Source of the DNA: a virus
Virus record (IMG/VR): IMGVR_UViG_3300028800_000137
Location: 1-49,804 of that record
DNA length: 49,804 nucleotides
Reading direction: 5' to 3' (one strand)
Positions 1 to 49,804 of the stretch are shown in pieces. Under the pieces are notes generated by a model. It made no database searches. It was not told the origin of the DNA and saw only the letters and a program-made list of their open reading frames with translations. Position 1 is the first letter of the stretch, and every line of letters begins with the position of its first letter. A program made the position numbers and the translations under genes.

Positions 1-18
1 GGGGGGGGGGGGGGGGGG
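1..18. other. Poly-G run at the contig edge, probable artefact
   Basis: Eighteen consecutive G bases open the window and pass straight into the coding sequence of a minus-strand gene. No comparable homopolymer occurs elsewhere. Two-colour Illumina chemistry calls G when signal is lost, so a terminal G run usually marks a sequencing or assembly artefact and not biology. Confidence 0.7.
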
Positions 19-373
19 TGGGCGTTGAGGTCGCCGCAGCCAGCGCCGCATCGACACCAGCGGTGGTCTTGTCTAGCTGATCCACGATCGCCTGAATCTG
101 TGCCGGTTCCGCACTTCCTGCGTCAGTCAGCGCCTGAAGCTGCTGCTGCACGCTTGCCAGCTGCGCGCTGGTGTCCGACAGGTGCTGGATGGTCGCGCTC
201 AGAAGCTGCTCGAGCGCGGTATCCTTCTGGTCCAACGCGGTGACCCGCGCGAGAACGTCCGAAAGCGTTGCCATGATCTTTCTGTGCCTCTCTTCGTAAG
301 TTTCAGCGAACGTCGCTAACATCGTAAGGAGGTGTTCCATACGATGCAGGTGACTCTGGATCTCCTCGAGCAT
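19..373 (-). CDS. Small helical/coiled-coil protein, C-terminus missing
   Basis: An open minus-strand frame runs from an ATG at 373 off the left edge, about 118 codons visible. The start is supported by GAGG seven bases upstream of the ATG. The ribosome site overlaps the stop of the preceding gene (AGGTAA at 378-383). A second in-frame ATG at 274 has a weaker site. The protein is rich in Leu, Gln, Ala, Glu and Asp with heptad-like spacing (for example LLSATIQHLSDTSAQLASVQ), so an extended coiled coil is likely. Small coiled-coil proteins at the end of a fibre cluster are often fibre-associated or structural, but I do not recognise a family. The true C-terminus lies outside the window. Confidence 0.75.
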
Positions 374-377
374 CTTC

Positions 378-737
378 TTACCTCAGGTTGACCGGCAGGA
401 TGAACGAGCGAGTGATATCTTGTCCCAGCGTGGAAGCAACCGTAACGCTGATCAAGTATTCAAAACCAGCGGTTCCGCCGGTGAGCCAGATGGTGACACG
501 CAGAAGATCGGTGCTCAAGGTCGCGGCAAGGGCCACTTCTAGGTCAACCGTTCCGCCGTCGTTGCGTTCGATAACAATGTTGGTAACTGACGAAATCGTG
601 TCGCAGTCGATGCTGGACAGCGGTCCCGAGAAGTCAAGAAGAAACGGCGCGGTGTCATTGGGACTGAATGGCGATGAAAGTCTCACGACATAGCGTGATC
701 TCATCCCAGCCGGTGTTCCGCCGATCAGCCATGTCAT
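378..737 (-). CDS. Fibre-tail adaptor-like small structural protein (Gp77-like, tentative)
   Basis: A 119-residue protein with a beta-rich pattern and no cysteine pairs, signal peptide or membrane segment. The C-terminal half has the rhythm VTIWLTGGTAGFEYLISVTV followed by a Thr-Leu-Gly-Gln-Asp-Ile-Thr-Arg strand. This is typical of the short Ig-like phage proteins annotated as fibre-tail adaptors (Gp77 family), which often lie beside tail-fibre genes. It starts 9 bases after the stop of the large repeat-bearing fibre and precedes a small coiled-coil gene, consistent with a role at the fibre attachment point. The family call rests on pattern and position only; a plain hypothetical structural protein is the alternative. 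Confidence 0.6.
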   Translation of the reverse strand: MTWLIGGTPAGMRSRYVVRLSSPFSPNDTAPFLLDFSGPLSSIDCDTISSVTNIVIERNDGGTVDLEVALAATLSTDLLRVTIWLTGGTAGFEYLISVTVASTLGQDITRSFILPVNLR

Positions 738-746
738 GACGGGTTC

Positions 747-3728
747 TCACTCAATGAAGTATACCGTTCGAGTATCGGCGGGGAAGTAGACTTTTTCATC
801 GAAGTCACAGGTGGTCGGCACCAGCTGCACGCCCCTGCCATGGGCGGTCACCGTCAGCACCGTGGTGCTGACGGAAGCTGTTGTAAAGCTCGTAACGATT
901 CCGGTCGCTCTCACGTTGAGCACGGTGGACGCAGCGATGAGCTGTTGTTCCACTCTTCCGGTGCCAGACGCACTTACCACCAGCGCCGTGGATCTTCCAA
1001 CCAACCCTGGCGACGCCACCAGCTGCCCGAGCGCGGACAATGCCAGTGCGGTGACTGCACCCGAGGCGCCGATGGACTGAGCCGCAAGACCGGATGAGCT
1101 GACATTGAGGATCGTAGCGGCGCCGGACCCGATCGCCACACCAGCTGCGGTTCCGGCGGCTGACATGGAAAGAACGTTGACCGCGCCAGTCGCGCTCACG
1201 AAACCAGTCATGGTGCCAGCCGCCTGAACCACCAGCGGTCGCGCAACACCATAGCAAAGGCTCGCGGCGCCAAAAGAACCAACTGCCGACATCGTTAGAA
1301 CCGTGCCGGTGCCGATGGCCGAAGCGACATACGACATGCTGCCGGAAGCACTGACCGTCAACGCGGTTACGACACCGGTTGCTGGGGTTTGCAGCATGGC
1401 CGAGCCAACCGCACTCATGTTAAGCGCCGTCGATCGCGCCGTGGCGAGGTCCGATTGTCCCCCCTGGCCGGTCGCGCTCATGTTGAGGATCGTTGTCAAT
1501 CCCTGAATCGATGGATTGAACGCGATGTTTCCCGTAGCCGTGATGAGCAGCGCTGTTGGTGCGCCAGCACCGACGATGGTAAATGCCGCCGTCCCACGCG
1601 CCTTAACTTCAAGCATGAACCCGTAACCGGATGCTGGGGTGTACAGGAACGTGGTTCCAACGGCCGACATCGAAAGAGCTGTCGCGGAACCATACGCGCC
1701 AGATAGGAACGCCATCGACCCAGAGGCTGAAATTTGGAGTGCGCGTGCCACCCCACTTGCGATCGTGGACGGGCCAATGGTTCCACTAGAACCCAACGTG
1801 AGAATCGTGGACTGACCACTTATCGGAGCGGCTTGCCCAGCAACCCCGATCGCGTTTACCTGAACGAGGGTTGATACCCCACTTATGGGCGCCTCAAGAC
1901 GCCCTGAGGCAGTTGCCGAGATAACCAGGGGGATCGATACCCCCGACGCAATGACGACGGGTGAGGCAGTGCCCTGCGCCGACATGGCGAAGACCGTGGC
2001 GGCGCCCGTCAACGCGACTGGCGCATCCATCGTTCCGGTGGCGTTGATTTGAAGCGCAGTGCTGATCCCGAAGAGAGTGGCGGCTGATGTGAGCGATCCC
2101 GTCGCGCTCAACACGAGGACCGATGAGCTTCCCGATGCCAGGACTGGGTTCGATACAGCACCAACAGCACTCACGGTAAGTGCCGTGGCAGTCCCGGTCA
2201 TCCCGTAACCGATGATCGCGTTGCCACTCGCGGACATCGTGAGGATTGTTACCGAAGTTCCCTTGTAGAACTCCGATGTTGCCATATCCCACGTGGAACC
2301 ACTTGGGCGTCGGTTCCGGTTGATGTCATCCTGAGCCGGGATGTCCGCTGCGTCCGGCACACCAGCATTGATAAGATCTGCTGTTGGAAGAAATCTGAAG
2401 TCGGTGGTTGGAGAGATGAACTGATTGGCGGCGGGTTTTGAGAACAGGTTTCCGCCACCATCGGTGACGTTGCTGCCAATTAGATTGTTGGAAAACAGCG
2501 TGTGATCAGCTACGATACCCCCAGCGATGTCTGGAGAAATGAGACCCTGATAACCGATGATCGCGCAGTTGCGGACCGTGACCGCGCCGGGCGTGGATGT
2601 GTGACATAGGACCGCGTAGACCCCAGCGGGTGAGTTGACTCCGATGAAAGTGCAGTTGACGATATGGGCACCGTTCATCACTCTCATCGGAATGTTGACG
2701 CCACCGGTCGCTGGCTGACGGTCGATGATGATGGTGTTGGTAACCGTAACGAATTCATTGAACTGCAGAATGTCGGCGCCACCGCCCTGAGCATAGGCAT
2801 CCACGATGCAGTTTCGCATCACGAACCCGGTCGCGCCGGAGTTCACGACGATCATTGAGCATTGATCAGCCGGGTCCTGATCGTTGAATTGAAACCCATC
2901 GATGGTAACGTTGGGGTTTGCGATGGTGAACCAATTCAGCGGAAACGGTGCCCGCCCAACTGGCATAACAGCGCTGGCACCGTTGGCGCTGTTGAAGCTA
3001 AGCGGAACGCTTCCAGTGAGATCACGAAAGCCATCGCCGGGCGCCGGCATCAACCCAATGTAGTTCTGAGATGTTGTCGTATGACCAGTTATGGTAAGAT
3101 AACCGTTACCATCGACAGGATTGACCTGCACTGCGCTGTCGTTCCACACCAGTCCAATCATTGGATTGGTAAGAACCGCTGGTAGTCCATTTGACCATGA
3201 TTGAAGTGTCGTGTAATCGATCGTGGACATGAACGTCCAAGTCGCGGTCCCATCGGTTATGACGGTTCCGGTTCCAGATGGACCAGCTCCCACAAAATTC
3301 TGTGAACGGCCCGCCCCAACGCATCGATATGCACTCGATCCGTTGCTGACGCGCGCACCGACACTGTACAGAGTGTTTGGGACCCAAGCCTGCAAACCAT
3401 AATGAATGTTTTGATAGATGATCGTGGGTGCTGCCGCTGCAGCAACACCAACGCTCGACATATTCAGTATGGTGGGCGAACCGGCCGCCGCAACCGGGCG
3501 CATAATTCGCCCGGATGCGTTGATCGTGAGAGCAGTTGCGATACCCTTAAACGTGGGTTGATACGCGGACCCAACTGCCCTTAATGTAAGACACGTCGCA
3601 ACACCAATCGCACCATTGACCGTGACTGCGGTGCCGTAACCTGACACCGACAACACGGTGACTTGGCCGGATAATGCATCACCATCACCAAAGTCAGATG
3701 AAAAGTCTGTGGTGAATGGCCCAGCCAT
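747..3728 (-). CDS. Large tail fibre: beta-helix plus about 22 tandem 21-residue repeats
   Basis: A 993-residue fibre-like protein. Residues ~12-85 hold three or four copies of a short repeat (GxATALxxxAxG pattern). Residues ~113-160 form a small aromatic module, WVPNTLYSVGARV ... GPSGTG ... DGTATW, also seen in the gene at 5383. Residues ~165-490 look like a right-handed parallel beta-helix (pectate-lyase-like) with rungs such as NVTIDGFQF and FVMRNCIV. From about residue 510 to 973 the short repeat resumes as about 22 units, nearly all exactly 21 residues long. The last 20 residues (KVYFPADTRTVYFIE) resemble an end piece common in phage fibre operons. The start is an ATG sharing one base with the upstream stop (TAATG at 3726-3730), suggesting translational coupling to the glycosyltransferase-like gene. 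Likely role: host-surface binding or spacing. No catalytic site was identified. Confidence 0.8.
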   Translation of the reverse strand: MAGPFTTDFSSDFGDGDALSGQVTVLSVSGYGTAVTVNGAIGVATCLTLRAVGSAYQPTFKGIATALTINASGRIMRPVAAAGSPTILNMSSVGVAAAAAPTIIYQNIHYGLQAWVPNTLYSVGARVSNGSSAYRCVGAGRSQNFVGAGPSGTGTVITDGTATWTFMSTIDYTTLQSWSNGLPAVLTNPMIGLVWNDSAVQVNPVDGNGYLTITGHTTTSQNYIGLMPAPGDGFRDLTGSVPLSFNSANGASAVMPVGRAPFPLNWFTIANPNVTIDGFQFNDQDPADQCSMIVVNSGATGFVMRNCIVDAYAQGGGADILQFNEFVTVTNTIIIDRQPATGGVNIPMRVMNGAHIVNCTFIGVNSPAGVYAVLCHTSTPGAVTVRNCAIIGYQGLISPDIAGGIVADHTLFSNNLIGSNVTDGGGNLFSKPAANQFISPTTDFRFLPTADLINAGVPDAADIPAQDDINRNRRPSGSTWDMATSEFYKGTSVTILTMSASGNAIIGYGMTGTATALTVSAVGAVSNPVLASGSSSVLVLSATGSLTSAATLFGISTALQINATGTMDAPVALTGAATVFAMSAQGTASPVVIASGVSIPLVISATASGRLEAPISGVSTLVQVNAIGVAGQAAPISGQSTILTLGSSGTIGPSTIASGVARALQISASGSMAFLSGAYGSATALSMSAVGTTFLYTPASGYGFMLEVKARGTAAFTIVGAGAPTALLITATGNIAFNPSIQGLTTILNMSATGQGGQSDLATARSTALNMSAVGSAMLQTPATGVVTALTVSASGSMSYVASAIGTGTVLTMSAVGSFGAASLCYGVARPLVVQAAGTMTGFVSATGAVNVLSMSAAGTAAGVAIGSGAATILNVSSSGLAAQSIGASGAVTALALSALGQLVASPGLVGRSTALVVSASGTGRVEQQLIAASTVLNVRATGIVTSFTTASVSTTVLTVTAHGRGVQLVPTTCDFDEKVYFPADTRTVYFIE
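810..2268 (-). repeat. Tandem 63-bp (21-residue) repeat array inside the fibre gene
   Basis: About 22-23 consecutive units of 21 amino acids, degenerate at DNA level but in strict register. Typical units are GSATALSMSAVGTTFLYTPA and GTGTVLTMSAVGSFGAASLC. The core is G-x-x-T-(A/V)-L-x-(M/V/I)-S-A-x-G-(T/S), followed by about 8 variable residues. The alternation of hydrophobic and small residues suggests two short beta strands and a turn per unit, as in a fibrous shaft or beta-solenoid. Three or four more units lie at the N-terminus near 3470-3700. Confidence 0.85.
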
Positions 3729-5299
3729 TATGAGATGGTTCTCAGTTCGTCATGAACATTGCGAAGAACACTGGTCCAATCACCAGGGCGTGACTGACGG
3801 AATATCTTCATCGTGGGATACCAGGGGGACGTATCACGACCGTCCCACAGCCAACGCCAACAGGCATCGAACCGACTCAACAACCACACGCGCTTTCCGA
3901 GCGCGCCCGCGAGATGCGCCACCGCGCTGTCGATCGTGATGACCAGATCAAGCTGATCCACGATCGCGGCGGTGTCGAGCATGTCGAACGAATTGTCAAG
4001 GGGCTGAAACAGCCGTCGATCCGCGACCCGGTGATCCTCGAGTTGAAGACTGATGAAATCATATCGATCCGAAAGAAACAGAAGATGGCGCATCTCTTCG
4101 AATGGCATCGATCGTCTGCGATCGACTGCGTTGGCGCGCAGATTGTCGGGCCGCGCGGCGCCCGCCCATACGAGCCCGATGCGTGGTCTTCCGTTGTCAG
4201 GAAGTTGACGTTGCTCAGCGACGGCAGCCGGGACTGACAGATACGGCACCGTGGCTGGGATGGTATCCAGCGTGGTTTGAAACAAAAACGGTGCGTCGAG
4301 CATCGGCACCGAAACTGTGCAGTAAGCGGTCTCCTCGATGGTGGTGACGACGCTGTAAGGCACCCCAAGATCCAGCGTTTGCAGCAGACGAACGAGCTTC
4401 TGAGGAACACCGATCGTCACATGAGACGCGTGCTCGGCGATCATTCGGGCGTATCGGACGAACTGAAGCGTGTCACCGAATCCCTGCTCATGGTAGAACA
4501 GAACGTTCCTTCCGCGCAGGTCGCTAAGTGAGTTAACCATCGGCTGATCGACCCGCTTCACGAAGTCGTGTTGCGTCTCCTGCACGTGAAAACGATGACG
4601 ATACGGGGCCCACGCATCCGGCCACTTCCCGAGGCCAAGCATCAGTAACGCCTTGTTGAAGAGCGTCCCGTGACGGATCGACACCAGGTGCCGATCTTCG
4701 ATGAGTTCGAGCGCCTGTTTATACGCCCCCTGTTCGATCATCACGCAGACGATGTTGTTGTCGATCTCTTCAAGCGTATCCAGGGGGGTGGTTGCGCGGT
4801 CCACATCGTCGTAGCACTTGAGCGCGCTGGTGTATTGGCCCAGCATGTGAAGGACGAACCCCTTGCTCAAGTTGGCGTGATAGTAGCCGGGGTCGATCGA
4901 AAGAACGTGGTCGAAGTCCTTCACCGCTTCGGACCAGTTTCTCAAGTGAATGTGCGTCAGCCCGCGCATGAACCTGATCTTGACGTGATCCGGATGCTCC
5001 TTCACGCCGTTCTCAAGGAACATCATCGCGCGCGAATACAGCTTCTTATCCATCGTCGCGATGGCCGCGTTGACGAACCACTCTGGTTCAGCCTGAGTCA
5101 ATGACAATGACGCGCAAAGCCAGTCGATCCCATCCACCTCTTTTCCGAGATGAATAAGCGCGAGTCCCGCGATGTGGATGTAGTTCAGCGCATCGGTATC
5201 GCGAAGATGCCGGCCCACGTCCGCGAGCACACCCTCGTGATCGCCCACCATGAGCTTATCCCAGATGAGCTTTCTGCCAAGATCATTCACCAAATCCAC
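3728..5299 (-). CDS. TPR-glycosyltransferase (GT9/GT41-like C-terminal domain)
   Basis: A 523-residue protein with a GTG start at 5299, preceded by GGGGA. Residues ~1-250 are helical TPR-type repeats (for example the Trp-Ser-Glu-Ala-Val-Lys-Asp-Phe-Asp unit near 125). Residues ~255-520 match the glycosyltransferase-B domain found after TPRs in many bacterial proteins. Landmarks are EQGFGDTLQFVRYA near 268, IGLVWAGAARPDN, ITIDSAVAHLAGALGKRVW near 452, and a Trp-rich end with SPWYPTMKIFRQ. Family members are related to heptosyltransferase/O-GlcNAc-transferase folds and are thought to move sugars from activated donors. No signal peptide, so probably cytoplasmic. It sits between fibre genes and is coupled to the downstream 993-residue fibre, so it may glycosylate a virion protein or a host surface sugar; the substrate is inference. 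The domain call is firm, the target unknown. Confidence 0.85.
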   Translation of the reverse strand: MDLVNDLGRKLIWDKLMVGDHEGVLADVGRHLRDTDALNYIHIAGLALIHLGKEVDGIDWLCASLSLTQAEPEWFVNAAIATMDKKLYSRAMMFLENGVKEHPDHVKIRFMRGLTHIHLRNWSEAVKDFDHVLSIDPGYYHANLSKGFVLHMLGQYTSALKCYDDVDRATTPLDTLEEIDNNIVCVMIEQGAYKQALELIEDRHLVSIRHGTLFNKALLMLGLGKWPDAWAPYRHRFHVQETQHDFVKRVDQPMVNSLSDLRGRNVLFYHEQGFGDTLQFVRYARMIAEHASHVTIGVPQKLVRLLQTLDLGVPYSVVTTIEETAYCTVSVPMLDAPFLFQTTLDTIPATVPYLSVPAAVAEQRQLPDNGRPRIGLVWAGAARPDNLRANAVDRRRSMPFEEMRHLLFLSDRYDFISLQLEDHRVADRRLFQPLDNSFDMLDTAAIVDQLDLVITIDSAVAHLAGALGKRVWLLSRFDACWRWLWDGRDTSPWYPTMKIFRQSRPGDWTSVLRNVHDELRTIS

Positions 5300-5336
5300 G
5301 TGCGCGTTCCCCGTCCCGAGACGCGACCATTCACGT

Positions 5337-5368
5337 CATCGGTGCGGGTATTATACCCCGCACCGATG
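5337..5368. promoter_or_regulatory. Perfect 12-bp inverted repeat (hairpin) between fibre-region genes
   Basis: The arms CATCGGTGCGGG and CCCGCACCGATG are perfectly complementary around an 8-base AT-rich loop. The hairpin sits in an 83-bp gap just after the stop of the gene at 5383 and before the GTG at 5299. No T run follows on the minus strand, so it is not a classical intrinsic terminator for the late transcript. It could be a partial terminator, an RNA-processing site or a 3'-end stabiliser. Confidence 0.6.
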
Positions 5369-5382
5369 CCGATGACATCAGA

Positions 5383-5970
5383 TCAGGAAGCGGTCGCCTG
5401 AAGAACCAGGGATGTCATGGTGACGTTGACGGTCGTGGTCAGTGCGGTGTTGCCGATGACGATATCGGTTCCCGCCGTGCCGACCGAGAAGTCGCCCAGC
5501 ACGTTGTTCTGACCCGAGGTGGGAGCGTAGTAAGCCCACTGTGCCGCGTTGTCCGTGACCGCGTTGCCGGTTCCACTCGGTCCACCGGATGCCGCCGCGA
5601 TGCCGGTCTTGGTGAGGATGTAGTAGTTGGACGAGTTGGTGACGACCGTGAACAGTGCGTTGTAGGTCGCGTTGGCTGCCCAGGCGTTCGCGGCGAGCGT
5701 GGCGCGGGCGAACGTCGCGGTGCCGTTCGCGCCGGGGGTCACGGAGCTGGCGACGAAGGACGCGGTGGCTGCGTTATTCGGCGAGCTGAACGCGGGGGCA
5801 CCGAACGCTGTCGCGGCGAAGGTGAACGTTGCGAGCGCGGTGTTCGTGCCGGCGAGCGCGGTCTCGGGGGTGGCGGGCTGCGGGTTGTTGTAGATGACCA
5901 GCTTGCCGTTGTTGTAGAGCCCGAGGATGTTGTTCAGCCCCCAGGTCGCCGAGTTTACGCAGAAGTTCAT
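5383..5970 (-). CDS. Phage structural protein with embedded aromatic GPSGTG module
   Basis: A 195-residue Ala/Thr-rich protein. The N-terminus (LNNILGLYNNGKLVIYNNPQ, then PATPETALAG) and the pattern that follows belong to a common phage structural family of short beta-rich proteins of unknown role. Around residues 95-150 a second module interrupts it: ANAWAANATYNALFTVV, YYILTKTG, GGPSGTG and DNAAQWAYY. This is recognisably the same module as in the 993-residue fibre (WVPNTLY ... GPSGTG ... DGTATW). The remaining C-terminus (IVIGNTALTTTVNVTMTSLV) completes the first fold, so the module looks inserted. No signal peptide or enzymatic motif. It lies between two fibre genes; a fibre accessory or cap is plausible. 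Confidence 0.65.
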   Translation of the reverse strand: MNFCVNSATWGLNNILGLYNNGKLVIYNNPQPATPETALAGTNTALATFTFAATAFGAPAFSSPNNAATASFVASSVTPGANGTATFARATLAANAWAANATYNALFTVVTNSSNYYILTKTGIAAASGGPSGTGNAVTDNAAQWAYYAPTSGQNNVLGDFSVGTAGTDIVIGNTALTTTVNVTMTSLVLQATAS

Positions 5971-5982
5971 CGTGAGTCTCCC

Positions 5983-7047
5983 TTATGAATAGCTGCTGAA
6001 GCTGGCGGAGTCAACCGTGCCAGCGACGGAACCGGGGAAGAAGCTGGTGCTGCCAGTCCCAGTGATGATGCTCCCAGAGGTTACGTTGTAACGTTGACCG
6101 GTGGCGCTTCCCGTGAAGGAACCGCCGTTGTTGGTCAAGCACGAGTTCTGAGACACCAGCGCGAAGGCGTTCGAGAAGTTTGGCGTTCCAGTCACCGTCA
6201 CCGCAGCGCTCGATGCGATGACGCCCATCGTGTCGAGATACGTGTGACACGGTGCGGCGCCCGCGATCGAATAGGGCGATGACAGCAGAATGGTTGAGTG
6301 AGCCGCAGCGCGAACATGAGAGAACCCGCAGGCACCAAACCGAACGGTCCCGGTCAGGTTCACGCTGCCGGTGTTGACGCACACGAGGCCGATCCCGGCT
6401 GATCCACCAGTCCCGGTCCCAGTCGCCTGCAACGTGTAACCACCACCGATGGTGAGGGTCGCATCCGCCACCAGCAGTGCCGCGCCGTTGAGCGCCGAGA
6501 TTACGACGTTGCCGGGGTTGGCGATGTTGCCGACGAGCGTCATCGGTGGTGTGCCGGGACCAAACACCGCGATCGACTGCCCGCTTGTCGCGGTGTAAGT
6601 CCCATCAGCGAGGTTGATCGTCGCCGCGAACCCGGCGAAGTCCCACAGCGACGAGATCGCAGTGATCGCCCCCTGGATCGTCCGAAACGGCGCTGCTGTC
6701 GTCAACCCGAGGTTGGTGTCGTTCCCGGTCGATGGGTTCACGTAGAAGTTGGTGTTGGCGGTGAATCGGCGGCGGGTGGTGGCCTGGATCGACGCGATGA
6801 AGTTGGCGAGAAGCGTCGCAGTCGTGCCGTCATCGGTCGCGTTCGCACCGCTTTGGTTGGCGATGAACTGACCGATCATCGAGGCGATGATGGATGACTG
6901 CCGAACCGTCTTGTTGAAGAGCGCGCTGCTCGCCTGACCCGATTGAACGCCGGTCGGAATCTCGCTTCTGGCAGCATACTGCGGCTGGGACAGAACGTTT
7001 GCCCCAGCACCGCCCGCGAAGACCAGAAAGTCGTTGGATGCTGCCAC
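5983..7047 (-). CDS. Tail fibre protein with parallel beta-helix domain
   Basis: A 354-residue protein. The N-terminal ~95 residues (NDFLVFAGGAGANVLSQPQY, then helical segments through NKTVRQSS and ANFIASI) are a common phage fibre attachment domain. From about residue 103 the sequence YVNPSTGNDTNLGLTTAAPF begins a pectate-lyase-superfamily beta-helix with the usual Ile-Gln-Gly-Ala-Ile strand. Short repeating hydrophobic strands run to the end. The C-terminal Ser/Gly/Thr-rich strands look like a trimeric tip. No catalytic residues are recognisable, so it may bind rather than cleave. It lies 14 bases downstream of the giant enzyme-bearing tail protein. Confidence 0.75.
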   Translation of the reverse strand: MAASNDFLVFAGGAGANVLSQPQYAARSEIPTGVQSGQASSALFNKTVRQSSIIASMIGQFIANQSGANATDDGTTATLLANFIASIQATTRRRFTANTNFYVNPSTGNDTNLGLTTAAPFRTIQGAITAISSLWDFAGFAATINLADGTYTATSGQSIAVFGPGTPPMTLVGNIANPGNVVISALNGAALLVADATLTIGGGYTLQATGTGTGGSAGIGLVCVNTGSVNLTGTVRFGACGFSHVRAAAHSTILLSSPYSIAGAAPCHTYLDTMGVIASSAAVTVTGTPNFSNAFALVSQNSCLTNNGGSFTGSATGQRYNVTSGSIITGTGSTSFFPGSVAGTVDSASFSSYS

Positions 7048-7061
7048 AGTGATCCCCTATA

Positions 7062-10000
7062 TCACAGCGCGAAGAGCCAATCGTAATACTGCTTCCCCAT
7101 TGGCAGCGGGTAATAGGTGTCCCACACATCGTGGCCAAGGTTTGGATCTTGTGTATATCGCATCTGTCCAGACGGTGCCTTACTTCCGTTACCAGCGCCA
7201 CCACCATATGCGGCATACATCGCCTGATCCCAGAAGAGCGGAACCTGATCATCCTGGGCGCCGTGGATCGCCCAGATACCAACGTTGGTCAACCCAGAAA
7301 CGACTGACGGCTGAGGCGTCGGATTACCCCAGTCATAAACCGCACCCGCCAACGGCATCGCGCCCTGGAATATCTTACCCTTCGTCCCAGTCTTGTTGTT
7401 GTACTTGATGATGTAGTCCCAGCTTCCGATACCACCCATCGAGTTTCCTGTAACGAAAATCTTGTTGGTGGCGATGGAATACTGCGACCGGAACTGCGCG
7501 ATCAACGCAATGATGTTGGTTTCTGAGGCCTGAGTTGTCGTTGACACGCCGCCCCAGTTGATGGTGTTACCGGAACTGTCCGCCGTTTGATCCAACAGCG
7601 GGGCGAGGATGAAGCACGGGTAGGATGTACGAAACGCAGTCGAGTTGAACCACGGATCAATCTGATCTTGAACGATGTCATTTCCGGAGTAGGCTGGGGT
7701 GCCCTGATCGAGCTGATGCAGATATAGCACGAATGGGTAAGTAAACGTTGGGTTATAGTTGGATGGCCGAAGGAACTTATACTTCATTCCGTTGATGGTG
7801 CCGATTTCCCATATTCCTGGCGCCGCACTACTGAGGGGAGCCTGGATCAGATTTCCGTTGCCGCTCGGCGGCGGTGGCGGAACCGGAGTGGCAGCAATGA
7901 TGGCCGCGACCTGCGTTCCATACGGGCTCGTGATCTTGTTCGCCCCGTTCGTGAGGTTATCCGCGCCCGCGCCGGACGCCCAATGCCAATACGTGCAGAT
8001 CAGCCCGCTATCACCAACTGCCTTGACAACCTGAGTCGCGTTCGGATCGACATCACCGCCGTTGGTCGAATCACCCGACTCACCGATGATAACCGGGACG
8101 ATACCATCTGCACTTGTGATCGTCTGAGCAGCGACGACCCCCTGGCCAGCAGCGACTGACCCCTGGAGCGCCGCGTTCACCGTCGCTTGGTCAGTGCTGT
8201 TTCCGCTGACCCAGCCATAATAGTGAAGGTCCCAAACGATGTTGCGCATCGTCGCATAAGACGACGCAGTCATGCCAAATCCGGCACCGATCGTCCCTGG
8301 GTTACCACCACCAGGCAGTTCCATCGCGACGATGGTGTTGTTGCCCGTCGCGCGGATTGCGTTGTAGATCGCGACCTGCTGAGTCGTGATCGCCGCGCCA
8401 CCGTTCTGGTTTCCCGGTTCGTTATAGGTTCCGAACCAAACGTATGGATTTCCCTTGAAGGTGGATGCGAGACTGGTGTACCAGGCGAGCTCCGCCGTCA
8501 ACTGTGACCCGGTGTAGGGCGGGTTGCTGATGCCGGTGTGGTCCTCGATGATGATGACGATCCCGAGGGCACTGCACCGGGCCGCCAAATTGGTGATCTG
8601 GCTCACCGGTGGGTAGGACGAACCCGGATTGTTGGCATAAGCAACGCGGATGATCTTCGTGCCGGGAAAGAGCGTCAGAAGCGGCGTGGCGGCAGCGTTC
8701 GACACGACCGAATCAGCCTGCTCCCAGTATATGTTCAACCCCTTCCCGATCCATGGGTTGCCGTCCGGGCCGATCACCTTTCCGCCCGAGACCGAGAATG
8801 AACCGGTCGGAACGGGGGTTGGCGTCGGGGTTGGAGTCGTCGAGAACGGTCCGGTGGTTGTCCCGTTGGTTGGTGACCAGGTCGCAGTCGGGCTTGTCTT
8901 TGACCACCAAAGTGATGCGTTGTTCTCCTGCCACATCAGCCCGCTCTTCCAGGCGAGCTCGATGACGTTCGCGGTGGTCGCGTCCACTGTTCCGTTGACC
9001 GTGACCTGGCCACCGGTGATGCCCCAAACGTTACCGCTATTATCGGTCAGTGTCTGGGTAGATGGAGCGGTGATGAAGCTGCCATCGGCGGACGGCCCAG
9101 TGCTGACCGTTCCGACCGAGTAGGTGGTCGTGCCAACGGTCCCAGCGGTGTCCGCGATCTTCAGCGTGTGCGAACCGGCCGACATCGCGGAGTGAGTGAA
9201 CGCCAGCGATGAAGCGGTGATCGTGGCGCCCGCAGGGAGCTGCTGAGCGGTGCCGTTGTCGTCAGTATATGTCAGGGTGGGTGGGCCTGCGTAACCCACC
9301 AGCGCCGCTGTGATGGTGAAGGAAGAACCCGTCAGCACGTTGACCGGGGTGTTGATGTTGATCGACTTCGTGCCGGTCTGCGATCCCGTGTTGAGCGGGG
9401 GTGGTCCCGCAACCAGGGGGTTTCCGACGCCCTTCCGCGAGGTCGGTCCGAGTTGGTTCTTCAGCACGCACAGTCGGGAAACGATCTGATTGAAATATTG
9501 ACGCATCTCCGCGATCCTCGGGTGAGAATCAACGGACGGCTCGGTGTAGAGGGTTACACCGCCGGTCGCGGTGTCGCGCCATGCCCAACCGTAGTACTTC
9601 GCGTTGCGATACAGCATCAACGCGCCGACCGGCCAGCCAGTCGGCTCAGGATCGCTGGCCGGGATGCAGAGGGTCGCACCGATCGGCATGTTTCCGGTGT
9701 AGGTGGTCGGGGCGTTGTAGTCGCCGTGGGTCTGCGGCCACGCGATGTATGGCATCCCGGTCACGGGATTGATCGAGGTCGTGTCGTTCCAGGCCGGTGG
9801 CGCGTTCAGCTGACTCCAGTCGCAGGCAAACCGAAGCGTATGCTGAAGCAGCATGCTCGGGTTCGTGGATGGGTCGAGTTCCCACGCCCGAATGACGCCC
9901 ACCCCCTGGTTGTAGCCGAAGTTGCCAGTGCTCTGGTCTTCCATCAACCCCGAGGCATCATCGACCTCCGCGTTGCCGCATTGAAGCGTTGTGGTGCCCG

Positions 10001-13000
10001 CCTGAATGGTGCTTCCGTCCGCCAGTGCACCACCGAAGCACCACATCTTGTAAGGCTGCGTCGTGTCGAACACGTTCAGCTGGTTATCACCTGGGTAGGG
10101 TCCTGCGGAGGAAGCGCCGACCGGAATGTGAACGCTCGCGGTGAGGTTCGGGTCGCGTTGCGTGCCGGTGCCGCCGGACGACACCACGGTGACCAGGGGG
10201 TCTGATGCCGACCCAACCCAGATCGGTGCGCCGAAGTTCGATCCATTGATCGTGTTGGCCTTGCGGGCCGAGATCGTCATCGGCTCGGTTGGGCCACTGA
10301 GGATTGCGCCGTCCTTGATTGGCGTGTTCCAGAATGACTGATCCGACCCCGGCTGGTTGGTATAGGTGCGCGTGACGCCACCGACAATGGCCTGGGTGGT
10401 GCAGGGCACGACGATCGAGACCGGTCCGGCGGTCGCGCCGGCAACCGCGTGAACCCGAAGATAGTATGTGGTGGACTGGCTCAGTCCGGTGACCGTGACG
10501 CTGAGACCGGATGTTGGGCTGAGAGCGGTCCAGTTACTGACACCGTCGGGGGAAATCTCGGCGATGTACGTGATGCTGTTGCCCATAACTGCTCCCCAAC
10601 TCAGGGTGATTGATGACGTTGTGGCGGACGCCTGAAGCGCCGTGGGTGTGCCAATACTTCCGCCACTTCCAGTCCCAGTAAGCCCGGAGTAGGCCAGGTC
10701 GATGATTGATGCCGCTCCATACCCGCGAACACCGTAGTAGTCGATACCATAGTTTGTGCCAACGGCCGCGTTTATTGAACCACTGAACGCAAAAAATCCG
10801 TCGATGATTCCGACGTGCTTGACAACCTCATCGATGAGTGCCTGCCACCACGCTGATCCAAGGGTGTAATCGGACGGCGGTGGCCGTGACACGACCGTTT
10901 CGGGTGAAACCTGGTTACCGGTCGCCGGGACGATCCCAGAAGCGTTGATGATGATCTTGCGGCCGAGCTGACGCGCGTAAAGATCCAGGGCGACGAACAG
11001 CGGGTGGTTTCCCGTCGCGCCATTCGTCAGTGGGTTCGGGTCAACCGTGGTGTCGAACACCGCCTCAATCGTCGGTTGCGTTGTGGTCGACAGCAGCGCG
11101 TTCGGGAAGATGTTGAAGACCACCGCGTCCCAGAAGTCCCACTTCGCGGACCAGTCACTCTGCGGGGTAGTGATGCCGAGCGCTGCCTGATTGGCAGCGT
11201 ATGAGATGACACCGCCGGGCCACGCCGCCTTGCACGTCGCGTAGATCGACTGCCATTGCGCCTGATGAACCGGCGAGAACGGCCCGGTATCGCCAGCCGC
11301 CTTGCCAGCCCACGGCTGCAGCTCAACACCACACCACATCCCGGTCGCGCCGGCACTAAGCCCAAGCTGAGCAACCTGAACACAGACGGTCTGAAGCGCT
11401 GTGAAGAAATTTTGAACTGCTGCGAATGACGGTCCGGGAGTGATCGTTTGAATCGTGGAACCATCACGACAGGTGACGTTCACCGCCAAGAAAACTGCAT
11501 ATCCACGCGCCAACGCGTTGGCAATCCACGTTGCCGTGGTCGACAGTGGGACATCGAATTGCACGTCTGAGGAGGTCTGAGAAGCCGTTGAGCATACCAC
11601 CGGTATGACCACTGAATTGACGTTCGGCATGTCACTGCTGACGCCAGCGAAACCGGTTACGGATAGATCCGATGGGATCATGTTGATGCCACGGAACCGC
11701 AGAAACGAGTGAGCCGGAGCTGATGTCGTAACAATCACTGGCGCGGATGTCGGACCGTTGCCTGCTGCGCTTGCTGGTGTGACTTGAACATTATAGCTAG
11801 TTGAGTCGAGCAAGCCACTGATTGTCGCGCTCGAACCAGTTACCGTCGCCCCATTGATCCAGGGAGCGGTGTTCGTCGCTGACGGTGCGGTTGGCGCGTT
11901 TGAAGCAATCCAGGCTTTAACTGCTGTTCCTTGAGGTGCGATCGTTCCCGTTGAACCACTGGTATAGCGATACAGATAATAGTCGGTCTGAACACCCGGC
12001 ATCTGATATAGCATATACACACATCCACCGCAACACCCAGCTTCTGTGTTGGTTACGGCAGCGTGATTATGCATGCTGGTCATAATGCCGGTTATCCGGG
12101 TTCCGGCGTCCGACTCATACGATGTTATGTTTCCAGTGCTTGAACCAAATTCAGTAAAGAATAGTGGCCGTCCTGCCGGCTTCTGAAGTGTGAAAGTGTT
12201 CAACCCACCGTTAAAGTTGGCTGGATCAGTCATCTGATCCGGGGACGAAGGACCGTTGGTGTCATTGTACCAATGAACAACGGTGAAGTCCCACATCAGG
12301 TTGCGACCACCCTGAGGGGTGTAACTCACAAGATCAGCAGCAAGCGCGAGAGTGAATCCCTGAAAAGTCCATCCAGACATTACACTGCAAAGAGCCTGCG
12401 AATTTGGACCACCCTTATCACGGATTGCCGCAACTGCACCAGCCATTGCGCCGCGATACAAAGGATAAGACGCCTGAGAATTATAATCAGACGCTAATAA
12501 TCCTCCATTAGATGGAAGCACCAGTGGTGATTGTAAGATCCACTCGTTACCAATCTCCCACACAAGATTGTTTGGTGCTGAAGCAATACTGGCAGCAACG
12601 CTTGCATAAGCGAAGTTATATGCAGCCGCTTCATTCGCAAATGCAGTCCAGGTCGGATAGGTGATCACCATCACGATCGGAATGATGCCGGCTGCCTGAA
12701 ACTGCGAAACAGCACTGGCAAACCCAGTTTGAACACCATCGCCAAATGCACGGTACACGACCGTCCCTGGAACAGTTCCAAAAATGTTTTGAAGATCTCG
12801 AATCTGTTGAGCGATCGGAATAGTTGTGTATGGTCCACCTTGGTCAAAGTGACCGGCGGCCCCCCACATTTGACTTCCAGCCCGAAGGTTCAACGGCGCA
12901 GCAATTACTGTGCCTCCGGACTGAAGTTGGTACTGAACACTGTAATCAACAACAGTGCCAGTTGCGGAAGGTGTCCACGAAAACGATGCCGAATACGCTG

Positions 13001-14051
13001 TTATGGTTCCGACAGTAACGTTGGTTGGAATGCTTGGTGGAAGTGTTACCCCAGATACTCCATTATCCCATGTCTGAAAGCCTGCCGGAATACCAACACC
13101 GATGTGTGATCCAACGTTATTACCAGTTCTCAGTATGCATACGCCCTGACCAAGATCATCGTTAAAACAGATGTAAAATGGTCCGCCTGTCAACGCTGAA
13201 ATCGAGATCCCACCGACCCCAGTAGCTGGATTGGCGGTTAATTGGTTGTTCCAGGCTCCCGCGCCGATCGCGCTTATCATCGCCCCGGAAGTAAACCATA
13301 ACAACATCGCGTTCAAGTCAACCGCAATGACACATTCATCACCTGCGATTGAAGCAGCAGAGTTCAGCGCTGTAAGCTGAACATCATTGATGAAAACAGC
13401 CTGAGGTGGAGATACAGTATAAACACCAACACTTACCCCACCATCAGATGAACCAAGAAGATTTGGCAGGGGGAACTGAGCTGAAGCAAGACCAATCGCG
13501 GCGTCAGCTCCAATTGAAGAGAACACGCCCGAAAAGACGAACTTTCCAGTTGAGTGGCTAGTTGTCGATCGGACAGAAGCAGCGTTTCCCGTAACAAGGA
13601 CCGCTGTTGCAGTAAGATGAGTTACGGTATCAAGCGTAACGTTGTTCAGATCACTTGGATTCCACGTCGTTACCGTGCCAGTAGACCCAGTGGTGCTTCT
13701 AGTGACGATCGCGGAAACCGGGCCGGAACCAACGTTATTAAAGCAATACACCTCGAAGTCGTATGACTGACCCGTCTCCAAACCAGTCACCGTTGTAGTG
13801 ACGGTTCCAACGTTTCCAAGAGCACTTCCAGTGCTGATGACTGGAGCTGTTAGTTTTGTCCATGTGGTGGACGCTGACAATTTGTAGCTTACAACATACG
13901 CTCTGGAGCCAGTCGCAACGGTGTCAGCATACCAAGACAGACTGATGGTGGTTGATGTCGCAGCGGTTGCCGACAGTCCAACAACCTGTGCCGGAAGAAC
14001 ACCAGGGAGTGTTATGGCTAGAATGTTGGACGGCGCACCCAGAAGAGACAT
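7062..14051 (-). CDS. Giant multi-domain tail protein with glycosidase, GH5-like and esterase domains
   Basis: 2329 residues. Order as I read it: FnIII-1 (~15-115); SPRY/concanavalin-like domain (~124-330); first half of FnIII-2 (~335-385); inserted TIM-barrel glycosidase (~386-715) with WEIGNEW near 497 and FFTEFGSS near 636 as acid/base and nucleophile candidates; second half of FnIII-2 (~725-775). Then a second TIM-barrel-like domain (~780-1120, GINMIPSDLS start); FnIII-3 (~1127-1222); an unassigned domain starting SFWNTPIKDG (~1222-1553); an Ig-like domain; a Trp-rich binding-like module ending WWSKTSPTATW; a TPTPTPTPVPT linker. Then a GH5-like glycosidase (~1746-2050, YNEP near 1875, GESGDS near 1987), a proline linker, and an alpha/beta-hydrolase esterase (~2068-2329) with GNSMGG near 2200, an Asp in HGAQDDQ and a His in NLGHDVW. 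The ATG follows AGGAAGTGA, which overlaps the upstream stop. Probable surface-polysaccharide depolymerase; substrate unknown. Confidence 0.85.
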   Translation of the reverse strand: MSLLGAPSNILAITLPGVLPAQVVGLSATAATSTTISLSWYADTVATGSRAYVVSYKLSASTTWTKLTAPVISTGSALGNVGTVTTTVTGLETGQSYDFEVYCFNNVGSGPVSAIVTRSTTGSTGTVTTWNPSDLNNVTLDTVTHLTATAVLVTGNAASVRSTTSHSTGKFVFSGVFSSIGADAAIGLASAQFPLPNLLGSSDGGVSVGVYTVSPPQAVFINDVQLTALNSAASIAGDECVIAVDLNAMLLWFTSGAMISAIGAGAWNNQLTANPATGVGGISISALTGGPFYICFNDDLGQGVCILRTGNNVGSHIGVGIPAGFQTWDNGVSGVTLPPSIPTNVTVGTITAYSASFSWTPSATGTVVDYSVQYQLQSGGTVIAAPLNLRAGSQMWGAAGHFDQGGPYTTIPIAQQIRDLQNIFGTVPGTVVYRAFGDGVQTGFASAVSQFQAAGIIPIVMVITYPTWTAFANEAAAYNFAYASVAASIASAPNNLVWEIGNEWILQSPLVLPSNGGLLASDYNSQASYPLYRGAMAGAVAAIRDKGGPNSQALCSVMSGWTFQGFTLALAADLVSYTPQGGRNLMWDFTVVHWYNDTNGPSSPDQMTDPANFNGGLNTFTLQKPAGRPLFFTEFGSSTGNITSYESDAGTRITGIMTSMHNHAAVTNTEAGCCGGCVYMLYQMPGVQTDYYLYRYTSGSTGTIAPQGTAVKAWIASNAPTAPSATNTAPWINGATVTGSSATISGLLDSTSYNVQVTPASAAGNGPTSAPVIVTTSAPAHSFLRFRGINMIPSDLSVTGFAGVSSDMPNVNSVVIPVVCSTASQTSSDVQFDVPLSTTATWIANALARGYAVFLAVNVTCRDGSTIQTITPGPSFAAVQNFFTALQTVCVQVAQLGLSAGATGMWCGVELQPWAGKAAGDTGPFSPVHQAQWQSIYATCKAAWPGGVISYAANQAALGITTPQSDWSAKWDFWDAVVFNIFPNALLSTTTQPTIEAVFDTTVDPNPLTNGATGNHPLFVALDLYARQLGRKIIINASGIVPATGNQVSPETVVSRPPPSDYTLGSAWWQALIDEVVKHVGIIDGFFAFSGSINAAVGTNYGIDYYGVRGYGAASIIDLAYSGLTGTGSGGSIGTPTALQASATTSSITLSWGAVMGNSITYIAEISPDGVSNWTALSPTSGLSVTVTGLSQSTTYYLRVHAVAGATAGPVSIVVPCTTQAIVGGVTRTYTNQPGSDQSFWNTPIKDGAILSGPTEPMTISARKANTINGSNFGAPIWVGSASDPLVTVVSSGGTGTQRDPNLTASVHIPVGASSAGPYPGDNQLNVFDTTQPYKMWCFGGALADGSTIQAGTTTLQCGNAEVDDASGLMEDQSTGNFGYNQGVGVIRAWELDPSTNPSMLLQHTLRFACDWSQLNAPPAWNDTTSINPVTGMPYIAWPQTHGDYNAPTTYTGNMPIGATLCIPASDPEPTGWPVGALMLYRNAKYYGWAWRDTATGGVTLYTEPSVDSHPRIAEMRQYFNQIVSRLCVLKNQLGPTSRKGVGNPLVAGPPPLNTGSQTGTKSININTPVNVLTGSSFTITAALVGYAGPPTLTYTDDNGTAQQLPAGATITASSLAFTHSAMSAGSHTLKIADTAGTVGTTTYSVGTVSTGPSADGSFITAPSTQTLTDNSGNVWGITGGQVTVNGTVDATTANVIELAWKSGLMWQENNASLWWSKTSPTATWSPTNGTTTGPFSTTPTPTPTPVPTGSFSVSGGKVIGPDGNPWIGKGLNIYWEQADSVVSNAAATPLLTLFPGTKIIRVAYANNPGSSYPPVSQITNLAARCSALGIVIIIEDHTGISNPPYTGSQLTAELAWYTSLASTFKGNPYVWFGTYNEPGNQNGGAAITTQQVAIYNAIRATGNNTIVAMELPGGGNPGTIGAGFGMTASSYATMRNIVWDLHYYGWVSGNSTDQATVNAALQGSVAAGQGVVAAQTITSADGIVPVIIGESGDSTNGGDVDPNATQVVKAVGDSGLICTYWHWASGAGADNLTNGANKITSPYGTQVAAIIAATPVPPPPPSGNGNLIQAPLSSAAPGIWEIGTINGMKYKFLRPSNYNPTFTYPFVLYLHQLDQGTPAYSGNDIVQDQIDPWFNSTAFRTSYPCFILAPLLDQTADSSGNTINWGGVSTTTQASETNIIALIAQFRSQYSIATNKIFVTGNSMGGIGSWDYIIKYNNKTGTKGKIFQGAMPLAGAVYDWGNPTPQPSVVSGLTNVGIWAIHGAQDDQVPLFWDQAMYAAYGGGAGNGSKAPSGQMRYTQDPNLGHDVWDTYYPLPMGKQYYDWLFAL

Positions 14052-14058
14052 TCACTTC

Positions 14059-15819
14059 CTAACCGTTGATGGCAGTAACTCTGAAGTTGTAAGTGTAACC
14101 AGCCGACAGCCCAGTAACCGTTGCGCTGGTCGTGGGTGCCGTTACCAGTGGCCCACTTGCCCAGGTTGCATCGCCATCCACTTGATACTCGACTTGATAC
14201 GAAGTTGCCAGTGGAACCGCCGCCCAGGAGATCGTCGCGGACGTCGTGGTGTCCGAAACCAACGTGAGAGGTCCAACCTGACCCGGTGCGGCTGCTGCTG
14301 TGGTGACGCTCAGTGGCGCGCTGATTGGCCCGCTGCCGGATGCGTTCGTCGCGTATGCCGTGAAGAGATACCCGGTTGCCGGCTGGAGCCCAGTGATGTC
14401 GGCGGTGAACGTCGAGCCGGACGTGGTGATCAGTCCGGTGAAGTCCTGATACACGACCGGCGTGGTGTTGATCGCATACCGGACGTGGTAAGTGAACGAT
14501 CCCGCACCGGACGGCGCCTGACCCGACACAACAACATCCGTCGCGTTGATCGTCACCGCGCTCAGTGGCGCGATCTGACCCGGCACGGAGCCCGCCGTTC
14601 CATAAGTGATTGGTGTCGACGTGGGGCCGGTGCCACCAGCCGTTGTGACATACACCTCAAAATCATACAGTGTCGATGGCGCAAGGCCAGTGAGCGTGAT
14701 GGAAGTCGCACTAGTTGTGCCGGCTGTCGTGAACGTTCCGTTTCCACTGATCCGCGAAAGAACGGTGTAGGTTCCGCCCGACCCCTGGGCACTCCAGGAA
14801 AGAAGGATGGTCGTGGTGGTGGAGCTAACACCCTGCAGGTTCTGAACCTGACCTGGTGCCCCGTTAGACGTGGTCGCGACAACCGATATGGACGGTGGCC
14901 CGGCGCCCGCGTTGTTAACTGCATAGACCTCAAACTCATAGCTCGCGGCGGTCTGCAAGCTGCCGATCGTGGTAACCGTCGATGTCGTTGGCTGTCCGAT
15001 GAGAGAAAACGGTCCGGTACTCCCAGCGATTCGATACTGGACCTGGTATGAGTTTGAACCCGTTCCGCTCGTCGGAGAAAGCCACGATAGTGTTACGCTG
15101 TTGCTGCTGACACTGACGATCGTAAGCCCGGTCACCTGACCCGGACCGGTGCCGAGCGCACCGGACCACGCCCCGACATCCCAACCAGAGATGACCGAGT
15201 TTTCAACGTCCCACCCGAACAGCGCAACACCGTTGATGGACGTTATGACATACGACACACCGACGCTTTCCGGCGCGACCACGAGCTCCCCGTTCTCGAG
15301 CAGCGCGATCAACACCGCCGGGGGAACCACGCCGCTGATACCAACGGTCATGGTCATGTCAAAGTTGTCCTTGACGGACACGTTGACCCCGGGGTAGTCA
15401 GCAAACAGTTGCGTCAACGCCGCGACGGCAGCGGTGATCGTTCCGTTCATCCGGTTGAGGATGATCTTCGCACGGAGCAGCTGCCGATACGTGTAGTCAT
15501 CGAGACTTACAAGACCGGTCGTGGGATCGAACGCCCCCTGCCAAGCGCCCTGATCCCAGCCGAGGTTAAGCGTATCCCACGAAAAGTAGACGCCATTTAA
15601 TGGGATGCTGACGCGCCGCGATCGGCCAATCCACAGCCCCACTTGATCGAGCTGAACACCCTTGGCGGTGTCGAGGTCAAACGCGAGCTGAAGGCTACCC
15701 TGGATGAAGTTTTGAACATCAACCAACGGCTGAACGAGCGCCGTCACCGTCGCCATAAAGTTGGGCGCCGAGGCGTGAGGTCTCGTTATGAGATCCGTAT
15801 AAACAGTGATGTCAACCAT
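14059..15819 (-). CDS. Baseplate-to-fibre protein: DUF2612 domain plus four fibronectin III domains
   Basis: 586 residues. Residues 1-~205 match the DUF2612 family that follows baseplate J genes in myoviruses (gpI-like position). Visible landmarks are FIQGSLQLAFDLDTAKGVQL, DQVGLWIGRSR and YRQLLRAKIILNRMNG. Four FnIII domains follow (about 215-310, 312-405, 407-505, 507-586), each opening with PGQV/PGQI and containing a Tyr-x-Phe-x-Val-(Y/T)-A-x-N strand. The fourth stops at NFRVTAING, without its last strand. The stop TAG is part of the ribosome site of the giant gene downstream, whose own first domain is also FnIII. The ATG overlaps the stop of the baseplate J gene. Likely role: a baseplate rim protein that carries the fibres. 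Confidence 0.8.
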   Translation of the reverse strand: MVDITVYTDLITRPHASAPNFMATVTALVQPLVDVQNFIQGSLQLAFDLDTAKGVQLDQVGLWIGRSRRVSIPLNGVYFSWDTLNLGWDQGAWQGAFDPTTGLVSLDDYTYRQLLRAKIILNRMNGTITAAVAALTQLFADYPGVNVSVKDNFDMTMTVGISGVVPPAVLIALLENGELVVAPESVGVSYVITSINGVALFGWDVENSVISGWDVGAWSGALGTGPGQVTGLTIVSVSSNSVTLSWLSPTSGTGSNSYQVQYRIAGSTGPFSLIGQPTTSTVTTIGSLQTAASYEFEVYAVNNAGAGPPSISVVATTSNGAPGQVQNLQGVSSTTTTILLSWSAQGSGGTYTVLSRISGNGTFTTAGTTSATSITLTGLAPSTLYDFEVYVTTAGGTGPTSTPITYGTAGSVPGQIAPLSAVTINATDVVVSGQAPSGAGSFTYHVRYAINTTPVVYQDFTGLITTSGSTFTADITGLQPATGYLFTAYATNASGSGPISAPLSVTTAAAAPGQVGPLTLVSDTTTSATISWAAVPLATSYQVEYQVDGDATWASGPLVTAPTTSATVTGLSAGYTYNFRVTAING

Positions 15820-17000
15820 CAGCCGATGACCACCGAGACGGTTGCCGTCGAGGCGGTCGCACGCTCAGTGAAGGCAATCCCAACGTTCGCGGCACTGGGC
15901 GTCGCTTGACCGCGCGCGATGAGAATGGAGATGATGTTGAATGAGGCCGCGTCAGAACCACTCAGGCTGGCCGGGCCGAACAGCCGGGTGAACACCACCG
16001 ACGATCCGATGCTTAACGCATTGATGGCGTCAACGACTGCGTTGACGATGCTGGCGCCGATCGCACTGCTGTAACCAATCAGGGGGGTGATGTGGATGAC
16101 GACAGTGATCGGGACGTATGTCGGGCGGTAGAAACTGATGGTGCTCGGAACACCGTTGCTGTCGACAACGACGATTTGGGTCGTGCCTATCAGGCCTGAT
16201 CCGATCGTCTTTCGAAGCGCGATCGTGTTGGCGATCGCGGTGGCATCGCCACCATCCACCACATACGCGACCGAATGCCCCGGCACACCGTTGTTGTCTG
16301 GGATGCTGGTTGTATTTTCATATGGAACAACGCTGATGACACCACTCAACGATTCGATCGCCCCAACGACGCCATCCAACGCAGTCTGCGACGGCTGCAT
16401 CGTGGACGCGGCCTGACGCTGACGAAGTTCACCGTCGAGTTCAACCGGATCACCGATGGTTGCACTGCTCGGGTTCGTCACGCTTTGCCAGCCACGTGTT
16501 GGCGTTGAGATCGTGTTGACGGTCCCCGGGTCTGCGGAGATGTTGCCCGCCAGCTGAGCGGTTGCGGTTACGGTGATCTGTCCGGACGGCGGAATAGTGA
16601 CGACAGCCGGAAGAATCCAGACGTTGTCATTGGTGTCAGTGACCCGGCCTCCGATGATCGGTGTTCCCGCGCCGCCAACGATCACGAGGTCCACGACCGA
16701 GTTCGTTGGAAGGTTTCTGGCGATACCGTTGATCTTAACGACAGATGAGAGCCCAACACCCTGCGCCGTCGCAGGTGAATATGAGTTGTACACCGCGAAG
16801 GCAGCCGCGTTTGCGTCGCTGATCGCGAGGGCGAACACCGCCAGCAGTTGCCCATCCTGAGAATCGTTCCCGAGATAAGCATCGCTCCCATAGATGGCGC
16901 GATATTGCGCCTGAAAGTAAGCGAGAACGTCCGCGTAGGCGGGTGCGTGAATGCCCGTCGCGTCGATGTAAGCTGATGTTGGAGAAACGCTGCCGGACAT
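15819..17000 (-). CDS. Baseplate J-like wedge protein
   Basis: A 393-residue member of the baseplate J/gp47 family, which forms the wedge around the contractile tail hub. Visible marks are the N-terminal YFQAQYRAIYGSDAYLGND and DGQLLAVFALAISDANAA, then GRVTDTNDNVWILP. The central ADPGTVNTISTPTRGWQSVT and ELRQRQAAS are hallmark blocks. The expected length is about 350-400. It overlaps the gp46-like gene upstream and the DUF2612 gene downstream by one base each. The gp46, J, DUF2612 order matches other myovirus baseplate operons. Confidence 0.93.
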   Translation of the reverse strand: MSGSVSPTSAYIDATGIHAPAYADVLAYFQAQYRAIYGSDAYLGNDSQDGQLLAVFALAISDANAAAFAVYNSYSPATAQGVGLSSVVKINGIARNLPTNSVVDLVIVGGAGTPIIGGRVTDTNDNVWILPAVVTIPPSGQITVTATAQLAGNISADPGTVNTISTPTRGWQSVTNPSSATIGDPVELDGELRQRQAASTMQPSQTALDGVVGAIESLSGVISVVPYENTTSIPDNNGVPGHSVAYVVDGGDATAIANTIALRKTIGSGLIGTTQIVVVDSNGVPSTISFYRPTYVPITVVIHITPLIGYSSAIGASIVNAVVDAINALSIGSSVVFTRLFGPASLSGSDAASFNIISILIARGQATPSAANVGIAFTERATASTATVSVVIG

Positions 17001-17353
17001 CAGATGCTCTCCGATACTGAAGCCGACCCGTACACGGTGTCGATCTCGGTTATGACGCTGAACGTCCGGGTCTCGTGATCAAACGTGCTGGAATATGAGA
17101 TGATGCTCGTTACACCGGGCGTTCCCAAGATCCGGATTCGAAGTGTCTCGTCACGGACATTCGCGGTGTACTTCCCCAGCACCTTCGTCTTCCAGTCGGT
17201 CCCATCGGTTACATCGAGAAACCATTCTCCAAACTGAAGTTGAAGCCGGGTCGACACGGCCTGAGCCACGGTGTCAGGTGTGTCGATGAGGAACGCCTGC
17301 TGAGACCCCCCAAACACATAGTCACCGTTGGCATCAAGCTTGCGGTATCTCAT
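17000..17353 (-). CDS. Baseplate gp46/gpW-like protein
   Basis: 117 residues, the usual size for the small baseplate protein between spike and wedge (Mu gp46, P2 gpW, T4 gp25 analogues). Marks include VAQAVSTRLQLQFGEWFLDV, DGTDW and ETLRIRILGTPGV, with a C-terminal beta pair. It overlaps the spike gene by four bases and the J gene by one. Expected to join wedge and sheath at the baseplate and to nucleate sheath assembly (family knowledge). Confidence 0.87.
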   Translation of the reverse strand: MRYRKLDANGDYVFGGSQQAFLIDTPDTVAQAVSTRLQLQFGEWFLDVTDGTDWKTKVLGKYTANVRDETLRIRILGTPGVTSIISYSSTFDHETRTFSVITEIDTVYGSASVSESI

Positions 17354-18012
17354 TGAACCGGCTGACCAGATGTTCCACTGGGGATCGGATGAACGTGATG
17401 GCGCAATGATACCGTGCCAGCCGTAACATCGCCATCACTCGTGATGTTCCCCGTGAAGTGCGCTGTCGGTGTGTTCACCACAATCTGAGTTGGCGCGGTG
17501 ATGGTGGCAGTGCCGGTTGTTACGTCGATGCTGACCTTCACCGACCCATCATTGCTTCTCAGTTCGGCGGCGGTGGGACTGACGTTGGTTAGCGTTCCTG
17601 CCGTCTGTTGAGAAAATGGCCCAACGATTGCGAACCCATCATTGATGTCGTGCATACGTTGATCAAGCGGCTGCTGCGCGTCACCAAGGGCAAACCAGGC
17701 GTCGATCGACCTCGATGCAAACACGATGAGACACTCATCGCCTTTTTTGACCGGAAACGTTGCGGTGTAGCCACCGCCGCGTGAAAAACAGATCGGAACA
17801 TCTGGCAACAGTGGAAGCGCTGCGAGGGACGAACTCCCGTCTGGGCGACTGATGCTTGCTTTCATCGCCGGTTGCACACTGGCAGTCATCTTCGTGAGAT
17901 CGACCGACTCGATGACCCCCGGAAGAGCCGTCCACATCTCGGCTTGTCGCCCATCAAGGGCGGCCAGCAGTGGCTCAAACGGGTTGCGGGTAAAGCGTTC
18001 GCGGTTATCCAT
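17350..18012 (-). CDS. Baseplate spike (gpV/Gp138-like)
   Basis: 220 residues. Residues ~25-120 match the Gp138/gpV oligonucleotide-binding-fold domain: LPGVIESVDLTKMTASVQPA, then PLLPDVPICFSRGGGYT and VKKGDECLIVFASRSIDAW. The C-terminus is a narrow beta-spike (TATITAPTQIVVN, TAHFTGNITSDGDV). It ends in an HHVHP motif, of the His-x-His type that binds the iron ion at the spike tip in this family. The protein pierces the outer membrane when the tail contracts. It follows the hub gene directly. Confidence 0.88.
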   Translation of the reverse strand: MDNRERFTRNPFEPLLAALDGRQAEMWTALPGVIESVDLTKMTASVQPAMKASISRPDGSSSLAALPLLPDVPICFSRGGGYTATFPVKKGDECLIVFASRSIDAWFALGDAQQPLDQRMHDINDGFAIVGPFSQQTAGTLTNVSPTAAELRSNDGSVKVSIDVTTGTATITAPTQIVVNTPTAHFTGNITSDGDVTAGTVSLRHHVHPIPSGTSGQPVQ

Positions 18013-18960
18013 TTACGGCAGCACCGTGGTGTTGAGGACGCTTCTTCCGATCGGAAGAACGGTCGAGTCAACCGCGACGGTGATCATCCGCGTTTCCCAG
18101 GCGTTCCCCCGGGTATTGCCAACGTGATCGACGCTCAGGACCTTGTAGTAACCGTCCGCGTTCAGGCTGATCGGCAGATCGGTCGCGGTGTAGTTCAGCC
18201 CGATCGGATTGTTGGTGTTCAGATACTGAACGATGTCCGCGTTGTTGATCTTCAGTAGGGTGCCTGGCCCAACACTGGGATTGAGCAGGCACACCACCAT
18301 GATGCCGTCCTGCGTTTGTTCGGGTAGTCCAATCATCCCGGTCGTGGCATTCATCACCACCGCCTCGCCGGGGAGATACGCGCTTTCCGCGAGCATGTTC
18401 AGCTTACCGTCGTTTATTCCCCACGTCATCTTGTTTGACGCGGCGAGATCTCTCATCGTGCTGCGCGTCATCCCAAACAACGCGCGTCCGCGTGGACTCT
18501 TAAACTGCCCCAATCCCTCCGGGGTGGCGGGTAGTTCAACCGCACCAACTGAGTTGAACGTCCGCGCGCAAGCCCCGAGAAGATCAGCCTGAGTGTAACC
18601 GGCGGCCAGTGTCTGGTTCACCACCGCCCAGTTGTAGGCGATGTCAGCGTCCGCCGCAAAGATGTCCAGGTAGGTGTCGGTCGCGTTCTCTCGGCCGCGC
18701 CGCAACTGCTTGATGTTGCCGGTGAAGATCGTCCCGTAGTTTCCCTCATAACCAGCCTTGATCACAACCTGCGTGAACTCTTTTTGAATGAGATGTTGCG
18801 TCTGGTCCGACAGATTATGAACACGTAGCACAAGCGTGTTCGGTGTTTCGATCACCCAGTGGTTGACCTCAAACTGACAGTGCAGATTCGCCAAATCGAG
18901 ACCGTTTCCGGCCGCGTTCGCGACGATCAGCGACATCTTTCTGAGGTATTGCGCGGTCAT
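18013..18960 (-). CDS. Baseplate hub protein (Mu gp44/T4 gp27-like)
   Basis: 315 residues from ATG 18960, which overlaps the stop of the plug gene (ATGA). The open frame extends 66 codons further upstream, but that Arg-rich stretch lies over the plug gene and looks non-coding. The N-terminus MTAQYLRKMSLIVAN, then IFTGNIKQLRRGRENATDTY and DIFAADADIAYN, are typical of the Mu gp44-like hub family that caps the tail tube and holds the spike. Position between plug and spike fits the Pam3-type baseplate order. Family call is by motif and order. Confidence 0.8.
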   Translation of the reverse strand: MTAQYLRKMSLIVANAAGNGLDLANLHCQFEVNHWVIETPNTLVLRVHNLSDQTQHLIQKEFTQVVIKAGYEGNYGTIFTGNIKQLRRGRENATDTYLDIFAADADIAYNWAVVNQTLAAGYTQADLLGACARTFNSVGAVELPATPEGLGQFKSPRGRALFGMTRSTMRDLAASNKMTWGINDGKLNMLAESAYLPGEAVVMNATTGMIGLPEQTQDGIMVVCLLNPSVGPGTLLKINNADIVQYLNTNNPIGLNYTATDLPISLNADGYYKVLSVDHVGNTRGNAWETRMITVAVDSTVLPIGRSVLNTTVLP

Positions 18961-19277
18961 TCGGTTGCGAAGTAAAGGTGACTGGTTGACCCGAGGTTGT
19001 CGAATGTCGGCGGTGCGAACTGATCCCCATCGGTGGTAACGAGCAACTTCCCGCCGAGGTTCAGGTAACCATATTGTCCAAGAAGATCCGCCCCGGTCAC
19101 GAGTGGGATGCCGGCGACGATCGGATTGTTGGCGGAGTCCGCGATGTCGAGAACCCACCCGCCATTCCCATCTGGTGTCTGCCGGAAGATGAGCGTCATC
19201 GTGTACACGACCCCGGCCAGGGGGATGCTAAACGTCTGTGGCGATGCCGTGAGCGGTATTTCGAAGAATGACGGCAT
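18957..19277 (-). CDS. Baseplate plug protein (Pam3 gp18-like)
   Basis: 106 residues from an ATG at 19277 that shares a base with the preceding stop (TGATG); a GTG one codon earlier is possible. The pattern FEIPLTASPQTFSIPLAGV, TMTLIFRQ, GGWVLDIADSANNPIVAGIP and LYFATE is characteristic of the small beta-barrel plug proteins described in cyanophage Pam3-type baseplates. It is expected to sit in the tube lumen or at the hub and seal it before contraction. Confidence 0.82.
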   Translation of the reverse strand: MPSFFEIPLTASPQTFSIPLAGVVYTMTLIFRQTPDGNGGWVLDIADSANNPIVAGIPLVTGADLLGQYGYLNLGGKLLVTTDGDQFAPPTFDNLGSTSHLYFATE

Positions 19278-19891
19278 CACGGTCCACCGAATATTTGGTT
19301 AAGCAGTGAACTGTTCGACGGCTGCGGTGTCGGAACCGGCGAGTTCGCCCCCTGGTTGTTCACCGAAGAGGTGGACGATGGTTTTGCCTGGTTGGCCTGC
19401 GGCGGAACGGTCGCAGCCTGAGTCTCAACGATGAGTATCTGCTGAAACGTCGCGTTCACCATCAACGCATATTCACTGGTGGCATCGCTCGTAAGGCTCA
19501 GTTCCTCGACCAACATCGATGGATACAGCCGCTTGGGCGTGACGATCAACAACGGCTTGCGGGACGCCTGAAGCGTCAGCAGGTCGTTGTACACCAGCCT
19601 AACATACTGCTCAGACCCCAGCGCGAAGATCGTTGAGTTCGTCCAACCGAGCGTCATCGTCACGCTGGTGGGTTCTTTGAAGGCGTGGTCCGCGGTGCTC
19701 GCCCCATATTCAACGGGGTGCCGGGTGATCTCAAGTCGATCCGACGTGTGTTCCTCGAGCACGACGTTCGGAACGATCGGCCGCCCAGCACTCGGCACCA
19801 GGACGCGCGTGGCGTTGAACAGGATGCTCTCGAGAGTTGCGAGACCCGCCGCGATGCCGAACCCACCGACGAAGCCGAGCGCGCCACTCAT
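19277..19891 (-). CDS. Dit-like baseplate/tail initiator protein
   Basis: 204 residues. The central block (VVLEEHTSDRLEITRHPVEY, then STADHAFKEPTSVTMTLGW and RLVYNDLLTLQASRKPLLIV) matches the short Dit-like phage tail family that links tube and hub. The C-terminal ~60 residues are Pro, Gln, Asn and Ser rich (VPPQANQAKPSSTSSVNNQG) and probably flexible. The gene lies between tape measure and plug, as expected for a tail-initiator ring. Both ends overlap neighbouring genes by one to four bases. Confidence 0.8.
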   Translation of the reverse strand: MSGALGFVGGFGIAAGLATLESILFNATRVLVPSAGRPIVPNVVLEEHTSDRLEITRHPVEYGASTADHAFKEPTSVTMTLGWTNSTIFALGSEQYVRLVYNDLLTLQASRKPLLIVTPKRLYPSMLVEELSLTSDATSEYALMVNATFQQILIVETQAATVPPQANQAKPSSTSSVNNQGANSPVPTPQPSNSSLLNQIFGGP

Positions 19892-22137
19892 TGGATCGCG
19901 TTCTTCGTGTTGCGGACCAGATCACCGTTCGTTCGGTCAAGCATCCGCTTGATTTGAGCTCCGAACCCCTGATCAGCTCCGTTGATGTTGAAGTTGTTGG
20001 TCTGGTTGATGCTTGCGTTTCCGCCACCGCCTCCCTCGGCCCCCGGGATCAGAAGCGGTGACGGTCCCTGAACACCACCGTTCCCAACCATCGGTGAGGC
20101 GTTCAAACTCGCGACATTCTGAGATGGCCCACTTGGTTGCCCATTTAGACTGAAGATGTCATGCGCCATGCCAGCCCTCACGGGGCCCTGAGGGCCGGGG
20201 TTCGTCGGGGACCACCCGGCCGGACGTTCCGCCCCGAGAACCGCGTTTGAGGCCTGCTCAGGCGTCTGAGCGAGGGCGAGTTCCGTGCCAGCCTTCCCCT
20301 CAGTGTTGTGCAGTTCCCAATCGTAGAACGTAAGTTGCTCGCCGAGAGTACTCTGACGGATGTCCTTGTTGAAAAGACGCTTGAACGCCTCCTGACGATT
20401 CGGGTGCCACTGCCCGATCCCGTATGCCGCACCCCCATCGCCCTCCGCGTGAGGGTCCAACTTGCTCTCGGCCCAGAGGTTGGCTGCGATCCCGGCCGCC
20501 TGCGCAGCGGACCAACCCTTACTCTTGAAGAAGTCGATCACCTCCTTCATGATGTTGCTGCCGAACGCGGCCTTATCGCCGCCACCCATCCGCCAACCCA
20601 GTCGGGTCAAAAAGCCTGGCGCGTTGACACTGGGGTTGCGCGCGTGTTCGAGACTTCCGACCTTTTCGTCAGAAACCCCGCTCCACTGCGCCATCGACAG
20701 GTTGTTTTCGTCGTGGATCTCGCCGGGTCGCGCCGATCCCGCCGGGTTGTACCCTGGGTTTTGTTTCTTCTCGTCCTCATCGTCCGCGATCGAGTTGTTT
20801 GGCCACACGATCGCAGCGATGGCGAGAAGCGGAACCCCCAACGCTGATAGAAGCCCCGTGAGAAAAGTCGCGAGCCGCGCCAGCTTGGTCAATCCGCCGA
20901 ACACAGCGGTGTTCATCGCGAGCGCTGCCTGGCCCATCGATGTCACGATGCCGAGAACCCATCGTCCCGTTATGAGAGCGAAGAACGCGAGCGCGACGTT
21001 CTGCCAACCACCGATGGCCGTCGCAGCTTTGTTGAGATAGTCGATGATCTCAAGGATCGCAGCCTTCGCCTTCTCAATCGATGGTTCCCACTTCTCCCAG
21101 TCGATCAGGCTCTTTCCGCCCTCCTTCCAGGTCATGTAGTCATCGTAAAGAAGAATGAGCCCGGCCGCGAGTGACGCGATGATTCCGATTGGCGAGCGTA
21201 AGAAGGCGGTATTTAGCAACTTCCAGGCGATGATCACCTCACCCAAAAGTCTGATGAACTCCTGAGTCTGCGGGTTTGCCTGTTTATACGCATCATACAG
21301 TCTGTGAAGGATCTCAGCGAACCGACCGACGAACTGAGATACCCCCATGGCGACCCTCAAGAGCCCCGTAGCGGCGATCTCGACAGCGGACGTAATCAGG
21401 TCCGCGTTTCGCAGCAGGGTGTCCTTGAACGAGTTGAGGCTGTTCCCGAGCCCGCGCGACACCCGACTCGCAGCAGACTGATATAGCAGATCGATCGCGG
21501 TTCCAACAGCCCGTAGCCGCTGCTCGAAGAACGTCGCGTCCGCCGCTGCCTTTTGCTGGTCCAACCCCACCGCGCGGACCATCCCAGCATACTCTTCTGA
21601 GAAGCGTCCAGCATCGCGGATCATCGCCTGAAGCGTGATCTCATCGATTCCCAGCACCTGGGCATATCCGCGCGCCCGATAATACTGACCACCCTGGGTC
21701 AGCTCGGCGAACTTCTTACTGAGCTCGCCAGTCAACGCCACCGTGTCGCTCAACTTCGCCGGGTCGATCCCAAGTCCAACCAGGATGCCACCGGCGCCGG
21801 GTGACGAACGCATAAAAGCAGCGAGCCCCTCGAGAGAGGAGCGTGCGCTGCTGGCCGAGCCGCCCATCTGACTGATGGCGTAGGTGAACTGATTGATACC
21901 CTGAACCGATGATCCGAGCCGCTGGCTGGCCCAGTAAAGATCCTCGGTTTGCTTCGCGATCCGTGATACCGCCGCCACCACCGCGAGAGCCGCCCCCTCG
22001 ATGGCGACCCCGAGCGCGACGATTGACTTCCCCATCGACTCGACGGAGTCTTTTGCCCTCTTTTCCGCCGCGTCGTCAGTCTTCCATTTAAGACTGACGA
22101 GGAACTCCTTGATGGTATCAGCGTTAGTGCCCGACAT
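19888..22137 (-). CDS. Tape measure protein with C-terminal tail lysozyme domain
   Basis: 749 residues. The N-terminal half is helical and Ala-rich, with hydrophobic stretches such as IVALGVAIEGAALAVVAAVS (~35-55), typical of tape measures. Residues ~530-635 carry a phage tail lysozyme domain: FKSKGWSAAQAAGIAANLWA, AESKLDP with a probable catalytic Glu, then GGAAYGIGQWHPNRQ and EQLTFYDWEL. The last ~100 residues are Gly/Asn rich (INQTNNFNING). At about 1.5 angstrom per residue the helical ruler gives a tail up to about 80-110 nm. The gene starts inside the -1 frame extension of the upstream chaperone gene, as in lambda-like tails. It would degrade peptidoglycan during DNA entry. Confidence 0.9.
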   Translation of the reverse strand: MSGTNADTIKEFLVSLKWKTDDAAEKRAKDSVESMGKSIVALGVAIEGAALAVVAAVSRIAKQTEDLYWASQRLGSSVQGINQFTYAISQMGGSASSARSSLEGLAAFMRSSPGAGGILVGLGIDPAKLSDTVALTGELSKKFAELTQGGQYYRARGYAQVLGIDEITLQAMIRDAGRFSEEYAGMVRAVGLDQQKAAADATFFEQRLRAVGTAIDLLYQSAASRVSRGLGNSLNSFKDTLLRNADLITSAVEIAATGLLRVAMGVSQFVGRFAEILHRLYDAYKQANPQTQEFIRLLGEVIIAWKLLNTAFLRSPIGIIASLAAGLILLYDDYMTWKEGGKSLIDWEKWEPSIEKAKAAILEIIDYLNKAATAIGGWQNVALAFFALITGRWVLGIVTSMGQAALAMNTAVFGGLTKLARLATFLTGLLSALGVPLLAIAAIVWPNNSIADDEDEKKQNPGYNPAGSARPGEIHDENNLSMAQWSGVSDEKVGSLEHARNPSVNAPGFLTRLGWRMGGGDKAAFGSNIMKEVIDFFKSKGWSAAQAAGIAANLWAESKLDPHAEGDGGAAYGIGQWHPNRQEAFKRLFNKDIRQSTLGEQLTFYDWELHNTEGKAGTELALAQTPEQASNAVLGAERPAGWSPTNPGPQGPVRAGMAHDIFSLNGQPSGPSQNVASLNASPMVGNGGVQGPSPLLIPGAEGGGGGNASINQTNNFNINGADQGFGAQIKRMLDRTNGDLVRNTKNAIQ

Positions 22138-22734
22138 TCCTTGGCCTCTTCACCCGATACTCGTTCTCATCAGCGACGGCCACGGCATCGTTCAGCTCGG
22201 CAAGATCCTCGAGCGTCAGCGTCCCATCGATCAGTGACTCATACCGGATCAGTCCACGGAAAACCAACCGCATGTAGTAGTCTTTTCCATCGGGCAGCGC
22301 TACGAGCTCGATGTCCCCACCGCTCCAACTGCGGTCGAATCGGAGCGGCTGTCTGCCAAAAAACCACCGATGTTCTCCTGCACCGCCGCGACGATGATCT
22401 GAATCATCTCACGCAGGTCGATGTCATCGAACTGTGGCATATTCGCGCGCTCATTCCACAGCACGGTGGTGGAACCACCTTCCTGAACCCGGCGCGTCAC
22501 CTTGTAGCACATCCGCGTGATGTAGAAAACGTCTTCGTCCCGCATCTCAGCGAGGGTTTCTACCATCGGTGCCAGTGCCTGCGCCATCGCATCCAGGGAG
22601 GACGTGTCAACGTCCTTCAGCGACGGTCCCAACTTCACGATCAGCGGGCCGAGCTTTCGCATCAGGTTGAACTGATCAATCGCGTTCAGCTTTCGGACAA
22701 GATACTCATGCCCGTTCACCGTGTATTCGGCCAT
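22124..22734 (-). CDS. Tail assembly chaperone, -1 frameshift (GT-type) product
   Basis: The first 126 codons are shared with the short product. At T TTT TTG (22363-22357) a slip back by one base gives a further 77 codons, ending at TAA 22126-22124, for 203 residues in all. The extension begins GRQPLRFDRSWSGGDIELVA and continues LPDGKDYYMRLVFRGLIRYE, then SLIDGTLTLEDLAELNDAVA. It reads as real protein and has no good start codon of its own before residue Met29 of the extension. It overlaps the first 14 bases of the tape measure gene. Gene order, heptamer, frame and overlap all match the lambda G/GT arrangement. The alternative is a separate small gene from the internal ATG. Confidence 0.78.
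22300..22734 (-). CDS. Tail assembly chaperone, short (G-type) product
   Basis: 144 residues, directly after the tube gene and before the tape measure, the standard chaperone position. Visible features are VNGHEYLVRKLNAIDQFNLM near the N-terminus, a helical middle with EMRDEDVFYITRMCYKVTRR, and a tail end IVAAVQENIGGFLADSRSDS. The protein is expected to coat the tape measure during tail assembly and to be absent from virions. The last 19 codons (from Leu126) lie after a slippery heptamer and differ from the frameshift product. Confidence 0.85.
   Translation of the reverse strand: MAEYTVNGHEYLVRKLNAIDQFNLMRKLGPLIVKLGPSLKDVDTSSLDAMAQALAPMVETLAEMRDEDVFYITRMCYKVTRRVQEGGSTTVLWNERANMPQFDDIDLREMIQIIVAAVQENIGGFLADSRSDSTAVGAVGTSSS
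22357..22363 (-). promoter_or_regulatory. Slippery heptamer T TTT TTG for -1 frameshifting
   Basis: On the coding strand GGT TTT TTG GCA places TTTTTTG in the exact X XXY YYZ phase with the zero frame. The zero frame ends 18 codons later and the -1 frame stays open for 77 codons. This is one of the canonical heptamers used by tail chaperone genes. Confidence 0.8.
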
Positions 22735-22756
22735 CTAACATCCCCGGTTGTCAGTA

Positions 22757-23200
22757 TCAGCTGTTGTCGCCAAGCAGTGAGAAGATGCGGATCGCGTTGA
22801 ACACCCACTCCATTGCCGGACCCTCCTTGGCGTAGGTGTTCGGCGGTTGCTTCCGGAACGCGCACTGAAGCGCCGTCGTCACGTCGCCGGAGACCGGGTT
22901 GCTGATCACGATGGTATTCAGTCCGTGAAGAGCCGAGCTGGCGGTCTGCAGGTTATACATAACGGAAAGCTGGTGATTGGTCGGGCTGGTCTTCAGATAC
23001 CGCAGCGTGACAGTGCCAGACTGTCCCGCGTGAAGGTTGTGCTGACCGTTTCCATCAGCGCCGATCACCATCGTATCCTTGTCATCGGCAAATTCGATGG
23101 TGATACCTTCTTCAGCCACCGACGCCCCGGTGCCAAGTGAAAAGGTTCCCCCTGGCCCGGTGATCGAAGCGTTGACGTCCAGAAATGAGTAAGTCGTCAT
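22757..23200 (-). CDS. Tail tube protein (DUF3277)
   Basis: 147 residues of the DUF3277 family, which forms the inner tube of myoviruses of this type. Visible marks are TTYSFLDVNASITGPGGTFS, VAEEGITIEFADDKDTMVIG, and HNLHAGQSGTVTLRYLKTS. The C-terminal CAFRKQPPNTYAKEGPAMEW block is very typical. It follows the sheath by 11 bases, the usual sheath, tube, chaperone, tape order. Confidence 0.92.
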   Translation of the reverse strand: MTTYSFLDVNASITGPGGTFSLGTGASVAEEGITIEFADDKDTMVIGADGNGQHNLHAGQSGTVTLRYLKTSPTNHQLSVMYNLQTASSALHGLNTIVISNPVSGDVTTALQCAFRKQPPNTYAKEGPAMEWVFNAIRIFSLLGDNS

Positions 23201-23211
23201 CGGTCCCTACC

Positions 23212-24714
23212 TTAACGGTTGACGTTGATCTGGACGTTCGCAAAGTGAACCGCCCCGGCCAGCTTGATCGCGCACTGGATCGTCGGCGCGACGCGCGTGG
23301 ACCGGATGGCCTCAGACTGAGTGGACACCGATGGGGCATATACGTAGTAGCCCTTCGGAAGGAAGTCGCCCATGCTCAGCTGTCCGAACCCCGGTGCGTT
23401 CCACTGACCCGGCGCGACGAGACCGTTGTTCACCGCGTCCGCGAGTGAGTTCTCGATCACCGTGGTGATCAGGTGAACGCCCGGATCGGTCTGGGGCACC
23501 TTCGTCGGGCTCGTGTAGAGCAGATTCCACACTGCGTTCTGAACATCGTCCTGCAGCCAGTCGGTTCCGTGAACCTCATCGAAGAAGTAACCGTTCGCCA
23601 TTACCCCTTCCTGAATGATCGCGGTGCCGTTCCGGTAGTTGACGAAGACGTTGCAGTTCTTGGCCTTGAGCGTCGCTGCCTGCGTCTCAGTGAGCGACTC
23701 CGCCGTAACGCCCGGTTCGGTCTTGAACTTGAGAGTGATGGTCGTGTTGTTCCCGGTGAAATCAACCGTGAACGCCCGGCCGAAGATGCTCGCCACCGCG
23801 TAGGGCGATGAGGTTGAGTACTGGCTGAACGTCCGCTTGTAGTTGAAACCCTTCAGCTGGCTGGCGAGGTCAGTCGTCTGCGTCGGATCGATCGTCGCCG
23901 GGTCCTGCGTGGTGATCCCGTAGATCATCGACGGGTTGAGCGCCTCGATGTAAGCGGCGACGGCCAGGTGCTGGTTCGTCGTCACGGACGTGTCCGCGAT
24001 CATAAGACCATACGATGTACCGATCGATGACGCGCCCGAGGTGAGCGTGGTGACCGCTGCCAGGGGGGACTCGGCGGCGATCCCGGCGACGGGCGCCGAG
24101 GACCCGGATGCCTGAGTAAGACCGAGGAGCGCGGAGATGTCGGTGCCGGTGCCGGTCGTGCTCGCGTAGCTGACCGAGCTGTTCGTGCCGGTCGTGGCAC
24201 TGGTGACGACGAACCGCGCGTTGGAGTCTGGCATCCACGCGACGGTCGCGCCGGTCAATGCTGTCTGAAGGATCGCCGCTGCACCGTTGAGGTTGGTGAT
24301 ACCGCTGAAGTTGAGCGACTGCGCGTTGCGCGTCACCCCGTCGATCACCATCCTGGTGGAGCCACTCGTGATCGCCTGAAGCGCCGCGAGCAACGTAGCC
24401 TGCTGCGCCGGGCTGAAGATCGCGCCGTTGATGAGACCGTTCGTCGCGGTCTCTGCCCAGCGGCCGATGTAGAGGATCGACGGCTGCGGCGACTGTGAAA
24501 AGAACAGCTGAGCCGCGAGATACTCCTGCATCGAGGACGAGAAGTCGGCCGAAACACCGGCCATGCTGGTGTACAGTCTGGACCGCGACGCGACATCGAT
24601 GACCGGCGACGAGCCGACGATCATCAGTGAACCGAAGTTGCGCTGCGCGGCAGCGACTGGAGTCAGATTGATCCCGACGTTGACAACGTCAGTAACCGAA
24701 AGGCCAGTTGACAT
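23212..24714 (-). CDS. Tail sheath protein (DUF3383)
   Basis: 500 residues, matching the DUF3383 sheath family in length and layout. Marks are the N-terminal VTDVVNVGINLTPVAAAQRN and FGSLMIVGSSPVID. Others are QEYLAAQLFFSQSPQPSILY, IGRWAETA and the C-terminal LPKGYYVYAPSVSTQSEAIR. An ATG at 24714 is preceded by GGAG about 11 bases away. The protein polymerises around the tube and drives DNA injection by contraction. A 7-kb cassette of secreted proteins separates it from the neck genes. Confidence 0.93.
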   Translation of the reverse strand: MSTGLSVTDVVNVGINLTPVAAAQRNFGSLMIVGSSPVIDVASRSRLYTSMAGVSADFSSSMQEYLAAQLFFSQSPQPSILYIGRWAETATNGLINGAIFSPAQQATLLAALQAITSGSTRMVIDGVTRNAQSLNFSGITNLNGAAAILQTALTGATVAWMPDSNARFVVTSATTGTNSSVSYASTTGTGTDISALLGLTQASGSSAPVAGIAAESPLAAVTTLTSGASSIGTSYGLMIADTSVTTNQHLAVAAYIEALNPSMIYGITTQDPATIDPTQTTDLASQLKGFNYKRTFSQYSTSSPYAVASIFGRAFTVDFTGNNTTITLKFKTEPGVTAESLTETQAATLKAKNCNVFVNYRNGTAIIQEGVMANGYFFDEVHGTDWLQDDVQNAVWNLLYTSPTKVPQTDPGVHLITTVIENSLADAVNNGLVAPGQWNAPGFGQLSMGDFLPKGYYVYAPSVSTQSEAIRSTRVAPTIQCAIKLAGAVHFANVQINVNR

Positions 24715-24747
24715 GGGCCAGCGTCTCCATGGGAGTTAAGGGTGTAA

Positions 24748-24767
24748 TATCACCGTTCTTGGTGATA
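24748..24767. promoter_or_regulatory. Hairpin in the sheath gene leader
   Basis: TATCACC and GGTGATA form a perfect 7-bp stem with a 6-base loop, in the 69-bp gap between the sheath gene and the upstream secreted gene. There is no T run on the minus strand. It may mark an RNA-processing or attenuation point that sets sheath mRNA level separately from the inserted cassette. Confidence 0.45.
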
Positions 24768-24783
24768 GGGAAACGTTATCTCG

Positions 24784-27243
24784 TTAGAAGTCGCACGCAC
24801 CACCCGATAGCGCACCACCGCCGATGTTCATGCGAGCCTGTCCGGCGGTGGGGATCTTCATGATGATGCCGATGGTGGTTCCAGTGGCCGGGGTGGCGGC
24901 GTTCGTCACCGTGCCGCCGGTCGCAGTCTGACCGTAATGGAGCGCCGTCGCGGTGCCACTGGTTGGGATGGTGATCTCCGCCGCGCCGTTCTCGGACTGG
25001 CTCGATCCGCAGAAGCGCGTGGCGACGATCGTCGGGAGGCCGGCCGTGGTCGCCGTGGTCATGTTGATGCCGGCGAAGATGTCGCTCGATCCCGCGCACT
25101 TCTGGACGCCCATGTCCGCGCCACCGAGCGAGCCGCTGGTCGTGTAGCAAAGGGTGTTCCCCTGGGCCGCGCCGGTCGCACTCGCATAGATCTCCGGGTG
25201 GCCGATCCAGCTGTTCGGCTGAACAAGCTGAATGGAATACTGGGTCTGGCCGTATGGCACGGAGTTGAGCTGCAGGAGTGGGGTCGATCCGTAGTTGTAG
25301 AGGACGTTGGTCATGTCCCCCTGGATGCGGATACCGCCCGTGCCCGCGTTCGCGTAGTCGATGAAGATGCCAGCCTGCTGACCGGATACCGTCGACAGGC
25401 CCCCAGCGATGAAGTCAAGCGCCGTGTTGAACATCGCACCGCCATCGATCCAATAGTTGAACCGGGTGCCCGCCGGCTGAGCCCCCGCGTCATACCCGGG
25501 CGAGACCTGCAGCCAGTTGTTTCCCTGCATGTGCATCTCACCACCGCCGTCGCCAGCGGTGACCGCGTTCGTCCCGTGGTTCAGGTCCACGATCATTCCC
25601 GCGCCGAGACCCTCAGCGTTGATGCTCGAGAACGTCGAGAACTGGATGTTCTGGCCCGAGGGCTGCGAGTAGCTGTCCTGCGGGCCCTCCTCCAGCCGGA
25701 AGCACATCGGGCTCTGGCCGCAGTAGAACGCCAGCACGTTCGTCTGGTTCCAGAATGCGTCCTTGTCGAGCTGGATGTCGGCGACCGAGTTGTTCTCGAG
25801 ATGGAGGAACCGGAAGAGGTTGTTCCCCGACAGATACTGGTTGACTGGGCCCATCCGGAGCCCGATCGCGTTGCTCGTGAGGATGATCGTGCCGTACTCA
25901 GTGTGGTCCACCCCCTCCCCGGTCATGCCGACGTAGAAGCCGTGCGCGTTGAATCTGTCGATCTGCCGTCTTGCGCCAGCATGAAGACCAATCATGCGGG
26001 TGCTTCCAGGGGTTCCGATGGACGGCATCGACCACCCATTTGGCCCCTGAATGCTGAAGTTCCCGAGGAAGCCGTAATAGGTGTTCGCCCCGTAGCGGCC
26101 AAGGCTATTGTCCCAGGTCGCGTAGGGGACGCCGAACGAGATCGCCGCCCGGCCGGTGCCGAGGTCAGTCGGCCAGTCGAGAAGCGTTCCGACCATTCCC
26201 TGACCAAGAAGGTCAACCGACTTCGTGAACTGAAGCGTTCCGACATCCTCGTGAATGATCAGCCAACCAAGACCACTTCCCGCGACGGTGCTGTTGTCCA
26301 TGATGCAGTGACCAGCCGGAAGCAGCACGGTCCCACCGGTTGGGCTGGCTGTCGCGGCTTCGATCGCTGCCTGAATACCCAGCCAATCCATCTCGGCGGC
26401 TGCCACCATCGCGTCGGTCAATGTCCATGTGGCGTAGACGTACGGATTACTCGATGTCGTTGCTGATGCACTGCGCCGGGACGGCTTCGCACCGGTCAAC
26501 CCGGACCCGATCACCATGGACGCTGGTGGCTGAAACGTGAGGGTGGTGCCGGTCGTGATAGTGCTGGTCGTGCCATACTTCATCGTGATGGTGTTGCTGG
26601 CCAGAGTGGTGACCCAGTCGTCTGGGCTCAATCCAGCCTGCGGAACCGGGTAGGACCCCGCAACGACACCGGTGCCGGATGTCACGACAACCGACTTCTG
26701 AGATGTCCCGGTCAGCGTTCCATTCAGTGTCTTCGTCAGCGTGGATGGTATCCCCGACGAAAGCGATGAGATCGTCGTGGACGGCACCTGAGTTCCCGAC
26801 ACCGACGCGCCGCTCGGCACGCCAACCAATGATTCAAAGTACAGCGTGGTGTTCGTGCTGGCGCCCGGAACAACCAGGGAGAGAGCGACCTTGGGTGTCC
26901 ACTCAGCGTTGTTGATCCACGCATAGGGAGTCGTCCCCGACGCGAACGTGTAAGCCGCCAGCGCGGCCTTGGTGGACACAGTGGGCTGAATGAAGCTGCT
27001 TGTGCTGATCGGGTGATGGTTCCCGTCGCAGACCGCACCGTAGTTTCGCGGGTCGAAGTAGGTCGTGGAGGCTGACAGGTAACTGTTGCGGAGGGTCTGA
27101 AATGAGATCGACCCACCTGGTTGCCCACCACGCAGTTCATACAGCATGTCGACGGATGGTTGCGGCACGTCCGTTGCGCGAACCTGCTCTGACATCAGAA
27201 GTGTGAATGCCAACCCAACGCACACCACGTTTCGGAATGTCAT
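24784..27243 (-). CDS. Secreted pectate-lyase-like/beta-helix protein in the tail cluster
   Basis: 819 residues from ATG 27243, which has a strong GGAG six to seven bases upstream; a GTG four codons earlier is less likely. The N-terminus MTFRNVVCVGLAFTLLMSEQ then VRATDVPQ reads as a Sec signal peptide with cleavage near Ala28. FDPRNYGAVCDGNHHPIS is the standard opening of the pectate-lyase-superfamily beta-helix. It is interrupted by a long Thr/Ser-rich beta segment and resumes with MDWLGIQAAIEAATASPTGG, VLLPAGHCIMDN and many short strands. The end GQARMNIGGGALSGGACDF may form a disulphide. It looks like a fibre but carries an export signal, which is odd for a virion protein. No catalytic residues identified. 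Possible roles: exported depolymerase, surface masker or fibre with a cleavable leader. Confidence 0.75.
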   Translation of the reverse strand: MTFRNVVCVGLAFTLLMSEQVRATDVPQPSVDMLYELRGGQPGGSISFQTLRNSYLSASTTYFDPRNYGAVCDGNHHPISTSSFIQPTVSTKAALAAYTFASGTTPYAWINNAEWTPKVALSLVVPGASTNTTLYFESLVGVPSGASVSGTQVPSTTISSLSSGIPSTLTKTLNGTLTGTSQKSVVVTSGTGVVAGSYPVPQAGLSPDDWVTTLASNTITMKYGTTSTITTGTTLTFQPPASMVIGSGLTGAKPSRRSASATTSSNPYVYATWTLTDAMVAAAEMDWLGIQAAIEAATASPTGGTVLLPAGHCIMDNSTVAGSGLGWLIIHEDVGTLQFTKSVDLLGQGMVGTLLDWPTDLGTGRAAISFGVPYATWDNSLGRYGANTYYGFLGNFSIQGPNGWSMPSIGTPGSTRMIGLHAGARRQIDRFNAHGFYVGMTGEGVDHTEYGTIILTSNAIGLRMGPVNQYLSGNNLFRFLHLENNSVADIQLDKDAFWNQTNVLAFYCGQSPMCFRLEEGPQDSYSQPSGQNIQFSTFSSINAEGLGAGMIVDLNHGTNAVTAGDGGGEMHMQGNNWLQVSPGYDAGAQPAGTRFNYWIDGGAMFNTALDFIAGGLSTVSGQQAGIFIDYANAGTGGIRIQGDMTNVLYNYGSTPLLQLNSVPYGQTQYSIQLVQPNSWIGHPEIYASATGAAQGNTLCYTTSGSLGGADMGVQKCAGSSDIFAGINMTTATTAGLPTIVATRFCGSSQSENGAAEITIPTSGTATALHYGQTATGGTVTNAATPATGTTIGIIMKIPTAGQARMNIGGGALSGGACDF

Positions 27244-27355
27244 ATAATTCTCCACGGATCACGGCTTATACGCATTTTCACGCTGGGCTACTGGGGGCGG
27301 CGTTATATCGAATGGTCATCATCGGGCTGGTTACTTCTTGCCGGTGGTGGGGCTG

Positions 27356-27392
27356 AACCGGTCTCGTCTTTGCAGGGCGAGGCCGGTTTTTT
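27356..27392 (+). terminator. Intrinsic terminator acting on rightward transcripts
   Basis: On the plus strand AACCGG-T-CTCG pairs with CGAG-G-CCGGTT (one T/G mismatch) around an 11-base loop, and the stem runs into six Ts (27387-27392). Read leftward the T run becomes an A run before the stem, so it would not work well on the late transcript. It may block antisense transcription. Its last bases overlap the stop codon of the gene at 27391-27627. Confidence 0.65.
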
Positions 27393-27627
27393 AGGGGGTT
27401 GGAGCGGAGGCAGACGGCGCCTTGGCGGCTTCCTGTTTCGCAACGTCGGCCTGCGCTGCTGCGAGCAACTGATCGGCCAGCGCGTCGCCCTCGGCGCGCG
27501 TCCCACCAGCGCGGAGGTAGACCAAAGCGTGCTGGACAGCGCTCGCCGGGAGGGTTACGGACTGCGGTTCTGCGGCGAGCGCTGACGCGGCTGCGAGTAG
27601 CGCGAGGGCAAAGATCAAGGGACGCAT
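27391..27627 (-). CDS. Small exported protein with signal peptide
   Basis: 78 residues from ATG 27627, which overlaps the upstream stop (TAATG); a TTG two codons earlier is unlikely. MRPLIFALALLAAASALAAE is a clear signal peptide with an Ala-x-Ala cleavage site. The mature ~58 residues are Ala/Gln-rich and helical (ADQLLAAAQADVAKQEAAKA) and end in a Ser/Ala/Pro tail. No family recognised. A periplasmic helical protein is likely. The terminator-like hairpin 27356-27392 follows at once. Confidence 0.75.
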   Translation of the reverse strand: MRPLIFALALLAAASALAAEPQSVTLPASAVQHALVYLRAGGTRAEGDALADQLLAAAQADVAKQEAAKAPSASAPTP

Positions 27628-29117
27628 TAACAACCACTCCCGACATTATCGATTACAGTTGTTGGAGTAGTGCTCGTCCCGGCGTAAGAGATAAGTTTGC
27701 ACGTCCCCCCGGTCGTGCCGGCCACCACCTCAAAGCGCATTTTGCCGGCGCCGGGCGCCGTGCCGCTGGCGGTCATCTTGGTCATCGACATTTGACCCGC
27801 GCCGGTGAGCACGGTCTTGCCATCGTTCCAGGTGTTGCCGCTGAAGGTTCCCAGGTGAAAGTCGATGCCGTTCGCCACCGAAAAGCCGGAACCACCATTC
27901 CCTTGGCCGTAGATGATCGTGCCAGAGGACGAGACCGGGAATGCGCCGCCTGCACGCCCAAACCCTAAGCCCACCGCTGCGAGGCCAGTGCTCTGGGAGT
28001 TGAGCGATAGCACCACGTCGTCACGAGTGCCCGGCACCGCGTGCGAAGATAGGGCCACGATCTGCATCCCGATTACGTCGAGCGCTGAAGCGCCAGTATC
28101 CACGGCGTAATCAACCTCTGCGCCGACAGCCTGCTGGAAGTAGGTGGCGCCGGAAAAGAGGTGCGCGACAGGGTTGATGCCGTAGATAAAACCACGTGCG
28201 CCACCTGTCGTGAGCGCGGTTCCATTATCATTCACAGCCGCCTGCATGGTGAACTGGCCGGCCACATAGCTAGCCCCGCTGCCGGTGGTATTGCCTGAAG
28301 TTGATGTGAGGTTGCCAAGACCGTTGATGACGTTGCGCGGGCCGATCATGGCGGCGCCGCCGAAGTTGTGTGCCATCAGCAGGCCGTTGCAGGCGCCCGC
28401 TCCGGAAGCGGCGCAGTTCAGGTTGTCCGAGGGGATGCCGAAATAGTTGACGGCGGCGGAGCCGGTGCCGGTGGTGCCGGTGACGGAACCGGCCACATAG
28501 AGGTTTGACACCCCCTCGGCGGCGATGCCGCTTGACCAGGTGGTGCCGCCGACGAGATCGGGACGCGAGGACACATGCCCGCCCCGAAGCGTGTTGACCT
28601 CCAGGAAGTTGCCGGTCGCGTCGAACGACGCCGCCTGCACGTTGTTGTTCATCACGAACCGCAGCGGGTCGGTCGTGACCATGCGGATCAAACCGCCGGC
28701 GCCGCCCAGGAAGCCGGAGTTGTCGTTGTAGCCGACCAAGAGCCCATAGGCCCCCGCCTTGTTGGCGCCAAAATACGCCTGAGTGTTGAGCGCGGCGCTG
28801 ACCTGGACAGCTAGCGTGCTGTCCGCAATGGCCGTGGCACCTCCAGCAGTCGCGATCCCGCTGGCCCCCAGCGTCGTGAACTTCCCCGAGGAGGGGGTGG
28901 TGGCACCGATCGTCGCGCCGTCAATCGTGCCGCCGGTGACGGCAACCGCCGAGGCAGCCTGCGTCGCAATGGTGCCAAGACCGAGATTCGTTCGCGCCGT
29001 GGCTGGGCTAGGCACATCACCCAGATTGCGCGACTTAACGAGAGGAGCGCCAGGCGCAGGCTGCGCCGTAGCAGCGATGGGAGCCAGCAGCGCGATGAGG
29101 AGGGTGAGGAAGCGCAT
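27627..29117 (-). CDS. Secreted fibre-like protein (signal peptide plus fibre repeat N-terminus)
   Basis: 496 residues from ATG 29117, seven bases after AAAGG; an ATG one codon earlier is also possible. MRFLTLLIALLAPIAATAQ is a signal peptide. Next, APLVKSRNLGDVPSPATART and NLGLGTIATQAAS form the short N-terminal repeat often seen in tail fibres, shared with the gene upstream (same motif at both protein and DNA level). The middle is Gly/Ala-rich beta (FRFVMNNNVQAASFDATGNF-like strands, GGHVSSRPDLVGGTTWSSG). The C-terminus TTGGTCKLISYAGTSTTPTT ends in Cys. Probably trimeric and beta-structured. It is coupled to the genes on both sides. Enzymatic role not evident. Confidence 0.75.
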   Translation of the reverse strand: MRFLTLLIALLAPIAATAQPAPGAPLVKSRNLGDVPSPATARTNLGLGTIATQAASAVAVTGGTIDGATIGATTPSSGKFTTLGASGIATAGGATAIADSTLAVQVSAALNTQAYFGANKAGAYGLLVGYNDNSGFLGGAGGLIRMVTTDPLRFVMNNNVQAASFDATGNFLEVNTLRGGHVSSRPDLVGGTTWSSGIAAEGVSNLYVAGSVTGTTGTGSAAVNYFGIPSDNLNCAASGAGACNGLLMAHNFGGAAMIGPRNVINGLGNLTSTSGNTTGSGASYVAGQFTMQAAVNDNGTALTTGGARGFIYGINPVAHLFSGATYFQQAVGAEVDYAVDTGASALDVIGMQIVALSSHAVPGTRDDVVLSLNSQSTGLAAVGLGFGRAGGAFPVSSSGTIIYGQGNGGSGFSVANGIDFHLGTFSGNTWNDGKTVLTGAGQMSMTKMTASGTAPGAGKMRFEVVAGTTGGTCKLISYAGTSTTPTTVIDNVGSGC

Positions 29118-30943
29118 CATTGTGCCTTTCGCAGCGTGCAAGCGGACACACGGAACGTCCCGCCTACGGTCGCGGAGCTACCATTGGTGATGAACACTCC
29201 GATGCTGAACGAAAGCGTGCCTGACAAACCGCCTGGTAGAGCGGGCGCAGGCAGCGGTGTCGAAAGCGTTCCTGCATAGGCGGTCGAAGGTGACGCATCG
29301 CTTACCAACGGGGTCAAGCTGCCCGCCGGGCCGGAAAATAGGGTGTATGCTACCCCTCCCGAAGTATAAGTCAGGGATAGGAATGGAGACGTTATGTGAG
29401 CAGAGCCCGCATCCATCTCCACACGGCACGATGCCTGAAGCTGGTCACCTGTCGAGAAGTTCGTAAAGACTGTTAGCGCCTGCGAAAAGTAAATCTGCGT
29501 CTGATAGCCGCCGGAGGCAGTCCCAGCGACCACCATCTGAGCGGCAGGCGTGCCGTCACTTAGGGTGGAGGAACTAGCGGTTCCGGTGAATGTGCAGGTA
29601 GAGCAGCCGTTATCAACGCTCGATGCCAACCACCCATCCGGCGCGGTTCCGGTGACGCGCCCACTGACGGTCCCCGTCCCCCCGGTGAACGACATCAGCG
29701 CGTTTGCCAGAAGGTTACCGGTGGTATTCGTGGAGGAATATACGTCAGTGTTGTTGGCGATGGACTGACCGCGATCGTTGTATATCTGGTTGAACAACGT
29801 CGCGACCGGGCCAAACGCCGCCAACGCGCCGATACCTTTCGGATGAAGGTTGTCGTAGCTGTAGTTATAATCTGATGTCGCGCCTACTCGTGGGGAGGCA
29901 GTTGACGACAACGGATCACCATAAGCCGCCGAGGAGTCCACCACATAAAGCCCCGGCAGCGTGCCGTTTTGTTCCCTGATCCAGCGGTTGACCGCCCACA
30001 TCTGGTCGCGAGCAGTCCCCGCAGAGAGTGTGCGAGGAAGAATTGTTTGCGCTATCACGGGGCGGCCGGTGGCCAGTAACTGGGTCCAGATGCTCGATAT
30101 ATTGGCCTGAAGCTGCGCAGTCGTGATCGTCCCTAGATCGTTCGTGCCGATCATCACGACATAGGCTCCGCAGGGAGCCGCCAGGATCGGCGTCATGCGG
30201 CTAAGAACGTTTGCTGCTGTGTCCCCCGGATGGCCGAACTGCAACGTCTGTGGTGCAACAACCCTGCGAGCAGTCAAGAACTGGACTACCTGGGCAGGCC
30301 CCCGGTTGCTGTCCTGTAATTTGATGATCGACGGAGCATTGACCGTTACCGAACCGGTAGACGAACCAGCCGGCACGAGACTGATCCCTGACGTGCTGGC
30401 CGTCAGTGTATAGTTGCGCGTCCCTGTAGCCGACGCACTGTCGGTAGCCGTGACGCTTACCGTGTAGGTCCCAAGTGCTGCGGTCCCCTGTGTGAAATAC
30501 AGGTTTGGGGACGAGGTTGTCGCTGTTGCTCCGGACGGAAGCCCCGTTAGGGAGAATGTGTAAGGAGCAGTCCCGCCACTCGCATTGATGCCGATAGTGT
30601 TCTGCGCTTCAGTGGCGAAGGTGATGCTGTCGCCCACGAAGCAGATGTTGTTGTTTGACGGAACCGCACGAGTTGCCGTTAGGGACGCGATATTGGCTGC
30701 GACGCCACCATAGGGCGTTACGTTAGCCCCAGACAGGTCGCCACCCCCAATCGTGCCCCCGGTAATATTGACGTTAGATGCGGATTGCGTCGCGATGGTG
30801 CCAAGGCCGAGGTTCGTGCGCGCCGTAGACGGGCTAGGCAGATCGCCTAGATTGCGCGACTTCACGAGAGGCGCCCCAGGCGCAGGTTGCGCCGTAGCGG
30901 CAACGGGAACCAGAAGCGCCGCCAGAAGAACGAGATAGCGCAT
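29117..30943 (-). CDS. Secreted fibre-like SGNH-family esterase with inserted Ig-like domain
   Basis: 608 residues. MRYLVLLAALLVPVAATAQ is a signal peptide. Residues ~20-60 repeat the fibre motif of the next gene (RNLGDLPSPSTARTNLGLG). SGNH block I is ICFVGDSITF near residue 100 (nucleophile Ser in GDS). About 70 residues of a cadherin/Ig-like domain follow (GGTAPYTFSLTGLPSGAT ... GTYTVSVTATDSASATG). The SGNH fold then resumes with VVMIGTNDL near 264 (G-x-N-D block) and DNLHPKG near 364 (Asp/His block). Residues ~420-608 form a beta-sandwich-like binding region with a CSTC motif. SGNH enzymes remove acyl groups from polysaccharides, so a surface deacetylase is plausible. The signal peptide suggests export rather than virion assembly, which remains unproven. 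Confidence 0.8.
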   Translation of the reverse strand: MRYLVLLAALLVPVAATAQPAPGAPLVKSRNLGDLPSPSTARTNLGLGTIATQSASNVNITGGTIGGGDLSGANVTPYGGVAANIASLTATRAVPSNNNICFVGDSITFATEAQNTIGINASGGTAPYTFSLTGLPSGATATTSSPNLYFTQGTAALGTYTVSVTATDSASATGTRNYTLTASTSGISLVPAGSSTGSVTVNAPSIIKLQDSNRGPAQVVQFLTARRVVAPQTLQFGHPGDTAANVLSRMTPILAAPCGAYVVMIGTNDLGTITTAQLQANISSIWTQLLATGRPVIAQTILPRTLSAGTARDQMWAVNRWIREQNGTLPGLYVVDSSAAYGDPLSSTASPRVGATSDYNYSYDNLHPKGIGALAAFGPVATLFNQIYNDRGQSIANNTDVYSSTNTTGNLLANALMSFTGGTGTVSGRVTGTAPDGWLASSVDNGCSTCTFTGTASSSTLSDGTPAAQMVVAGTASGGYQTQIYFSQALTVFTNFSTGDQLQASCRVEMDAGSAHITSPFLSLTYTSGGVAYTLFSGPAGSLTPLVSDASPSTAYAGTLSTPLPAPALPGGLSGTLSFSIGVFITNGSSATVGGTFRVSACTLRKAQ

Positions 30944-31768
30944 TCAGCCCCCAACCAGAGAGACAGCCTGCGTGGTGCCGGCATCGGTAATCGCGGTGAT
31001 GTTCCCGGTGGGGATCGGAAGAGCCATCGTCCCAAACGTAACCGATCCGCCGCCGGCCGCAACCATGATACCAGAACCGACTGCAGCAGCCCCACCCGAT
31101 GGGTTAAGCCATACGTTGGTTGTGCTGGCAGGTAAGGTCGCGATGGTAAGCGCCCGCGTGAATGCACCGGCCGTCACAAGCGTGCCTGATGTAATGGCGA
31201 CTGACCCTGATACCGTCGATGAGTAAGTCAGCGCCGCCACGGTCACACTTCCGATCGCGTTCGTCCCAGCTGGAAGTGGACCGCTGATCGTAAGTGCTCC
31301 CAACTTCGTCCAAATGGCCTTAAGCGCCGCGATGATGGTGGACGATCCGGAACCACCCCATGCTGCGTCAGCGGGGGTTCCGCTGGCCGTTGCGGTGGTC
31401 CCGGTATTGGTCGCCACCGTGGCAAGTGAGGTGTTGCCCGTCGATTGGTTTGCAGCAGTCGCAATACCGGTGGTGTTGGTCACGATCGATGACAGCGACG
31501 TGAGCGCCGTCAGCATCGAAGCGTAGATACCGGACAGCCACCCACGAACACCGGTGCCGCCGGTCGGTGGGACGATACCAGTTCCGTCCGTTCCGGACGA
31601 GGTGGTGTCGACAACGGGCAGGGGGTTCCCGGTCCCGACAACCACACCGTCCATCAACCGAATGGCATACTGGGGCGTAAAGCTGCCGGCGGTATCCACC
31701 ATGATGTTGGCGTTGTCGAGAACGCCGCTTCCGTCACGAACCCTCAGTGTTCCGGTGGTATCGGTCAC
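30944..31768 (-). CDS. Ala/Thr-rich phage structural protein
   Basis: 274 residues with no signal peptide. The N-terminus carries SFTPQYAIRLMDGVVVGTGN, then a helical stretch with repeated Thr-Gly-Asn units (TAANQSTGNTSLATVATNTG) and a Ser/Gly/Val beta C-terminal part. Proteins of this look often occur in phage neck, tail or decoration roles; I do not recognise a family. The stop TGA directly abuts the ATG of the SGNH gene, so it may be translated together with the secreted cassette. Confidence 0.65.
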   Translation of the reverse strand: MTDTTGTLRVRDGSGVLDNANIMVDTAGSFTPQYAIRLMDGVVVGTGNPLPVVDTTSSGTDGTGIVPPTGGTGVRGWLSGIYASMLTALTSLSSIVTNTTGIATAANQSTGNTSLATVATNTGTTATASGTPADAAWGGSGSSTIIAALKAIWTKLGALTISGPLPAGTNAIGSVTVAALTYSSTVSGSVAITSGTLVTAGAFTRALTIATLPASTTNVWLNPSGGAAAVGSGIMVAAGGGSVTFGTMALPIPTGNITAITDAGTTQAVSLVGG

Positions 31769-31778
31769 GGTCTACCTC

Positions 31779-32510
31779 TCAACGAATGACGATAAGGCTG
31801 CTGTTTCCGGAATCGCTGAAGTCCAGACTCGTGGCTGGGGTGAGCGTTACCGCGATCGAATATGGCTGCGCCATCAGGAAGTACAGGCCGATGTTCGACG
31901 GGTTGCTGTAATCGAGCGTCGGGAACTGAGATGCCGGCGTGATGCCAACCAGAACTTCGTTCGTCCCAACGTTCGAGATGATGTCGATGTCGGCCGCGAT
32001 GATCTGCCGAACCGGCACCGTCGTGTCGACTCGCCTTACCATCCGGATCGTAACATCGACCCGGCGGAGCCACTGAGTGTTCACCAGCACCGGTGCGTTG
32101 CGCGGTGTCTGAACGTCCATCAGCCGCATGCCGAGGTCACCCAGCGCCGTCCGGTTCTGCCAGATGTACAGACCATCGCGGAGATTCGTCGCCCTCAGCA
32201 TCGCATGAGGGCCGAAGAAGCTCGCCATGATCTCCAGCCGTTCCTGGCGCTGAAGTTCGTAGTCAAGATCCGCGACGAACTTCTCATATGGGTAGTCCGC
32301 CGGTTCGGCGGAGATCACGCCGATGGCGCACCAGTCCACGTTGACCGGTGGCTGGTTCGGTTGAACGATCGGCTGCCAACGCGGGCGCACGTAGGTTCCC
32401 GGGATGCCCGTGATCGCGCTCACCATCCCCTGAAGCACCACATCAAGATCCAGATCGCTCTGGGTGTCGATCGTCGTGGTGGTCGCGGGAATGAAGGTGA
32501 GGTCACTCAT
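31779..32510 (-). CDS. Neck/tail terminator protein
   Basis: 243 residues. The blocks VNVDWCAIGVISAEPADYPY, DLDYELQRQERLEIMASFFG and LRDGLYIWQNRTAL match the phage neck-terminator (LIC_12616-like) family. This caps the tail tube and joins it to the head. It overlaps the connector gene upstream by one base. In related phages this gene directly precedes sheath and tube; here 7 kb lie between. Confidence 0.8.
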   Translation of the reverse strand: MSDLTFIPATTTTIDTQSDLDLDVVLQGMVSAITGIPGTYVRPRWQPIVQPNQPPVNVDWCAIGVISAEPADYPYEKFVADLDYELQRQERLEIMASFFGPHAMLRATNLRDGLYIWQNRTALGDLGMRLMDVQTPRNAPVLVNTQWLRRVDVTIRMVRRVDTTVPVRQIIAADIDIISNVGTNEVLVGITPASQFPTLDYSNPSNIGLYFLMAQPYSIAVTLTPATSLDFSDSGNSSLIVIR

Positions 32511-32905
32511 CAGAACTGTAATGGATCACCGGGTGAGCTGAGCAGAAGATCGATGAGCTGGCACGTCGCCTGGGTGTAACCGCCGCCCCAGTTCGTCCAC
32601 TGCGACGTGACCATCACGCGGTAGCTCTTCCCCTGCCAAAGGACGACATCCGCCTCGGTGGTGTCGGTCGCCTCCTGCAGCTGAAATTGCGTATAAACAG
32701 TCATGTTGCTCTTGGTGCGCTGAGACTCAGGCAAGAGCTCGAGCTGATCCCCGCTTCCCGCCTGAACCACACCGATCGCGTCGTAGGTCTGCTGAGCCCG
32801 CTGAGCGATGCCGGTCGCATCGACGCTCTGAATTGACCGAACGATCTGAATCTCATCAGCGAAATCAGGATCGACCATCAACTCAGAGACATCAATTAGC
32901 GCCAT
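32510..32905 (-). CDS. Head-closure/stopper-like connector
   Basis: 131 residues. The pattern DVSELMVDPDFADEIQIVRS, ELLPESQRTKSN and VVLWQGKSYRVMVTSQWTNW is typical of the ~130-residue head-closure proteins between adaptor and tail completion genes. Its start overlaps the end of the small membrane gene by ten bases. Expected to seal the portal channel after packaging. Confidence 0.72.
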   Translation of the reverse strand: MALIDVSELMVDPDFADEIQIVRSIQSVDATGIAQRAQQTYDAIGVVQAGSGDQLELLPESQRTKSNMTVYTQFQLQEATDTTEADVVLWQGKSYRVMVTSQWTNWGGGYTQATCQLIDLLLSSPGDPLQF

Positions 32906-33051
32906 CCAAACACCACCACGATGACGATGATCAGCAGCACCAGCCCGATCCCGCCGAAGCCGCCGATCCCATACGTGCCACGACTGTAACCGTAGTAACC
33001 ACCACCGCCGAACAGCAGCAGGATGACGACAAGGAGGAGGATCAGGCCCAT
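32896..33051 (-). CDS. 51-residue membrane protein (DUF3309-like; holin candidate)
   Basis: ATG 33051 to TAA 32896, 51 codons, with two strongly hydrophobic stretches. Residues 2-14 (GLILLLVVILLLF) and ~35-48 (GLVLLIIVIVVVF) flank a Gly/Tyr-rich turn (GGGGYYGYSRGTYGIGG). The pattern resembles small DUF3309-type membrane proteins. It overlaps the downstream connector gene (ATGGCGCTAA), so it is translationally embedded in the late unit. With a muramidase gene about 2 kb upstream, a holin-like role is possible but not shown by sequence. Confidence 0.75.
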   Translation of the reverse strand: MGLILLLVVILLLFGGGGYYGYSRGTYGIGGFGGIGLVLLIIVIVVVFGWR

Positions 33052-33063
33052 GCGATGTTTTCC

Positions 33064-33618
33064 TTATTTGCGTCGTTTTCTAACGACATACGTGATGGAC
33101 TGAAGCAGCTTTCCGGTGTCGATCAGCGGCCTCACCCCGGTCAGCGCCTCATGGATGTCGGACGATACTGAGCCTCCATGAGCGTATAGCTGCGCGAGCT
33201 GCGATGTGTCCGACTTCTTCCTCGCGGCGATCGTTGACGGAGCCAGGGGGTGAAACGGTCCGTTACGGATCTTATCACGGACGGCTGACGCGGCCTCGAT
33301 CCCGGCGGCCTCGAACGCCGCGTTCATCGCCCCTTCCTTGCCGGCGAGCGCGTAAGCGGCCGCCTGCCGGAACCTCTTGATGGTGTTCGCCTGAGCGTTC
33401 TTCACCCCCGGGACCAGAAAGGGTCGCGCGGGGACGTTGTGCTCAGGCACGCCGAACTCCATCCAATACCCGATCGCCGCGTTGTTGACATCGGGGGTAG
33501 TGGGATCGTTTCTGTCAGCCTTCGTCGACGGCACACCCACCATCACCTCGATGTCGCTGAGACCGCGAACCGATCGGAAGACCTTGTCGAGATCGTCCTT
33601 GGTGATCTTGGTTGCCAA
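33064..33618 (-). CDS. HK97 gp10/virion-morphogenesis-like tail completion protein
   Basis: 184 residues. The motif GYWMEFGVPEHNVPARPFLV is the typical Glu-Phe-Gly-x-Pro ... Pro-Ala-Arg-Pro-Phe-Leu block of tail-completion/virion-morphogenesis proteins. It is followed by a helical segment and PLAPSTIAARKKSDTSQLAQ and LIDTGKLLQSITYVVR, which also recur in that family. The position between adaptor and head-closure genes agrees. Confidence 0.85.
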   Translation of the reverse strand: MATKITKDDLDKVFRSVRGLSDIEVMVGVPSTKADRNDPTTPDVNNAAIGYWMEFGVPEHNVPARPFLVPGVKNAQANTIKRFRQAAAYALAGKEGAMNAAFEAAGIEAASAVRDKIRNGPFHPLAPSTIAARKKSDTSQLAQLYAHGGSVSSDIHEALTGVRPLIDTGKLLQSITYVVRKRRK

Positions 33619-33627
33619 TGCTAACCC

Positions 33628-33915
33628 CTAAAGCCCCTTTTCCTTGCGCCGAGCCGTCCCGTATCCGTGCCCAGCCTCATAATGAGGGTTGGACTTTTCT
33701 TTCGGCTTACCCGCAAGCCCGTGGCTGACCCCCTGTTTGTAGTGATGAGTCGCGGATGCGACCTCGGCCTCATGAGCCGATCCGCCACCGCCACCAGAGC
33801 CGAACTTTCCGTCCGGATCACGGGACTGGGCATCACGCCCGAACGTCCGCGCGAGCGCGTCCCGCGCCGGGATTCCGCTGTTCAAACTGTCACGAAATAC
33901 ACGAAGCTTATTCAT
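33628..33915 (-). CDS. Small basic protein with [10 protein letters not shown] motif
   Basis: 95 residues, charged, Gly- and His-rich. The N-terminal half, ARDALARTFGRDAQSRDPDG, is closely repeated in the protein at 34365-35084 ([20 protein letters not shown]). The rest (HHYKQGVSHGLAGKPKEKSN) is basic and probably disordered. The family is unknown. The gene overlaps the DUF4054 gene upstream by four bases. Confidence 0.65.
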   Translation of the reverse strand: MNKLRVFRDSLNSGIPARDALARTFGRDAQSRDPDGKFGSGGGGGSAHEAEVASATHHYKQGVSHGLAGKPKEKSNPHYEAGHGYGTARRKEKGL

Positions 33916-34364
33916 GTCACGATCACCGTTCCTGCCGCCATGTCCTCGTTCTGGCCACCAACCTGAGTCGGCGCCATCCCGACCATCCTGATGATGCGGT
34001 ATAAACGACGGCCGTAGATCGTCAAGTTGTAGTCACCTGCGCGCGGGTCGATCCCGAGGCTGGTATCGTATGAGATGCTCGCCGATCCGACCGACTTTGA
34101 GGCGACGATCCCGGTGTTGCCGATCCCGGGCACGCCCCCGGCGCCCTGCCGCGCGGCGAGCGCATCCAGCGCCATGTTGTGCGCCACCAGGAGCTCGATT
34201 CCCAGCGTGTAGAACTGACCCCACCGCTGAGCGTTGATCGACGGTCCGAACACGTTCAGATAGAGGGCGATCTGCTCGTCCTCATATTTCGATGAGTCCG
34301 CGAAGACCGGGAAGTCCCGGCGGAACTGATCGATGGTGATCGGGCCGTTGACGGTGAGGGTCAT
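33912..34364 (-). CDS. Head-tail adaptor (DUF4054)
   Basis: 150 residues. DQFRRDFPVFADSSKYEDEQ, ALYLNVFGPSINAQRWGQFY and GIELLVAHNMALDALA are strong DUF4054 marks; the C-terminus has DPRAGDYNLTIYGRRLYRII. These proteins form the ring below the portal. The stop overlaps the small basic gene downstream. Confidence 0.88.
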   Translation of the reverse strand: MTLTVNGPITIDQFRRDFPVFADSSKYEDEQIALYLNVFGPSINAQRWGQFYTLGIELLVAHNMALDALAARQGAGGVPGIGNTGIVASKSVGSASISYDTSLGIDPRAGDYNLTIYGRRLYRIIRMVGMAPTQVGGQNEDMAAGTVIVT

Positions 34365-35084
34365 TTACGCGTGGTTCCGGACGAGATGTTCTATTGCGCC
34401 TGCCTTTGTCTTATATGTCGCGCTGCGCTTATAACCACTTCCCGGAGTTTGAATTGGGTTCGCCTGCCATTTTACGACTTCTTTTGAACCACCCTTTGCT
34501 TTTCCACTTGTCCCAGATTCTGCGTGACCAGTTATGGTTTCAACGTGACCGATGTGGGTTCCATTATGATGAACCGCATATTTTTCTGCTTTCACCGTTT
34601 TTCGCTGTCCATTGGTTCCACTCACAGTGTGCGATGTCAAGCGATGTGGAAGTTTTTCAGTATGAGTCCCACTTCCGAACTTCCCATCCGGGTCGCGCGA
34701 TTGCTCGTCTCGCCCGAACGCCCGCGCGAGCGCGTCCCGCGCCCGAACACCATGCCCAAGCGTGTCCTTGAACGTCCTGAGGCCGGTTGAGAGCCGATCG
34801 GCGGTTACGGCAGCGGCGAGCGCCCGATCGGCCGAGAGACCGCGCTTGAGGGCGTCGCGAACACGCGCCCGGAAGCGATCACCGGTGTTGATCTCATACC
34901 CGGTCCGGTGCTTACCGTTCCAGCTCTCAGCCCCCACCCCGGTCACGTCGGAACCATCGTCCTTCGAACGGCCAGCTTCGCTCATGGCGATCGCGACCGC
35001 CTGCTTCTCAGGACGGCCCTCCTCTCTCAGTTTGGCGATGTTGTGGCTGACGGCCTCATCGGACTTACCCTGCTCAAGCGGCAT
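34365..35084 (-). CDS. Phage protein with QGKS-type N-terminus and [10 protein letters not shown] motif
   Basis: 239 residues. The N-terminal [20 protein letters not shown] and [14 protein letters not shown] segment is a short helical motif common in phage proteins (DUF6496-like). Residues ~105-140 duplicate the small protein at 33628 ([20 protein letters not shown]). The last ~100 residues ([40 protein letters not shown]) are His/Lys/Thr-rich and are coded by visibly AT-richer DNA, suggesting a different origin. Function unknown. It overlaps the muramidase gene by 11 bases. Confidence 0.68.
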
Positions 35085-35598
35085 CGGTCATCCCCATGGC
35101 AAGTGCTGCGCGACGGTCGAGGCGTCGGAGCCAACCGGTCCCGAACTCGGTGAAGGTCGGTCTCGACATGTAACGGATTCGCTGGGTGATGACCAGGCGG
35201 TGGATCAGCCCGAGGACCGGTCGCGCGCGGATTGCCGTGAGGGTCTGAGGACCGATGATACCGTCAACGGTAACGCCAACCACCCCCTGGACTTCCCGCG
35301 CCGCCTCGCCCCACCCAGCGACCACCCCGTGATCGAACAGCATCAGGTCGATGCCGGCCGGAAGCTGATCCCCGCTTAGCGTATCCCAGAAGAGACGCCG
35401 ATACACCAAAGCCGCCAGCGCTGGGTCAACCTGTCGCAGGTCATCCAGCGTGGCGGCTCGGTTAAGGTAGACCGAAAGAGTCGGCAGGGTCAGCCCATAG
35501 GCCGTTGCTCCACCAGCATCGTTCGGCGTGACGTGAAGCGACTGCCCGTCATTTTCTGGCAGCAGCGTGAACGTCACGCACCGCGTGAAGTCGCCCAC
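35074..35598 (-). CDS. GH108-type muramidase (endolysin candidate)
   Basis: 174 residues from a GTG at 35598. The fold pattern matches the GH108 lysozyme family with its C-terminal peptidoglycan-binding half: [53 protein letters not shown] and [15 protein letters not shown]. The usual Glu-Gly-Gly-Tyr motif reads PENDGQ, keeping the Glu but not the glycines, so the site is a variant. No signal peptide or membrane segment was seen. It would hydrolyse the glycan chain of peptidoglycan at lysis; being inside the connector module is unusual. Confidence 0.78.
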
Positions 35599-35604
35599 GA
35601 AGCA

Positions 35605-36120
35605 TCAGGCCGGATCGTTGGGCGTGGGATCGGGGGTTTCTTCTTCCTTCCCCGCGCGCCCACGCTTCTTTCCCAGCTCACGCGCCCGGACACCAGCGTC
35701 GTGCGCTTCCTGCTCGATCGCCTGCTCCATCAGCCGCTTCCGCGCCGCGATCCGCTGCTGTTCCGCCGCATACTCCGGCGTTCCGACCGGATATTCGACT
35801 GGCGGCGGATCGTCGGAGTGAAGACGGGTGAACCAGTGGGCTGCGTCCTGAGCCGGCATCTCGTAGGTGCCGACCGGGTATGTGACCATGGTGCCATCAT
35901 CACGCGTCAGCTTGAACGCCTTCACGATGGTGATCTCGGTCGGGTCGCCGCGCTCCGGCGGCGGCACCGGCGCGTCACCAGGCTGATTGTCCGAGTGAGC
36001 CTGGACATACCAGTGGTCAGCGTCCTCCTGATCGATCTCCTGTCGACCGGCCAGGTAGGTCGCCTTCGTCCCGTCCGCGCGCGTTAGCACGAACGGGGCG
36101 GTGATGTTCATCATCGGCAT
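35605..36120 (-). CDS. Duplicated-domain phage protein, function unknown
   Basis: 171 residues containing two copies of one ~37-residue unit: FVLTRADGTKATYLAGRQEI ... ADHWYVQAHSD and FKLTRDDGTMVTYPVGTYEM ... AAHWFTRLHSD. A charged helical tail follows (AEQQRIAARKRLMEQAIEQE, Lys/Arg/Glu-rich, ending in PDPTPNDPA). No family recognised. It lies between the endolysin gene and the homing endonuclease, so its start region (SD AGGAG about 12 bases away) is next to the rightward gene. Confidence 0.65.
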   Translation of the reverse strand: MPMMNITAPFVLTRADGTKATYLAGRQEIDQEDADHWYVQAHSDNQPGDAPVPPPERGDPTEITIVKAFKLTRDDGTMVTYPVGTYEMPAQDAAHWFTRLHSDDPPPVEYPVGTPEYAAEQQRIAARKRLMEQAIEQEAHDAGVRARELGKKRGRAGKEEETPDPTPNDPA

Positions 36121-36182
36121 GCGATGTGGTCTCCTACGAGATTGTGCGGTATTGATGTATAAGATTTGGAGATATCAACACC

Positions 36183-37100
36183 GTGAACTGGCATGGTTAT
36201 AACATCGATCCCGGGAACGTCCCACTCAAACGAGCGGGGGTTTACCTCATCACCAACACGGTGAACGGAAAGGTCTACGTTGGCATCAGCCAAGACGTTA
36301 GCTTTCGGCTGCGTTCGCACGCGAAGATCGGTGTGAAGGGCCGTCTTCCGGCCGCGCTCCGAAAATATGGCATCGAGGCGTTTCGTGCCGAACCGATCTA
36401 CTACACCCTCGACGGCCGGACGGCCGGATTGGAGGAGATCGAAGCTCAGCTTATTCGGACCTTTGATGCCATTCGGCATGGGTACAACACGGTTGAGGCC
36501 AGTGGTGGAGTTGGACCATACGGACCATTGCATGGAAAAATGGTTCAAAAAGGACTATTAAGAGCCTGGAAAGACCCAACTATCCGGGCAAAATTCATAA
36601 CTTCATTCAATGATCCGATTATCAAAGAACGTCGAGATAAAGCAACTGCAGAACAGCGCAGGAGACCGGAAATGAGAGAATCTTATAGTAAACTAATGAA
36701 ACAGTTAAAATGGATCACCGATGGTGTCTCATCACGGCGGATTCCGATGATCGATCCCGTCCCTGAAGGGTGGCGCACTGGGCGTGATTCGTCGCCATTT
36801 CTGACTGAGACTTACCGATCAAAGATGAAAGCACACAGCGTCCGGGTGTGGTCTAATGAAGAGTTCCGGAAGCGTGAGCATGATCGCCGGGTCGCTGGCT
36901 GGACCAGTGCGGAGAGACGCGCTCGACACGGGACGAAGATCAGTGAAGCGCGCGCTCGTCCGGAGATAAGAGCCAAGCACAGTGCTGCAACATCCCGGCT
37001 GGTTTGGATCACCGACGGAAAGCTCAATCGACGGATCGATAAGGAGCTTTCCGTCCCGGATGGCTGGTGGCGTGGGCGAACTAACCCCAAGAAGGGTTAG
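36183..37100 (+). CDS. GIY-YIG homing endonuclease
   Basis: 305 residues on the opposite strand from all neighbours, with a GTG start. GVYLITNTVNGKVYVGIS (residues ~19-36) is the GIY-YIG motif, followed by VSFRLRSHAKIGVKGRLPAA with an Arg in the expected catalytic helix. The C-terminal half has two copies of a small DNA-binding-type unit: WITDGVSSRRI with PEGWRTGR, and WITDGKLNRRI with PDGWWRGR. Such units occur in phage homing endonucleases. Codons in the middle (36520-36700) are AT-rich, consistent with recent arrival. Its stop overlaps the capsid gene end by four bases, head to tail. It cuts DNA to spread itself; no host-specific role in virion formation is expected. Confidence 0.88.
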   Translation: MNWHGYNIDPGNVPLKRAGVYLITNTVNGKVYVGISQDVSFRLRSHAKIGVKGRLPAALRKYGIEAFRAEPIYYTLDGRTAGLEEIEAQLIRTFDAIRHGYNTVEASGGVGPYGPLHGKMVQKGLLRAWKDPTIRAKFITSFNDPIIKERRDKATAEQRRRPEMRESYSKLMKQLKWITDGVSSRRIPMIDPVPEGWRTGRDSSPFLTETYRSKMKAHSVRVWSNEEFRKREHDRRVAGWTSAERRARHGTKISEARARPEIRAKHSAATSRLVWITDGKLNRRIDKELSVPDGWWRGRTNPKKG

Positions 37101-38134
37101 ATGCCGTCCGCGTAGCCGATGGTTTCCGGATAAGGCGACTCGATACAACCCAGCCTACCGAAATAGGTGGTAATTTGATAGAGAGACCGATACTCCAGCG
37201 GCGTGCGCTGCAGCGGGACCAGGGGGTAGCGAACGCGGTCCGGATCGCGGGTGTAGGCGACCATGCGATCCTTGCCGCCCGCGCCGCGCCCGACCAGCCA
37301 CTTCACCGGCTGGATGTTCAGCGGCCGACCGTTCGCGGCATTCGACATCGAGTTGTTGCGCAGGAACTCGAGGATCGAGATGTTACCTGCGTTCGACACC
37401 TTCTGGCTGACCAGGTAGCTGAACTGAGTCGGCGGCAGCCGAAGCTCGGCCGGCATGATGGTCCAGCCGGTCGCGGCCCAGGTCGCGGTCAGCAGGTTGT
37501 TCACGTCCAGCAGGATCTCATCCGGGGTCTTCGTGGTCCAGGTCGTGCCGCCCGTGCCGCCCGCAACCACGTTGGTCGGGGTGACGCCCGAGAGGTTGAA
37601 CAGACCGGTCTGCCCGTAGGTCGTGTCACCGATGTACACCATCTCGTCGATGTCCATCTGGTGCTTCAGCTTCATCGCGTCGTACTTCTGAACGTCGATG
37701 GGCCGGCCGATCTTCTGGGCCGACTCCAGCTCCGGCAGGGTGTACTTCACCTCCATACCCCAGAGGTACAGCGGGTGGGTGGTCTTGCCGATGTCCAGCG
37801 CGACGCCGGTGATGGCGTTCGCGTCCTTGCTGATCCACGCTTTGCCGGTGGGCGTGATGCCGCCCGCCGATGCGAAGGTCGAGTTGGTGAACGAGGACAC
37901 CTCGTCCGCGATCGTCACGTCCTCGCGCAGGTCGATGTCGCGCGGCCAGGTAACGCTGACCAGCGGGTCGTGCAGCTTCTGGTCCAGCCGCTCGAGCTCG
38001 CCGATCAGGAACGCGCCGGTGGAGTCGACGGTGTACTGATCGTAGGTCATCGCGTCACGGGTGTAGGCGCGGCGGATCATCGGTGTTGACAGGGCGCTGG
38101 ACGCCTGAAGACCGACCTTCTTGGGGATGAACAT
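37097..38134 (-). CDS. Major capsid protein (DUF2184)
   Basis: 345 residues, matching the DUF2184 HK97-fold capsid family. Marks are RRAYTRDAMTYDQYTVDSTG, ISKDANAITGVALDIGKTTH, LYLWGMEVKYTLPELESAQK and MDIDEMVYIGDTTYGQTGLF. The C-terminus has PLEYRSLYQITTYFGRLGCI, which is very typical. It follows the cement gene and the protease/scaffold, the normal head operon order. The C-terminal four bases overlap the end of the homing endonuclease. Confidence 0.93.
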   Translation of the reverse strand: MFIPKKVGLQASSALSTPMIRRAYTRDAMTYDQYTVDSTGAFLIGELERLDQKLHDPLVSVTWPRDIDLREDVTIADEVSSFTNSTFASAGGITPTGKAWISKDANAITGVALDIGKTTHPLYLWGMEVKYTLPELESAQKIGRPIDVQKYDAMKLKHQMDIDEMVYIGDTTYGQTGLFNLSGVTPTNVVAGGTGGTTWTTKTPDEILLDVNNLLTATWAATGWTIMPAELRLPPTQFSYLVSQKVSNAGNISILEFLRNNSMSNAANGRPLNIQPVKWLVGRGAGGKDRMVAYTRDPDRVRYPLVPLQRTPLEYRSLYQITTYFGRLGCIESPYPETIGYADGI

Positions 38135-38197
38135 GTGGCGCCGAAGCTCCTGCGTTGGAAGAAACGAGGTGATGCGGCCCGCGAGGACCGCACCAGG

Positions 38198-38698
38198 TCA
38201 GATGTTGAAGGCGATCTCAACGTTGCCGTTGGCGTCAGCCGGTCCCATGAAGTAGGCGCCGGTGACCGCGAACCCGCTTCCGCTCGGGTTCGCCGCTTCC
38301 CAGCCACCGGTGATGTGAGCACCGGAGGGCGCCGCCGTCCAGACGTAGACCGGGCCACCCTTCGTCGCTGCCTGGGTGCCGCTCAGCAGCACCGTCATGT
38401 AGCCGCGCTTCAGGATGCTGACGGGACCGCTCGCCGGGGGCGTGCTGGTTCCGAGACCATCCTGGCTGCCGCCCTGCGGGAACTCACGAACCAACAGACC
38501 GTAGACCGAGGTATCGCCCGAGGTGAGGACGCGCATGTTGAAGCTCGTGCCGTCGATGACCATCGGAACACCGAACGCCGCCGGAGCACCGGTGGTGCCG
38601 AACGGGGTGACGTTCTGTGCCTCGATCGTCATGCCCACGGCGGAGCGGTTGACATCACCGGGAATGCCAGCCGGCATACGGTATGTGAAAGCGACCAT
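38198..38698 (-). CDS. Capsid cement/decoration protein (Gp24-like)
   Basis: 166 residues. FTYRMPAGIPGDVNRSAVGM, GTSFNMRVLTSGDTSVYGLL and ILKRGYMTVLLSGTQAATKG resemble the structural cement proteins that stabilise T=7-type heads next to DUF2184 capsids. No signal peptide or enzymatic motif. Between protease and capsid genes, as in relatives. Confidence 0.82.
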   Translation of the reverse strand: MVAFTYRMPAGIPGDVNRSAVGMTIEAQNVTPFGTTGAPAAFGVPMVIDGTSFNMRVLTSGDTSVYGLLVREFPQGGSQDGLGTSTPPASGPVSILKRGYMTVLLSGTQAATKGGPVYVWTAAPSGAHITGGWEAANPSGSGFAVTGAYFMGPADANGNVEIAFNI

Positions 38699-38734
38699 GT
38701 CGATAGCGTTCCTTCTCTTCGGTGGTGGTTGAGA

Positions 38735-40369
38735 TCAGCCGCGCGCCGCGTAACCGAACTTCTCACGGTTCTTCGCGTTGATCTCAGCCGGGGTCGGTGC
38801 TGAGCTGTGGAAGGTGCGCGTGGAGGCCGGACGCGAGTTGCCGATGCGTCCGTTGTTCTGGGAGCCCAGGATCGTTGCGGCGCCGTTGAACAACGCGGTG
38901 GCCGTGTCGCAGGTCATCTGCTTGAAGTCAGGCTTCGACCCGGCCAGCAGACCATCGATGATCGGCTTCGCGTCACCGGTGTATGCCTTTTCCAGCTTCG
39001 CGCGCCGGAACTTGCACATCCGCTCGACCGTGATCCGCGCGCCGATGGCCGCATCGAAGGTCGGCTGGGTCTTGGTGTCGGGGTCGAGGATCGCGCCGAG
39101 ACGGACCATCTCCATGAAGGCCGACTGAAGGGATGTTGAGTCACCGACCCGCGCGCGCTTCGCGTCGCCGGTGCGACCCTTCTTGTCGTTGAAGTTCTTC
39201 GCCCGATCCTTCCGATCTTCCTCGGTCTCATCGGGTGCCGCCGCATCACCGGTGGCCGCGTCGTCATCCGGATCTTCATCGTCCGGGATGCCGTCGCCAT
39301 CCTCGTCCTCATCACCGTCCGGCTCGTCGCCACCGGCGGCCAGCGCCGCGACGGCCTGCTCCAGCGTGTCGAGCCGCTGAAGGATCAGCGCCACCGGATC
39401 GACGGCAGCGGGGGTCGGTGCCGGACCAGCGCCCGGAACGGCTGTCTCGACGGCGGCTGCCGCCGGATCGACGGCATCCTTTGCCGGCGGGGTGCCAGGA
39501 ACCGGCATGACTGCCGGACGCTCCGGCGCGGCCGGGGTCCCGTTGTTATGGACGTGAACCGTCACTGGGCTCGGTGCGCCCGCCTCGCCACCGCCCTCAC
39601 CCCAGCCGTTGGTCTGCTCGGGGTTGAACATCGCGTCGTCACCAGATAGGACCTTTCCCATCATCTCGGGAATGCGATCCAGTTCCTCGACCAGACCATC
39701 CTCGTCACCCGCGCGAACCCGCGCAAGAATGCGGCTCTTCAACTGGTCGCGGAAGGAGGTCTTCGCGAGGCGACGGACTGCTGCTGGCATTGCGTGGTCT
39801 CCAATTGCGCACCGTGGCCCACACCGACCTCTGTCGACCAGCGCCACGTGGTTTCCGATGATGTTGAACTGAGCACCACGGCCCGGTCCAAGCTGCTTGT
39901 AACTGGCGTCGTAGCCAGCCGATACTTCTTTCTTCTTGTTCTTCAGCACGTCCGCGATCGTCTCGGCGTCTTGGATCAGCAGGTCTCCGTAGAGATACTG
40001 ATCGTCAAACCGGCGACCATCCCCGCGTCGTGGGTTGAGCACGACCCCCACGGAATGAGTCTTCCAGTTCTTCGGGTCAACGACCTCCTCGGGGTGCTCC
40101 ACCGTGACGGGCTTACCCGCAAACGATGAGATGGCCGTTGGCGAAAAGACCTCTTCAGGGGTGCGCTGGATGGCGACGATCCCATCCGGCCCCGGTTCCA
40201 GAATCGGCTCGCCCGAACTGTCGATGAGCTCCTCAGGCAGGTAGAGGAGAGTGCCGGTCCGGGCCAGGGGGACGTTCTGGCAGAGCAGGAAGCCCTCGGG
40301 GGTCAGCGAGCGCGTCTCCCCGAGAGATTCCGTCGTGTAGAACTGAGCGACCCCCTCGTGCTGAGCCAT
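38735..40369 (-). CDS. Prohead protease (DUF2213) fused to acidic scaffold
   Basis: 544 residues. The N-terminal ~190 are DUF2213: SSFAGKPVTVEHPEEVVDPK with His92, KKEVSAGYDASY with Ser150, and GNHVALVDRGR with His174. These form a Ser/His/His-type set like herpesvirus-type assembly proteases. Residues ~280-400 are Pro/Ala/Asp/Glu-rich, with an extremely acidic stretch (DEPDGDEDEDGDGIPDDED). The last ~140 residues are helical with AEINAKNREKFGYAARG. This layout is a protease with a built-in scaffold. It precedes cement and capsid genes. Confidence 0.87.
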   Translation of the reverse strand: MAQHEGVAQFYTTESLGETRSLTPEGFLLCQNVPLARTGTLLYLPEELIDSSGEPILEPGPDGIVAIQRTPEEVFSPTAISSFAGKPVTVEHPEEVVDPKNWKTHSVGVVLNPRRGDGRRFDDQYLYGDLLIQDAETIADVLKNKKKEVSAGYDASYKQLGPGRGAQFNIIGNHVALVDRGRCGPRCAIGDHAMPAAVRRLAKTSFRDQLKSRILARVRAGDEDGLVEELDRIPEMMGKVLSGDDAMFNPEQTNGWGEGGGEAGAPSPVTVHVHNNGTPAAPERPAVMPVPGTPPAKDAVDPAAAAVETAVPGAGPAPTPAAVDPVALILQRLDTLEQAVAALAAGGDEPDGDEDEDGDGIPDDEDPDDDAATGDAAAPDETEEDRKDRAKNFNDKKGRTGDAKRARVGDSTSLQSAFMEMVRLGAILDPDTKTQPTFDAAIGARITVERMCKFRRAKLEKAYTGDAKPIIDGLLAGSKPDFKQMTCDTATALFNGAATILGSQNNGRIGNSRPASTRTFHSSAPTPAEINAKNREKFGYAARG

Positions 40370-40372
40370 CGG

Positions 40373-40999
40373 TTAGTTCGGGGTTTCCGTCCACTCGATG
40401 GAGCAGTTTAGCGCTGCGCCGGCGGTGAACGATGCACCGGCACCGTTGAGCGCGAAGACCTGTCCGGTTCCACGGAGAACCACTTCCTTCTGGAAGTTCT
40501 GGCCGAAGATCCACTGAAGCGGCGGGGTCGATTCGATGGTGGACGATGCTGCCGTGGTGTTCGTCAGCTTGCCGGACCGAACGATGCCGACGAGGGTGCC
40601 GGTCGTTGGGTTCGCGGTGTAGGCCGCGACCGTCGCGGACGCGGCGTTGTCGGCCGAGTCGTGCGGAACCGCCTGGCCACCGGCCGAGGACGATGGGGTG
40701 ACGGCCGTGCCGCCGGAGTCCGCCGTGCTGCGCACGACTGCGTTGACCGTTGCTGATGCGTTGGCCGTGCCGATCGCGAAGCATTCGACCTGCTTGACGC
40801 GAACCACCATCGTGGACGATCCCGTCAGGGTCAGAAAGTCGGTTGCCGAGGCCGCCGGTGCCAGCGCGACGAAGGCGGTGCTATACGTCGCAACCTTCGT
40901 GGGAACGGTCCCAACGATCGAGTTCGGCTTGGGCTGGGCGAAGGCCGGGGCGGCGGCCAGCAGGCCGATCGTTCCGAGGAGGGCGAGGCGAAACTTCAT
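40373..40999 (-). CDS. Decoration-like structural protein with N-terminal signal peptide
   Basis: 208 residues from ATG 40999 (GGAG eight bases upstream); the longer frame to 41098 lies in the neighbouring gene and is not used. MKFRLALLGTIGLLAAAPAF is a signal peptide with an AFA-Q cleavage site. The rest (VATYSTAFVALAPAASATDF, AVPHDSADNAASATVAAYTA, TTGTLVGIVRSGKLTNTTA) resembles a beta-rich phage structural family common near capsid genes. Family members I recall lack a signal peptide, so the export signal here stands out. It lies between the protease and minor head genes. Confidence 0.75.
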   Translation of the reverse strand: MKFRLALLGTIGLLAAAPAFAQPKPNSIVGTVPTKVATYSTAFVALAPAASATDFLTLTGSSTMVVRVKQVECFAIGTANASATVNAVVRSTADSGGTAVTPSSSAGGQAVPHDSADNAASATVAAYTANPTTGTLVGIVRSGKLTNTTAASSTIESTPPLQWIFGQNFQKEVVLRGTGQVFALNGAGASFTAGAALNCSIEWTETPN

Positions 41000-41012
41000 T
41001 AGATGATCTCCA

Positions 41013-41771
41013 TCAATCAAGGTCCTGCGGAATGATCGGTTCCGGAAAGCACCGGCAGTTCCAAACCATCCCAGCGTGGTAGTGCATACCGGGTTCAACC
41101 TCGGGCGGATTCGCCCAGTCGCACACCCGCCCCTCCATCTTCCGGTGAGACTCTCTCACCCGCCGATCCTTGGAGGTCCGCCAAACGTATTGTGTCGAAC
41201 CGATCCGTGATGCCCGAACCATCGTCATCGCGGTGGCGGTCCGGGCGGTCTCGGTTCGCGCGATCAACGTAGCGCGACTCTCAGTTACCTCGCCGGTTCG
41301 CATGATCTCCTGAAAAAGCGCCTTGCCCCTCAGGTTCTCATATAGATTGCCGACGGTGATGTCGTGAACCCGTTGAGCGGCCTCGCGTGGGAGCGAGGTT
41401 ATGAGGTCCACCTGGGTGTCGAGAAACCCCCGCAGGTCGTTTCCGATCGGCCCCTCGAGGATCTTCCTGGTCTCGATCCCCATCGTCCTGGCGTAGGTCG
41501 CCCACGCCCTGTCATCCCGCCGGTTCACCTCCGCGATCATCCGCTTACCAGCGGAATGAGCCCAAGGACGAATGAGCTCAGCATACCGCGTCAGGTAACG
41601 ATAGACTTCCTCCGTGTTGACCACGCCACCGTGGCTGAAGGACTTGATGATCTGCCCGACATGCCGTGCGATCTGCCGTAACTGCCGAGCATACCCGCGT
41701 TCCGCGTTCCGAACGCTCTCGAACGCCGCGCGCTGCTTCGGTGTTTCCGACTTACGGTCAGTCGTGATCAT
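41013..41771 (-). CDS. Minor head protein (Mu gpF / SPP1 gp7-like)
   Basis: 252 residues. Helical N-terminus, then the gpF/gp7 core: AQRVHDITVGNLYENLRGKA, SRATLIARTETARTATAMT, and RESHRKMEGRVCDWANPPEV. The C-terminus has MHYHAGMVWNCRCFPEPI, whose Cys/His cluster is usual for the family. These proteins attach to the portal and are ejected or help DNA entry. It lies between portal and head genes, as in most relatives. Confidence 0.88.
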   Translation of the reverse strand: MITTDRKSETPKQRAAFESVRNAERGYARQLRQIARHVGQIIKSFSHGGVVNTEEVYRYLTRYAELIRPWAHSAGKRMIAEVNRRDDRAWATYARTMGIETRKILEGPIGNDLRGFLDTQVDLITSLPREAAQRVHDITVGNLYENLRGKALFQEIMRTGEVTESRATLIARTETARTATAMTMVRASRIGSTQYVWRTSKDRRVRESHRKMEGRVCDWANPPEVEPGMHYHAGMVWNCRCFPEPIIPQDLD

Positions 41772-41880
41772 CCTGAGCTACCGCAGTCCCGTGCAACTGA
41801 TGTTACACGAAACTGATTGAGTGTGGATGATAATCAGGTTCCTCAACGAAACGCCAGAGCATTTTTCAGTTCGTGACGTT

Positions 41881-42057
41881 TTACTCACGAATTGGCGGAC
41901 GCGGCGGAAACTTTGGCGTTGGCTTCGTTGTACCCATCGCCATGAACGCCGCGTATGCCTGCGCCATATCCATGACCTCGCCGCGCGTTATCATGTTGCT
42001 GTGCCAGTCCAACTGAGCCATCATTAACGCGCTCTTGCGGATCTCATACTCATCCAT
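41881..42057 (-). CDS. Small helical protein (58 residues)
   Basis: ATG 42057 to TAA 41881. Reads MDEYEIRKSALMMAQLDWHS and continues TRGEVMDMAQAYAAFMAMGT, ending in a Pro-rich KPTPKFPPRPPIRE. Helical, with Met- and Ala-rich faces, no membrane segment. No family recognised. It lies between the hypothetical gene at 42064 and the minor head gene. The ~110 bases after it (41772-41880) hold no gene I can support. Confidence 0.65.
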   Translation of the reverse strand: MDEYEIRKSALMMAQLDWHSNMITRGEVMDMAQAYAAFMAMGTTKPTPKFPPRPPIRE

Positions 42058-42063
42058 TGTTCT

Positions 42064-42369
42064 TCATTCCAATATTCTCGATGCAGCTAAATCAGCTGCG
42101 ATTGGCGTGTGCAACCGATGACCCGGCGGCGGTGGAAACCGAATGTCCAGCCACGGCTTATCGTCCGATGCGATGTTCACCAGCGTCCGCAGCTTGCAGC
42201 CGGCATGAAACGTGATGAACCCAACGCTCACATCCTGCTCCAGCGTCCGATCGAGAGGCCACCCCGCCTTCTTGATGACTGACACGATGTCACCGAACTT
42301 TGCCCCAGCCTGAAACGTGACGTGTCCAACCTTTGTATCGTGAAGGACCGGCATGCTCATCATGTTCAT
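42064..42369 (-). CDS. Duplicated-unit small protein, function unknown
   Basis: About 101 residues if started at the ATG at 42369; a GTG at 42378 and ATGs at 42363, 42360 and 42354 are all in frame, and no ribosome site clearly decides. Two related units are visible: VGHVTFQAGAKFGDIVSVIK and VGFITFHAGCKLRTLVNIAS. The Pro-rich end FPPPPGHRLHTP precedes an Ala/Leu helix. The duplication supports a real gene. Function unknown; located between portal and minor head genes. Confidence 0.62.
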   Translation of the reverse strand: MNMMSMPVLHDTKVGHVTFQAGAKFGDIVSVIKKAGWPLDRTLEQDVSVGFITFHAGCKLRTLVNIASDDKPWLDIRFPPPPGHRLHTPIAADLAASRILE

Positions 42370-42378
42370 CGTGTCCAC

Positions 42379-42529
42379 ATTTCACAAAGTTGATTGACGA
42401 CGCGACTGATGCCTGATGCCCAAACGTTTACCCATCGCCCATTTTGACAACACGCGCAGTCAGTTTGGCGAAATTGATGGGCCGAACAAATCGAATACCA
42501 CCGGAACGGTCGCAGGAAGCTGCTGACGC
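42379..42529 (-). other. 151-bp stretch with no supported gene (portal 3' side)
   Basis: Between the portal stop (42530-42532) and the next start no frame has both a start codon and coding character. In the frame of the portal, after its TGA, the sequence would read IRFVRPINFAKLTARVVKMG then stop, with no ATG, GTG or TTG in front. It may be a gene remnant or a leader for the small genes downstream. Confidence 0.4.
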
Positions 42530-44506
42530 TCACCGCGCGACCCTCAACCCGGGCTTCGTCTGCCCATATGCCCACGACAGCAGCCATACCTTCAGCGCCG
42601 CGAGGCTTAGCCCGCGAACCTCCATCCGACGCTCCAGCCCGCGTCCGTCCGCGAACGCCGCATCATAGTCGCGGATCGCATCAGCCTCAGTGTCATACCC
42701 GAGCATCACCTTATGCTCGTCGAACTCGCCGGTGGTGAGATCCTTCTGGTAGATGACGAACACCCGCTTGCTCGCCGGGTTCGGTCCCACGAAAGCGTCC
42801 ATCTGCTCCTGAGCGCCCTCCTGAGACCGGGTGCCACGGATGTACCCGTAGTCGGCCGGCATCTGAACCGCCCAGCCATGCCCCGTCCGCTGCTCGCCCT
42901 TCTTCGTCTCCACAACCACGTGGATGTTGCCCTCAAACTCATGAAACGGTAGAATGCTGTCATCACGGATGTAGGCCGCGTTGTCGTGAGCGGAGGTGTC
43001 GAGGAGATCGGTCTTCGGTCCTTGATGAGTCAGCACGTCGTCACCAGGACCCGGCGGACCGCTGCCCTCGTTGTTCGGCATTCCCCCTGGCATCATCTCA
43101 TTGACATCAGGTGGCGCATTCTCCGCTTCCTCGATGTCCTCGTCGGTGATGTTGGTGTAGATGCCGGTGGTCCGCGAGGACTGCCGAAGTTCCTTCAGGG
43201 CGGTGGCCGGGGTGATCACCCCCGCCTCCAGCGCCTGTGTCACCGCGCCGGTCACGGTCTGAGCGATGTTGGCCTTCTCATCATCCTTTAGTTGCCACAG
43301 CGGATTGAATGAGTAATCGAACCCATCCGGCAGCGGTTTGCCGAAGCGCGATCGATACGCGATATTCAGCACGAGGTTCAGCGGACCGCGCAGCCGCGAC
43401 TCCTGGGTGGCGTTCACCGAGTCATAGTAGTTTCGCATGTCACCCTCACCGGTCGAGTTGAGACCGGCTGGTGACTGACCGAACAATCGCGTGAGGGGCG
43501 TCTGTGCCGCGCCCGCGAGCTGCTGGCCGAACTGAATGAGCATATCGGACAATCCAGCAAACGCATACGCGTTGAACTGAAACGAGTCCTCCTTGTCGAT
43601 GATCGTGATACCCTCGTTGGACTGATACTGGCGCATCAGGTTCATGCTCTGCACGAAGGCCTGATAGACCGGCCCACCCGCCGCAACGATGTCGCGATAG
43701 CCGTCAACACCATACACCCGCAGATGCGCCTTGTAGACGAGCTGAGCGGCGCCCGTCGTTGCCGAGTCGAACGCCAGCAACCGATCAAAGAGCGGTTCCA
43801 CCACGCTCAGACCCCAGCCGTTTTCGGTCATCTTCTGCCAATAAGGCAGCTGCACCCCCTCGAAGCGAATGACCCGGCTGTGATGGATCTTCATGTTCGG
43901 CAGCCCGCGCGCGTCCGCGACCACCGTGTAATACTTCCAGTCTCCAAACTCCGCGCCGAGATCGATTACCACTTCATCCGAGAACGGCTGAAGCATCCAG
44001 CGATCCAACACCAGCAGTCCCTTGAACGAACCCCGGCCGATCGTCGAGATGTTCAGCGGGGTATCGGGTCGCTGCCCGTCGATCATCATGACCGCGATGG
44101 CGCCGCCGTATAAACGCGACCATTTTAGCGTCGCATTCAGACGCTGCCATACCTGCAGCTGCTGAAGATACTTTGTAAGCGCGTCGGTGTCGTCCGGCGG
44201 CAGGTCGGTGTTGTAGCTGATCCCAGCGCGCGTCATGTCATCAGGGATCGCGTCCACCACCTGCTTCACAATCCACGACCCGCGATACATGTAGTCGAGC
44301 TGAACGCGGTTGCGCGTGATGGGGTTGAACCCATACGCGGACTGGCTCATCAGGTTATTCGCGCCGATCCCCAGATCAGCCGCGACGTTCAGAAACGAGT
44401 CAGCCGTGAACGACTTCTTCGAGGTCGATGGGCCAGGGGGAGGCGTCGCCGGTCGCTGCTGTGACCGGGGCGGCGTGTAACCGCGATTCTTGTGACGGTT
44501 TGCCAT
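42530..44506 (-). CDS. Portal protein (DUF1073) fused to a pyrophosphatase-like domain
   Basis: 658 residues. Residues ~30-460 match the DUF1073 portal family: DYMYRGSWIVKQVVDAIPDD, LKWSRLYGGAIAVMMIDGQ, DSFQFNAYAFAGLSDMLIQF and GEGDMRNYYDSVNATQESRL. Residues ~515-645 form a second domain, GEQRTGHGWAVQMPADYGYI, GAQEQMDAFVGPN, VFVIYQKDLTTGEFDEHKVM and LGYDTEADAIRDYDAAF. This is the layout of the inorganic-pyrophosphatase-like (InPase) domain seen in phage polyvalent proteins, where a Asp-rich loop binds metal. Here that loop reads AQEQMD in place of the usual DGD-type run, so activity is uncertain. A Pro-rich linker (PPGPGDD) joins the two. The portal is the DNA-entry ring; the fused domain might act at packaging or entry. 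Confidence 0.88.
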   Translation of the reverse strand: MANRHKNRGYTPPRSQQRPATPPPGPSTSKKSFTADSFLNVAADLGIGANNLMSQSAYGFNPITRNRVQLDYMYRGSWIVKQVVDAIPDDMTRAGISYNTDLPPDDTDALTKYLQQLQVWQRLNATLKWSRLYGGAIAVMMIDGQRPDTPLNISTIGRGSFKGLLVLDRWMLQPFSDEVVIDLGAEFGDWKYYTVVADARGLPNMKIHHSRVIRFEGVQLPYWQKMTENGWGLSVVEPLFDRLLAFDSATTGAAQLVYKAHLRVYGVDGYRDIVAAGGPVYQAFVQSMNLMRQYQSNEGITIIDKEDSFQFNAYAFAGLSDMLIQFGQQLAGAAQTPLTRLFGQSPAGLNSTGEGDMRNYYDSVNATQESRLRGPLNLVLNIAYRSRFGKPLPDGFDYSFNPLWQLKDDEKANIAQTVTGAVTQALEAGVITPATALKELRQSSRTTGIYTNITDEDIEEAENAPPDVNEMMPGGMPNNEGSGPPGPGDDVLTHQGPKTDLLDTSAHDNAAYIRDDSILPFHEFEGNIHVVVETKKGEQRTGHGWAVQMPADYGYIRGTRSQEGAQEQMDAFVGPNPASKRVFVIYQKDLTTGEFDEHKVMLGYDTEADAIRDYDAAFADGRGLERRMEVRGLSLAALKVWLLSWAYGQTKPGLRVAR

Positions 44507-44507
44507 C

Positions 44508-44726
44508 TTACCGGTGGTTGCAGAATGTCAGTTCTGCCCCGTCCAGTGAGTTGTTCACCAGTGATGGCAGACGTTCGAGCATCACACTTCCCACGTTCCC
44601 ACCCCGAAGGTGGTAGTGATACTCTTTAACGGGAACCACGACCCCGACACCATTCACCACCTCGATGTGACACGCGACCATGAACGGGCCGAACGTTCCG
44701 TTGAGGTGGCCGTCTGCCTTAATCAT
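44508..44726 (-). CDS. Small hypothetical beta-rich protein
   Basis: 72 residues from an ATG preceded by GGAG eight bases away. LNGTFGPFMVACHIEVVNGV, VVPVKEYHYHLRGGNVGSVM and AELTFCNHR are beta-like with several His and Cys. No family known. Its stop ends one base upstream of the portal ATG, so the two are probably translationally coupled. Confidence 0.65.
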   Translation of the reverse strand: MIKADGHLNGTFGPFMVACHIEVVNGVGVVVPVKEYHYHLRGGNVGSVMLERLPSLVNNSLDGAELTFCNHR

Positions 44727-44752
44727 TTGTTACGCTCCGTTAAAGCAACGTC

Positions 44753-44959
44753 TCAGTTGATCATCATCGACGCTGGCCGCTGAAGCCGCATCGAGATCGC
44801 CAGGTGAGCGCCCTCAGCGGTGTCGTTGCTATACACCAGGCCGATCTCCTCGTTCGGTGGCTGCCGGATGATGAGAGTAACCGCCACGTCCGGTGGACAG
44901 AACTGAATGATCTCCTGGAGCTTCTCAACGACCTTCCGGTTGAGCTCGTCCGGGCTCAT
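44753..44959 (-). CDS. Small hypothetical protein
   Basis: 68 residues from ATG 44959, with GAGGA about nine bases upstream; a longer frame to 44995 would lie inside the upstream gene. SPDELNRKVVEKLQEIIQFC, then VAVTLIIRQPPNEEIGLVYS and a charged end. A helix followed by a beta pair. It overlaps the upstream gene by 35 bases. Unknown function; it lies between terminase and portal. Confidence 0.65.
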   Translation of the reverse strand: MSPDELNRKVVEKLQEIIQFCPPDVAVTLIIRQPPNEEIGLVYSNDTAEGAHLAISMRLQRPASMMIN

Positions 44960-45239
44960 GTGGCTTTTCCTCGCTGACCGGAGAGAACATCGCATCGTAG
45001 AGATGCCCCGGCTTGAATGCCTGCCAGGCCTCGGGATTGGTAATCATGATCTCGACCCGCGCCGATGGCGTGAATGCCGAGAACGTCTTGTTCGGATCAT
45101 CGATGCCGATCGAGTACACCGCCTGAAGCACGACCCGCTGGCTGACGATGTTACCATTCTTCATCGTTCCGTCACTGGGCTGGAGCTGCCCGGTGTTCGA
45201 CACCGACTCACAAAAGAATCGCGCCTTGATGTTCATCAT
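44925..45239 (-). CDS. Small hypothetical protein downstream of terminase
   Basis: About 104 residues from ATG 45239, which overlaps the terminase stop (ATGATG). NIKARFFCESVSNTGQLQPS, VVLQAVYSIGIDDPNKTFSA and ARVEIMITNPEAWQAFKPGH suggest a compact beta-rich fold; the C-terminal 20 residues are Pro/Glu/Arg-rich. Not recognised as a family. Position between terminase and portal, with coupling to both sides, suggests a packaging or head role. Confidence 0.65.
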   Translation of the reverse strand: MMNIKARFFCESVSNTGQLQPSDGTMKNGNIVSQRVVLQAVYSIGIDDPNKTFSAFTPSARVEIMITNPEAWQAFKPGHLYDAMFSPVSEEKPHEPGRAQPEGR

Positions 45240-46633
45240 CGCCCCGCCAATCTGCGCCAAGTTCCGATTGCACCACTACGCCCAATGTGGCCGGTTAAGC
45301 CATATCTAACTGCGTCCCAACAATGGTTGTGAAGATCCTCGACCACCGGCAGCACGTCGTTGGTCTGCTTGTCGACCTTGTAGCTGTATAAACGTGCCTC
45401 GTCCGCCATCCTCGGGCAGCGCGGGTGAATGACGATCTCATCGAACCCCTTCAGGTGCGCGATCCCGTCCTCAACGCAGCCCTGCCACTTATCCGCCGCC
45501 TTGATGTTGAACCCCTGGCGCCGAAGATAGCTGATAGTTTCCGGTCGCGCCGAGTCAGCATAGATGGGCCACCCGTCGACATCTGGGATACCCTCGTACA
45601 TCTCGCCCGTCTTCGCGGACCGTCCGCCCCGGTAAAAGGCTGGCATGTCGTCCAGCTCAACCCCAACACCATATGCCTCACGGTCGATGTAGAGGGTGTT
45701 GCCGACGATGTATGATCGGATCAACGTTGACGGATCGTTCGCGAAGCCGAAGTCAGCGCCAAAGAAGAACCGTTCAACCTTCTCCGGCTGATCGAACGCC
45801 CGGACCGAGAACCGGTTGCGGAAGATCGTCGCTTCACTGATGCTGCGAGGGTATCCCTCCCAGATGTTCATGTAAGCGTCCGGGTCGGTCCGCTCCATGT
45901 GCGCGCGCTGCCGTTCCAGCCCCTCGGGAAAGCGCGGATTGTCCCGATAGCTGGTCTTCAGCACCAGTGCCTCTGGGGGCGGCGCTACGACCCACTTCTT
46001 GTAGGTCGGGGCATCCGGGGTCTTTGGGTTGAAGGTGATCCACAGCTGCCCTCCCTGCCGGCGGAACAGGGTCGGAAGGAGCGTCTCCCAGCTATCCTCA
46101 CTGACCGCCTCGGCCTCCTCGACCCAGCAGTCATCGATACCCTCGATCGACTTGATCTCCGAAACATTGTGATGCAACCCCTTGAAGATGAACAGGCTGC
46201 CCGTCGTGGTCGATCGGATCTCGGTCTTCTGAATGTCGAACCATGGGCCGAGCCCCATGTCGCTGATCTGGTTTTTCAGGACGCTGTGGACCGAATCCTT
46301 GATGGACGTTTGAAACTCGCGGGCGCACAGCACGAGGCGCTTCCGCGTGTATGCCTTGATGATGAGGGCCTGCGCCGCCGTCCAGCTCTTCATTCCGCCG
46401 CGTCCGCCATACAGCACCACGTATGGGATGTCGGACCGTGGATCGAGCACCCTCGGAAGATGCTGACGAAAGAACGGCGCGAATGAGATCGTTTGAGTCG
46501 GCCGGGCGGCCTCCTCTCTCATCATCGCGATCTTGTCCGCCGCGCGGAGAGCCTTCTCAACCGTTAGCTGGTTGAGAGGCTTCCCCGGCTTCCTTCTTCC
46601 CCGTTCGATCGGGATGAGCGGCGTGTCGAGCAT
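45236..46633 (-). CDS. Terminase large subunit
   Basis: 465 residues. Walker A GGRGGMKS (76-83) is a terminase-type variant, Walker B is CWVEEAE (169-175), and the coupling motif is WITFNP near 198-203. The nuclease half has FGADFGFAND (Asp294), YADSARPETI (Asp360) and HNHCWDAVRYG (Asp440). These are the expected metal-binding acids of RNase H-type terminase nucleases. It most resembles the PBSX/SPP1-type terminase_3 family. It powers and cuts DNA during packaging. It follows the small terminase and two small genes. Confidence 0.93.
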   Translation of the reverse strand: MLDTPLIPIERGRRKPGKPLNQLTVEKALRAADKIAMMREEAARPTQTISFAPFFRQHLPRVLDPRSDIPYVVLYGGRGGMKSWTAAQALIIKAYTRKRLVLCAREFQTSIKDSVHSVLKNQISDMGLGPWFDIQKTEIRSTTTGSLFIFKGLHHNVSEIKSIEGIDDCWVEEAEAVSEDSWETLLPTLFRRQGGQLWITFNPKTPDAPTYKKWVVAPPPEALVLKTSYRDNPRFPEGLERQRAHMERTDPDAYMNIWEGYPRSISEATIFRNRFSVRAFDQPEKVERFFFGADFGFANDPSTLIRSYIVGNTLYIDREAYGVGVELDDMPAFYRGGRSAKTGEMYEGIPDVDGWPIYADSARPETISYLRRQGFNIKAADKWQGCVEDGIAHLKGFDEIVIHPRCPRMADEARLYSYKVDKQTNDVLPVVEDLHNHCWDAVRYGLTGHIGRSGAIGTWRRLAGR

Positions 46634-46642
46634 TCAGTGGGA

Positions 46643-46993
46643 TTACAGCCCGAGGCTGAGCTCGACCGTGGAGATGTGCCCCAGCATCCGCTCGAGGTAG
46701 TCCTCGATCCGGTTTGCGGTCGTTTTCATCTCCTCGCGCTCGCCGCGCGGCGCCATGCCGCTGTTCGGTTCGCTGAACGCTGGGTATGCGCCGTCGATCC
46801 CATCGATCAGCTTCTGAAGCCGGTCGATCATGTTTTCCGCCATGACGACGGATCGCAGCAGTGAGTTGTTGACCCCGGGAACCTTGGTTGAGTCGTGCTG
46901 AACCACTTGCGCCACGTATACTTCATTGCGAAGTACGGAGGCTTTTACACCAACATCAGGTTTCGCGGCGGGTTTCCGCTGAGTTTTCACCAT
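46643..46993 (-). CDS. Small helical packaging-region protein
   Basis: 116 residues from ATG 46993 (GGAG seven bases upstream); an alternative ATG at 47011, which overlaps the upstream stop, adds six residues. MVKTQRKPAAKPDVGVKASV, then LLRSVVMAENMIDRLQKLID and ANRIEDYLERMLGHISTVEL form long amphipathic helices. No family recognised. Genes of this kind between the terminase subunits are common and unassigned. Confidence 0.7.
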   Translation of the reverse strand: MVKTQRKPAAKPDVGVKASVLRNEVYVAQVVQHDSTKVPGVNNSLLRSVVMAENMIDRLQKLIDGIDGAYPAFSEPNSGMAPRGEREEMKTTANRIEDYLERMLGHISTVELSLGL

Positions 46994-47007
46994 CTTCGTT
47001 CTCCAGT

Positions 47008-47223
47008 TCATCCTTCACCCGGTGCGGCCGGGTCCGTCGCCGGAGCGTTCTGCTCCGTCTCGGTCATCACCAGTCGCTTGCTTCCGTACAGATAGACGGT
47101 GCGCGCGGTATCTGGTGATATTGTCTCCATCGTTGGTGGGTGCGTCACGGCAGTGCCAGCAGCGTCTGCGACCACCACGGTGACCGGATTCTGCTGGGTC
47201 TGGATCGTTACTACCGTTACCAT
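47008..47223 (-). CDS. Small hypothetical protein between terminase subunits
   Basis: 71 residues. MVTVVTIQTQQNPVTVVVAD, then YLYGSKRLVMTETEQNAPAT and a Pro/Ala-rich end. Beta-like and probably small-folded. It starts four bases after the small terminase stop and is followed by the helical gene with an overlap. Unknown role. Confidence 0.6.
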   Translation of the reverse strand: MVTVVTIQTQQNPVTVVVADAAGTAVTHPPTMETISPDTARTVYLYGSKRLVMTETEQNAPATDPAAPGEG

Positions 47224-47227
47224 TTGA

Positions 47228-47875
47228 TCATTCCCCGTCGTCTGTTAAGCGCTGCAGTTGGCCCTCAATCTGAGGTGCAGCCGCACCGCCGGATAGGTCA
47301 AACGTGATGTTGATCTGAGGGGCAGCCAGGGGGGAACCGTCCGGTCCGGTCAGCTCGTTCTCCTGTCGATTCTTCCACTGTTTACGCTGCCGGTTCGTCA
47401 AGATGAACACACCCGCCGCCGTTTCGGGTGGATAACGTTCGACATATTCGTGCTCGATGACCTTACCGTTCTTCGAATCATAGAACAATTTCACCGAGTT
47501 ATGGGCATATCCCACGGCGCGTTCGTGCATTGCCCGTGCGACTTTTGCGTCAGCGGCATCCTTCCCAGACAAAATCGCTTCAAATAATTTGGGATACTTG
47601 TGTAACCAACCGCTCAGCGTTCCGCCCCCAATTCCGAACGCACGGGCGATCACTTCGTTGGTAACATTCAGCAGCGCGAGGTCATGGGCGAGTGCGCAAT
47701 GGTACTCTTCGTTGAACTCGATCGGCGGCCGACCACTCGCCCAGCCACGGTTTGACTTCCCATACTGCTTCAGCACGGCCCCGTTTTTGTTCCGGCGAAC
47801 CGGGGTCCCATCTTCATAATGGGTTCGGGTGTCGACCTCGCGCTCGACCCGCTTCTCCTTGCGCGGTGTTGCCAT
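47228..47875 (-). CDS. Terminase small subunit
   Basis: 215 residues. VTNEVIARAFGIGGGTLSGW (residues ~70-90) is a helix-turn-helix DNA-binding segment, with YPKLFEAILSGKDAADAKVA and ARAMHERAVGYAHNSVKLFY after it. RYPPETAAGVFILTNRQRKQ and WKNRQENELTGPDG are typical of small terminases that recognise the packaging site. The C-terminal ~45 residues are Gly/Ala/Gln-rich. Confidence 0.88.
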   Translation of the reverse strand: MATPRKEKRVEREVDTRTHYEDGTPVRRNKNGAVLKQYGKSNRGWASGRPPIEFNEEYHCALAHDLALLNVTNEVIARAFGIGGGTLSGWLHKYPKLFEAILSGKDAADAKVARAMHERAVGYAHNSVKLFYDSKNGKVIEHEYVERYPPETAAGVFILTNRQRKQWKNRQENELTGPDGSPLAAPQINITFDLSGGAAAPQIEGQLQRLTDDGE

Positions 47876-47883
47876 CGTTCAGC

Positions 47884-48324
47884 TCACTGATACCCGACGC
47901 CACCGAACACGTGGGAGCTGTCGGTCGCGTTCACCGACACCGCGCCACTCATCGGTGGGATGGTGTAACTGGCCCCCGCTGCAACGCAGATGGTGCCGGC
48001 CGATGTCGCGGTCCCGGCAGCGCCGGTCAACCGAACGCACAGCGGCTGCGACGCACCGCTCGGGTTGGTAAGAAGTCCACCCTTCACCACATGCCCAGCG
48101 GCGAACGCATTGACAGCCGTGCCGCCGGTCGTCACAGTCGCGATGTCCGGGTCCGCTGGCGTGAGAATTCGCCCGTCCCCACCATACGGCAGCAGGGAGG
48201 TTGGATCGACCAGCACCACCGGCGTGGACGCGGTGACACCCGGCGGTGGTGGATACTGAACCGCCGCTGCCAACGCCCCACCGCCGATCAACAGCATCAG
48301 TGGAAGGGCGGCCCACCTCATCAT
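47884..48324 (-). CDS. Small exported protein with signal peptide
   Basis: 146 residues. MMRWAALPLMLLIGGGALAA is a signal peptide with a probable Ala-Leu-Ala cut. Mature part: AVQYPPPPGVTASTPVVLVD, then a Gly/Thr/Ala-rich beta region with one pair of Cys (PLCVRLTG and GTICVAAGA) that may be joined. Start overlaps the upstream stop (ATGATG). It lies between the NusG-like gene and small terminase, far from any lysis or fibre gene. Function unknown. Confidence 0.72.
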   Translation of the reverse strand: MMRWAALPLMLLIGGGALAAAVQYPPPPGVTASTPVVLVDPTSLLPYGGDGRILTPADPDIATVTTGGTAVNAFAAGHVVKGGLLTNPSGASQPLCVRLTGAAGTATSAGTICVAAGASYTIPPMSGAVSVNATDSSHVFGGVGYQ

Positions 48325-48815
48325 GTCACCATCTCCACCTCATCACGGTCCACCGTTGTCCGGCACTCACGTCCCATAAGAGTGAGCAGCATACCGACTC
48401 GTTTTTCGGTTGACCATTCACAAACACCGGTCAGTTCACCGACCCGGATCGCGGCCCCAAGAGGCACGCCATGACGCCCGTCCACGTCCGGCCGTCCGTT
48501 CCCCCGTTCCGCCTCACGCACCCCCGTCATGACCCACTCAGGCACGGCCGTGGGCGTCTCGGGCGTGGACCCGAACACGCGCTTCACCCCGCGTGACGAC
48601 GCGATCGCGCGCCACCGGTCAACGGCCGGATCGAACCTCACAAACATGTAACAGGGGAACATCGGAACGAGCCGCAGCGTCCGCCGCGCGCTCATCACCT
48701 CGATCAAGGGAAGATATGCCTCGAACCCCTGGTTTTCGACGTTCTCCTGGGCAACACGCTCTCGCATCGGATGCGTGTTCACGCAGAACCAGCGCGGGTT
48801 GGCAGGGGGAGCCAG
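48321..48815 (-). CDS. NusG/RfaH-like antitermination protein (NGN domain)
   Basis: RERVAQENVENQGFEAYLPL, then RLVPMFPCYMFVRFDPAVDR and WRAIASSRGVKRVFG, are a clear NusG N-terminal (NGN) domain. The KOW-like C-terminus is plausible with GAAIRVGELTGV. A GTG at 48782 would cut the first strand. A CTG at 48815 restores PRWFCVNTHPM and has GAGG eight bases upstream, giving 164 residues, so I prefer it with moderate confidence. NusG-type factors bind the elongating polymerase and prevent pausing or Rho termination. As first gene of the leftward unit it is well placed to help read through ~48 kb of late genes (inference). Confidence 0.82.
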   Translation of the reverse strand: MAPPANPRWFCVNTHPMRERVAQENVENQGFEAYLPLIEVMSARRTLRLVPMFPCYMFVRFDPAVDRWRAIASSRGVKRVFGSTPETPTAVPEWVMTGVREAERGNGRPDVDGRHGVPLGAAIRVGELTGVCEWSTEKRVGMLLTLMGRECRTTVDRDEVEMVT

Positions 48816-48842
48816 GGGGAGGACCTCGACGGATCGTTCACT

Positions 48843-48872
48843 GTTTTACCCCGACCGTCCCGCTGCTGTCCA
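48843..48872 (-). promoter_or_regulatory. Candidate leftward promoter for the late unit
   Basis: On the minus strand TGGACA and TAAAAC lie 18 bases apart, close to sigma-70 -35 and -10 boxes. Transcription would start near 48836, about 20 bases before the proposed CTG start. The -10 match is only 4 of 6, so confidence is low; an activator-dependent late promoter is an alternative. Confidence 0.35.
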
Positions 48873-48944
48873 CAGTCACACAGCCTCCACGTGTGCACGC
48901 GCGCTGCATTGCGTCATGCAGGAAACTCATCGCAAGTTATGTAT

Positions 48945-48973
48945 GGGACAATTCGATAATTACCGCGTATAAA
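48945..48973 (+). promoter_or_regulatory. Candidate rightward sigma-70-type promoter
   Basis: GGGACA (48945-48950), 17 bases, TATAAA (48968-48973). The -10 is strong and the spacing ideal. The surrounding ~130 bases are the most AT-rich non-coding DNA of the window. It faces the gene starting at 49112 with a leader of about 130 bases. Confidence 0.5.
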
Positions 48974-49035
48974 ATTAAAGATGAGTTCCGCGCGTCATGC
49001 ATAAAGGAAACCACGATAACCGAACGAACAACGCA

Positions 49036-49087
49036 AAAACCCCCTGGATATCCATCAAACCCCCTGGTCCATTTACTATACGGACCA
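49036..49087 (+). promoter_or_regulatory. Leader with direct repeats and an inverted repeat
   Basis: Two copies of AAACCCCCTGG lie 20 bases apart (ending 49047 and 49067), just under two helical turns. They are followed by the inverted pair TGGTCC (49065-49070) and GGACCA (49082-49087) with an 11-base spacer. This sits 25-75 bases before the gene start at 49112 and could be an operator or a folded leader. No binding protein is known. Confidence 0.5.
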
Positions 49088-49111
49088 ATATTCGGAACAA
49101 GGAGTTAATAA

Positions 49112-49804
49112 ATGGGCCGTATCTCTGGCCGTCCCGGTCCCGATCCCAAGGTCGTTTATAACGAGGACGACCCAAAAAACGACCTTTTTCTCTCCAAGCA
49201 GTTCCGCGAACCGGCCTGCTACTCCATCGTCGGTAACACAAAGTTTATCCCAGGCGACGAAGAATTTCACGCCATGTTGGAAAGCATCCGACCCACTCTC
49301 GCTGAACTGGGGTTCTCGATCGTCAGCCGAATCGTCGGAGACATCAACGAACCAGTCGAAACATTCGATGAGGATCACCCCGAGCGCTACCGCCGATGGT
49401 CGATGGTCCGCCGGTCGATCACCTACGTCGAGCGCGCCATCTACTTCAACTCGGGGTCGACTCACGACGAGCTGGCCGAGATGATATACCGCCTTCGCGG
49501 CGAACCGTGGCCGAGGGAGACCCATCGGCTGGCCTGCCAGAAGCTGCGGAACCATGCGCTGAAGCTCCTTCGCGAGGGTAGGGTCGAGAGACGCTACCGC
49601 GAGGACGGCACCGAGTGCTGGTTCCGTCCCAGGGGCATCTCGGCGCTTCCCAAGCGCCTCGGTGGCACGGCCGCCCCGACCTATCCGGTCGCCTCCGACG
49701 AGGGCATCCTCGCGGCCACCAGGGCGCTCACCGGGGTCCTCGGCACGATCTTCCCCCGGGAACGTGAGGTGATGGATAACCTGACCGCGCGCGACCCGGC
49801 CTTC
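49112..49804 (+). CDS. Rightward winged-helix-like protein, C-terminus missing
   Basis: ATG 49112 with AAGGAG seven bases upstream, open for 231 codons to the right edge. The first ~75 residues (MGRISGRPGPDPKVVYNEDD, EEFHAMLESIRPTLAELGFS) are of unknown fold. The segment ERAIYFNSGSTHDELAEMIY, HRLACQKLRNHALKLLREGR and VERRYREDGTECWFRPRG looks like a winged-helix DNA-binding domain: three helices and a two-strand wing. A regulator or replication-associated protein of the early region is plausible. It is transcribed away from the late unit. Confidence 0.75.
   Translation, partial: MGRISGRPGPDPKVVYNEDDPKNDLFLSKQFREPACYSIVGNTKFIPGDEEFHAMLESIRPTLAELGFSIVSRIVGDINEPVETFDEDHPERYRRWSMVRRSITYVERAIYFNSGSTHDELAEMIYRLRGEPWPRETHRLACQKLRNHALKLLREGRVERRYREDGTECWFRPRGISALPKRLGGTAAPTYPVASDEGILAATRALTGVLGTIFPREREVMDNLTARDPAF

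Follow-up and report, generated by a model that had tools for sequence, protein, structure and literature searches.

Phage depolymerases are usually single-enzyme beta-helix spikes. As described in the literature, they are large, trimeric, multi-domain proteins (PMC10653864), TIM barrels account for 10 of the 984 depolymerase folds detected in one survey (PMC11326577), and receptor-binding proteins that combine several enzymatic domains have been noted in general terms (PMC10684548). A soil-virus GH5 enzyme active on mannan has been interpreted as contributing to carbon cycling (PMC6786970). The giant protein studied here resembles the virion depolymerases of the Klebsiella KP34gp57 type (PMC10653864) in that it is large, multi-domain, encoded in a tail locus and expected to degrade host surface polysaccharide. 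The KP34gp57-type proteins are typically one-enzyme trimeric beta-helix spikes, whereas the giant protein joins TIM-barrel glycosidases and an esterase through fn3 linkers and has no trimerization or beta-helix signature. No description of this architecture was found in the literature searched, a weak negative given that subscription journals lie mostly outside its coverage. Because multi-domain depolymerases, TIM-barrel folds and co-occurring enzymatic domains have already been reported, the architecture is rare but of a known kind: unusually elaborate, with two unnamed modules.

The stretch of DNA analyzed (the window) is a complete IMG/VR record of 49,804 bases with the gene set of a contractile-tailed phage: tail sheath, tape measure, baseplate hub and wedge proteins, a DUF2612 protein, portal, head protease, major head protein and terminase. 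The giant gene (P0001) occupies minus-strand positions 7062-14051, and its product of 2329 aa (242 kDa) is encoded in an uninterrupted frame from 14051 to 7065, with the stop at 7062-7064. A frame of this length is far beyond chance and is a real ORF. An earlier note on this DNA had placed the gene at these coordinates with the correct length, and the motifs it quoted are all present: WEIGNEW (residues 498-504), TEFG (633-636), YNEP (1876-1879), GES (1990-1992), GNSMGG (2202-2207), an Asp (2267/2268) and His 2307. Its proposal of two or three glycosidase-like domains and an esterase holds for two apparently intact glycosidases and the esterase; of the remaining domains, one GH113-like barrel is probably dead and one further domain has no family.

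We consider it fairly likely that the product serves this contractile-tailed phage as a modular accessory protein for degrading polysaccharide, directed against an acylated host surface polysaccharide; we infer its virion attachment, the binding roles of its modules, its substrate and the order of cleavage.

The gene lies in the tail/baseplate locus, all on the minus strand, between a DUF2612 gene (14059-15819; PF11041, 4.3e-53) and an ordinary tail-fiber gene (5983-7047; phrog_11303, 1.7e-28). The DUF2612 baseplate-region protein has four C-terminal fn3 domains and is a possible mounting partner. Using the major head protein as query, we gathered 80 related viral loci (57-73% identity). In 14 of the 16 relatives with a readable DUF2612 gene, this gene is followed directly by a tail fiber of 235-544 aa, and those fiber N-termini that were aligned match that of the window's own fiber. 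Since most relatives run from the DUF2612 gene to the fiber, and the window also has that fiber, the giant gene is additional cargo. A role of the giant ORF as the main tail fiber of the phage is ruled out, because the ordinary fiber is the next gene and the giant gene is additional.

Two of the relatives also carry large glycosidase genes in this locus. IMGVR_UViG_3300010396_000045 (G407) has genes of 1049 aa (GH16) and 808 aa in the gap between the DUF2612 gene and the fiber, and IMGVR_UViG_3300048999_000056 (G416) has two such genes farther upstream, ahead of the baseplate wedge gene, one for a protein of 1619 aa (GH39+GH16) and one for a protein of 733 aa (fn3/Trp-rich/GH16); both relatives retain an ordinary fiber besides these GH16/GH39 genes. 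They belong to the phage group of the window (major head protein 71-73% identical) and resemble it in having large modular glycosidase genes in the locus and in the common fn3, SPRY-like, Ig-like and Trp-rich modules. They differ in carrying GH39 and GH16 and not the GH5, GH113-like, D6 and esterase domains discussed below, and in G416 the insertion point also differs. The two G416 genes lie within 6467-13527 of locus L129, which spans G416 positions 33000-52000, and the 1619-aa tail-locus protein also has a further barrel-like C-terminus. Relatives of the whole giant protein were found neither among 50,697 phage records nor in the viral contigs searched, and a whole-protein search of plasmids returned distant esterases only.

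Several other minus-strand genes of the window were recorded. A 608-aa protein between the head and tail genes (29117-30943) combines a GDSL lipase/acylhydrolase with a putative Ig domain and is a second possible deacylase. The portal protein (42530-44506) ends in a C-terminal domain (residues ~514-644) with matches to segments of many giant phage proteins and of minor head proteins. A 523-aa TPR-repeat protein (3728-5299), encoded downstream of the tail genes, has a weak heptosyltransferase-type glycosyltransferase match, and the large ORFs at 747-3728, 24784-27255 and 27627-29141 (993, 823 and 504 aa) have no Pfam or PHROG match.

The first catalytic candidate, glycosidase A (residues 387-718; 11898-12893, minus strand, as are all domains of the protein), had been put forward as a TIM-barrel glycosidase with paired acids. 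PF00150 matches the whole protein in two stretches; the match of glycosidase A, scanned separately, is marginal and covers only part of the profile (2e-5, 24.7 bits against a curated cut-off of 23.5), and a profile search of the PDB gave no match. The presumed acid/base E503 and nucleophile E634 are kept in 7 of 7 sequences. In clan GH-A barrels the catalytic Glu residues sit at the ends of strands 4 and 7. The predicted model of glycosidase A, of low confidence (pLDDT 49), alternates strands and helices as a barrel does; in it, strand 4 stops immediately ahead of E503, and strand 7 ends at E634. Compared with solved structures, this model matches mixed TIM barrels (E about 1e-3 to 1e-2); its best viral matches are an uncharacterized chlorella-virus protein and a GH5-domain protein of Pseudomonas phage POR1. 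We therefore assign glycosidase A to the clan-A glycosidases on its invariant Glu pair, with the low-confidence barrel model as support only.

Relatives of glycosidase A occur in bacterial genomes and in three viral contigs. The three bacterial relatives (L024-L026) have export-signal-like N-termini, and in two cases Wzz/Wzc, flippase or glycosyltransferase genes of exopolysaccharide (EPS) synthesis are found nearby. They belong to the same family as glycosidase A and keep the Glu pair, and two have Trp-rich modules; unlike the giant protein they are free-standing secreted enzymes outside phage tails, at 26-28% identity. On one viral contig (L140, 7614-8762), a stand-alone 382-aa relative follows a short N-terminal segment near a terminase-like gene.

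Glycosidase A interrupts an fn3 domain, a nesting absent from the earlier note. The left flank (residues 336-383; 12903-13046) matches only fn3 profile positions 1-44 and the right flank (residues 722-780; 11712-11888) only positions 40-92, while the joined flanks match the full profile. The N-terminal third of the gene that ends here also differs in composition: residues 1-722 have a GC3 of 0.44, compared with 0.65-0.78 for the remainder of the gene and 0.62-0.89 for nine other genes. This fits a recent acquisition of the block. The corresponding drop in GC, from about 0.60 to 0.50 for residues 1-720, together with the origin of the sequence in a single uncultured contig with no close copy, could also reflect an assembly chimera fusing the tail genes of two phages. 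We regard such a chimera as highly improbable, as the reading frame is kept, one of the two composition shifts is the gene's own start (the other comes after glycosidase A), the fn3 halves around glycosidase A are complementary, no direct DNA repeat of at least 24 bases that could seed a misjoin exists in 6500-16500, and the relative G416 likewise has multi-glycosidase tail-locus proteins.

A domain of about 340 residues that the earlier note missed, D6 (residues 1223-1562; 9366-10385), matches minor tail proteins in 35 Gordonia phage records (at 24-26% identity, with E as low as 2e-6), and is also found in a secreted Sphingomonas protein and two further bacterial proteins. Asp1322, His1404 and Asp1493 are invariant across eight sequences. 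D6 has no match in Pfam or the PDB, and its predicted structure (pLDDT 33) is too low in confidence to give a fold. One Gordonia record annotates its D6 protein as a glycosylhydrolase. D6 may be a further polysaccharide-active enzyme. The Gordonia minor tail proteins (for example GalacticEye gp9 and Stormageddon gp18) share D6 with the giant protein; they differ in having a single D6 with other C-terminal parts, in which GH5, GH113 and esterase domains were not recognized. The Sphingomonas D6 gene is flanked by flippase and glycosyltransferase genes, with a Wzz-type gene in the same stretch, as in an EPS cluster. The EPS-cluster setting of cellular relatives of both domains (two of three for glycosidase A, the Sphingomonas protein for D6) lends indirect support to a plausible activity against an acylated sugar of the host surface.

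The second TIM-barrel-like domain suggested earlier corresponds to D4 (residues ~785-1132; 10656-11699). Viral and genome contig scans gave no match to D4; the six-frame search of 399 sampled Pseudomonadota genomes that followed gave a single one (E=3.4e-6), to a bona fide GH113 protein (PF22612, 2.7e-45), a member of a mannanase family with solved structures. Against the GH113 profile itself D4 scores 16.9 to 25.5 bits, and with the matched GH113 protein left out, hhalign gives a weak alignment (E=0.19) with the same residues in register. D4 is akin to GH113 by these sequence comparisons: like the GH113 mannanases (PF22612; PDB 3civ, 5ylh, 7dv7), with which it aligns over the barrel, it keeps the acid/base Glu (E910). 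It departs from them in the nucleophile column, where Glu is found in 12 of 12 GH113 proteins and D4 has Ala1037, and in the loss of the invariant Lys-Pro and a Trp. With the nucleophile replaced, D4 is probably not a hydrolase, and we do not file it as an active GH113 enzyme; the earlier suggestion is corrected accordingly to a GH113-like barrel.

The C-terminal part of the protein holds a GH5 domain (residues 1745-2050; 7902-8819) and an esterase domain (residues 2060-2329; 7065-7874), as had been proposed from the YNEP and GES motifs and from a terminal serine hydrolase. The GH5 domain covers positions 35-269 of the 272 in PF00150, a full-length match (3.6e-21), and matches PDB 4y7e/3wsu (E about 2e-4). 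The roles of its Glu residues (acid/base E1878, nucleophile E1991) were assigned from GH5 motifs: E1878 of YNEP aligns with the NEP of 4y7e, and E1991 of GES is placed by motif only. The esterase is an alpha/beta-hydrolase of the PHB-depolymerase type (NF050058, 1e-8; TIGR01840, 6e-8; PDB 3doh, 8.7e-13) with an intact triad, in which S2204 and the Asp (D2267 or D2268) align with 3doh and H2307 with 4q82. Because its matches fall below the curated NCBIfam cut-offs, we do not assign its substrate. Neither domain searched alone matched a phage record at E<=1.

Enzymes acting on plant polymers exist within GH5, GH113 and GH16/39, and the soil-virus GH5 has been shown to be an endomannanase, so the giant gene might instead be an auxiliary metabolic gene degrading plant or environmental polymers, as proposed for that enzyme (PMC6786970). 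The soil-virus genes are likewise virus-encoded GH5; in the window, GH5 makes up a single domain of the giant tail-locus protein. We judge an auxiliary role improbable, since fusion has placed the domains in a single structural-locus protein alongside fn3 and phage-specific modules, the GH113-like domain has no nucleophile and the closest cellular relatives of glycosidase A and D6 are encoded near genes for EPS synthesis.

The enzymatic domains are interspersed with smaller modules. The fnIII domains reported earlier are borne out, with PF00041 matching the whole protein in four stretches (3.7e-26): besides the split domain, fn3 domain 1 (residues 17-124; 13680-14003; PF00041 and kin) is 42% identical to fn3 of the DUF2612 protein, and fn3 domain 3 (residues 1133-1220; 10392-10655) matches best over 1135-1216. 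The labels SPRY-like (residues 125-335; 13047-13679) and Ig-like (residues 1566-1650; 9102-9356) fared less well, as neither stretch has Pfam support, the SPRY-like one giving no match at E<=10 and hence no SPRY membership. Both nevertheless recur in G416, the former within a common fn3/SPRY-like block (34% over residues 16-376, 9.9e-30) and the latter at 40% over residues 1559-1649. The Trp-rich module (residues ~1651-1740; 8832-9101) recurs ahead of GH16 in G416 (L129) and, as tandem pairs, ahead of glycosidase A relatives in two bacterial proteins (L024, L025). Because it co-occurs with glycosidases, its distribution suggests a candidate new carbohydrate-binding module.

The number of binding-type modules, and a GH113-like barrel lacking the nucleophile, Lys-Pro and Trp, would suit a protein that is mainly an adhesin, in which barrels and sandwich modules attach to host glycans and little or no catalysis is left. 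The catalytic residues of glycosidase A, GH5 and the esterase are intact, and we find this account quite improbable.

The protein could also be a soluble, non-virion hydrolase, made in infection and freed at lysis, that thins slime or biofilm for the progeny. No anchoring domain was recognized in it, and glycosidase A and D6 have cellular relatives that are secreted as free proteins. We nonetheless hold a soluble enzyme to be unlikely, given a gene that sits among baseplate genes and adjoins the tail fiber, fn3 domains akin to the ones in the DUF2612 protein, and the presence of D6 in annotated minor tail proteins of other phages. Our preferred reading, an accessory virion enzyme, rests on the location in the structural cluster, GH5 and esterase domains with catalytic residues, the Glu pair of glycosidase A, the EPS-gene neighborhoods of cellular relatives of glycosidase A and D6, D6 in Gordonia minor tail proteins and the cargo of G407 and G416. 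The missing anchoring domain, the missing trimerization or beta-helix signature and the low confidence of the glycosidase A model count against it.

As an accessory virion enzyme, the giant protein would be carried at the tail tip or near the baseplate, perhaps through fn3 contacts with the fn3-bearing DUF2612 protein. The GH113-like barrel and the Trp-rich, Ig-like and SPRY-like modules would bind sugar of the host EPS, the C-terminal esterase would strip acyl groups that would otherwise block the glycosidases, and glycosidase A and GH5 would cut backbone bonds of the host exopolysaccharide or capsule, clearing a path for the ordinary fiber. A bolder version, which we put forward tentatively and think doubtful, sees a virion-borne single-chain multi-enzyme machine acting on one host EPS. 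It would combine glycosidases of different families, the esterase, D6 as a new enzyme family and the Trp-rich module as a new type of carbohydrate-binding module, and the phages in this group would exchange the enzyme set as cargo between baseplate and fiber genes.

Taken together, the giant protein probably helps the virus through the slime coat of its host. If this is true, the chain of barrels and esterase would amount to a natural mixture of enzymes acting on acylated slime. Two of its modules, D6 and the Trp-rich one, point to families not yet described. When GH5, GH16 and GH39 genes turn up on viral contigs from the environment, they are commonly interpreted as auxiliary genes of carbon cycling; in this phage group the three families occur within tail-locus proteins, where a role in entry is the likelier one.
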